DNA from: a virus
Reading direction: 5' to 3' (one strand)
DNA length: 36,032 nt
IMG/VR virus record: IMGVR_UViG_3300028571_000057
Coordinates: 1 to 36,032 of that record
The notes beneath the pieces were generated by a model. The model was given only the letters and a program-made list of their open reading frames with translations. It had not been told where the DNA came from and searched no databases. A program made the position numbers and the translations under genes. Within the stretch, counting starts at the first letter, position 1, and each line of letters starts with the position of its first letter. Of the stretch, positions 1 to 36,032 are shown in pieces.

Positions 1-1
1 G

Positions 2-145
2 TCCTTCGACCTCAAGACCGACAAGTCTGGCAAGCAGGTGATGGAAAAGAAGTCTGGATTTGCCGGTCTGAGCTTCCAGCAGCGTCTCGCGAAGAAGGCC
101 AAGGCCAAGAAGCCCCGTCTTGCAAAAGGAAAGTCTCACGGATGA
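2..145 (+). CDS. C-terminal fragment of a lysine-rich phage protein (5' end outside window)
   Basis: An open frame enters from the left edge and gives 47 residues ending in KAKAKKPRLAKGKSHG before TGA. The tail is strongly basic, which suggests a nucleic-acid-binding or disordered C-terminus, but no family can be recognised from this fragment. Its stop overlaps the next ATG as ATGA (142-145), the same coupling used throughout this phage region, which supports it being a real gene in an operon. The function is unknown. Confidence 0.55.
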   Translation, partial: SFDLKTDKSGKQVMEKKSGFAGLSFQQRLAKKAKAKKPRLAKGKSHG

Positions 146-210
146 ACCTTCACATACTGAGCTTCGCAGCAATTCTCGCCTGCCTTGCTGCTCTTTGGGG
201 GATGGATTGA
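142..210 (+). CDS. 22-aa hydrophobic micro-protein (possible)
   Basis: ATG at 142 overlaps the upstream stop (ATGA) and the frame ends at 208-210, where TGATG couples it to the next gene. The peptide starts MNLHILSFAAILACLAALWG, a single hydrophobic stretch resembling a short membrane anchor or signal peptide. The only support is the perfect overlap on both sides and the membrane-like composition. It could simply be a translational relay between flanking genes. No function can be named. Confidence 0.4.
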   Translation: MNLHILSFAAILACLAALWGMD

Positions 211-416
211 TGAGCGAACGGAATTGGCGCGAACATTGGAAAGAATCCAGTCTGGCCGATGAGTTTTGGATTGCTGTGATGGATTACGCAGAGGCTGAGC
301 GCGGCGGCCGCAAGATCGTAACGACGCCAGAGGAAGCGCAACGCATGCTTGACCTGATCGAGACGCGTTTAGAGGCTATTTTAACCGCTGTTGCTGACGA
401 AGAAAGCAAGAAATGA
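210..416 (+). CDS. Small phage hypothetical protein (68 aa)
   Basis: The start chosen is ATG at 210, which overlaps the preceding stop as TGATG. A longer version of the frame would begin upstream but would run across the preceding micro-gene. The protein begins MSERNWREHWKESSLADEFW and is acidic and helical, ending in a charged EESKK tail. It overlaps the next gene by ATGA (413-416). I do not recognise a family; it looks like one of the many small early phage proteins. Confidence 0.55.
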   Translation: MSERNWREHWKESSLADEFWIAVMDYAEAERGGRKIVTTPEEAQRMLDLIETRLEAILTAVADEESKK

Positions 417-571
417 CCCCATCCGCCGCGATAGCCGACGCCCAAGCCCGCATCGATAGCATCATTGCAGCGGGGCACACCCAATTCATAACGATCAGGG
501 CAGACACGGTGGCAACTCTGATTGCGGCCATCAAGAAAGCCGAAATCGAAGCAGCAAGGGGGAAGCAGTGA
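413..571 (+). CDS. Small phage hypothetical protein (52 aa)
   Basis: ATG at 413 overlaps the upstream stop and the frame ends at TGA 569-571, which itself overlaps the ATG of the NusG-like gene (TGATG). The product starts MTPSAAIADAQARIDSIIAA and is mostly alpha-helical, Ala/Ile rich, with a basic end. Tight coupling on both sides supports translation. No family is recognised. Its position directly before the NusG-like gene suggests co-expression with it. Confidence 0.5.
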   Translation: MTPSAAIADAQARIDSIIAAGHTQFITIRADTVATLIAAIKKAEIEAARGKQ

Positions 572-1134
572 TGTGGTTTGCTATCCGAACGACGCCAAAT
601 CGAGACTTTGCCGCTCAGATCGCAATCCAGCGCCAGGGCATTGAAACCTTCCTCCCAATCGAGATCATCCAGCGCCGCAAGCGCAAGGGCAAGATGCGGG
701 AGTTGGAGAACGTCAAGCGCGCGATCATCCGGGGGTATCTGTTCGTCCGTCTCGATAGCGTAACCGAACTGATCGACCTCGTTGCGTCAATGACCTCAAA
801 TCGCGTCATAGGCAGCCGTCTCATCCTTGACGCCGTGAAGGTCAACGGAAACGCTGGAATCGTTTCAGCAAGCGATATTGAGGCTTTGCGTGTGTACGAT
901 GGCCGTATCCTGACGCCGGACGCTCCAAAAATCTACCTTGCAGGCCAAAAAATCATCATCATGGACGGTCCAATGACCGGCACCAAGGGAAAAGTCATCA
1001 GATCGCGCAAGGGAAAGCTAACCGTCGATACGTCCCGTGGTATTATGACCGTGAACGCGGAGGCTAGAGATAGATCAGCGCAAATCCGGCATTGCGTAGC
1101 AAACGCACCATATGTGATGATGCTTACCTGCTAA
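571..1134 (+). CDS. NusG-like (NGN + KOW) transcription antitermination factor, 3' end altered by IS insertion
   Basis: Residues 1-72 resemble a NusG N-terminal domain (opening MWFAIRTTPNRDFAAQ, later RAIIRGYLFVRLD). Residues 123-165 resemble a KOW domain (AGQKIIIMDGPMTGTKGKV). NusG/RfaH-type proteins bind RNA polymerase at the clamp and control pausing and termination; a phage copy would be expected to promote read-through of phage operons. ATG 571 is preferred over the adjoining GTG 568 because it forms the TGATG overlap with the preceding gene. The IS1595-family element begins exactly at codon 173 (base 1087), so the last 15 residues (RHCVANAPYVMMLTC) are encoded by transposon DNA. Removing the element and one target copy restores an ending of Arg-Ala-stop at 4897-4905, giving a 174-aa ancestor. 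Both core domains are intact, so the protein is probably still functional. I am confident of the family, not of its exact target. Confidence 0.8.
   Translation: MWFAIRTTPNRDFAAQIAIQRQGIETFLPIEIIQRRKRKGKMRELENVKRAIIRGYLFVRLDSVTELIDLVASMTSNRVIGSRLILDAVKVNGNAGIVSASDIEALRVYDGRILTPDAPKIYLAGQKIIIMDGPMTGTKGKVIRSRKGKLTVDTSRGIMTVNAEARDRSAQIRHCVANAPYVMMLTC
1079..1086. repeat. Left target-site duplication of the IS1595-family element (CGCAAATC)
   Basis: CGCAAATC lies directly before the element and recurs directly after it at 4889-4896. Eight base pairs is the duplication length known for IS1595-family transposition. Within the NusG-like gene it forms part of the codons for Ala-Gln-Ile. Confidence 0.85.
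1087..1122 (+). repeat. Left terminal inverted repeat (36 bp)
   Basis: The sequence starts CGGCATTGCGTAGCAAACGC and ends in TGTGATGATG. It matches the reverse complement of 4853-4888 at 35 of 36 positions, the difference being A versus G at position 17. Confidence 0.88.
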
Positions 1135-1160
1135 AGTGATGAGTTGAGGTTTGATGCATC

Positions 1161-1175
1161 TGCTACGCAATGCCG
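1161..1175 (-). repeat. Internal inverted copy of the transposon tip
   Basis: TGCTACGCAATGCCG is the exact reverse complement of the outermost 15 bases of the left end (1087-1101). The match continues inward with several mismatches, consistent with a degenerate third end. Together with the left end it bounds an 89-bp stretch (1087-1175) that has transposon ends on both sides, like a miniature non-autonomous element. No matching target duplication is seen to its right. Confidence 0.7.
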
Positions 1176-1198
1176 GTAATCTTGAGGCCATAATTACG

Positions 1199-1235
1199 AA
1201 AGCCCGCCCACCAGTCATGGTAAGCGGGCTTTTTT
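1199..1235 (+). terminator. Rho-independent terminator, probably bidirectional
   Basis: A 9-bp stem, AAAGCCCGC (1199-1207) with GCGGGCTTT (1224-1232), encloses a 16-base loop and is followed by a run of T to 1235. On the + strand it would stop transcripts leaving the NusG-like gene. On the - strand it lies directly after the stop of the winged-helix passenger gene, although the T-run on that side is only three bases. Confidence 0.7.
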
Positions 1236-1240
1236 GGCTT

Positions 1241-2014
1241 CTAATTGGTTCGCGTCAAACGCTTGCGCTGTCGTTTCACATAATCTTCCAAAGCCTCAAG
1301 CAAGGCGTCGGTTACTTCTCCTCTCGCCACAACCTGCAGAGATTCGTTTGGGCTGCTTTCTTCGGAGAAGACAACACGGCTACCGGCTGGCGGGGTGGAT
1401 GTCGTTGTTGGTGGGGGCGCAGTGTAAACAGGGGCTTGTGTCCGCTCCTGTGTCTGCGGGACTGGCCGTGATGTCATTTGAATCGCTCCATCGTCTGGTT
1501 CGTCTGGAGTAGATTCTATGACGACAAGTGACCGCTCGCCCTGACTTTCGTATGCGCCTTCTTGCTGCGTGAACCGGCAAGTTTCAAGAAAACTGTTGAT
1601 TGCAGGATCAACGGCAACGTCAGAAAACCCCTGCCGCATGAGGTATGATCGGATAGCGTTTTCCGATGCAGCCCCGTCAGGAAACTTTGAACGAAGCTCT
1701 GAAAATAGCGATGGGCGGAAGGCCGCCGCATAAAGGGCAGCCTTTTTGGTCGTATCGTTTTCTGGGTGCAAGATGTCTACAGCCAGATGGGTGACGCGAA
1801 CGCCGCCCTTCCCTGCCTTTTCCACAAGGCCGTAATGCACAAGGTTTGAAAGCATCTTTCCAGAGGCCCCAGTCATGCCCGAGTAACCCATGTCCCGAAC
1901 CGCAGCATCTCTATCAATCCCATTAGTCCTGTTCGCAGTGTAAAGTTTCGCTGCGATTTCAAGGGCCTTGCCCACTGAAATGGATGGGTATCCGGGGCTT
2001 CTTACTCGGGTCAT
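1241..2014 (-). CDS. Passenger protein with winged-helix-like N-terminal region (257 aa)
   Basis: The N-terminal half has a pattern I associate with conserved hypothetical proteins of alphaproteobacteria: MTRVRSPGYPSISVGKALEI, then IDRDAAVRDMGYSGMTGASG, then a winged-helix-like segment NLVHYGLVEKAGKGGVRVT and DILHPEN (residues about 10-85). Residues about 90-150 form a second helical part. Residues 165-220 are low-complexity and Pro/Thr rich, followed by a basic helical end (DYVKRQRKRLTRTN). The start at 2014 has GGAGA upstream at a usable distance. A 9-bp dyad lies 27-53 bases upstream of the start. It probably binds DNA and may regulate itself. It is a transposon passenger; its real function is unknown. 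Confidence 0.7.
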   Translation of the reverse strand: MTRVRSPGYPSISVGKALEIAAKLYTANRTNGIDRDAAVRDMGYSGMTGASGKMLSNLVHYGLVEKAGKGGVRVTHLAVDILHPENDTTKKAALYAAAFRPSLFSELRSKFPDGAASENAIRSYLMRQGFSDVAVDPAINSFLETCRFTQQEGAYESQGERSLVVIESTPDEPDDGAIQMTSRPVPQTQERTQAPVYTAPPPTTTSTPPAGSRVVFSEESSPNESLQVVARGEVTDALLEALEDYVKRQRKRLTRTN

Positions 2015-2040
2015 AGCTACCGGTCTCCACTAGCTGCTTG

Positions 2041-2067
2041 TTTCTTGCTGATATAGATAGCAAGAAA
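2041..2067 (-). promoter_or_regulatory. Dyad operator candidate upstream of the winged-helix passenger gene
   Basis: TTTCTTGCT (2041-2049) and AGCAAGAAA (2059-2067) are perfect 9-bp inverted repeats separated by 9 AT-rich bases (GATATAGAT). The site sits 27-53 bases upstream of the reverse-strand start at 2014, where a promoter would be expected. Further TTTTCTTG-type half-sites occur just upstream (around 2080-2090 on the reverse strand). A binding site for a dimeric regulator, perhaps the gene's own product, is the simplest reading. Confidence 0.5.
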
Positions 2068-2132
2068 ACTCGCGTACTCCAAGAAAATCTTGCGGCGCGC
2101 TGTTGACTCTTAATCTTGAGTGGGTGTAGCAA

Positions 2133-2170
2133 GGAAAACGGCCCCACCCGATGACGCGGGTAAGGCCGTT
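2133..2170 (-). terminator. Hairpin, possible reverse-strand terminator
   Basis: AACGGCC (2138-2144) pairs with GGCCGTT (2164-2170), and inside that ACCCG (2146-2150) pairs with CGGGT (2157-2161), around a 6-base loop. Read on the - strand the stem is followed by TTTTCC, so it could end the transcript of the DUF6471-type gene before the winged-helix gene begins. Confidence 0.4.
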
Positions 2171-2382
2171 GTTGAGTGCTTTAGTGATGGCGTTCTGCGC
2201 TGTGCAGCACATCCGACAGTGATGATGTCGGGAGATCGGAGTATCCGGATGCCTATTTGGTGTCCGGTGCGGGAAGGGGTGACGGCCCCGACTCGCTACC
2301 TCTTAATACGGTAACGCGGGCGGGCGGCTTTGGCTGCCCGCTTCGCATTATGTAGCAGAATAACCAGAATCCGTCCAGCGAA

Positions 2383-2622
2383 TCAGGCTGATTCCACAAG
2401 ATCGTCCAATCGAACGGTTTGGCATCCAATTACAGCCAAGCTCTGCAGCAAGAAAGCTGCCGTGAATCCGCCTCGGCTGATCTTGTTCGCAATGTTGCGC
2501 TCGTTCTCTGGCAGACCTGCGGCGGTCAGCCGTTCTGCTAGGTCGCGATAGCCTAAGCCGCGACGCTTCAACTCCGCCTTCAACAACGCCTTCGCGCGTT
2601 CGGCCCATAAGTCGTCTGCCAT
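2383..2622 (-). CDS. DUF6471-type passenger protein (79 aa)
   Basis: From the ATG at 2622 the product reads MADDLWAERAKALLKAELKR, then GLGYRDLAERLTAAGLPENERNIANKISRGGFTAAFLLQSLAVIGCQTVRLDD. This pattern matches my memory of DUF6471 proteins, small HTH-like proteins of alphaproteobacteria. The YRDLAERL...NIANKISRGGF part looks like a degenerate helix-turn-helix. The start is chosen for its GAGGAAG ribosome binding site; a longer frame to 2718 would overlap the divergent transposase start. It is divergently transcribed from the transposase, so it may regulate the shared promoter region. That role is inference. Confidence 0.72.
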   Translation of the reverse strand: MADDLWAERAKALLKAELKRRGLGYRDLAERLTAAGLPENERNIANKISRGGFTAAFLLQSLAVIGCQTVRLDDLVESA

Positions 2623-2674
2623 AGCTTCCTCATCGTTCCTGACGTTAAAATCATCATATCTGATGTTTTTACCA

Positions 2675-2703
2675 TTGACAACGGTGTGAGTTATCATCAT
2701 AAA
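2675..2703 (+). promoter_or_regulatory. Promoter candidate for the transposase
   Basis: TTGACA at 2675-2680 is a perfect -35 box; 17 bases later CATAAA (2698-2703) could be the -10. Transcription would then start near 2710, after the first ATG of the frame, which favours a translation start at 2724-2736. ATCATCAT-type repeats surround the site and resemble the inner part of the terminal repeats. Confidence 0.45.
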
Positions 2704-2705
2704 CG

Positions 2706-3689
2706 ATGCTGAACACATCGAATATGGTGATGATTATGGCTACCCCCTTCCACCTGACCGCAGCAGCCCGCACGATTTCGCTTCGCGAAGTCTTCAAGAT
2801 GGGTGACGACAAGGCTTGGGAGATGTTCAAGGCCATGCGTTGGCCGGAGAACAACGGCAAGCCGGTTTGCCCCAAGTGCGGCTGCACCGAAGCCTTCGAA
2901 ATCAAAACCCGCCGCAAGCACAAGTGCAAGGCGTGCCACCATCAGTTTTCGGTCACGTCCGGCACTATCCTTGCTAGCCGCAAGATGAGCTATACGGACC
3001 TGCTGGCGGCAATCGTCATCACCGTTAATGGCGCTAAGGGTCTTTCGGCTCTCCAACTTTGCCGCGATCTGGACTGCCAGCATAAGACGGCATTCGTCCT
3101 TGCTCACAAGCTACGTGAAGCACTCGCCGCTGAAATTGCTGGCGCTGAACTGTCCGGCACGGTTGAAGTGGACGGCTGCTACATTGGTGGCAGCATCCGC
3201 CCTGCCAACGAAAAGAAGAACCGGATTGATCGTCGCCTTGCTCAGAATCAGACTGGCAAGCGCCGCGTCGTGGTCATCGCCCGCGAGCGCAATGGCCGGA
3301 CTATGACGACCGTGACCAAAACGGAAGCTCAAGGCGTTGCCTTCGTGAAGGCGGTCGTCAACCCGAACAGCATCGTTCACGCCGACGAAGCTTCGCACTG
3401 GGATGCACTGCACGCTAAGTTCGCGACCATGCGCATCAACCATCAGGTCGCCTACAGCCTGAACGGCGCCTGTACGAACCAAGCGGAAAGCTTTTTAGCT
3501 CGCCTGCGGCGGATGATTGATGGTCAACATCACCACGTTAGCCCGCAACACCTTCATGCCTACGCCGCCCATGCCGCTTGGATGGAAGACAACCGCCGCA
3601 CGGACAACGGCGGACTGACTACGAAGGCGCTTGGCCTTGCTATGTCTCACCCGGTCAGCCGGACATGGAAGGGGTATTGGCAGCGTTAA
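2706..3689 (+). CDS. IS1595-family (ISXO2-like) transposase
   Basis: The protein has an N-terminal zinc ribbon (CPKCGC, residues 55-60, and CKACHHQFS, about 73-81). It then has an ISXO2-type catalytic domain: VEVDGCYIGG near residue 157 (first Asp), HADEASHWD near 226 (second Asp), and NQAESFLARLRRMIDG followed by the HHHVSPQHLHAYAAHAAW block in the C-terminal third. Its 327-aa length is normal for the family and no frame disruption is seen, so it looks active. It catalyses cut-and-paste or replicative movement of the element using the 36-bp ends. The true start is uncertain: ATGs at 2706, 2724, 2730 and 2736 are all in frame, none has a good ribosome binding site, and the predicted promoter favours 2736 (MATPFHLTAAART). 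Its stop overlaps the stop of the convergent gene at 3686. Confidence 0.92.
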   Translation: MLNTSNMVMIMATPFHLTAAARTISLREVFKMGDDKAWEMFKAMRWPENNGKPVCPKCGCTEAFEIKTRRKHKCKACHHQFSVTSGTILASRKMSYTDLLAAIVITVNGAKGLSALQLCRDLDCQHKTAFVLAHKLREALAAEIAGAELSGTVEVDGCYIGGSIRPANEKKNRIDRRLAQNQTGKRRVVVIARERNGRTMTTVTKTEAQGVAFVKAVVNPNSIVHADEASHWDALHAKFATMRINHQVAYSLNGACTNQAESFLARLRRMIDGQHHHVSPQHLHAYAAHAAWMEDNRRTDNGGLTTKALGLAMSHPVSRTWKGYWQR

Positions 3690-3916
3690 TCGCCACTGTT
3701 CCATTCTGGAGGCATTGTCTTGGATATGACACCTTCCAGAAGGCGACGAAACTCCCAGTCATCGTAGCGACCGCCGTCGTGCATAAGCGTAAACGGTTCA
3801 CCCCAGCCAGTTTCCCAAAGGTCAACACCGTCGCAAATAGTGCCGAGCAACCTACAACCGTAGGGCTCTAGCTTCTTCTGCATTTGCTGGAGAGAGAAAA
3901 GGCGGATTGCTATCAT
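3686..3916 (-). CDS. Small passenger protein following the HicB-like gene, candidate toxin partner (76 aa)
   Basis: The product begins MIAIRLFSLQQMQKKLEPYG and contains CDGVDLWETGWGEPFTLMHDGG, ending in an acidic tail. It lies 12 bases after the HicB-like gene in the same direction, an arrangement typical of two-gene toxin-antitoxin loci with the antitoxin first. I do not see the canonical HicA Gly-Ser-His-His motif, so calling it HicA would go too far. Its size and conserved-looking aromatic/Asp residues fit a small toxin or modulator. It converges on and overlaps the transposase stop by four bases. Confidence 0.5.
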   Translation of the reverse strand: MIAIRLFSLQQMQKKLEPYGCRLLGTICDGVDLWETGWGEPFTLMHDGGRYDDWEFRRLLEGVISKTMPPEWNSGD

Positions 3917-3928
3917 TCCGCCATCGTA

Positions 3929-4225
3929 CTAGGCAGCAATCGCCATCTCAACAACGAATTTCTCGTGCTGCACATGCATATCCACAAGTCGCGGACTTGG
4001 TTTTTTCAGCAATCCGTCTAGCGACGTCGTCGCGTGCACGGTAACCGACGTTAAGCCCTTGTGTTCAAAGAGAGCTTGAATTGCAGGCGCGATGCTTCTT
4101 AAAACCTTGGCCCGGTCTTGGCCAGATAAGATCAGTCCTGGGAGGTCGTCGCTAAATACGCGAAGCCCAGCATCGTCGCGATCTTCAATCGTCACGGAGA
4201 CGACTGCAAATGTTTGGCGTGTCAT
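3929..4225 (-). CDS. HicB-like antitoxin-type protein (98 aa)
   Basis: From ATG 4225 the product reads MTRQTFAVVSVTIEDRDDAG, then LRVFSDDLPGLILSGQDRAKVLRSIAPAIQALFEHKG. This is the HicB/DUF1902-type layout: a beta strand, an Asp-rich turn, a 'D(L/I)PGL' strand and a long helix. The usual C-terminal HTH or ribbon-helix-helix is not obvious; the tail instead ends VDMHVQHEKFVVEMAIAA. The start is chosen for its GGAGCC ribosome binding site; the frame could extend upstream to a TTG at 4330 but that has no support. With the following 76-aa gene it forms a candidate toxin-antitoxin pair that could stabilise the transposon. Confidence 0.55.
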   Translation of the reverse strand: MTRQTFAVVSVTIEDRDDAGLRVFSDDLPGLILSGQDRAKVLRSIAPAIQALFEHKGLTSVTVHATTSLDGLLKKPSPRLVDMHVQHEKFVVEMAIAA

Positions 4226-4382
4226 GTTGGCTCCATTGGGTATCAACGCACCACTACGCGCGCGAATCGCTAACTCGAAGTTAACGGAAGACCCTGAAAA
4301 GAGATTCGTTCCAATCCTGTCAAGCGTCAAGTTAATTTAAGGTCGTTAACGTCGATTTTGGGCTGTCGTGTCGTTAATGGCG
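4226..4382. other. Non-coding gap between passenger genes
   Basis: No supported gene. On the reverse strand two TTGAC boxes occur in tandem (TTGACG at 4330-4325 and TTGACA at 4323-4318), upstream of the HicB-like gene, but no convincing -10 box follows at the right distance. GTTAAC-type repeats are present. Confidence 0.3.
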
Positions 4383-4820
4383 TTAGCCGACTATCTTCCA
4401 ACTAAGGTTGCTGGCGTGCCCGAGGCTTTCCGCGAACCCTTGCCGACGGAGCAACTTGAGCGACTTACCAACCCGCTTCACGATATCATTCCGCAAGCGC
4501 CGGTCCCGCGCGTCCTTGCCTTCCAGCCCTATGAGTTTTACGGCTAACTCTCTGCTGGTGACGGGGGCGGTTGCCTTCCGCAGTTCGTCAATGAGCCAAC
4601 AACGAAGCTCGTTCCTCGCAAACATAATGATGCGGTTAGAGCGCGGCTGTACGCCCTTCAGGGCGCCATCGTAGCCGAGCGCGACCAAAACCCGGTCTAG
4701 CGCCTCAACGTCATTGCCAACGACCGCCATAGCCTCCCTAAGCCTTTGGGCTTCACCCATCAGTTCAGAGCGCTTGCGGAGTAATCCACTGATCGTATTG
4801 TCGTAGCCGTCTTGTGCCAT
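4383..4820 (-). CDS. Coiled-coil / winged-helix conserved hypothetical passenger protein (145 aa)
   Basis: Residues 8-45 (SGLLRKRSELMGEAQRLREA and on through EALDRVLVALGYDG) look like a coiled coil. Residues 60-145 look like a winged-helix domain: ARNELRCWLIDELRKATAPV, TSRELAVKLIGLEGKDARDR, then KRVGKSLKLLRRQGFAE and a wing-like SLGHASNLSWKI. I recognise this as a conserved hypothetical of alphaproteobacterial mobile DNA but know no assigned function. It is the outermost passenger, only about 30 bases from the right transposon end. A TGATGATG...CATCATCG dyad at 4843-4859 lies between its start and the right repeat and may be its control site. Confidence 0.7.
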   Translation of the reverse strand: MAQDGYDNTISGLLRKRSELMGEAQRLREAMAVVGNDVEALDRVLVALGYDGALKGVQPRSNRIIMFARNELRCWLIDELRKATAPVTSRELAVKLIGLEGKDARDRRLRNDIVKRVGKSLKLLRRQGFAESLGHASNLSWKIVG

Positions 4821-4842
4821 CCGGCACGCTTATCACAACTAA

Positions 4843-4859
4843 CGATGATGTTCATCATC
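4843..4859. promoter_or_regulatory. Dyad next to the right transposon end
   Basis: CGATGATG / TTCATCATC forms an almost perfect palindrome (CGATGATG-T-TCATCATCA) immediately inside and partly overlapping the right terminal repeat. It lies upstream of the reverse-strand gene that starts at 4820. It may be an operator or transposase-binding site; only the symmetry is visible. Confidence 0.35.
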
Positions 4860-4888
4860 ACATATGGTGCGCTTGCTACGCAATGCCG
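4853..4888 (-). repeat. Right terminal inverted repeat (36 bp)
   Basis: The reverse complement starts CGGCATTGCGTAGCAAGCGC and continues CACCATATGTGATGATG, 35/36 identical to the left end. It ends at 4888, directly before the second target copy. Confidence 0.88.
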
Positions 4889-4896
4889 CGCAAATC
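4889..4896. repeat. Right target-site duplication (CGCAAATC)
   Basis: It is identical to 1079-1086. Joining 1086 to 4897 restores the reading frame of the NusG-like gene to Arg-Ala-TAA (stop at 4903-4905). Confidence 0.85.
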
Positions 4897-5074
4897 AGAG
4901 CGTAAGTTCGCCTAAGTGTTGACCATCGCGACCAAATCAGCGAAAGTAAACCAAATCCCGTAGCGTTGTAATTGCGTGTGGCGTCCGTTGGCCTACCCAT
5001 TTGGGATGTGTGCCCGGCCACTGTGGCTTCACCGCGCTTGCGGTCTGAGGCTGTGCGATGGAGGCGTGTGCCTG

Positions 5075-5287
5075 ATGATGTTCCGGTTTTCTAATGAAGA
5101 ACATGGCACCTATGTGCGAACCATGGATGATGTAGGTTCTCTCCTTGGGTTGCGTGACGGCGACGGGATCAAGTTTGTACCCCATGGGTACACAAAACGT
5201 GATGGCGTCACAGAGAAGGTGTTCGCTGCCACTGATGGTGATAAAATAATTGGCCACCTTCATGCGCTGTGGAGCGTTGACGCTTGA
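5075..5287 (+). CDS. Small phage hypothetical protein (70 aa)
   Basis: The product from ATG 5075 begins MMFRFSNEEHGTYVRTMDDV and continues GSLLGLRDGDGIKFVPHG with a regular beta/alpha-like pattern, ending HALWSVDA. The open frame extends upstream to 4976, but that part is Trp/Cys/Arg rich and unlike a real N-terminus. GGAGG lies about ten bases before the chosen ATG. It is the first gene of the resumed phage sequence after the transposon, originally just downstream of the NusG-like gene. No family is recognised. Confidence 0.55.
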   Translation: MMFRFSNEEHGTYVRTMDDVGSLLGLRDGDGIKFVPHGYTKRDGVTEKVFAATDGDKIIGHLHALWSVDA

Positions 5288-5451
5288 TAGATGATGAGCA
5301 AGCCAAGTATCGAGCTGAATATGCTCGGCAGCAAGCCTCAGCAAGTCGGCAGTCAGCTATGTTTGGAATGGGCAGTGCTGCATCCTGCGCGGCAGGCTCG
5401 CTAGCTGGAATAGCGGTCGCCTTGTTAGCGATCTTTGCAATTTTTCGCTGA
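5284..5451 (+). CDS. Small membrane protein, TTG start (55 aa)
   Basis: TTG at 5284 overlaps the preceding stop as TTGA, with GGAG upstream in the end of the previous gene. The terminase gene of this same genome uses the same kind of TTGA overlap, which makes this start believable. The N-terminal half is polar (DDEQAKYRAEYARQQASASR) and residues about 37-54 form one hydrophobic helix (AGSLAGIAVALLAIFAIF). It could be a holin-like or accessory membrane protein, but a single helix gives no firm assignment. Confidence 0.45.
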   Translation: MIDDEQAKYRAEYARQQASASRQSAMFGMGSAASCAAGSLAGIAVALLAIFAIFR

Positions 5452-5458
5452 ACGAATT

Positions 5459-5512
5459 ACGGCCCAACTCTTCAAGCACGCGAAACCGCGAACGAAGAAT
5501 CGGGCCGTTTTT
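5459..5512 (+). terminator. Terminator-like hairpin after the small membrane gene
   Basis: ACGGCCC (5459-5465) pairs with GGGCCGT (5502-5508), followed by TTTTT to 5512. The 36-base loop holds a small CGCG-AAAC-CGCG hairpin. It sits just after the stop at 5451 and separates this cluster from the late operon. Confidence 0.55.
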
Positions 5513-5538
5513 ACATACGCATCACATACACACGAACT

Positions 5539-5613
5539 CCGCTGGTTTTTCGCACACGCGCCCGAACACCTGACTGTTCGCGGCCAACAACTCTGCAACC
5601 AACCAGCGGTTTT
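5539..5613 (+). other. Structured intergenic element (nested inverted repeats)
   Basis: CCGCTGG (5539-5545) and CCAGCGG (5603-5609) are perfect inverted repeats, each followed by a run of T. Between them CGAACA (5563-5568) and TGTTCG (5575-5580) form a second stem around the same centre. No gene is supported here. It could be a second terminator, a small structured RNA, or an operator for the downstream operon. Confidence 0.4.
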
Positions 5614-5684
5614 TAACTCGACTGCCCAAATCAATAGCCCTTCCACACGGCAGATTTAGGGCGGCACCCTGAACACGGGACAAC

Positions 5685-5879
5685 ATGAAAACAGACCTTT
5701 CCGGCATCATCGGCCAAATCAAGGGCTGGCTCCTGGAGATCACCGCGGTTTGCCTTCTGCTCCTGCTGGCCATGACCGCGCTTCGCACAACCGGCCTCGT
5801 CAACATCAACGCACTGCGCACCATCGGACCAACAGAATTGGCGTACCTTTGTGGTGCGCTTTGGCTCCTTAAGAAATAG
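5685..5879 (+). CDS. Small phage membrane protein (64 aa)
   Basis: The protein starts MKTDLSGIIGQIKGWLLEIT and has a hydrophobic helix at about residues 17-32 (LEITAVCLLLLLAMTA). The ending LRTTGLVNINALRTIGPTELAYLCGALWLLKK has a second, shorter hydrophobic stretch. This ending is one I recognise from small conserved proteins in alphaproteobacterial phages, but no function is known to me. It opens the rightward operon that continues through the terminase. It could take part in lysis or superinfection control; that is speculation from size and topology. Confidence 0.6.
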   Translation: MKTDLSGIIGQIKGWLLEITAVCLLLLLAMTALRTTGLVNINALRTIGPTELAYLCGALWLLKK

Positions 5880-5915
5880 TTTGCGTCCCTGATCCTGACA
5901 ATCGGAGGACACCAC

Positions 5916-6986
5916 ATGCGATCTTTCCTTGCTAAATTCATGGACGGCTACACGACCACCGGCAAGTTTTGGCTTGCCCTTGGTGCATTTGCTCTCATCG
6001 TTGATGCTGCCATCAGCTACAAGTACGGCGTCACGCTGACATGGCTTCACGGCGTGGGATTTGCCCTCGTGGCTGTGTTCTTCGCGCTCCTGCCTGATGC
6101 GGCCTACAGCGAGGTTGAAAACCGCCGTTTCGCCAGCGGTATTGTGCTCAGTGCGCTTTGTATCCCGCTCGGTCTTGTCGCCCTCTACTCGCACCTTGGC
6201 TATGGTGCCAGCGTTCGCGTGGGCGACGTGCAGCAAACGACGGTCCAAAACGCCAAGTACGACGGAGGCCGCGAGCAAGTCGAAGAAGCTAAGGCAACGC
6301 AGGCCATGTTCACCAAGCGCCTCAACACGCTGGAGGCCGAACGCGCAGCGCTCATTGCGGCCAACTCATGGGCTCCCACCGTGTCGGCTGATGGCCTCAA
6401 GGCCCAGCTCGCAGCAATCGAGGGCGACCAAGTCTTTAAGCGGTCGAAGTCGTGCGCCGACGTGACGCTCAAGGATTCACGCACATTCTGCGACAAGCGT
6501 GCAGACGTGCAGAACCGCATTGGAAGCGTCGAGAAGATCAACAGTCTAGCCGAAGACATCGCAAAGATGAATGGTCAGATCGACGGCACGCGCAAGGTGA
6601 TCGCCAGCGCCCGAGAAAAAGCCGACAGCGCCGAATACAAGTCATCGGCAGTCGTCAATCAGACGAACGTCGCCGCTCAACTGTTCCTCGCCATGAGCGG
6701 CGCAACGCCTGAGAAGTCGATTGATCCTGACAAGGTGACGTTCAGCTTCGTCAACATCTTCATCGCTGGCGCTGGTTCGCTCGCCTTCATGATCATGGCT
6801 CCGGTTGGGTTCTTCGTTGCTGGCCGCAACCGCATCAAAGAGCGCTCTCCATCCTACGATTACGCATCAGCCAACCACGCATCGCCTAAGCTCCAAGCCC
6901 CCCAGGTTGTGACCAAGGCAGATCCCCGCTATGGTCAATTCATCCGGGAAATCGACCGCGCTCTAAACGGCGCTGCTCACGCATGA
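5916..6986 (+). CDS. Phage membrane protein with central coiled coil (356 aa)
   Basis: There are three N-terminal membrane segments (about 18-36, 43-61, 73-92) and a long helical/coiled-coil region (about 105-250) containing two cysteines (Cys180, Cys192) that could form a disulfide. A fourth membrane segment follows (about 276-303), then a proline/serine-containing cytoplasmic-type tail. A strong CGGAGGA ribosome binding site precedes the ATG. The stop overlaps the next gene by ATGA. I recognise the architecture from rhizobial phages but no function is established. A role in the envelope, such as exclusion or lysis timing, is only inference. Confidence 0.65.
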   Translation: MRSFLAKFMDGYTTTGKFWLALGAFALIVDAAISYKYGVTLTWLHGVGFALVAVFFALLPDAAYSEVENRRFASGIVLSALCIPLGLVALYSHLGYGASVRVGDVQQTTVQNAKYDGGREQVEEAKATQAMFTKRLNTLEAERAALIAANSWAPTVSADGLKAQLAAIEGDQVFKRSKSCADVTLKDSRTFCDKRADVQNRIGSVEKINSLAEDIAKMNGQIDGTRKVIASAREKADSAEYKSSAVVNQTNVAAQLFLAMSGATPEKSIDPDKVTFSFVNIFIAGAGSLAFMIMAPVGFFVAGRNRIKERSPSYDYASANHASPKLQAPQVVTKADPRYGQFIREIDRALNGAAHA

Positions 6987-7300
6987 TCACACCAACCTTC
7001 AAGCCCGCTCGTGGTCTTATCCGGTGGATACTAGATCGCGGCGGGTTTGCGGCCATCGTCATGCCAAACAGAACCGTCTATATCTGCGAAGAGTACCTCA
7101 ACCACTACGCCATCCGCCGTCATGAGTGCTCCCACCTAGCCCAATGGGACAAACTCGGCACGTTTCGCTTCTGGTTCCTCATCATTTACGGCTTCTTGGT
7201 CGACGGCTACAATCAAAGCCCGTTAGAGATCGAAGCAAGGCAAGCAGAGACCAACCCAAGCCATCCGCTTCTCACAAACTATAACTGGAGACCCACGTGA
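6983..7300 (+). CDS. Small HExxH metallopeptidase-like protein (105 aa)
   Basis: The motif RRHECSHLAQWDKLG places HECSH at residues 47-51, a zinc-binding HExxH signature. A hydrophobic segment (about 62-73) follows, then SPLEIEARQAE, whose Glu82 or Glu84 could be the third ligand as in gluzincins. This matches my memory of small phage-encoded peptidase-like proteins. The start overlaps the preceding stop (ATGA) and the end overlaps the next GTG (GTGA). The natural substrate is unknown; co-transcription with the coiled-coil membrane protein suggests a related envelope role. Confidence 0.65.
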   Translation: MITPTFKPARGLIRWILDRGGFAAIVMPNRTVYICEEYLNHYAIRRHECSHLAQWDKLGTFRFWFLIIYGFLVDGYNQSPLEIEARQAETNPSHPLLTNYNWRPT

Positions 7301-7530
7301 GCGCGCGTCTTTATTTGCTGCATAAGCCGACAGGCAAAACTCTCATGCTGGCAAAGATGTTTGACATCGACGGCTCGCTTGATTGGGTCTCAGTACCACA
7401 GGATGCCTGCGAGGCGTTCAAAGCTGCTGTTAACGCCCACATCGTGGGCTTGGTTGATGCTGTCCCAACGCCTTCTGATTGGGCGCTGACTGTTGATGGG
7501 GCCATCATTGAAAATGGAGAACCCCAATGA
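7297..7530 (+). CDS. Small phage hypothetical protein (77 aa)
   Basis: It starts with GTG inside a GTGA overlap with the previous stop. The product begins MSARLYLLHKPTGKTLMLAK and is mostly soluble with alternating beta and helical character. Its stop overlaps the ATG of the next micro-gene. No family is recognised; its reality rests on the double overlap and typical phage composition. Confidence 0.55.
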   Translation: MSARLYLLHKPTGKTLMLAKMFDIDGSLDWVSVPQDACEAFKAAVNAHIVGLVDAVPTPSDWALTVDGAIIENGEPQ

Positions 7531-7589
7531 ACGGCTCCTACTTCGAAAACCCCGATTGCCTCATTGCAGTAGAGGACACACCAGAATGA
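7527..7589 (+). CDS. 20-aa coupled micro-protein (possible)
   Basis: ATG 7527 overlaps the preceding stop (ATGA) and the stop at 7587-7589 overlaps the next ATG (ATGA). The peptide is MNGSYFENPDCLIAVEDTPE. Support is positional only; it may serve as a translational bridge. Confidence 0.35.
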   Translation: MNGSYFENPDCLIAVEDTPE

Positions 7590-7744
7590 ACGGATACACC
7601 GCTGAGTATAATGAGCCTTCTGAGGCTTCAATGCTACCGCTCGCCCAGCAAATCCTCGACATCACCGAAGAGTTCCCCCGCGGTAAGGCAGAGCAAGTGA
7701 TTGCGCTCCTGCTCGCTGAAAAGCTGGTTGTAGCCGAAACGTAA
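7586..7744 (+). CDS. Small phage hypothetical protein (52 aa)
   Basis: ATG 7586 overlaps the previous stop as ATGA. The product begins MNGYTAEYNEPSEASMLPLA and continues with an amphipathic helix pair (ILDITEEFPRGKAEQVIALL). A longer open frame from 7493 exists but would overlap two upstream genes. It resembles small helical phage proteins with a possible dimerisation region; function unknown. Confidence 0.5.
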   Translation: MNGYTAEYNEPSEASMLPLAQQILDITEEFPRGKAEQVIALLLAEKLVVAET

Positions 7745-7787
7745 CCCCACAGTTCCACAGTAACGGACACCCGGAAGGAAACGGCCC

Positions 7788-8180
7788 GTGTTTGAGATGC
7801 AGATCGAAGCTGAAAAAACTTCGATGACTTCGAAGGAAACTACCAGAGATAAGCGGATCGCCAATCTCAAGCCTTCTGTGAAGGGCCAACCTAGCCGCAA
7901 TCCAAGCGGTCGCCCCAAGAAGGATTACGACCTAGCGGCTCTGGCCCAAACGCACGCCAAGAAGGCCATTGAAACCCTCGTTGAAGTGATGAGCAGCGCA
8001 GAAGCACCACCAAGCGCCCGTGTTTCGGCTGCTGGTGAAATCCTCGACCGTGGTTTTGGCCGCGCTCCGCAATCCATCGCTCTCAACGCAACGATAGACT
8101 TTGGCGCTCAGTTTGAGGACTTCATTCGCGGCTTGAGCGCTGGATCGACGGCGAAAGTGATCGAAGGAACGTCAGAGTGA
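7788..8180 (+). CDS. DUF5681-like terminase-proximal protein, small terminase candidate (130 aa)
   Basis: The basic motif VKGQPSRNPSGRPKKDYDLA (residues about 31-50) is the hallmark of DUF5681-type phage proteins, found next to terminase genes. It is followed by helices LAQTHAKKAIETLVEVMSSA and AAGEILDRGFGRAPQSI. Position two genes before the large terminase fits a small-terminase or packaging-accessory role in recognising phage DNA. It overlaps the following GTG start by GTGA. The role is inference from position and motif. Confidence 0.65.
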   Translation: MFEMQIEAEKTSMTSKETTRDKRIANLKPSVKGQPSRNPSGRPKKDYDLAALAQTHAKKAIETLVEVMSSAEAPPSARVSAAGEILDRGFGRAPQSIALNATIDFGAQFEDFIRGLSAGSTAKVIEGTSE

Positions 8181-8419
8181 CCAACGAAACAGTGCAGCAA
8201 TCGGCGGCTGGCATCACTGCAACGGTGAATAAGCGCCGAAATCAATACGCAAACCTGATCAAAGACGCTGGCAACATGAGCCAGCAAGAGCTTTCGGATC
8301 GGATCTGCGTTCACCGGAACACGATTTCAAAATGGGCAACTGGCAAGGTTGCTGTCCCTGGTCCCGTTCGTGCCTATCTTCGCCTCTTCGCTGAAATCAG
8401 AATGGCTTTGGTGCATTGA
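8177..8419 (+). CDS. Helix-turn-helix protein immediately before the large terminase (80 aa)
   Basis: It has a GTG start in a GTGA overlap. Residues 35-60 form a Cro/XRE-like helix-turn-helix: MSQQELSDRICVHRNTISKW followed by ATGKVAVPGPVRAYL. A DNA-binding protein placed here could be the true small terminase subunit or a regulator of the packaging operon. Its stop overlaps the TTG start of the large terminase. Which of this gene and the DUF5681-like gene fills the small-terminase role cannot be decided from sequence alone. Confidence 0.6.
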   Translation: MTNETVQQSAAGITATVNKRRNQYANLIKDAGNMSQQELSDRICVHRNTISKWATGKVAVPGPVRAYLRLFAEIRMALVH

Positions 8420-9945
8420 ACTGGCAGGACAAGGTTGCCCTATGGGCTGCTTCACCGTTCCACTTCGTCATCGAAGCACTGTTCCAAATGCCGGTGGAAG
8501 ACTGGCACCCTTGGATGCCTGGAACGGAACGCCCAGCCAAGCCACCAAGAGGCCCGGAATACTGGCAAGGTGAGTTTCTAAAGGACGTTGGCCGCGCACG
8601 AACGGAAGGCAAGCGCCGGTTTAGCGTTCGCGCCGGTCATGGTGTTGGCAAATCGACCGTCGAAGCCTGGCTGATCCTCTGGTTCGTGCTGTTCCATCGC
8701 GGCTTGAAGTGCCCAGTGACGGCGAACTCGCAAGACCAGCTTAAAGACGTTGTGTGGGCTGAAATTTCGCGCTGGTGGCGTGAGCTTCCGCCGTTTCTGA
8801 AGGACATGATCGAGGTCACTGCCGAACGTGTGGTGGTGAAAGCCGATCCTGAAGGGTCTTTCGCAGTCGCCCGAACTGCTCGGCCCGAGCGTCCAGAGGC
8901 TTTGCAAGGGTTCCACGCTCAGACGCTGGCGTTCTTCATCGAAGAAGCCTCAGGCATCGAAGACGTGATTTTTGAGACTGCAGGCGGTGCGCTTTCATCT
9001 GAAAACTCATGGGTTTTCATGTTTGCGAACCCCACGCGCGTCTCGGGTTACTTCTACCGATCGCACCATCAAAACCGGGGATCGTGGCGGGTCTATCATG
9101 TTCCCTGCCAAGCATCGTCCCGCGTCTCGACCAACTACGCGGTCCAGATCGCAGAAGAATACGGCGAGCAGTCTAACGTCTACCGCGTTCGTGTGCTGGG
9201 AGAGTTCCCGCTAACCGAAGACGACGGCGTAATCTCGTTGGGCCTGGTTGAAGCTGCGATTGATCGTCAGGTTTCGCCCACGGATGCCGGTGTGGTATGG
9301 GGTCTGGACGTTGCTCGGTTTGGTGACGACACCACGGCGCTCTGCAAACGGCGCGGCAATGTGGTGTTTGAGCTGACGAAGGAATGGCGCAAGCTCGATC
9401 TCATGCAGACGTGCGGGATCGTTGCCAAAGAATACCGCGAGACGCCTGATGGTTGGGTGCCTGCTGCGATCAACGTCGACGTGATCGGGATCGGTGCTGG
9501 TGTTGTTGATCGGCTGAGAGAGTTGGGGTTGCCGGTTCGTGGGATCAACGTCGGGGAAAGCCCTGCTCTTCAAGGCGAACGGTTCATGCGGCTTCGCGAT
9601 GAACTGTGGTGGCAAACGCGGGAATGGTTCGAGGGCCGCGCATGCACGATGCCACGCGATGACGGTCTGATCTCTGAGTTGGTCGCGCCCAAGTACAAGC
9701 TGGAAAGCTCGGGCAAGATCAAGATCGAATCCAAGGACGACATGAAGAAGCGCGGCGTGAAGTCTCCCAACCGGGCGGACGCGCTGTGTCTTACGTTTGC
9801 AGGTGGCGAGATCAGATCGAATTACGCCCACCGGCCTGTTGTTGCGATGGGCAACTATGACCCTTTCAGCGTGTCGAGCGACGACTTTGAGCGTGCCGTT
9901 CGTCGGTCTTCGCACGCGGTCACGGATTACAACCCGTTTGGATGA
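8416..9945 (+). CDS. Terminase large subunit
   Basis: This is the ATP-driven packaging motor and headful/cos nuclease. Walker A is RAGHGVGKS (residues 72-80). The Walker B-like strand is LAFFIEEAS (171-179), with Glu-Glu where Asp-Glu is usual. The C-terminal nuclease shows WGLDVARFGDD (Asp298), NVDVIGIGAG (Asp355) and NRADALCLTF near residue 456. The 509-aa length is normal. The start is TTG at 8416, inside a TTGA overlap with the HTH gene; no better ATG exists upstream of MNWQDKVALW. It is followed by small genes and the portal, as expected in a podophage. Confidence 0.93.
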   Translation: MNWQDKVALWAASPFHFVIEALFQMPVEDWHPWMPGTERPAKPPRGPEYWQGEFLKDVGRARTEGKRRFSVRAGHGVGKSTVEAWLILWFVLFHRGLKCPVTANSQDQLKDVVWAEISRWWRELPPFLKDMIEVTAERVVVKADPEGSFAVARTARPERPEALQGFHAQTLAFFIEEASGIEDVIFETAGGALSSENSWVFMFANPTRVSGYFYRSHHQNRGSWRVYHVPCQASSRVSTNYAVQIAEEYGEQSNVYRVRVLGEFPLTEDDGVISLGLVEAAIDRQVSPTDAGVVWGLDVARFGDDTTALCKRRGNVVFELTKEWRKLDLMQTCGIVAKEYRETPDGWVPAAINVDVIGIGAGVVDRLRELGLPVRGINVGESPALQGERFMRLRDELWWQTREWFEGRACTMPRDDGLISELVAPKYKLESSGKIKIESKDDMKKRGVKSPNRADALCLTFAGGEIRSNYAHRPVVAMGNYDPFSVSSDDFERAVRRSSHAVTDYNPFG

Positions 9946-9949
9946 GCAC

Positions 9950-10153
9950 ATGAAAGAATGGACGTGGGAAGAATTGAGAAAATCATTCCCAGATCGATCG
10001 ACTGACGATGGGAGCCTTAAGACGCTCAAGCATTTGTATCGGTACGGTGTTTGGTCTGGCTTGATTAACCCAGAAAGCGATTCTGGCAAGGCATTATGGG
10101 CCGGGTACGTTGCCGATGAAGCGTATGGCAGGAACCGCGTCATTGCTGACTGA
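9950..10153 (+). CDS. Small phage hypothetical protein (67 aa)
   Basis: ATG at 9950 lies five bases after the terminase stop, with GGATGAG as a possible ribosome binding site. The product begins MKEWTWEELRKSFPDRSTDD and includes KALWAGYVADEAYGRNRVIAD. The frame is open further upstream but only inside the terminase gene. No family is recognised. It sits between the terminase and the acetyltransferase-like gene. Confidence 0.55.
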   Translation: MKEWTWEELRKSFPDRSTDDGSLKTLKHLYRYGVWSGLINPESDSGKALWAGYVADEAYGRNRVIAD

Positions 10154-10664
10154 GATCGACTACCTATCGCTCGAATTCATCTGCTTGAACATGCGCAAGA
10201 TCGACCGCGATGAAATCTACAACACTCGCGAGAACGATAACCCGCTGCAACTGGCCTATGAGGCGCATTACACGTTCCGGAATAAGGGCCGGGGCCGCAT
10301 TGCTTGGCACAACGGCAAGCCCTGCGCGGTGGTCGCGCTGACTGAAAGCTGGCCGGGGCATTGGGAAATCTCAATGTTTGGCACCGATGATCTCCCCAAG
10401 GCTGGGATCGAGATGATCCGGTGGATCAGGAACGAGATCAGCGACATTTTCAAGATCAGCGCAGGGCGGAGGCTCCAGTGCCATTCGCGCGAGGGGCATC
10501 CTGAGGCGCACAAGATGATCCTGGCACTCGGCGGCAAGCCGGACGGTCCTTGGAAAGAGGCCTACGGCAAGGACGGCAGCAGGTATCAGCTCTACGTCTG
10601 GCTTCGTGGCGTCAACGATCAGTTCATGGATGCGGGTTATGTCCGCGCCGATAAGGTTGCCTGA
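10125..10664 (+). CDS. GNAT-like / DUF2833-like virion-associated protein (about 173-184 aa)
   Basis: The pattern LSLEFICLNMRKIDRDEIYN, then RGRIAWHNGKPCAVVALTES, then WEISMFGTDDLPKAGIEMI resembles the acetyltransferase-like fold of T7 gp13-type (DUF2833) proteins: an early helix pair, a central beta hairpin, and a late LALGGKPDGPWK segment. In T7-like phages these belong to the virion or its assembly. The start is uncertain: ATG 10116, ATG 10125 and TTG 10143 (preceded by AGGAA) are all possible and overlap the previous gene. The coordinate given uses ATG 10125. Its stop overlaps the next ATG. Confidence 0.65.
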   Translation: MAGTASLLTEIDYLSLEFICLNMRKIDRDEIYNTRENDNPLQLAYEAHYTFRNKGRGRIAWHNGKPCAVVALTESWPGHWEISMFGTDDLPKAGIEMIRWIRNEISDIFKISAGRRLQCHSREGHPEAHKMILALGGKPDGPWKEAYGKDGSRYQLYVWLRGVNDQFMDAGYVRADKVA

Positions 10665-10861
10665 TGAACAAGAACGACGGAAGAGACGTGACGCTTGCGG
10701 GTGGTAGCAACGACGGCCTCACAGTCAAAGTGTACGGCAGGGTGTTGGCAATTCCTGCCGTCGATAGCCCTGCGCTCAAAGAGATTTACGTCATGACGGG
10801 CCATGTTCGTGACGGGATTGAGGTCTGGCGCTTCCAGTCAACTATCCGCAACGACGATTAA
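10664..10861 (+). CDS. Small phage hypothetical protein (65 aa)
   Basis: ATG 10664 overlaps the upstream stop as TGATG. The product begins MNKNDGRDVTLAGGSNDGLT and is beta-rich (LTVKVYGRVLAIPAVDS, IYVMTGHVRDGIEVWRF). Composition and coupling support a real gene. No family recognised. Confidence 0.55.
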   Translation: MNKNDGRDVTLAGGSNDGLTVKVYGRVLAIPAVDSPALKEIYVMTGHVRDGIEVWRFQSTIRNDD

Positions 10862-10875
10862 TAGGAGAAAACTCA

Positions 10876-11091
10876 ATGTGCTTCGGATCTAAGAGCAGCA
10901 GCCCGGCTACGCCGCAACCAACCGCGCCAACCACATTCGACTACTCAAAGGCCCAGCCCGACAACTCGAACGCCCAACGCATGAAGCAGATGGCGGCGGC
11001 AACGACCGGGCCAACATCATTCGGCTCTGAATTGGGCGGCGTGACCGTCACTCCGGGTGCTCCAAACACAGCTAGCATGGGGGGCATGTAG
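10876..11091 (+). CDS. Small Ser/Thr/Pro-rich phage protein (71 aa)
   Basis: A good ribosome binding site (AGGAG) precedes ATG 10876. The product begins MCFGSKSSSPATPQPTAPTT, with a Cys at position 2, and ends in a Gly/Met-rich tail (PNTASMGGM). Proteins of this kind often lie just before the portal in podophages with unknown function. It is likely disordered. Confidence 0.6.
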   Translation: MCFGSKSSSPATPQPTAPTTFDYSKAQPDNSNAQRMKQMAAATTGPTSFGSELGGVTVTPGAPNTASMGGM

Positions 11092-11092
11092 A

Positions 11093-11293
11093 ATGTGCTC
11101 AGCTCCCAAGCCTCCCACTCCTGTTGCTCCTCCTGCGCCGCTGCCAGCGCGCGACGCCTCGATTGACGCTGCTCGGTCGCGGCAAGATGCATCGCGGCGT
11201 TCGGCCATGTCTGGGTATCAATCCACGATGCTGACCGGTGGCGGTGGCATGTCGTCGCCTGCGTCGACGGCAAGCCCTGTCTTGGGAGGCTGA
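11093..11293 (+). CDS. Small pro-rich phage protein preceding the portal (66 aa)
   Basis: ATG 11093 follows the preceding stop directly, with a G-run before it. The product is MCSAPKPPTPVAPPAPLPAR followed by helical and Gly-rich parts ending SPVLGG. Short proteins starting MC(S/A)xPKPP are common just upstream of podovirus portal genes in my experience; their function is unknown. The open frame extends to 11057 but the longer start overlaps the previous gene. Confidence 0.6.
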   Translation: MCSAPKPPTPVAPPAPLPARDASIDAARSRQDASRRSAMSGYQSTMLTGGGGMSSPASTASPVLGG

Positions 11294-11298
11294 TCTAA

Positions 11299-13155
11299 GT
11301 GCTTGATGGCTCGCAGCATGAAAAGGACGAGGGGGAACATCCTAAGTCCCGCATCGACGTTGAGGCACTAAAGCGGCTTTATGATAGCCGCAAAGACTCG
11401 ACCGAACGCACAAACTGCGAACACCATTGGCAACAGGTCGCGGAAGTGATCTCGCCTCGCAAGATCGACTTTGTCGGGATGCGCACGGCTGGCGAGAAGA
11501 AGATGTCGACGGTGCTGGATTCGACCGGCATCCACTCGAATGAAATGCTCGCATCTGGCCTGCACGGCATGGCGACGAACCCGGCTTCACGCTGGTTCTC
11601 GCTTCGCATGGTGGCGAGCAAGGCAACCCAGCCTGACGGCTCACAGATCAGCATCAACGAAGATAAGGCTGTTCTCACGTACCTGTCCGAAGTCGAAGAG
11701 ATCATGTGGCAACGCATGTACCAGCCGGGGACTAACTTCACGACGGCGTTGCATGAAAGTTACCTCGACCTTGGCGCGTTCGGCACGGCTGTCATGTATA
11801 TCGGCACGCGGGCGAATGGCGGCCTGCTGATCGAATCCCGCCCGCTGGCTGAGTGCGTCATCGCTGAGAACAGCGACGGCAAGGTCGATAGCGTGATGCG
11901 CAAGACCCAGATGACCGTGCGTCAGGTCATGCAGATGGCCCGCTCCGACGGCTGGACTCCATCGGATAAAGTCAAGGACCTGTACCGGTCTGAAAAGTTT
12001 GATGAGATGGTGACGATCATTCACGCCGTCTATCCCCGCGAGGAACGCGAACCCGGCAAGAAGAACCGCAAAAACAAGGCGTTTGCTAGCGTCTACTTTG
12101 AGCACGAAAGCTGCTGTTTGCTCGAAGAGGACGGCTACGACGAGTTTCCCTACATGGTGCCACGTTGGGCCAAGTATGCCGGTGAGGTTTACGGTCGTTC
12201 GCCTGCGATGACGGCGCTTCCCGATGTGAAGATGCTCCAAGCGATGAGCGTGACCGTGCTTAAGGCGGCGCAGAAGATCGTTGATCCGCCCATGTTTTTG
12301 CGTGACGACGGCATATCCGGCCCGGTTCGGACGGTGCCTGGTGGTATTAACTACTGGCGCGGCAACCCATCCGATGGGATCATGCTCATGCCAACCGCTG
12401 GACAAGCCCTGCCGATCACACTTGAGATGCTGGAAAGCCTGCGCAACCGCATCCGCACGACGTTCTTCGTTGACGTTCTTCAATTCACGATGGACGCCAA
12501 GATGACGGCGACTGAGGTGATGCAGCGCACGCAAGAGCGCATGCGGTTGCTGGGTCCATTGATCGGGCGTCTTGAGGGTGAACTACTTGGCCCTCTCATT
12601 GAGCGCGTGTTCGGCATTCTGAACCGCGAGGGCAAGCTGCCGGTCCCGCCCGAGATCATCCAAGAGAGCGAATTTACGGTCGAATACGTGTCCCCGATCG
12701 CGACCGCGCAGAAGCAGAACGCGGCGATGGGGATCAGTCAGGTGTTCCAGATCATGGCCCCGTTCGGGCCTGATATCGGTGCTCAGATCGCGGCGAAGGA
12801 ACTCGACATCACTAAACTGTTCGTGTGGGCGTGGGATCTATTCAATTGCGATCCGAAGCTGCTCAAGGCCGACGAAGACCGCGAAGTTGAAACCCAAAAG
12901 GGACAGGCTGCCGAAGCCCTGCAAATGGGCGTTCCTGCGATGGATATGGTCAGCAAGGGCGCTGGCGCGGTCAAGCAGTTGGGTGGAGCTCAAGCGGAGG
13001 GCGGCATAGATCTTCAAACGCTGATGCGCGAGTTGAGCAAAAACCCCCAGATCGTTCAGCAATTGCAGGAGTTGAGCGGCGGTCAAGGTGGCCAGCGTGC
13101 GCTTCCACCTCCTGGACCGCCAGATCCGATGATGATGGAGCAAGACGCTGCCTAA
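11299..13155 (+). CDS. Portal (head-tail connector) protein
   Basis: The 618-aa protein matches the podovirus head-tail connector family: IDVEALKRLYDSRKDSTERT near the N-terminus, HWQQVAEVISPRK, SNEMLASGLHGMATNPASRW (about residues 80-99), ESYLDLGAFGTAVMYIGT, and GPLIGRLEGELLGPLIERVF in the C-terminal part. It forms the dodecameric ring at one capsid vertex through which DNA is packaged and ejected. The start is GTG at 11299, with GGGAGG upstream. The C-terminal 40 residues are Pro/Gly/Met-rich, as usual for exposed portal ends. Confidence 0.92.
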   Translation: MLDGSQHEKDEGEHPKSRIDVEALKRLYDSRKDSTERTNCEHHWQQVAEVISPRKIDFVGMRTAGEKKMSTVLDSTGIHSNEMLASGLHGMATNPASRWFSLRMVASKATQPDGSQISINEDKAVLTYLSEVEEIMWQRMYQPGTNFTTALHESYLDLGAFGTAVMYIGTRANGGLLIESRPLAECVIAENSDGKVDSVMRKTQMTVRQVMQMARSDGWTPSDKVKDLYRSEKFDEMVTIIHAVYPREEREPGKKNRKNKAFASVYFEHESCCLLEEDGYDEFPYMVPRWAKYAGEVYGRSPAMTALPDVKMLQAMSVTVLKAAQKIVDPPMFLRDDGISGPVRTVPGGINYWRGNPSDGIMLMPTAGQALPITLEMLESLRNRIRTTFFVDVLQFTMDAKMTATEVMQRTQERMRLLGPLIGRLEGELLGPLIERVFGILNREGKLPVPPEIIQESEFTVEYVSPIATAQKQNAAMGISQVFQIMAPFGPDIGAQIAAKELDITKLFVWAWDLFNCDPKLLKADEDREVETQKGQAAEALQMGVPAMDMVSKGAGAVKQLGGAQAEGGIDLQTLMRELSKNPQIVQQLQELSGGQGGQRALPPPGPPDPMMMEQDAA

Positions 13156-13204
13156 GAAGCCGAACCCAACGTCTGCCGCCGCGCGCCGCGCTGTTGAGAA
13201 CGCC

Positions 13205-13456
13205 GTGGCTGAGTCTTGGAAGGGGTTTTATCAGTCCGAGGGTGGCCGCGTGGCTATCGCTGAATTGATGGTCTGGTGCAACGTCTATACGCCGGTCATG
13301 ACCAACGACCCAATCGAATTAGCCCGCTATCAGGGCGAACGAAATGTGGCGCTGCGGATCGCGCAACTGATCGGGCACAAGCCCGAGGTTTTCATTAAGG
13401 AAACCAACGACGACACGTCCATTCTGGACCGCGCAATGCGATACTCCAACGACTGA
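13205..13456 (+). CDS. Bbp19-like phage protein (83 aa)
   Basis: The core SWKGFYQSEGGRVAIAELMV and QGERNVALRIAQLIGHKP match my memory of Bbp19-like proteins of podophages, located between portal and scaffold and of unknown role. GTG at 13205 is the first usable start; the same frame is open back to 13136 (KKPNPTSAAARRAVENA) but contains no ATG, GTG or TTG there, only CTG at 13148. The natural protein may therefore use a non-standard start, since the upstream residues look coding. Confidence 0.6.
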   Translation: MAESWKGFYQSEGGRVAIAELMVWCNVYTPVMTNDPIELARYQGERNVALRIAQLIGHKPEVFIKETNDDTSILDRAMRYSND

Positions 13457-13468
13457 GGACACTGAACA

Positions 13469-14356
13469 ATGAGTGACGTTGCAACAGCCCCTACGGCTGC
13501 GCCTGCTGCTGCCCCACCTTCTGGCGGTACGATCCTGACCTCTGGCCTTCCGCCTGCTGCCGCGACCGCAAACGGGTCAGCGCCTGCCGTTCCTGCTGCT
13601 GCCGATGGCCCGCCCGAGTGGCTCCCGGCCAAGTATTGGGACGGCGAGAAAAAAGCCCCACGGATCGAGGACTTGGGCAAGGGCTACCAGAACCTTGAAA
13701 AGCTGCTCGGCTCCGAAAAGGTGCCGGTTCCGACCTCGGATGAGGATGCGGAAGGATGGGATCGCTGGTTCAAGGCGACAGGACGGCCCGACAAGGCCGA
13801 CGACTACGAACTCGAACGCGCGACCGAATACCCGTCTGATCTGCCCTATGACGAAGAGATGGAAAAGGGTTTTCGCGCTTGGGCACACGCCAACGGCCTG
13901 AACAAGAAGCAGGCCGGCGCGCTGTATGGTGGGTACGTCAAGACCCAGATCGAGCGCTACGCGGCGCATTCGACGGCGCAGAAGCAGAAGCTAGCTGAAG
14001 TTCAGCACGCATTACAGCGTGAACACGGCGGCCAGTACGAAGGCTTCCTCGGTCAAGCCAAAACCGCCCTGCAACAGTATGCCGATCCTGACTTCAAGGC
14101 GATGCTCGATGAAACCGGGCTTGGCAACGATCCTCGCATGATCCGCGTGTTCGGCAAGATCGGGAAGGAGCTTGGCGTTGGTGGCGATAAGCTCAAGGGC
14201 GCGCCTCCGCAGGCGGCAAGTGGGACGGATATGAAGACCGCCATTGCTGATTTCCGCAACCAGCACAACAAGGCGTTGATGGATAAGGATCACCCCGACC
14301 ACGGACGCCGGGTCAACGAGATGAAGGCGCTGTATGAACGGGCATACGCCGAATGA
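13469..14356 (+). CDS. Capsid assembly scaffolding protein
   Basis: This is a 295-aa acidic/helical protein with an Ala/Pro-rich N-terminus (residues 1-48), a WLPAKYWDGEKKAP motif (about 51-64), and EDLGKGYQNLEKLLGSEKVP typical of phage scaffolds. Its helical C-terminus has a basic end. Scaffolds line the procapsid interior and are removed before DNA packaging. It lies directly before the coat protein cluster, the conserved order in podophages. It ends in an ATGA overlap with the next gene. Confidence 0.82.
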   Translation: MSDVATAPTAAPAAAPPSGGTILTSGLPPAAATANGSAPAVPAAADGPPEWLPAKYWDGEKKAPRIEDLGKGYQNLEKLLGSEKVPVPTSDEDAEGWDRWFKATGRPDKADDYELERATEYPSDLPYDEEMEKGFRAWAHANGLNKKQAGALYGGYVKTQIERYAAHSTAQKQKLAEVQHALQREHGGQYEGFLGQAKTALQQYADPDFKAMLDETGLGNDPRMIRVFGKIGKELGVGGDKLKGAPPQAASGTDMKTAIADFRNQHNKALMDKDHPDHGRRVNEMKALYERAYAE

Positions 14357-14577
14357 GCGATCTCACATCCACGCGGCTTAAGTGCCTGGAGATGGCCAAG
14401 CCTCTTGCCGTTGCCGTGCCAGACATCCAAGAATGGATGGCGCGCGCCAAAGAATTGGAAGCCTACGTGACCGGCTCTGGACAAGCTGAAAAGCCCCAGC
14501 ACGAACCGGCCATGCACGGCAACCTCAAGCCCGGACACTCCGCCAGTCGCGGCCCCGGCAATCAAGTACGCCGTTAG
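14353..14577 (+). CDS. Small phage hypothetical protein before the coat gene (74 aa)
   Basis: ATG 14353 overlaps the scaffold stop (ATGA). The product begins MSDLTSTRLKCLEMAKPLAV, then a helix with DIQEWMARAKELEAYVTG, and a basic, Gly/Pro-rich tail. Small proteins of this type occur between scaffold and coat genes; function unknown. About 105 bases without a gene follow. Confidence 0.55.
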   Translation: MSDLTSTRLKCLEMAKPLAVAVPDIQEWMARAKELEAYVTGSGQAEKPQHEPAMHGNLKPGHSASRGPGNQVRR

Positions 14578-14682
14578 TGCCTCACGTCTCTACGCGCAGA
14601 CCTACGGCCCGCATTGCGGACACCCTCACGGCTCGGCGGACACTCCCAAACATCCCCCAGAACAGCAAAAGGATAAGGACCC

Positions 14683-15585
14683 ATGTCGGTTCAGATCACG
14701 AACGCGTTCGTCGAGCAATACAAGGCGAACGTCTACCACTTGACCCAGCAGAAGGGGTCAAAACTACGCCGTGCCGTGCGCGTCGAAAGCATCAACGGCA
14801 AGTCGGCATTCTTCGAGCAGATCGGCGCAACGTCGGCCCGCAAGCGGACATCGCGGCATTCCGATACGCCGCGTATGGACACCCCACACGCCCGTCGCCG
14901 GGTCACGACCGAAAGCTACGATTGGTCTGACCTCGTGGACGGTGAAGATCAAATCCGCATGTTGATCGACCCAACATCACAGTACGCCGAAGCCGCCGCA
15001 ATGGCGATGGGGCGTGCCATGGACGAGGAAATCGTTCGCGCGGCTGATGCTGTGGCCTATACCGGCGTCGATGGCTCGACTTCTACCGCCTACTCTACGG
15101 CGATGACGGTCACGGTTCAGGTTCGTGGCCCGGGCGTTACTGCTGCCAACCTCGGAATGAACGTCGCGAAGATCCTTGAGGCGGCTGAAAAGCTGGGGTC
15201 TGCCGACGTGGACCCAGACGAGGAAAAGTTTCTCGTCATGAACGCACGGCAGATCAAGAGCTTGCTCAACGATAGCAGGATTTCATCGTCTGATTATAAC
15301 GTCGTCAAGCCGCTGGTCGAAGGCCAAGTCTCCAAGTTCGGCGGCTTCACGATCATCCCATGCAACCGCATCACCACCGATTCCAACAGCTACGACAAGT
15401 GTCTGTATTGGGCCAAGGGCGGGATGCTGCTTGGGCTCGGCAAGGACATCATGACCAAGGTCGGCGAGCGCGCGGATAAGAACTACGCCACGCAGGTGTT
15501 CGGCTCGATGGATATCGGCGCAACCCGCATGGAAGAAGTCCGCGTTGGTTATGTCGAATGTCACGCCACCGCTGGCCCAGCTTAA
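14683..15585 (+). CDS. Major capsid protein
   Basis: The 300-aa protein fits the podophage capsid family: VQITNAFVEQYKANVYHLTQ, then QQKGSKLRRAVR, a basic segment around residues 50-75 (SARKRTSRHSDTPRM), DWSDLVDGEDQIRMLIDPTS, an A-domain-like GTxTAA region, and KFGGFTIIPCNRI followed by KGGMLLGLGKDIMTKVGERADKNYATQVF near the end. It forms the HK97-fold icosahedral shell. AAGGATAAGG lies before the ATG. Its neighbours (scaffold before, decoration-like protein and tail tubular genes after) agree. Confidence 0.9.
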   Translation: MSVQITNAFVEQYKANVYHLTQQKGSKLRRAVRVESINGKSAFFEQIGATSARKRTSRHSDTPRMDTPHARRRVTTESYDWSDLVDGEDQIRMLIDPTSQYAEAAAMAMGRAMDEEIVRAADAVAYTGVDGSTSTAYSTAMTVTVQVRGPGVTAANLGMNVAKILEAAEKLGSADVDPDEEKFLVMNARQIKSLLNDSRISSSDYNVVKPLVEGQVSKFGGFTIIPCNRITTDSNSYDKCLYWAKGGMLLGLGKDIMTKVGERADKNYATQVFGSMDIGATRMEEVRVGYVECHATAGPA

Positions 15586-15598
15586 GGAGGATTGAACC

Positions 15599-16102
15599 AT
15601 GGGTGTTGTAACGACTAAATCGACCCGCGTTTCTAACGCGGACGCCGCCCCTCGCATTATGGATATGCCCAACGTCAATCACGGCAAGATTCGCCGCGTC
15701 ACTGGCACGTTGGAAGCCGTCAGCGGCGACAGCATCGCGTCAATTTACCGGCTGGTGCGCGTGCACTCGTCTTGGTCGATTGTTTCGATCCGACTTTACT
15801 GTGACGCGATCACGACTTGCGCGGGCGACATCGGTCTTTATCGCGTCTCGGGGGAAGCCTCGGGCGTAGTTGTGGCCGTTGCCGCCTATGCATCGGCTCA
15901 ATCGCTCGCAACCGCGATTACCGAAGGCACGAACGTTGCGTTTGAAGCCCGCGATGTCATCAAGGCCGGGAATGCTGTCTATCAAGACGCTGGCCTGACG
16001 ACTGATCCCAACCTCTGGTACGATCTCGCCATCACCCTGACCGCCGCTGCGGGCTCGGCTGGCTCCATCGTGCTCGATGTGGCTTACGTCGGCAACGAGT
16101 AA
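15599..16102 (+). CDS. Probable capsid-associated (decoration/head) protein (167 aa)
   Basis: A very strong AAGGAGG ribosome binding site at 15585-15592 suggests high expression. The product begins MGVVTTKSTRVSNADAAPRI and is beta-rich with Ala/Val/Ser repeats and no membrane segment. Its place right after the coat gene, before a terminator, is that of a decoration or head-stabilising protein. This is inferred from position and expression signal; the sequence itself is not one I recognise. Confidence 0.6.
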   Translation: MGVVTTKSTRVSNADAAPRIMDMPNVNHGKIRRVTGTLEAVSGDSIASIYRLVRVHSSWSIVSIRLYCDAITTCAGDIGLYRVSGEASGVVVAVAAYASAQSLATAITEGTNVAFEARDVIKAGNAVYQDAGLTTDPNLWYDLAITLTAAAGSAGSIVLDVAYVGNE

Positions 16103-16110
16103 CGCGAACG

Positions 16111-16145
16111 AAGGGCCGGGGCACACGTCCCGGCCTTTTCTCTTT
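16111..16145 (+). terminator. Rho-independent terminator after the capsid genes
   Basis: GGCCGGG (16114-16120) pairs with CCCGGCC (16129-16135) around an 8-base loop, followed by TTTTCTCTTT. It probably lowers expression of the tail genes relative to the capsid genes. Confidence 0.8.
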
Positions 16146-16157
16146 GGGGGGGGGGGG
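16146..16157. repeat. Run of 12 G just before the tail tubular A start
   Basis: Twelve consecutive G lie between the terminator and ATG 16162, in the place of the ribosome binding site. Tracts of this length are prone to slippage in replication and to sequencing error. Confidence 0.9.
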
Positions 16158-16161
16158 CTGA

Positions 16162-16764
16162 ATGGCATCTGAAACCGACATTGCGAATTATGCGCTGACG
16201 ATGATCGGGAACAACCCGATTACCAGCCTATCAGAAGCTGGCAAGCCTGCCACGTTGTGCGCCCTTCACTATCCTTTGGCCCGCGATACGACGCTCGCCG
16301 CCCATCCTTGGAACTTCGCGATCAAGCGCGTGCTGCTAGCCAAGGAAACGGCAGTGCCAACGCATGAGTTTTCAGCCCAGCACGCCATTCCTGCCGATTG
16401 CCTGCGGGTTCTGAGGACCGGGTTCGAGGCGAGCGGGTGCCCGGTAGACTATCGCATCGAAGGCAACAAGGTTTTGTGCAACGAGGCGGCAGTTTACATC
16501 GAATACATCAGCAACGACATTCCAACGGGCCGGTTCACTCCGCTGTTTATTGACGCTGTGAGTGCCAAGCTGGCAGCCGCAATCGCAATCCCCATTACCG
16601 GAAGCGACACCAAAGCCCAAGCCATGGCCCAGCTTTACACCGGCAAGCTGCAAGAGGCTCGCACCATCGACGCGATGGAAGGTACGCCGCGCGATATCGT
16701 GGACACGTCGGGTTGGTTTACGGCTCGTGGTGGGTTCACCGGATATGGCGGTGTCTGGGAATGA
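16162..16764 (+). CDS. Tail tubular protein A (T7 gp11-like)
   Basis: The opening MASETDIANYALTMIGNNPI, followed by a run ending LARDTTLAAHPWNFAIKRV (residues about 42-60), is characteristic of T7 gp11-type proteins. Gp11 forms the upper ring of the tail, joining portal and nozzle. The length of 200 aa is normal. The ribosome binding site is the G-run at 16146-16157. It overlaps the tubular B gene (ATGA at 16761-16764). Confidence 0.88.
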   Translation: MASETDIANYALTMIGNNPITSLSEAGKPATLCALHYPLARDTTLAAHPWNFAIKRVLLAKETAVPTHEFSAQHAIPADCLRVLRTGFEASGCPVDYRIEGNKVLCNEAAVYIEYISNDIPTGRFTPLFIDAVSAKLAAAIAIPITGSDTKAQAMAQLYTGKLQEARTIDAMEGTPRDIVDTSGWFTARGGFTGYGGVWE

Positions 16765-19235
16765 AGGTCACATCGATCCAAGCGGCGTTCGTCGGCGGTG
16801 AAATCTCGCCCCGGCTTGATGGCCGCGTTGACATTGCCAAGTACAAGACGGCATGCCGCATCATTGAAAATATGATCGGGGTGCCTCACGGTGGGGCACG
16901 TAAGCGGTCGGGCACGTCGTTCGTCATCGAACAGCCCAGCCTCGACGACGTGGTGATGATCCCATTCCAGTATAACGTCGAGCAGTCCTATGAGCTGATG
17001 TTTGGGCCTGGGTATGTGTGGTTTTTCAAAGATCGTGGCATCATCACCCATACGGCACTGGCGATTACGGCAATCAGCAAGGCAAGCCAAGCGGTCGTGA
17101 CCGTCCCTGGCAACACCTTTACGGTGGGCGATTATATCGTTGTGCAGAGTGTCGGCGGCATGACGGAGATGAACAACCGCCGGGTCCGCGTGGCTGGCGT
17201 TGCCATCAACGATGTTACGGTAGAAGTCGATTCAACAGGGTTTACCACCTACACCAGCGGCGGCACGGCAGCAGAAATCGTATCTCTGGCCGCGCCGTGG
17301 ACACTAAACGATATCTACGACATTCAGGTGGCGCAATCAGCCGATGTTCTTTACGTCGTGCACCCCAGTCACCCCATCTATAAAATCAGCCGGTTGTCGC
17401 ACACGTCTTGGGCGCTGACGGAGTTGACGTTCACGACGGGTCCGTTTCGACCAATCAACCCAGATCGCAACGTTCGCATCCAACCATCTGCGTTTTCAGC
17501 GACCGCACTGGCGTATGGCACATACCCAGTCGGCACGACTTGCACCTTGACGCTTCAGGGCGCGTCTTTGTTCATGTCTGGTCACGTTGGGTCGTTAATC
17601 CGCCTCACAGAAGACGGCGGTGAGACGGGAATTTCGTCGGCTCCGGTGGGTGACAGCACGCGAACGCTGGCGGCTGGCAACGTCTATACGTTCGATTCCA
17701 AAATCTACGGAGTCGCCGCGACGGATGCCACCAACTGGCAAAAGTTCACACGCGTTCCCGGTCACGATGCTGGCCGCGTGCGCGTGTTGGGCGATGGCAA
17801 ATACCTTGATAGCGATTTCTTGCACCCTGGATTCTGCGTTCTGCGGATCACGGCAGTGTCGTCGGCAACGGTCTGCACGGCACAGATCGTGCGTTACCAG
17901 ATGCCATCCTCTATCGCGACGGGCGGCACGTCATTTTGGGAAGAGGGTTCTTGGTCGGGTTATCGCGGGTATCCCCGCACCACGACTTTCTATGAGCAGA
18001 GGTTGTGGTTCGCTGGTGTTGTGTCTGATCCTGTCGTCGTCTGGTCTTCACGGTCGGGTGCCTATGAGGATATGGAAGACGGTCCTGACGACGATGATGC
18101 TTTGATCTATCGCCTCACGGCGGGGCAATCTGACGTGATCCGCTGGCTCTCGGGCGGTCGGGTTCTGACGGCTGGAACCTCTCAAGGTGAATACGTTATC
18201 ACGGCTTCGTCTCAAGGAGAGGCCCTGACCCCTAAAAACGTTAAAGCAGTGCTCCAAACGACCTATGGAACCAGTCGAGCCCAGCCGGTTCGGGTCAATC
18301 AACAGGTGTTCTACCCGCAACGGTCCGGTGTTGCGACGGCGGCAGCGCGCAAGTTGCGCAAGTTTGGGTATTCTCTGGCCTCAGACGCCTACGAAAGTAC
18401 GGATTTGACCGTGTTTTCTGAGCATATCATGGGGGCCGGCTTTGATAGGGTGTCGTATCAGGTTGAACCGGAAAGTTTGGTGTGGGCACGGCGCACCGAT
18501 GGGGTGTTAGCTGCGTGCACGCTTGAAGAAGCCCAAGAAGTCATTGCATGGCACCGGCACATTTTGGGCGGCAACGGTAAAGTTAAGACGATTTCGGTCA
18601 TTCCTGGCGAGCAGGGCGACGATTTGTGGCTTTCGGTTGAGCGTGTGATCAATGGCCAGACGCGGCGATTCATCGAAGTGCTGAACCCGCCGTTTAGGCC
18701 AGGTGTTGATGCAAAAGAAGACGCGAAGATCCTCGATTGCTCGATGACTTACAGCGGCGCGTCGACGGCAACGATCTCGGGCCTCAATCATTTGGAAGGT
18801 GAGCGCGTCACCGTCCTGAATAATGGCTCGGTTGAGCGTGATTTGCTGGTGACGGGGGGCAAAATTACGCTCGCACGCGCGACAACAAAGGCGCAAATCG
18901 GGTATCGTATTGCTGCGGTCTTGGAGACGCAGGATTTCGAGGCCGGTGCCCAGGCTGGCACGGCTCAAAGCCGACACAAGCGGATCAACAAGGTGTTTGC
19001 CCGTGTGCTTGAGAGTTTGGGCGGTTCAATCGGGCCGGATGCCGCCAATCAGGCTGATATGCTGTTCCGCCGTGCGTATATGCCGACCGATGTTAGTGCG
19101 CTGTTGTATTCTGGGTTAGTTGAAGTTGATTTTCCCGGCAATTGGGAGCGTGGCGCGACGATCCGCGTGGAGCATGACGATCCGTTGCCGTTGTTTGTGA
19201 CCGGCGTCACCTTTGAACTCAACACCACGGGTTAA
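16761..19235 (+). CDS. Tail tubular protein B (T7 gp12-like nozzle)
   Basis: Start ATG 16761 overlaps the tubular A stop; a longer open frame from 16713 is rejected because it lies inside tubular A. The 824-aa protein begins MKVTSIQAAFVGGEISPRLD, followed by GRVDIAKYKTACRIIENMIG and PHGGARKRSGT, the standard N-terminal signature of gp12-like nozzle proteins. FYEQRLWFAGVVSDPVVVWS near residue 415 is also typical. It forms the distal tail nozzle through which DNA and internal proteins exit. Confidence 0.9.
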   Translation: MKVTSIQAAFVGGEISPRLDGRVDIAKYKTACRIIENMIGVPHGGARKRSGTSFVIEQPSLDDVVMIPFQYNVEQSYELMFGPGYVWFFKDRGIITHTALAITAISKASQAVVTVPGNTFTVGDYIVVQSVGGMTEMNNRRVRVAGVAINDVTVEVDSTGFTTYTSGGTAAEIVSLAAPWTLNDIYDIQVAQSADVLYVVHPSHPIYKISRLSHTSWALTELTFTTGPFRPINPDRNVRIQPSAFSATALAYGTYPVGTTCTLTLQGASLFMSGHVGSLIRLTEDGGETGISSAPVGDSTRTLAAGNVYTFDSKIYGVAATDATNWQKFTRVPGHDAGRVRVLGDGKYLDSDFLHPGFCVLRITAVSSATVCTAQIVRYQMPSSIATGGTSFWEEGSWSGYRGYPRTTTFYEQRLWFAGVVSDPVVVWSSRSGAYEDMEDGPDDDDALIYRLTAGQSDVIRWLSGGRVLTAGTSQGEYVITASSQGEALTPKNVKAVLQTTYGTSRAQPVRVNQQVFYPQRSGVATAAARKLRKFGYSLASDAYESTDLTVFSEHIMGAGFDRVSYQVEPESLVWARRTDGVLAACTLEEAQEVIAWHRHILGGNGKVKTISVIPGEQGDDLWLSVERVINGQTRRFIEVLNPPFRPGVDAKEDAKILDCSMTYSGASTATISGLNHLEGERVTVLNNGSVERDLLVTGGKITLARATTKAQIGYRIAAVLETQDFEAGAQAGTAQSRHKRINKVFARVLESLGGSIGPDAANQADMLFRRAYMPTDVSALLYSGLVEVDFPGNWERGATIRVEHDDPLPLFVTGVTFELNTTG

Positions 19236-19237
19236 TC

Positions 19238-19717
19238 ATGTGTCTGCCCGCGATTGGATTGGTTGCTGGGATAGCTGGCTCTGCCGTGTCGGCTATGGGC
19301 GCGGCGTCGAGTGCGAACGCTCAGGCGAACGCTGCCGAATACAACGCGACCGTTGAGCGGATTAACGCGAGATCGAACCGGCAAAAGGGTCTTGTTGAGC
19401 AGGAGCGGATTTCAGGCAAGTATGACGACGTTCGCGGGCAAGGCGTGGCGGCGGCCGGCAAAAGCGGCGTCGATAGCGGCTACGGCTCGGCAGCACTCGT
19501 GATCTTTGGCGACAATGCGAAGTCTCAGAGCCAAGACATGAGCACGGCCTACGTCAATGCGGAAGGCGCGGCGGTGGCGAACGAGAACAAGGCGCGCGAC
19601 TACGATGCGCAGGCCAAAGCCTCGCGGCAGGCTGGCAAAATCGGCATGGCGAGTTCGTTCCTGTCGGGCCTTGGCTCGATTGCGAAGGCTGGCCCGTCTC
19701 TCATGATTAATTCCTAG
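19238..19717 (+). CDS. Internal virion protein (T7 gp14-like)
   Basis: The product begins MCLPAIGLVAGIAGSAVSAM, a hydrophobic, glycine-rich start, followed by a long Ala/Asn/Gln-rich helix (ANAAEYNATVERINARSNRQ) and a second hydrophobic end (MASSFLSGLGSIAKAG). This is the layout of gp14-type proteins ejected into the outer membrane at infection. It starts two bases after the nozzle gene stop, with translational coupling likely. 159 aa is usual for the family. Confidence 0.78.
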   Translation: MCLPAIGLVAGIAGSAVSAMGAASSANAQANAAEYNATVERINARSNRQKGLVEQERISGKYDDVRGQGVAAAGKSGVDSGYGSAALVIFGDNAKSQSQDMSTAYVNAEGAAVANENKARDYDAQAKASRQAGKIGMASSFLSGLGSIAKAGPSLMINS

Positions 19718-19725
19718 AAAGCGAA

Positions 19726-19795
19726 AAGGGCGCGACCCTTTCGAGTGCGCCCCCTTCAAATCATTGAGATGCACCCGACCAAAGGTTTGCATCTC
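19726..19795 (+). other. Hairpins after the gp14-like gene
   Basis: CGAAAAGGG / CCCTTTCG forms a stem around 19731-19751, and GAGATGCA (19766-19773) pairs perfectly with TGCATCTC (19788-19795). Neither is followed by a clear T-run, so a terminator is possible but not proven. The region 19718-19886 holds no supported gene on the + strand. Confidence 0.4.
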
Positions 19796-19886
19796 ACAGA
19801 TCAGCAAATCGCGTCTTCACACAACGCTCCAACCTTATACAGCGTATGGAGCCAAAATTCAAGGGCTCCGCAAAATTCCGAGGAGG

Positions 19887-20084
19887 TCAAATGTCGGTTC
19901 TGTCAACACTGGTAAGACGCACGATCTCATCGCGTGGGACCAGCGTACGGCCTGCGATCTTTACAACGATCAGTTCTCCATTGTTGATCAGTTCGTAAAG
20001 GCTGGTTCGTCCAATTGAGAGGGCATAGCAAGCATCATTGATGGTGAACGCTAACCGTTCCCGAACAGGTTTCATATCGTCCAT
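19887..20084 (-). CDS. Excisionase/AlpA-like helix-turn-helix protein on the reverse strand (65 aa)
   Basis: The core LAFTINDACYALSIGRTSLYE (split here at 20: LAFTINDACYALSIGRTSLY) followed by LINNGELIVVKIAGRTLVPR and DEIVRL (residues 11-57) is the MerR-type HTH_17 pattern of excisionases and AlpA-like regulators. Such proteins bind DNA to direct excision or act as small repressors. The gene is oriented against every other structural gene and is inserted between the gp14-like and the 1082-aa genes. CCATAGG occurs as a 14-bp-spaced direct repeat over its start (20081-20101), and a dyad lies just upstream (20103-20120). ATG 20084 is taken as the start; ATG four codons later is possible. Confidence 0.72.
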   Translation of the reverse strand: MDDMKPVRERLAFTINDACYALSIGRTSLYELINNGELIVVKIAGRTLVPRDEIVRLTSVDRTDI

Positions 20085-20101
20085 AGGTTACCACCCATAG
20101 G
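20081..20101 (-). repeat. Direct repeat CCATAGG (14-bp spacing) at the HTH gene start
   Basis: CCATAGG at 20081-20087 and 20095-20101 flank the start codon region of the reverse-strand HTH gene. Spacing of 14 bases between copies is short for one helical turn and a half; it may be part of the ribosome-binding or operator region. Confidence 0.5.
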
Positions 20102-20102
20102 T

Positions 20103-20120
20103 TTTGATGACCGCATCAAA
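20103..20120 (-). promoter_or_regulatory. Dyad operator candidate upstream of the HTH gene
   Basis: TTTGATG (20103-20109) and CATCAAA (20114-20120) are perfect 7-bp inverted repeats with a 4-base centre ACCG. The site is 19 bases upstream of the reverse-strand ATG, where a self-regulating HTH protein would be expected to bind. Confidence 0.5.
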
Positions 20121-20320
20121 CTACCATGAACCCATCCCTAGAAATACCCCTAGTTGATTAAATGCTCCCATGATTTTTCCCGCTTGATTTTTAGGGGGCA
20201 TGTTCCGCACTGCAACTGTTCCTAACCGTTCCGATCTTTTCCGATTTTGGGCAGATCAACTGCTGATTGGATCGGGTTTGAGGTTGGACAATCTGCCCAG
20301 ATCAATTCCTAAGAGGTTTC
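20121..20320. other. AT-richer intergenic region before the 1082-aa gene
   Basis: No gene is supported. It contains an inverted repeat GGGCAGAT (20249-20256) / ATCTGCCC (20291-20298) with a 34-base loop, and a CTAACCGTTCC copy (20222-20232) that repeats 20051-20061 inside the HTH gene. The region probably holds promoters for the flanking divergent genes, but I cannot identify a clear box pair. Confidence 0.4.
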
Positions 20321-23300
20321 ATGCCGGTTATCCCACGGGTCTCAGGGCCTACGGTTGGTTTTCAGCCTGCGATGCAGCCGGGCACAAGTGGCGACGCCTA
20401 TGCGGCTCCAGGCAGGGCGATGCAGGGGCTTGGTCAGAGCATTGCGAGCCTTGGGGCGACGCTCGACGCGCGCGGCAACGATGAGGACGAATACCGTGCA
20501 AACCTTGAGCTGGTGAAGTGGCAAAACCAGCAGGACATTAGCCGGATCAAGTCTGAGAACGATTTCAACGGCGATCCGCGCGGGTATGCCAACGGTCAGT
20601 TGCAGTCGTTCGATAGCAGCGTGGCCGATCTGCGCACGCGGCTTCCCAACAATCCCAAGATCCAGCAGCGGGCGGCGCTGCATATCGAGCGGTCGCGCGG
20701 TAGCTACAACGAGGCCGCGACCAAGTTCGAATACGGCAAGACCAAAGAACAACTCGTTGCCGACGTTGACGCGACGATCACGAGCGAGTTTTCGCGGATC
20801 GAAGCGGGCAAGATTGAAGCTTTGCCCGATGACCTCGATGTGTCTATCCGTGGCATCAACCAGATGATCGACAAGGCTCCTGTGCCGGAAGGTGCCAAGG
20901 AGCGGTTGCGGGCGGCGAGTGCGCAGATGGTGCGCGCGCAGTTAGAGCGGTTGCCACCTGAGCAGCGGTTGCCCGCCGCGCAGAAGATCATGCAGACGAT
21001 CCAGACGCGCAACCCACCGCAAGAGGTTGGGCCACAGTCGGATGCGGGCGGGATGACGGGTGGCTCTGCCATATCCGTTGCAAAGACGTTCCTCGGCAAG
21101 AGTGAAGGCCAAGACGCAGAAGCCCTTTCCTCGTTCTTCAAGAAGTCGGCGGGGCAAAACCTCAACCCGGCAGACACGGCGTGGTGCGCGGCGTTCGTAA
21201 ACGCAGCCCTTGGGGCAAGCGGGCAAAAAGGCACTGGCACGCTTCTTGCGCGCGACTTTCTTAAGTTCGGTGCCGAAACGAATGAGCCAAGCGAGGGAGA
21301 TATCGTTGTTCTGACGCGTGGCGACCGCAACGGCTGGCAAGGCCATGTCGGGTTCTATGCTGGCAAGTCGGCCAACGGCAACATCCGTATTCTTGGTGGC
21401 AACCAAGGCAATAAGGTTTCGGTTCAAGAGTATTCGGCTGACCGTGTGCTCGGGTATCGTAAGCCGCCGAAGTCTGGGTCTGATTTGCCGGGTCTAAGCC
21501 TTCCTCAAGTCGCTGACGATGCAGGCGTTGCACCATCGCCAATTAAGACAACGCTTTCGGCCTACTCGCCTCAAGTCGGCGGGTCAAAGATGGAAGGCGG
21601 TTACGCCGCGAGCAAGTCAGGTCCTGACGGCAAGGCCGAAGTGCGCACGCTGGAAGACGTTGCATCTGGACGGTCGCCATACGTAACGGTTGCGGGCAAC
21701 CCCAGCCTCGCGGGTAAGTCGTATACTATTCCTGAGATCACGTTTATCGGCACGGATGGCAAAGAGCAGACGTTGAAAAACGTCAAGGCCGTCGTGCACG
21801 ATACCGGCAGCGCGTTCAAGTCGGCTCCCGAGGGCCGGTTTGACGTGCCCATCGCCAAGGACGCAGATAACGCCCTGATGGCAAAGAATGCCGGTCTATG
21901 GTCGAAGGCTGGCGTGCAGTTCGTGCCGGAAGGGGCCGCGCCTAAGGGCAAGGGGACACAAGTCGCTGGCCTCAAGGCCGGCACCATGACAGATGCAGGA
22001 CAGCAAGGGCAAGGCTCGGCTGCCGACGATCTAACCCCGCGCGAAACGGACGGATCGCCAGAAGCCAACGCCAAGGAAACGGCACGGCTTGAAGCGGCCA
22101 AGGTGCGCGTTGCTGGCGGTGGGCCAACCTTCACACCGCAATCAGGCCGCACATCGAGCGTTGGCCTGCGTGGCGCAAGCGCTGACAGCCATGTGCTCGA
22201 AGCCCTGAACAAACACATGCCAGCCTATCAGGCGGCACAGCAGCACGCGCTTGAGGTCAAGATCAAGAGCATCGACGACCGCGCGGCAAAGGGTGAGATT
22301 CCGCCACCTGCCGAAGTCCAGCAGCTTCGCGCAATGACCAAGGATCATCCGCTGCTATCGCAGGCGCTAGAGCAGACGTTGCAAGGCGCTGAGTTTACCC
22401 GCGCCTATATGCAATCCAACCCGATTGCGGTCGACGCTAAAATCCAGCAGCTTCGCGGCGAGATGAACACCAAAGGGACAAGCCAAGCCCTATCGGTGCA
22501 TGTGGCGGCGCTCGAAAAGCTGCAAACGAAGATGGACAGCGAATTGCGCAAAGACCCGTATGGATGGGGTGCGGAAGCTGGCATCACGCCCGTTGTGAAG
22601 CCGATCGCGCCGCAAACTGTCCTGACCGCGCAAGGGGCCGATCTCATGGCCGAACGAGTGAAGATTTCGGACGACCTGGTCAAGCACTACGGTGAGGGAT
22701 ACCGGCAGTATTTTACGCCGACCGAAAAGACCGCACTCGTTGCCGGGTTAAAGCAAGGTGGACCTGCTGCAATCGGTATCCTGACCCAGATGCGTACGGG
22801 CATGGGCGACCGAATGCCTGATGCGATCCGTGAATTGCTACCCGACGAACCAGAGCTTGCGCGGGCGGGGTTCCTTGCGGCCTATGGCGGCGATCCTAAG
22901 GGCGTTGAGGCGATCACGTCCACGTTCGCGAGACGGCAAGATAAGAACTACAAGCCCCCGAAATACGCCTACGACGCAACGTCCAGGCAAGCGGACGCGA
23001 AGAGCATCCTTGGCGATCTGTACGAAGCCCAGCCTGACGCCCGCGAGCTGGACCGCACCATGCGCGCGGCAGAAGCGATTTATGAACACCTTGATCCATC
23101 TGGCGCTGAACCCGGTGGCGAAAAGTGGAAGCAAGCCGTAAATATGGCGGTTGGTGTTCGCGTCGACGGGTTTGGTGTCGAATACGGCGGCGTTGTCCCG
23201 ACCAGATCTGGCTACTTTGGCAGCAGCGGCGGCAATGTTGGTCTGCCGTCGAACATCGCCAAGGACCAGTTTTCTAGGCTGCGTATGGACATGACGAAAG

Positions 23301-23569
23301 AACACTTGATTGCCGCTGGCCTGCCGTTACCCGCAACGAAGGAGGGCAACCCGATCTCAATGGGTAAGATTGCCACCTCGCAACTCGTCCATGCTGGATT
23401 CGGCAAGTACTACGTGGTCACGAAGGGAACGACCCCGGCAGATTACCAGTATGCGGCTAGCATCGGGCCTGATGGCAAGCCTACGGGGAAGCCGTTCGTG
23501 CTCGACATGATGGCGCTGGAGCCGGTGTTGCGCAAGCAGTTTCCAAGTAGCTACTTCCCGACCAAGTGA
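20321..23569 (+). CDS. Large internal-virion/lysin protein with NlpC/P60-CHAP-like and 3D-like domains (1082 aa)
   Basis: Residues 1-245 are helical with an Ala/Gln-rich start. Residues 247-383 resemble the TIGR02594 / NlpC-P60-CHAP peptidase type: TAWCAAFVNAALGASGQKGT with Cys289, EPSEGDIVVLTRGD, GHVGFYAG with His342, and ILGGNQGNKV with Asn361, a plausible Cys-His-Asn triad. Residues 411-533 resemble a 3D (RlpA-like barrel) domain: TLSAYSP, VHDTGSAFKSAPEGRFDVPI with Asp494 and Asp508, and AGVQFVPEG. The C-terminal half (about 590-1082) is helical and unrecognised. This combination suggests a virion protein that cuts peptidoglycan during DNA entry, comparable in role to T7 gp15/gp16. AAGAGG precedes the ATG. 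It overlaps the convergent small membrane gene by 19 bases. Confidence 0.75.
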   Translation: MPVIPRVSGPTVGFQPAMQPGTSGDAYAAPGRAMQGLGQSIASLGATLDARGNDEDEYRANLELVKWQNQQDISRIKSENDFNGDPRGYANGQLQSFDSSVADLRTRLPNNPKIQQRAALHIERSRGSYNEAATKFEYGKTKEQLVADVDATITSEFSRIEAGKIEALPDDLDVSIRGINQMIDKAPVPEGAKERLRAASAQMVRAQLERLPPEQRLPAAQKIMQTIQTRNPPQEVGPQSDAGGMTGGSAISVAKTFLGKSEGQDAEALSSFFKKSAGQNLNPADTAWCAAFVNAALGASGQKGTGTLLARDFLKFGAETNEPSEGDIVVLTRGDRNGWQGHVGFYAGKSANGNIRILGGNQGNKVSVQEYSADRVLGYRKPPKSGSDLPGLSLPQVADDAGVAPSPIKTTLSAYSPQVGGSKMEGGYAASKSGPDGKAEVRTLEDVASGRSPYVTVAGNPSLAGKSYTIPEITFIGTDGKEQTLKNVKAVVHDTGSAFKSAPEGRFDVPIAKDADNALMAKNAGLWSKAGVQFVPEGAAPKGKGTQVAGLKAGTMTDAGQQGQGSAADDLTPRETDGSPEANAKETARLEAAKVRVAGGGPTFTPQSGRTSSVGLRGASADSHVLEALNKHMPAYQAAQQHALEVKIKSIDDRAAKGEIPPPAEVQQLRAMTKDHPLLSQALEQTLQGAEFTRAYMQSNPIAVDAKIQQLRGEMNTKGTSQALSVHVAALEKLQTKMDSELRKDPYGWGAEAGITPVVKPIAPQTVLTAQGADLMAERVKISDDLVKHYGEGYRQYFTPTEKTALVAGLKQGGPAAIGILTQMRTGMGDRMPDAIRELLPDEPELARAGFLAAYGGDPKGVEAITSTFARRQDKNYKPPKYAYDATSRQADAKSILGDLYEAQPDARELDRTMRAAEAIYEHLDPSGAEPGGEKWKQAVNMAVGVRVDGFGVEYGGVVPTRSGYFGSSGGNVGLPSNIAKDQFSRLRMDMTKEHLIAAGLPLPATKEGNPISMGKIATSQLVHAGFGKYYVVTKGTTPADYQYAASIGPDGKPTGKPFVLDMMALEPVLRKQFPSSYFPTK

Positions 23570-23784
23570 GCGCGGTTGCTGGCCCATTTCGTGCCATATA
23601 GCCAGCCGGCGCGGGCACAATAGACAGCGGCACCAACGCCGAATGCAACCCAGACTTGGACCATCGGGCCGCGTGGTGGATAAGCGAAAAACATCCACCC
23701 AATCAATGCCGAACCAAGCACGAAAAGTGCTAATGTTCCAATGAATGCAAGCAGCGCAACGGTAAGCCCTGCAACGAATTTCAT
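23551..23784 (-). CDS. Small membrane protein on the reverse strand (77 aa), function unknown
   Basis: A strong GAGAGGAAAAC ribosome binding site precedes ATG 23784. The protein begins MKFVAGLTVALLAFIGTLAL and has a long hydrophobic segment (about 5-33, long enough for one or two helices), then a PRGP turn and a second helix (about 41-63: VQVWVAFGVGAAVYCARAGW), ending in a charged KWASNRAHLVGK tail. Two helices with a charged tail could suit a holin, but the reverse orientation away from the late operon makes a moron or exclusion-type protein equally likely. It is convergent with the 1082-aa gene and divergent from the 3065-aa gene. Confidence 0.65.
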   Translation of the reverse strand: MKFVAGLTVALLAFIGTLALFVLGSALIGWMFFAYPPRGPMVQVWVAFGVGAAVYCARAGWLYGTKWASNRAHLVGK

Positions 23785-23839
23785 GTTTTCCTCTCACGAA
23801 CAATAGTCATGCGTCCGGCCCAATAACTTCTGGACACCA

Positions 23840-26800
23840 ATGTTCGATATCAAGCCCACGATCACAGAGCAACAGCTTTACAGCGAACCAACGATTGATC
23901 TCGGAACCCCGGCTGGCATGGGTGAGGTGTTCGATTCTGCGGTGAAGGACGTTTGGGCGAGCGGTCAGGTATCGTCCAGCATCAACAACGAGATGGACAC
24001 GTATGCGCGGCACATCAAGAAAGTAAAGGAGTTGACCGGCGCGGAGTTGGTTAACCCAGCCCTGATGGATGGGCCATATGTGGAGGGCGCGCGCAAGACG
24101 TTCCTCGATGAGCTCGAAAAGCTGGCAGCAAAGCATCCCGACAAGAGGGCTGATCTCCTGCCGGAGCAGGACTTTGAAGACCAAGCGCGCGGCATGGTGC
24201 GCGCGTCAAGGCTCAAGACTGGTGAGGCGTGGGAAAGGTCTGACAAGGGGATTGCCGCGTGGACTGCATCGTTATCTGGTAGTCTTGTGGGCGGGTTGTC
24301 AGACCCGATAAACGCAGCCGCCATGTTGGCAACGCCATGGGTTGGGGCCGGTCGTGGATTAACCGGCATGGCGGCTGCTGCGGCTAAGTCAGGCGCTTAC
24401 AATGCCGCCGCCGAAGTCGCGATGCAGCCGTTTATCCGGTCCTACTCCGAAAGCGCCGGAATGCCGATCACTTTAGGCGAATCTGCGGTGCAGGTTGGTG
24501 CAGCCTTTGGCCTTGGCGCTGGCCTCGATGCGCTCTTTCGCGGCGGTGCCCGTGGCCTTGCCACCTATCGCGGCCTCACTCCTATCCTCAAAGACGACAA
24601 GATTGTTGGCTGGCGTCGACCTGGCGAAGTTGACCCGGCGACCATTGCCGCTCCCGGCACGCTGATCGAACCAACCCCGCTCGATATTCCCGAAGATCTG
24701 ACCGCTCGCGCATTTGGCGATGGTCCTGATGCTGTTGCCGCCCGTGCTGAGATTGCCAAGCGGATAGACAGCACGAATGACCATCTATCCATGGAGACCG
24801 TTCGCAAGGCTGAATCCGGTGACGTGACCGATCCAGCAACGATTGCCGCACAGCGCAAGGTGGCCGAAGTGACCGGCGAGATTGAGCGGCCCGACGTTCG
24901 TGCCCGGATTGACGCTGAGGAGACGGCTAACGCCACGATCCGCAAGCGTCCAACTGACAACATTGACGACGACACCCACCTTGCCGCGACAAAGCAAGCC
25001 TTGGCCTACGTGGCCGATCCGGTGAACAACCTTCCCCCGGCCCGTGTCCTTGAATCAGGACCAGCAACGGGCTGGCTGCGCGACATGCGCGAAAAGGTGG
25101 AGCAGCTTCAGGCCAAGGTGCAGCAGGAGCTTTCCGACGACGACCGCAAGGCGCTGCTCATGGTCAACACCATGGACCGTGCCAACGCCGATCCGGTGGC
25201 CGCTGCTCGCATGCTGCGCGAAGAACCAGCGCTCATGACGCGCGATCTGGATTTCGGAGAGACGGGCCTAGGCCAAGCCCGGTCCATCGCAACTCTATCC
25301 GATGAAGCCTTTGAACGTGTGGCCTCGGGTGAATATGCCCCCGAGATTGGAGCCCTCGTTGCCGACCATGTGCCGGAAGGTTTTCAGATCCGTGCGCTAC
25401 AGGACCTAACCGATCGCGCGCCGACCTCGGAAGCTAGCGCCCGCGCCATGCTGGCGGATATGCTGAACGGCCCTGAATATCGCGCAGCACCCGGGGAAAG
25501 CCCGGTCACGCTGCGCGAACGGCAGATGGACGATCCCTATGGGAAGGAAGCACAAGCTCAAGTCCAGCAACTCGAATCCGAACTTGCCGAAGAACTAGGC
25601 CGCAAGGCTGCACCCGACCCGACGCCGGTTGAAATCATCACGGACGCGATCAAGAAGGCGGACGAGGTGCGGTCTGCCGTCGAAAGCATGGCAGGGATGT
25701 TGCCGGAAGGCGTGCGTGTGAAGACCTACACGGCACTCTCTGACGTGCCTGATACGGTTGTGGCCGATATGCTGGCCGCGAACCGTCAACGCTTTGAGCG
25801 GGCAAGTCTGGCCTATCAAGTGGCCGATAACGCTGAAGCCCGCGCTGCTGCCCGTCTGGAGTTGGACGAAGCCCTTGCCCTGCGTGGCGTCGAAGCGTTC
25901 GTTGACACAGCCGACGCGAACACGATCTGGCTTGCCTCCTACGCCATGAACCCACGGGGCCGGATTGCGCACGAGGCGGTCCACATCCTCAAGGCCCAAG
26001 GCCGGATCGTGCCGGAAGAGATGGCGGCGCTTGCCGCGTTTGCCCGCGAAAGCCGCGCGTTCTCGCCTAGCCGTCAAGCCTCCTATGCGGAAGCCTACAA
26101 AGCGCGCGGAACACCGGAACGGGTGGCCGAATTGCTGGACGAGGAAGCCGTTGCGCATTTGATCGAAGCTCGCGCCAACGGCAAACTTGATCCGGTGGAT
26201 ATTCCGCCCCGCGTTCTGACGATCCTCGACCGCATCGCTGAGTTCTTTGATAGCATCCGCAATGCTCTCATGGGGAAGGGCTTCACATCGACCGCAGAGA
26301 CGACGTTCTCCGCCCGCAAGGCGCAAGCGGCAGAGATTGAACGGCTGATCCAGACCGTCATGAACGGCGAAGCGGCAAAGCGTGTTGCAACGCAAGCCGT
26401 GATGCAGGCCGAAGATATTAAGGCGATGGCGGTAAAGCCGGTCACTCCTGCCGTCAAGAACGAAATTCCATTTGATCTCCCCCGCTACGCTGACCCGGAA
26501 GGCAATGAGCTTTCATTCGATGACGTGAGAACGATCGTTGACCAGTGGCGCTACGTGCGCAACGAGAAATGGCAAACCCAGCCGCGAAGCCTGATCCCGT
26601 TGGAGGCTGGGTTTATCCCAACGCCTGAACGTCCAACCGTGGCTGACTTCCTCGAATACGTGCGCCAAGAGATCGGGGGGGATAAGGTCTACAGTGATTT
26701 TGACAGCGACCGCGTCAGCGACCTTCAAATCTCCAAGCAGATGAAGCAAGACCTTGACCGGCTTGGTGTTGCTGACGCCAAGACCGAGCGGGAAGTGATG

Positions 26801-29800
26801 CAGCGGCTTGAGGTGGGCGGCGGTGATGGAACGCGGTTTGCTTTGGCTGATTTGGCCGTGCGCAACGATGCGGTATTGCTGGACGACGTGGGGCCGAACG
26901 ATCCGCATCCTGGCCGTATGCTGGCGCTGCACGTGACGCGGGCGAACTTTGATGCATTCGATCCAACTAAGTCTAAGGACTTTGGCGTTCACTTCGGCAC
27001 ACAACCGCAATCTGACGTGTTCTCCGGGCTGATCTCGTCGCGTGAGCAAGCGCGCGTGTTGCCGGTGGTGATCGACGCCAAAAACGTGGTTGACGTGCCC
27101 GACCTCATGATGTGGCCCGCAAACGAGGTGGCACAGGCCGTAGAGGCGAAAGTTCCATCCGCGCAAGGCTTGGCCGCTGAAGTCGCAGCTGCGCCCGGTG
27201 ACGCTGGGAAAGACGCCTTGCGCAAGGGGCTGACATCTCGCGGCATTGATGCCCTGCGCTATTGGAACGAATCCGAAGGCGACGGCTGGTCTTATATCGT
27301 TTGGGACAAGGGCCACGTCACAAGTGCAACGTCTCCGAAAGATGCGATGTTCGTTTCTGGCATGCAGCCCAAGAGCGACGGACAAGCGATGTTCTCGTTC
27401 TCTGACGAACAAATCGACAAGATGCCTACTACAAAGGCCAAGTATAGGCTTGTTGGCGGCCCTGGCGATCCGCCGCTGATCGGTGAAGCAAGGGCAGCCC
27501 TTAAGGTAATGGCTTCTCATATTGGGATCGTGTCTGAGCAGTCCGTCGAAGCCGCTAGAGGCGCTAAATTCTATGCTAAACGCAGGGAACTTGGGTCTCC
27601 ATTAGAGGCTGTAAAGCAAGCGAACGATAACCGTATTTCGGAGAAAGGTAACGTTGAGACGATGCGCCGTGAGGCGACAGGTCAATCGTTCAACTATGAC
27701 ATAGAGGACGTTGACGGGAATCGCGTTGGTCGTGCTTATGGGTGGGTTGTTGGTAAGGAAATGTATTTTGATTGGCTTGGGGGTTGGAGCGACGAAAAGA
27801 ATACTCTAGGTATTCGCGTTATAAAAGACCTCAGAGAGCAAGTTCGTAAAGACTTCCCGCAAGTTACTAAGTTCACGGGATACCGTGTAAGTGGTGCACG
27901 CAGCAAGGCTGATGCCAATAATAAAATTCAATCTGTTACCATGTTCGCCTTTGCTGGCGAGCGTGCGAAAACTGCTGACCTAGAAGCCCTGGCTAAAGCC
28001 AAGAAGATGACGGAGGACGGCAAAGACCGCACTGATATCTGGACCTCTACCGGCTGGTTTAAGGGGGTGGATGGCAAGTGGAGGTTTGAGATTGATGATA
28101 GCTCGATGTCATTGAACCTGCCAATCGCCACAAGGTCAACGATGGGAAAAGCTATCAACCATCCTGAATTTTTTGCCGCTTACCCATTTTTTAAGGACCA
28201 TGGCAAAGGCTATTATGACATATCGCCAAAGTTCAATTATTTGTCGCCTAAGTCGAGGATACTGTCTGGAGGTGAAGGCGTTTACCGTGGGCACTGGGAT
28301 GGGATAGGTTTAGACCGCACTCTTGACCCAGCCAATAAGCGTTCGACTACTTTGCATGAGATGCAGCACGCGGTTCAAGATGTGGAGGAATTCGTTCTAG
28401 GAGCATCTCCTAGCGATAAGGAAGGTCTGACAAAGATTTCAGCCGCTAGACGGAAAGAAGTTGAGGGAGCGATTCGCATTGGAGAGGCAGCAGAGAAGCA
28501 TCCTGACGATTATACTCCCGAAGAATGGGCTATAGAGGCCGCCAGAGTTGGTAAAAGCTTAGGCGTATCTGATCGCTCAATTAAGCTGGCGTCGAATTGG
28601 AACGATGCAAGAGCTGCTTACCAAGAATACCGCAGGTCAGATCCTTATGCTAGGTATCACGATAACGCTGGCGAGGTTGAGGCACGCCTAGTCGAAACAC
28701 GCCGCGACATGACCGCCGACGAGCGCCGCGCCCGCCCGCCGTGGCTCGACTACGACGTGCCAGAAGATCAGCAGATCGTAAGGTTTGGAGCAGGACAGCA
28801 GAACAGCGAACCTATGTTTGCGCTTGCCGACCGCGACACCGGCCAATCCATGCGCCGTGATCAGGATGCGCTGGGATATTACTCGCAACTTGACCGGGTG
28901 CTGAAATCGTTCAAGCCGACCGATAGCGTCACGCTCGACACCCTCGCCAAGCGCGGCGTGAAGACGGCAGAACTGGAAGCGCGCGGGCTGAAAGATGCGT
29001 TTGCAGGTGGTCCAGTCAAAGTTGGCGATCTCCAGGCCAATGCGGGAAAGCCGGTAAGGCTGAATGAGGTGGTGCGTGGGCGTGACCAAACGCAGACATT
29101 TGATGAGTGGCGACGTGAAAGCGATTACGCCGAAGCGGCTGGGTACAACCGTTCATTGACAGCATCCCAACTGCGCGAAGCACGGGCAGCATACGAGCAT
29201 GAATCGCCAGACGACACCAAATGGTCCCGTCACTCCCTCGACCCTTCTAACCCAAGCTACAGAGAGACGGTCCTGCATCTGCCGGTTAGCCGACTCGATA
29301 CGTTTGAGCAGTTTCGCGATGCGTATCTGAAGCGCTTCCCAGGCACATCAGATGGCTACATGCGCGCGGCTTATGCGCAGGGAGAAAGAGCACCGCCGCG
29401 TGTAGGGTACGGCACAGCACCTCCTGATGTCTTCCAATCCGGCCACTTCCCCGAGCCCAACATCACCGGCCACCTTATGACTTCCATGACGAGGCATGAA
29501 GGCAAGCCGGTGTTTACGGTGGACCAGATCCAGAGCGATTGGGGCCAGCGGTTGCGCGACGGCGGCGTCAGGGATGAGGCGAAGATTGCGGGGCTGAAGG
29601 CACGGCTAGATGAAGCCAATGCCGCAGAAGATAAGCTAAAACCCGCATTTGCTGATCGAGGGCAAGAGTTGGGATTGCTCGCAAGTCTTGAAAATTACGG
29701 CGGCAATTTGGATAGAATGAAGGCTGAAAAATACAGCAACGGAAAGCCCGTGCATCCATTGGCTGGATTGTTGACTGATGAATACGTTAAAGCAATGCAG

Positions 29801-32800
29801 TACCGTAAACTTCTTTGGGCTGAACTGAACACCGCCGAAGCCTCTGCCTCCGGCCATCCCCTTGTCAACACCACCGACCAGTGGACCAACACCACGCTAC
29901 GGCGCGCGATACGTATGGCAGCCGAAGCCGATGCGGAGTATATCGCGATCCCGCATGGCGATACGGTGTTGAGCTACAACCCTGGCAAAGATGAAGGCAT
30001 GGCCGGGTTCTACGGCACGCGAACTATGGAAGGGATTGTCCCGAAGAACCTGCGCAAGATGCTTGAGAAACTGGACAAGGAGAGCCCAAGGCCACAGCGG
30101 GTTGAAACCCTCGCTACGCCATCAGGTGATCGTGGATGGCAGGACGGAACGAGCAACCCGTTTGACAAGTCTCAAACCGGCTTCACCGTTTTCCCCCTGA
30201 CAGAGAAGGTGAAAGCCTCAGTGCGTGAGGAAGGGCAGGCGCTGTTCGCCATGCGCGACGAACGAGGCCGTGAAAAGCTAGGCGCTGCCGAACGTGCTGC
30301 TCAACTCAAGGCCGATCTTGCGGAGATTGAAACCCGGTTCCAAGCCTCGGGCGGGGATGAGCGGGAGAAGCTCCAAGCCAAGCGGGCCGTGTTGCTCAAT
30401 GCGCGGGCGCTCGAAAAGGTGCTGGACGATATCGAATTGTTCAGAGGATTTGCTGGGAAGTTCGACGGTACGCTTGTATCCGATAATGCTCGTGCGTTGC
30501 TTGTGATGCTGGAAGGCTACGGCTCGGTTAACGACGTGCCGTTTAAGGACATGCACTTCCTCCACAAGGACATCGTTAACGCGATGTTGCAGCGCATGAG
30601 CAATGTCGGATGGGAGTTCCGCAAGGGGGCTATTACCGGCGACATGCGCCGCCGCGCCATGCGAACGTCAATGGACAACATGATCAAGGAGGCGGCAGGA
30701 GAAAACACAGGCGATCCGCTGGCGAAGGCACTAGGCAAGGAATGGCTTGCTGTTCAGGAACACTTGCGCCAGCGGTTCAACGCGGCGGGGGGTGACATTC
30801 CCAAACTTGAAGGTTACTTCGCACCCCAGGGCCACGATCCTGAGATGCTGCTGATGGTTGGTCAACGCAAGTGGGTTGACTACCTTATGGCAGAAGGGAT
30901 GCTTGATCGTGACCGGATGATTGATTACTCAACTGGCAAGCCGTTTGAGGATGCGGCGCTACGTGATGTGTTGTCTGATATCTGGAAAACTGTCACCACG
31001 GCAGGCGGCAATAAGCTTGACCCAGACAACCCTGTCATGATCGGCAAGGGCGCGATGTACAAGCGCCACATGGATCATCGCGTCATTCACTTTAAGGGTG
31101 CTGACAATTGGCTCAAATACCAACGTGAGTTGGGCAACGGTGACGTGTTTGCAGCGATGCACAACCATATCAACGTCATGGCGCGCGACATTGCGGCAAT
31201 GGAGCGGTTCGGGGCGAATCCGAACCTCGTTTACCAGCGCGCGAAAGCGATCATCAAAAACGAAGCCGAGATGCACCGATCAAACAAGATCGTGATGGAC
31301 GAGTTTGCTGACGTGGTGCGTCAAGCCTGGACAGCGCTGCAATCTGCCAACCGCAAAGTTCTTGACGATGCTGGCCTATTGCCGGGGCTGGCAAAGAGCC
31401 TTGATGAATTACGGGCGATGAAAGACAGCCCGGGCGCTCCGGTTCGCCAAGTCGTACGCGACGCCGCATTCGCCAAGATGGAGGCCAACCTAGCTGAGTT
31501 TGAGAAGGTGTTTGCACAGCTTGACGGCAAGCCAGCATCTGGTCCGCTCGTTGCCAAGGGCCGCGACCTTATGAGGGATATCCGCAACCAAGCCGGAACG
31601 GCTTCTGTCCTCGACAAAAAGAAAAGCCCAACATCCTACGTCGATGGCGTGCTGCATCGCGCAGATGAAGTTTGGGATTCCTATATGGGCGTTTCTAACG
31701 TCGCGGTGAACATGACGTTAGCGCGCGGCCTTGCAGGAACCCGGAATATCATATCATCGGGTTTGCTCGTCATGGCTCCGATTTCATCGGTAACGGACTT
31801 TTCAACCCAGCTTGCCGCGCGGCGCTTCTCTGGTATCCCAGCCAACACGCAATTGAGATCGTTCATTAACGCTTTCAAATCCTCAACCAAGCAGGAGATG
31901 CTACGCGCTGGCGTTGGCCACGAAGTCGCAATGGCCGCGTTCCAAGAGCAAGCGTTGTCTGTTGATCGGTTCAGCGCCCATCAGGTGACGGGCTACATTG
32001 CCGACCGGTCGCATCAATTCTCTTTCCTGTCGCCGCTAACGGCGGCACAGAAGGCAGGCTATAGTCATGACTTCATGTCTCACATGGGTTCTTTGGTGGG
32101 TGTTCCATTTGACAAGTTAGACGCCGAAACGCAGAGAATGTTTAAGCGCCACGGTATATCTCGCACGGACTGGATGCGCCTAAGCAAGGTTGAGCCCGAT
32201 ATGTCCAGCGGGGTTCCGATGATGACGCGAACCGTAATCGAAGATCAATTCGGTACGGGCCTAGCTGAAAAGTACGGCATCATGCATCTGCGTGAACGGG
32301 CATTCAGTACCATTGAAACAGGCAACCGGGCACGGTCTATGTGGATTGGCAATACCAAGCCTGGAACGCGGCGTGGCGAGCTGGCGCGGTCTGAGGCCAT
32401 GTTTAAGTCGTTCCCAACCATGTACACGATGCTGATCCTTGGTCGTCTTTACGGGGAGATGATGAACGGACGATGGGGCAGCGCTGCGGCCTACGGCGGA
32501 ACGGTGTTTGTGTTCGGGTCGATCCTTGGTGCAACCGCGATCCAGCTCAAGAACTTGTGGTACGGGCGCGATCCAGAAGACATGACCAAGCCAAAGTTCT
32601 GGGCACATGCCTTTGCACAATCGGGCGGGCTTGGCTTGCCGTCAGACTATATTAACTCTGCTGTTGACCGCAATCAGAACAGTATGGATGGCTTGGTTTT
32701 GGGTCCAGTCTACGGCGCTGGTAAGATGGTAATGAACGCCACACTCGGAAACCTTGGCCAGTACGGACGCGAAGAAAAAACCAACATTGGTCGTGAGTTT

Positions 32801-33037
32801 GTTAAAGCGGCTCGCAGCTACACTCCAGGCATGTTCGTTCCGTTCTATCTGCGGTCAGCCTACAATCACATGATTCTTGACCAAGTTCAGAATTACGTGG
32901 ACCCGGATGCGCATAAGGCGCGAAGGGCTGACGAACGGGCGAGAAAGAAGAATTTCGGAAACGGGTATTACTGGCCAGCCGGTCAGATGTTCCCGCCCCG
33001 CGCACCCAACATTGGCGCGGCAATAGGCCGGAACTAG
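23840..33037 (+). CDS. Giant polyvalent internal-virion protein (3065 aa)
   Basis: The order of parts is as follows. Residues 1-250 form an N-terminal region with Gly/Ala-rich hydrophobic stretches (about 137-200). Residues 708-800 hold a metallopeptidase-like segment with HEAVH at 711-715. Residues 1027-1170 look like a polyvalent ADP-ribosyltransferase (LHVTRANFDAFDP, GVHFGT, and ALRYWNESEGDGWSYIVWDK). Residues 1197-1647 carry a second HExxH, HEMQH at 1506-1510 in STTLHEMQHAVQD, with GEVEAR near 1611. Residues about 1807-2134 include a VDQIQSDWGQRLRDGG motif (from about 1895), found in phage polyvalent proteins. The rest (2140-3065) is helical with one hydrophobic stretch near 2880-2900, as in gp16-type ejection proteins. 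It probably enters the cell with the DNA and carries early effector enzymes. Segments at 27430-28700 and 29620-29830 are visibly lower in GC, suggesting acquired domains. Domain calls are by memory of motifs. Confidence 0.8.
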   Translation: MFDIKPTITEQQLYSEPTIDLGTPAGMGEVFDSAVKDVWASGQVSSSINNEMDTYARHIKKVKELTGAELVNPALMDGPYVEGARKTFLDELEKLAAKHPDKRADLLPEQDFEDQARGMVRASRLKTGEAWERSDKGIAAWTASLSGSLVGGLSDPINAAAMLATPWVGAGRGLTGMAAAAAKSGAYNAAAEVAMQPFIRSYSESAGMPITLGESAVQVGAAFGLGAGLDALFRGGARGLATYRGLTPILKDDKIVGWRRPGEVDPATIAAPGTLIEPTPLDIPEDLTARAFGDGPDAVAARAEIAKRIDSTNDHLSMETVRKAESGDVTDPATIAAQRKVAEVTGEIERPDVRARIDAEETANATIRKRPTDNIDDDTHLAATKQALAYVADPVNNLPPARVLESGPATGWLRDMREKVEQLQAKVQQELSDDDRKALLMVNTMDRANADPVAAARMLREEPALMTRDLDFGETGLGQARSIATLSDEAFERVASGEYAPEIGALVADHVPEGFQIRALQDLTDRAPTSEASARAMLADMLNGPEYRAAPGESPVTLRERQMDDPYGKEAQAQVQQLESELAEELGRKAAPDPTPVEIITDAIKKADEVRSAVESMAGMLPEGVRVKTYTALSDVPDTVVADMLAANRQRFERASLAYQVADNAEARAAARLELDEALALRGVEAFVDTADANTIWLASYAMNPRGRIAHEAVHILKAQGRIVPEEMAALAAFARESRAFSPSRQASYAEAYKARGTPERVAELLDEEAVAHLIEARANGKLDPVDIPPRVLTILDRIAEFFDSIRNALMGKGFTSTAETTFSARKAQAAEIERLIQTVMNGEAAKRVATQAVMQAEDIKAMAVKPVTPAVKNEIPFDLPRYADPEGNELSFDDVRTIVDQWRYVRNEKWQTQPRSLIPLEAGFIPTPERPTVADFLEYVRQEIGGDKVYSDFDSDRVSDLQISKQMKQDLDRLGVADAKTEREVMQRLEVGGGDGTRFALADLAVRNDAVLLDDVGPNDPHPGRMLALHVTRANFDAFDPTKSKDFGVHFGTQPQSDVFSGLISSREQARVLPVVIDAKNVVDVPDLMMWPANEVAQAVEAKVPSAQGLAAEVAAAPGDAGKDALRKGLTSRGIDALRYWNESEGDGWSYIVWDKGHVTSATSPKDAMFVSGMQPKSDGQAMFSFSDEQIDKMPTTKAKYRLVGGPGDPPLIGEARAALKVMASHIGIVSEQSVEAARGAKFYAKRRELGSPLEAVKQANDNRISEKGNVETMRREATGQSFNYDIEDVDGNRVGRAYGWVVGKEMYFDWLGGWSDEKNTLGIRVIKDLREQVRKDFPQVTKFTGYRVSGARSKADANNKIQSVTMFAFAGERAKTADLEALAKAKKMTEDGKDRTDIWTSTGWFKGVDGKWRFEIDDSSMSLNLPIATRSTMGKAINHPEFFAAYPFFKDHGKGYYDISPKFNYLSPKSRILSGGEGVYRGHWDGIGLDRTLDPANKRSTTLHEMQHAVQDVEEFVLGASPSDKEGLTKISAARRKEVEGAIRIGEAAEKHPDDYTPEEWAIEAARVGKSLGVSDRSIKLASNWNDARAAYQEYRRSDPYARYHDNAGEVEARLVETRRDMTADERRARPPWLDYDVPEDQQIVRFGAGQQNSEPMFALADRDTGQSMRRDQDALGYYSQLDRVLKSFKPTDSVTLDTLAKRGVKTAELEARGLKDAFAGGPVKVGDLQANAGKPVRLNEVVRGRDQTQTFDEWRRESDYAEAAGYNRSLTASQLREARAAYEHESPDDTKWSRHSLDPSNPSYRETVLHLPVSRLDTFEQFRDAYLKRFPGTSDGYMRAAYAQGERAPPRVGYGTAPPDVFQSGHFPEPNITGHLMTSMTRHEGKPVFTVDQIQSDWGQRLRDGGVRDEAKIAGLKARLDEANAAEDKLKPAFADRGQELGLLASLENYGGNLDRMKAEKYSNGKPVHPLAGLLTDEYVKAMQYRKLLWAELNTAEASASGHPLVNTTDQWTNTTLRRAIRMAAEADAEYIAIPHGDTVLSYNPGKDEGMAGFYGTRTMEGIVPKNLRKMLEKLDKESPRPQRVETLATPSGDRGWQDGTSNPFDKSQTGFTVFPLTEKVKASVREEGQALFAMRDERGREKLGAAERAAQLKADLAEIETRFQASGGDEREKLQAKRAVLLNARALEKVLDDIELFRGFAGKFDGTLVSDNARALLVMLEGYGSVNDVPFKDMHFLHKDIVNAMLQRMSNVGWEFRKGAITGDMRRRAMRTSMDNMIKEAAGENTGDPLAKALGKEWLAVQEHLRQRFNAAGGDIPKLEGYFAPQGHDPEMLLMVGQRKWVDYLMAEGMLDRDRMIDYSTGKPFEDAALRDVLSDIWKTVTTAGGNKLDPDNPVMIGKGAMYKRHMDHRVIHFKGADNWLKYQRELGNGDVFAAMHNHINVMARDIAAMERFGANPNLVYQRAKAIIKNEAEMHRSNKIVMDEFADVVRQAWTALQSANRKVLDDAGLLPGLAKSLDELRAMKDSPGAPVRQVVRDAAFAKMEANLAEFEKVFAQLDGKPASGPLVAKGRDLMRDIRNQAGTASVLDKKKSPTSYVDGVLHRADEVWDSYMGVSNVAVNMTLARGLAGTRNIISSGLLVMAPISSVTDFSTQLAARRFSGIPANTQLRSFINAFKSSTKQEMLRAGVGHEVAMAAFQEQALSVDRFSAHQVTGYIADRSHQFSFLSPLTAAQKAGYSHDFMSHMGSLVGVPFDKLDAETQRMFKRHGISRTDWMRLSKVEPDMSSGVPMMTRTVIEDQFGTGLAEKYGIMHLRERAFSTIETGNRARSMWIGNTKPGTRRGELARSEAMFKSFPTMYTMLILGRLYGEMMNGRWGSAAAYGGTVFVFGSILGATAIQLKNLWYGRDPEDMTKPKFWAHAFAQSGGLGLPSDYINSAVDRNQNSMDGLVLGPVYGAGKMVMNATLGNLGQYGREEKTNIGREFVKAARSYTPGMFVPFYLRSAYNHMILDQVQNYVDPDAHKARRADERARKKNFGNGYYWPAGQMFPPRAPNIGAAIGRN

Positions 33038-33052
33038 TGCGTTTTTGTCATA

Positions 33053-33072
33053 CTGATTTAACCGCAAATCAG
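33053..33072. promoter_or_regulatory. Dyad CTGATTT-AACCGC-AAATCAG after the giant gene
   Basis: Perfect 7-bp arms (33053-33059 and 33066-33072) around AACCGC. The centre resembles that of the dyad at 20103-20120 (ACCG). There is no T-run, so it looks more like a binding site or RNA hairpin than a terminator. It lies at the left of the 164-base gap before the tail-fibre genes (33038-33201), which otherwise holds nothing I can support. Confidence 0.4.
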
Positions 33073-33201
33073 CTACTATCGCGACGGGCTCCGCTGGACC
33101 GGCCATTGCCGACACTCCGCTTGAAACCCGTTCCTCATCCATCACGGCTTTGCGTCCTCGCCTCTTTGGCGTGTTGAGCCCATTTACGGGAGCAACGGTG
33201 C

Positions 33202-33960
33202 ATGGCGTTATCATCGGTCAACGCGAGTGTCATCAGTCACCCACCGGTCACGGTGGCGAGTGCCGCAACGTGCAACATCGGCGCGGTGTTGTCGGATCGG
33301 GTTCTCGTTTCAGGAACAACCGGGATCACCTCTTTTGGCACCACGCCGAACGCGCTCCGGTTCGTGACGTTCACCGGCATTTTGACGATTACGCACCACG
33401 CTACGAGCCTAATTCTGATCGGCGGCGCAAGCCTGACGACGGCGGCGAACGATAGCGCGGTGTTTGCATCGGATGGGTCGGGCAACTGGCGCTGCCTGCA
33501 ATACACCACGGGCACGCCTCCAGCGACGACGATTGATGGGATCACTGGACTTCAAGCAGCACTTGACGACAAGCTGGACGCTGCCGACTACACGGCGGCG
33601 GATATCCTGGCGAAGATCAAGACCATCGATGGGACGGGCTCTGGCCTTGATGCCGATCTGCTCGACGGCAACAGCGCATCTGCGTTCATCAAGACGGTCA
33701 ACGGAGTGTCGCCCGATGGGGCTGGCGCGGTCACTGTCTCCATTGCGAGCGGAACACAAGACGTGCGTTTGGGTGCAAGCGTTGTTATCGGGAATAGTGT
33801 TGTTGGGACCGGGGCAGGGGCACAAGCGTCGACAGGGCATGTTGTCACCAGCATCACCTACAATTCAGCCGGGGGCGGGAGCGACGTGACGATCACGGGA
33901 ACATCGCGCCCGATTCAAAAATACGTATCCGGTACGTGGATTACGGTCAGCCAAGTTTAA
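33202..33960 (+). CDS. Tail fibre-like protein (252 aa)
   Basis: The product begins MALSSVNASVISHPPVTVAS and is Ala/Gly/Thr/Val-rich and beta-prone throughout. It has the fibre-type segment ITGLQAALDDKLDAADYTAA (about residues 114-133) and LDADLLDGNSASAFIKTVNG (about 150-169), motifs common in phage tail-fibre and collar repeats. It likely forms a trimeric fibre segment for host adsorption. GGGAG lies before the ATG. Confidence 0.72.
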   Translation: MALSSVNASVISHPPVTVASAATCNIGAVLSDRVLVSGTTGITSFGTTPNALRFVTFTGILTITHHATSLILIGGASLTTAANDSAVFASDGSGNWRCLQYTTGTPPATTIDGITGLQAALDDKLDAADYTAADILAKIKTIDGTGSGLDADLLDGNSASAFIKTVNGVSPDGAGAVTVSIASGTQDVRLGASVVIGNSVVGTGAGAQASTGHVVTSITYNSAGGGSDVTITGTSRPIQKYVSGTWITVSQV

Positions 33961-33973
33961 GGGAGGGCCGCAG

Positions 33974-34663
33974 ATGGTCATCAATCACGGCACGTTTACG
34001 CAATACACGCCAACGGCTCCGGTTGATCCAGAGCCGAACACGGCAGCGGCGCGGCTGGCTGACCGTATGGGATACACCAAACTGTTTGCCAAGCGTGCGG
34101 ACGGGGCCGACTGGTACGACACGACCAGCGCACTCGACGTGGGATTCTATGGGATAGTCATCGGCGGCAAGGTTTACAGCGCATCGACCGACCCGACCGC
34201 GTTCGGCGTCTACCAGTCCGCCACACTGCTTCAATCCACGGGCGAAATCATTCCCGGCTGGTCTTGGGATGGGCAAACGCTACGCCCACCCGAGGCAAAA
34301 CCCCTCTCGGGCGACGACGTGGACAAGGAGCGTGACCGCCGCATGGCGACGTTTGTATTCCATAACGTGGCCTATGACTTCGATGCTGAAAGCCGGGAGA
34401 ATATCCAGGGGGCCTATGTCTTGGCACAGGCCGCTGTTCTTTCTGGCAAGGCACAGGGCGATCTGCGCTGGTTCTCGCTATCAAGCGACTTCAAGTGGAT
34501 CGCGGCAGACAACAGCCTTGTCACTATGGACGCGCAAACAACTATGGCGTTCGGCGCGGCGGCAGCATCTTGGAAGTCGGCCCATATCTTTGCTGGCCGC
34601 ACACTCAAGGACATGACGCCGATCCCGCCCAACTACACCGACAATTCATGGTGGCCCACATGA
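33974..34663 (+). CDS. Tail fibre-associated protein with DUF4376-like domain (229 aa)
   Basis: The N-terminal half is fibre-like and includes WDGQTLRPPEAKP. The C-terminal half (residues about 115-229) matches the DUF4376 pattern: KERDRRMATFVFHNVAYDFD, then AESRENIQGAYVLAQAAVLS, LRWFSLSSDFKWIAADNSLV and MAFGAAAASWKSAHIFAGRT. DUF4376 occurs at the ends of phage tail fibres and in fibre assembly proteins. GGGAGG precedes ATG 33974. It is coupled to the next gene by ATGA. Confidence 0.72.
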   Translation: MVINHGTFTQYTPTAPVDPEPNTAAARLADRMGYTKLFAKRADGADWYDTTSALDVGFYGIVIGGKVYSASTDPTAFGVYQSATLLQSTGEIIPGWSWDGQTLRPPEAKPLSGDDVDKERDRRMATFVFHNVAYDFDAESRENIQGAYVLAQAAVLSGKAQGDLRWFSLSSDFKWIAADNSLVTMDAQTTMAFGAAAASWKSAHIFAGRTLKDMTPIPPNYTDNSWWPT

Positions 34664-34947
34664 GGCGAGAACAGGAAGCCCATTGTTTGGTGGCAGACTT
34701 TGCCAAGGCGGTAGCTGCGCGCGGTCAAACGATCCAGACCCACACCACCAACGAAGTCACGACGGTCAGCCCTGAAATGCTCGACGTAATCCGGCGCATG
34801 GCGGCCAAGATCGAAAGCATTGAGCAGGAATCTCGCGAAGAGATCGCCCGGTTGCAGGCCAAGTGCGATGACTTCGAATCCCGTTGGCAGTCGTTGCGTT
34901 CCGCGTGGTCTCACCATTCTCAACTGTTCGCGGGGTCCGCTCAATGA
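34660..34947 (+). CDS. Small coiled-coil protein in the fibre cluster (95 aa)
   Basis: Start ATG 34660 overlaps the preceding stop (ATGA); an in-frame ATG at 34648 would also be possible and would add four residues. The product begins MRREQEAHCLVADFAKAVAA and has a coiled-coil stretch (about 40-80: MLDVIRRMAAKIESIEQESR and on through EEIARLQAKCDDFESRW). No membrane segment is seen. It could be a fibre chaperone or assembly factor. Its stop overlaps the next ATG. Confidence 0.55.
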   Translation: MRREQEAHCLVADFAKAVAARGQTIQTHTTNEVTTVSPEMLDVIRRMAAKIESIEQESREEIARLQAKCDDFESRWQSLRSAWSHHSQLFAGSAQ

Positions 34948-36032
34948 CGGTTTCGGTTTACTATGCACCGCTCTCTTACGTTGGTAACGGCGCTGTCTCG
35001 TTCGCAGTGACGTGGCCGTTTTTCTCGGCTGCTGAATTGGTTGTTACGCTGGAGCCAACGGACGGGTCGACCGATCCAGTGACGCAAACCCTTGGGGTGC
35101 ACTATTCCGTGTCGGGCGGGGCGGATGCCAACGGCACGCCGTCAGTCGGCACGGTGACGATGGTCACGGCACCCACGACGAGCACGCAAACCCTCAAGAT
35201 CAAGCGGCAAACGGTGTCGCTCCAATCTGTGGCATGGGATGCGTATAGCGCATTCCCTGAAAAGGCCGTCGAGCATGGGTTTGATCGTCGCGCTCTTATC
35301 GAGCAAGAGCTTGCGAACAGGATCGCAACGGCTGAAAGCACGCTGACGGCGAATGCAGATGCGGTGGCCTCTGCGGAAGAGGCTGCTGCAAGCGCGATCG
35401 AAGCGGCTGATGATGCAAGCGCGGCTGCGGCGAGTGCGGCGGCGGCTGCGTCCAGCGAATCCACCACAGCCAGCCTAGCAGCGCAGGTGCTTGCGAACAT
35501 CGCTGTTTCGACGGGTGCTTCAAGCGACGCCACTCGGCTGCTCGACGATATCAGCGCATCTTTCAACGGATCAACTACGACGTTCGCACTGACGATCGGC
35601 GCGGCTCCAGTCACGCCATTGGCTGCGGCACAACTGATCGTGCACCTCAATGGATCGTATCAGATCCCAGGTGCTGGCTACACGCTGTTCACGTCCAACA
35701 TCGTGTTTGCGACTGCCCCGCTTGCTGGTAGCTCATGCGCCATTGTTGAAATCTACGGCCCCGCCGATGAGATCGATGTGGGGTTCGCCATCCAGCGCTC
35801 GAACCACTCCGGGACCCAGGCAATCAGCACTGTGGCCGGGTTGCAGGCGGAATTGGATGGAAAGAGCGCCCTGACCTACACCCCAGCGGGTACGGGTGCC
35901 ACATTGCGAACCATTGTTGCAAAAATATCAGACACACTTAGCGTAAAGGATTTTGGAGCAACCGGCGACGGCACAACCGACGATACCACAGCTATCCAAG
36001 CCTGCTTAACTTACGCTGTCAGTTTAGGCGGC
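34944..36032 (+). CDS. Tail fibre/tailspike, T7-fibre-like N-terminus and beta-helix (partial, runs off the window)
   Basis: ATG 34944 overlaps the preceding stop (ATGA) and the frame is open to the last base (363 codons). The start MTVSVYYAPLSYVGNGAVSF, followed by WPFFSAAELVVTLEPTDGST, is the T7 tail-fibre N-terminal type that docks to the nozzle. An Ala-rich coiled-coil stalk follows (residues about 125-180). The visible end, LSVKDFGATGDGTTDDTTAI with QACL, is the beginning of a pectate-lyase-type beta-helix, the usual receptor-cutting part of a tailspike. It likely recognises and degrades a surface polysaccharide; the catalytic part lies beyond the window. Confidence 0.85.
   Translation, partial: MTVSVYYAPLSYVGNGAVSFAVTWPFFSAAELVVTLEPTDGSTDPVTQTLGVHYSVSGGADANGTPSVGTVTMVTAPTTSTQTLKIKRQTVSLQSVAWDAYSAFPEKAVEHGFDRRALIEQELANRIATAESTLTANADAVASAEEAAASAIEAADDASAAAASAAAAASSESTTASLAAQVLANIAVSTGASSDATRLLDDISASFNGSTTTFALTIGAAPVTPLAAAQLIVHLNGSYQIPGAGYTLFTSNIVFATAPLAGSSCAIVEIYGPADEIDVGFAIQRSNHSGTQAISTVAGLQAELDGKSALTYTPAGTGATLRTIVAKISDTLSVKDFGATGDGTTDDTTAIQACLTYAVSLGG

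Follow-up and report, generated by a model that had tools for sequence, protein, structure and literature searches.

Between two virion genes of a podovirus-type phage, we found a 603-bp insert (positions 19,718–20,320) carrying one gene on the strand opposite to its neighbors. We favor, with some reserve, the reading that this insert is a single-gene moron, that is, an autonomous extra gene between conserved phage genes, which brought an excisionase-type winged helix-turn-helix (HTH) gene from an alphaproteobacterial integrative island into the virion region as its own leftward unit. The window, meaning the whole stretch of DNA analyzed here, is a 36,032-base IMG/VR virus record with packaging, head, tail, and virion genes, and its tail protein is akin to those of Pelagibacter phages, epsilon15, and BcepC6B.

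The gene to the left of the insert (19,238–19,717, plus strand) encodes a complete internal virion protein of 159 aa that matches positions 1–152 of the 166 in the phrog_418 profile, and its stop codon ends at 19,717. The gene to the right (20,321–23,569, plus strand) encodes a 1082-aa virion protein with a CHAP domain (PF05257, phrog_1259). The HTH gene lies between them on the minus strand (19,887–20,084), as an earlier note on this DNA had described. The CHAP gene is followed by a 3065-aa open reading frame (ORF; 23,840–33,037), whose only match at E 0.001 is the large-polyvalent-protein domain PF18838, so an "ejection" role for these large genes is conjectural. The last ORF of the window runs off its right end, where the record is open.

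Elsewhere in the window, positions 568–1134 encode a NusG-like protein that matches the phage transcription antiterminator family phrog_6386, and an 80-aa HTH_3 regulator (8177–8419) stands directly ahead of the terminase large subunit gene. The region 2383–4820 contains an IS1595-type transposase (2706–3689), a DUF6471 gene, and a gene for a 145-aa protein (4383–4820, minus strand). The latter may be a passenger gene, since homologs lie near a similar transposase in both bacterial regions that were read (L198 and L199).

The HTH gene has 65 codons and no internal stop, and it retains the residues that are invariant in eight members of its family. Its product matches HTH_17 (PF12728) with 33.1 bits, above the Pfam gathering cut-off of 27, which agrees with the excisionase-like, DNA-binding gene of the earlier note and supports DNA binding by homology. 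At E 0.01 or better, Pfam gave only HTH_17 and Rv2175c_wHTH, with no match to any AlpA model. The score against the excisionase-family DNA-binding domain TIGR01764 ("excise") was 23.8 bits, below the NCBIfam cut-off of 28.8, and the match to phrog_66 was weak (E 0.0026). Identity with the MADS defense protein Mad1 was rejected (11.9 bits against an NCBIfam cut-off of 80), and we read the PADLOC match to Mad1 (E 1.4e-5) as probably reflecting the shared HTH_17 domain. A small-terminase-like role was also set aside, as the protein is 65 aa long and its gene is antisense and distant from the terminase gene.

An AlphaFold2 model of the protein, built from a three-sequence alignment (mean pLDDT 78.1, pTM 0.56), predicted a winged-HTH fold. 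Searched with Foldseek, the model returned Pukovnik Xis (4j2n) first, with an E value of 0.033, a TM score of 0.67, and an rmsd of 1.2 over 48 columns, followed by BldC, with RdfS (8dgl) at rank 34 (TM 0.66); there was no Foldseek match at E 0.001. The likeness to Pukovnik Xis and to RdfS of ICEMlSym-R7A is that of a small winged-HTH protein with a matching predicted fold, at sequence identities of 23% and 15%, respectively. RdfS is reported to belong with the group 17 HTH domain (PMC11963761). Searching the solved structures by sequence gave ankyrin-type matches only, which were taken as chance, and the eight-sequence HTH profile gave no match among them. In contrast to HTH_17 excisionases, the window gene stands antiparallel among virion genes and has no tyrosine integrase as a neighbor or elsewhere in its record.

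The two virion genes that flank the insert overlap or abut in relatives. At locus L013, whose tail protein is 52% identical to that of the window, the stop codon of the internal virion protein gene overlaps the start codon of the next gene by one base, and the N-terminus encoded by this next gene is, by eye, similar to that in the window. The same one-base overlap was found in L204, L206, L209, L214, and L218, with head proteins 61–63% identical. To read this joint more widely, we took as the "next gene" the first plus-strand ORF of at least 100 aa starting within 2.5 kb, all ORFs being called mechanically. The internal virion protein was present in 137 loci besides the window among the matches listed in a first survey, and the next ORF was readable in 119 of them; the gap was at most 60 nt in 106 of these 119 loci, 61–300 nt in nine, and larger in four. 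Of 77 new loci among the matches listed in a second survey, 39 encode the internal virion protein, with a gap of at most 60 nt in 33 of the 35 that were readable, at least four of these 35 (L212, L224, L227, and L229) being re-reads of contigs from the first survey and the relatives not being independent of one another.

A gap of at most 60 nt is too small to hold the HTH gene, so the cassette is absent from these relatives. Because the virion genes overlap or abut there, the 603 bp are best read, from these comparisons, as an insertion in the lineage of the window phage. The presence or absence of the cassette in sister phages had been proposed as a check by the earlier note, with a degraded reading frame as the adverse outcome; where the gap is at most 60 nt the cassette is missing rather than degraded, and the frame in the window is intact. 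Larger gaps occur in 15 loci, 13 from the first set and two from the second. These were searched with a narrow HTH profile of three sequences, which in most of the sister loci it was tried on failed to pick up the HTH_17 ORFs, and ten of the 15 were listed by ORF. In the first set, this profile matched only the window, L002, L003, and, weakly (E 0.0011), L010, where the match lies away from the joint of the two virion genes; it matched nothing in the second set.

The close relatives were found by aligning the tail protein and, separately, the major head protein. None was found in viral contigs with the internal virion protein, the portal, or the CHAP protein alone, or in genome contigs with the tail protein alone. 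The loci closest by head protein among the matches listed (L200–L202, 72–73%) were too short to reach the joint. No donor for the 603 bp was found among phages or plasmids.

The insert also stands out by its base composition, with a dip in GC content and a GC3 of 0.52 in the HTH gene against 0.62–0.73 in six virion genes. This lower GC content, together with a strand-asymmetric, terminator-like hairpin after the gene, fits a moron, and the moron cassette of the earlier note is supported by the same hairpin and by the presence of an additional gene where relatives have a closed joint. The window insert shares with phage morons the closed joint, the differing base composition, and the terminator-like hairpin, but differs from them in carrying a regulatory gene, not one for host fitness, and in that a simple scan recognized no promoter. 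As a moron the gene is thus ordinary, while its cargo and its placement are mildly unusual.

The best bacterial relatives of the HTH protein lie mostly near integrases. Matches were found in 52 of 397 bacterial genomes, all drawn from one order, and the seven best places, all of which were read, showed 51–61% identity over the matched part. In five of the seven (L191, L193, L195, L196, and L197), a tyrosine integrase lies 0.3–2.6 kb from the HTH relative, called by similarity and Pfam in the first four and by similarity in L197. The remaining two places are at contig ends: L192 is a 3.5-kb contig, and L194 begins at a contig end 1 kb ahead of the HTH gene and has no integrase recognizable by similarity along the following 8.8 kb. 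Genes for a primase, AAA_25, or DUF927 accompany several of the bacterial relatives. With the HTH protein alone as query, we found two viral loci (L002 and L003), one plasmid record from Bradyrhizobium japonicum, and four named-phage records, which are two mycobacteriophages each deposited twice and annotated as excisionase-type or LamD-like. The L002 record has an integrase about 3.7 kb from the HTH relative.

The gene could also be the phage's own excisionase, displaced from its usual place and working with an integrase that lies past the open right end of the record, a reading to which we give little credence. It draws on 22 other phage records, of which eight have a tyrosine integrase (PF00589) and six an HTH_17 match (PF12728, five of them over the cut-off), the HTH_17 gene adjoining the phage's own integrase in G408 and G409, and on the last ORF of the window running off the right end. 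However, eight HTH_17 ORFs from six sister phage records are only 12–23% identical to the window protein, against the 51–61% of the bacterial proteins, so the gene is more likely, on these identities, to have come from an island than to have moved within the phage. Furthermore, the window record contains no tyrosine integrase (PF00589; the search covered recombinases of the tyrosine type up to the open right end), and a recombination partner is therefore unseen.

The hairpin that follows the HTH gene in the sense of its transcription (19,722–19,758, minus strand) lies 128 nt past the HTH stop codon. Its 16-bp stem contains one bulge and carries a GAAA loop, and an imperfect U tract follows, with UUUUCGCUUU at the 3′ side. 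On the minus strand its folding energy is -25.5 kcal/mol (z -3.84). The plus strand, in which A-C mismatches take the place of the G-U pairs of the minus-strand stem, folds to -14.8 kcal/mol (z -1.50). The hairpin is strong but not unique, because the energy of the best window overlapping it (-27.6) was reached by 101 of 7194 minus-strand windows and its strand asymmetry was matched by 39 of 7194 windows across the whole window. With moderate confidence, we consider it a putative leftward terminator that the rightward late transcript could pass. A simple consensus scan for terminators called none, this hairpin included, and Rfam gave no match at E 1 or better in 19,600–20,400. A second stem-loop (19,760–19,801, minus strand), an inverted repeat with a z of -2.81, lies between the HTH gene and the hairpin. 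When the 603 bp were compared with the 397 genomes, two short matches of 36 and 32 bp appeared among the candidates scored (at most two in most of the genomes listed). The 36-bp match covers the terminator-like hairpin and lies 23 nt past the end of a leftward ORF; it is weak support, because a rightward ORF also covers it and both ORFs were called mechanically.

At the edges of the insert lies a 12-bp imperfect direct repeat, GATTAATTCCTA where the internal virion protein gene ends (19,705–19,716) and GATCAATTCCTA immediately upstream of the ribosome-binding site (RBS) of the next gene (20,300–20,311), in which 11 of 12 positions agree. At 12 bases, its p value was 0.002 by mononucleotide shuffle and 0.004 against random window pairs; at word lengths of 10, 14, and 17 it was 0.056, 0.032, and 0.012, and as 14-mers against random window pairs 0.085. 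The repeat may be a trace of the insert's arrival, although it is no proof of it. In a separate resemblance, AATTCCGAGGAGGTCAAATG (19,874–19,893, plus strand) is similar to AATTCCTAAGAGGTTTCATG (20,304–20,323), the RBS and start of the next virion gene; the AATTCCGAGGAGGTCAAATG copy reaches into the 3′ end of the HTH gene and is followed by a plus-strand frame of 35 codons.

The edge repeat would take on another meaning if the insert were what is left of an integrative element or satellite that had integrated where the internal virion protein gene stops, comparable to helper-embedded PICIs, with all but the Xis/AlpA-type gene lost and the edge repeats as degenerate att sites. We consider this unlikely. 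It would account for a repeat at both boundaries with such p values at 12 bases and for the integrases and, in several cases, primase-type genes beside the HTH relatives, and there is a published account of satellites that encode integrase and AlpA and target late genes, within which they reside (PMC10111431). The window gene resembles AlpA regulators and helper-embedded PICIs as a DNA-binding regulator of the integrative-element kind, here inside a phage late region, with relatives near integrase and, in several cases, primase-type genes. Yet a helper-embedded PICI, as described there (PMC10111431), comprises integrase, AlpA, and primase, interrupts a late gene, and has its key genes facing with the operon, whereas the window insert is 603 bp long, holds one gene and no integrase, primase, or other island gene, leaves the late gene uninterrupted and the internal virion protein complete, and opposes the late operon. 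The p value of the edge repeat, moreover, depends on word length. A remnant of this kind would lead one to expect a AATTCCTA-like sequence at the joint of alignable empty-site relatives.

Several repeats had been noticed around the start of the HTH gene, and all are present: a 7-bp dyad, TTTGATG-ACCG-CATCAAA with a spacer of 4 (20,103–20,120), 19 bases upstream of the ATG; a direct repeat of CCATAGGTT over the start codon (20,081–20,103, with copies at 20,081 and 20,095); and the 11-bp repeat CTAACCGTTCC, with one copy inside the gene (20,051–20,061) and the other at 20,222–20,232, these being its only copies in the window at up to one mismatch. An inverted repeat reported as 8 bp at 20,249/20,291 is also there, though it measures 9 bp and begins at 20,248 (TGGGCAGAT/ATCTGCCCA, 20,248–20,256 and 20,291–20,299, with a 34-bp spacer). 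We compared them with 200 dinucleotide shuffles of the 603-bp sequence for each statistic, the p values being per repeat type, with several types inspected, and uncorrected: 0.045 for a direct repeat of at least 11, 0.035 for a 9-base repeat at a distance of at most 20, 0.105 for a 9-bp inverted repeat with a spacer of up to 60, and 0.245 for a 7-bp dyad with a spacer of up to 10. These repeats barely exceed chance, whereas the hairpin and the edge repeat, which the earlier note does not list, exceed it somewhat more. When the DNA ahead of the HTH gene was compared with as much as 300 bp ahead of eight relatives, no word of at least 10 bases was common to both; shared words numbered 24 (8-base) and 6 (9-base) against 15.0 and 4.2 in mononucleotide shuffles, only slightly above them.

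We did not treat the repeats as operators, since they are near chance on shuffles, and the operator dyads of the earlier note therefore find no backing either there or in the upstream regions of the relatives. It had further suggested that the cassette could control the two giant genes or lysogeny. That the protein binds the dyads in 20,085–20,320 and thereby switches the two large genes downstream strikes us as improbable, even though the dyads and repeats occupy the position expected of operators and the inverted repeat at 20,248–20,299 immediately precedes the RBS of the 1082-aa gene. Against such control, the repeats are near chance, no sigma-70-like promoter was found in 19,500–20,500 (a simple consensus scan confined to that promoter type), the joint is closed in the readable relatives, and no operator is common to them.

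Under the single-gene moron reading, the HTH gene would be transcribed leftward from the 236-bp region that also contains the RBS of the next virion gene (20,085–20,320), where we presume a leftward promoter, and the transcript would end at the hairpin, short of the internal virion protein gene. Rightward late transcription would run antisense through the HTH gene and shut it off, so its protein would be made only while the late operon is off. Like the Xis and RdfS proteins, it would be a DNA binder; it would regulate its own promoter, and its other targets would lie in trans, at att sites or early promoters of the prophage or of a resident island, and not in the neighboring virion genes. Some excisionases, XisF4 of Pf4 and P2 Cox among them, also regulate transcription (PMC7379572) and provide a model for such a dual role; xisF4 adjoins a repressor gene under the control of XisF4, whereas the window HTH gene lies in the virion region.

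The gene might instead be a neutral passenger heading for loss, which we hold to be highly improbable. No other locus that was read has an HTH gene at the joint, as judged by the narrow profile and the gap survey, and the simple scan gave no consensus promoter, as would suit a passenger; but the frame is intact, the invariant residues of the subfamily are kept, and the terminator-like hairpin is correctly oriented. If the captured gene works, it would be an excision-type regulator uncoupled from any visible integrase in the virion region of a phage, and a possible channel for one mobile element to control another; if it does not, it is an ordinary moron. The locus also shows cleanly how a gene can be captured between two virion genes that otherwise overlap; in relatives, the joint can be seen closed.

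We then looked at related genes in other phages. A profile of the eight family members, run against the viral collection, matched seven loci, one of them the L002 contig. In L300, whose record lacks a tyrosine integrase, an HTH_17 relative lies between the terminase large subunit and portal genes (L300:2677–11276). In L303 and L304, which are near-identical and count as one type, a relative lies between the scaffold (phrog_206) and major head protein (phrog_283) genes. The relatives in L301/L302 and in L305 are in other regions. A tyrosine integrase was present in one of six records searched, G433 (the record of L303), about 23 kb from the HTH relative. Unlike in the window, the HTH genes of L300 and L303/L304 face with their neighbors. 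From these positions, the capture of such genes among head and packaging genes may be recurrent, on the strength of two phage types besides the window.

More speculatively, and with small probability in our estimate, phages might repeatedly capture orphan island excisionase genes and keep them among head, packaging, or virion genes without an adjacent integrase, to act in trans on resident islands and force the excision or derepression of competitors at infection or induction; the antiparallel placement in the window would then confine expression to the non-late phase. No description of an orphan excisionase gene among virion genes stood out, by title or abstract opening, among the papers listed, which is no evidence of its absence from print. 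Two further arrangements were seen in other loci. The scaffold–head gap of L303 (2150–4300) and L304 (3300–5340) also holds an antisense, antitoxin-like HTH gene (phrog_1381), and in L113 (12,547–14,251) the internal virion protein gene (phrog_418 type) is present in two tandem copies, 529 bp apart.
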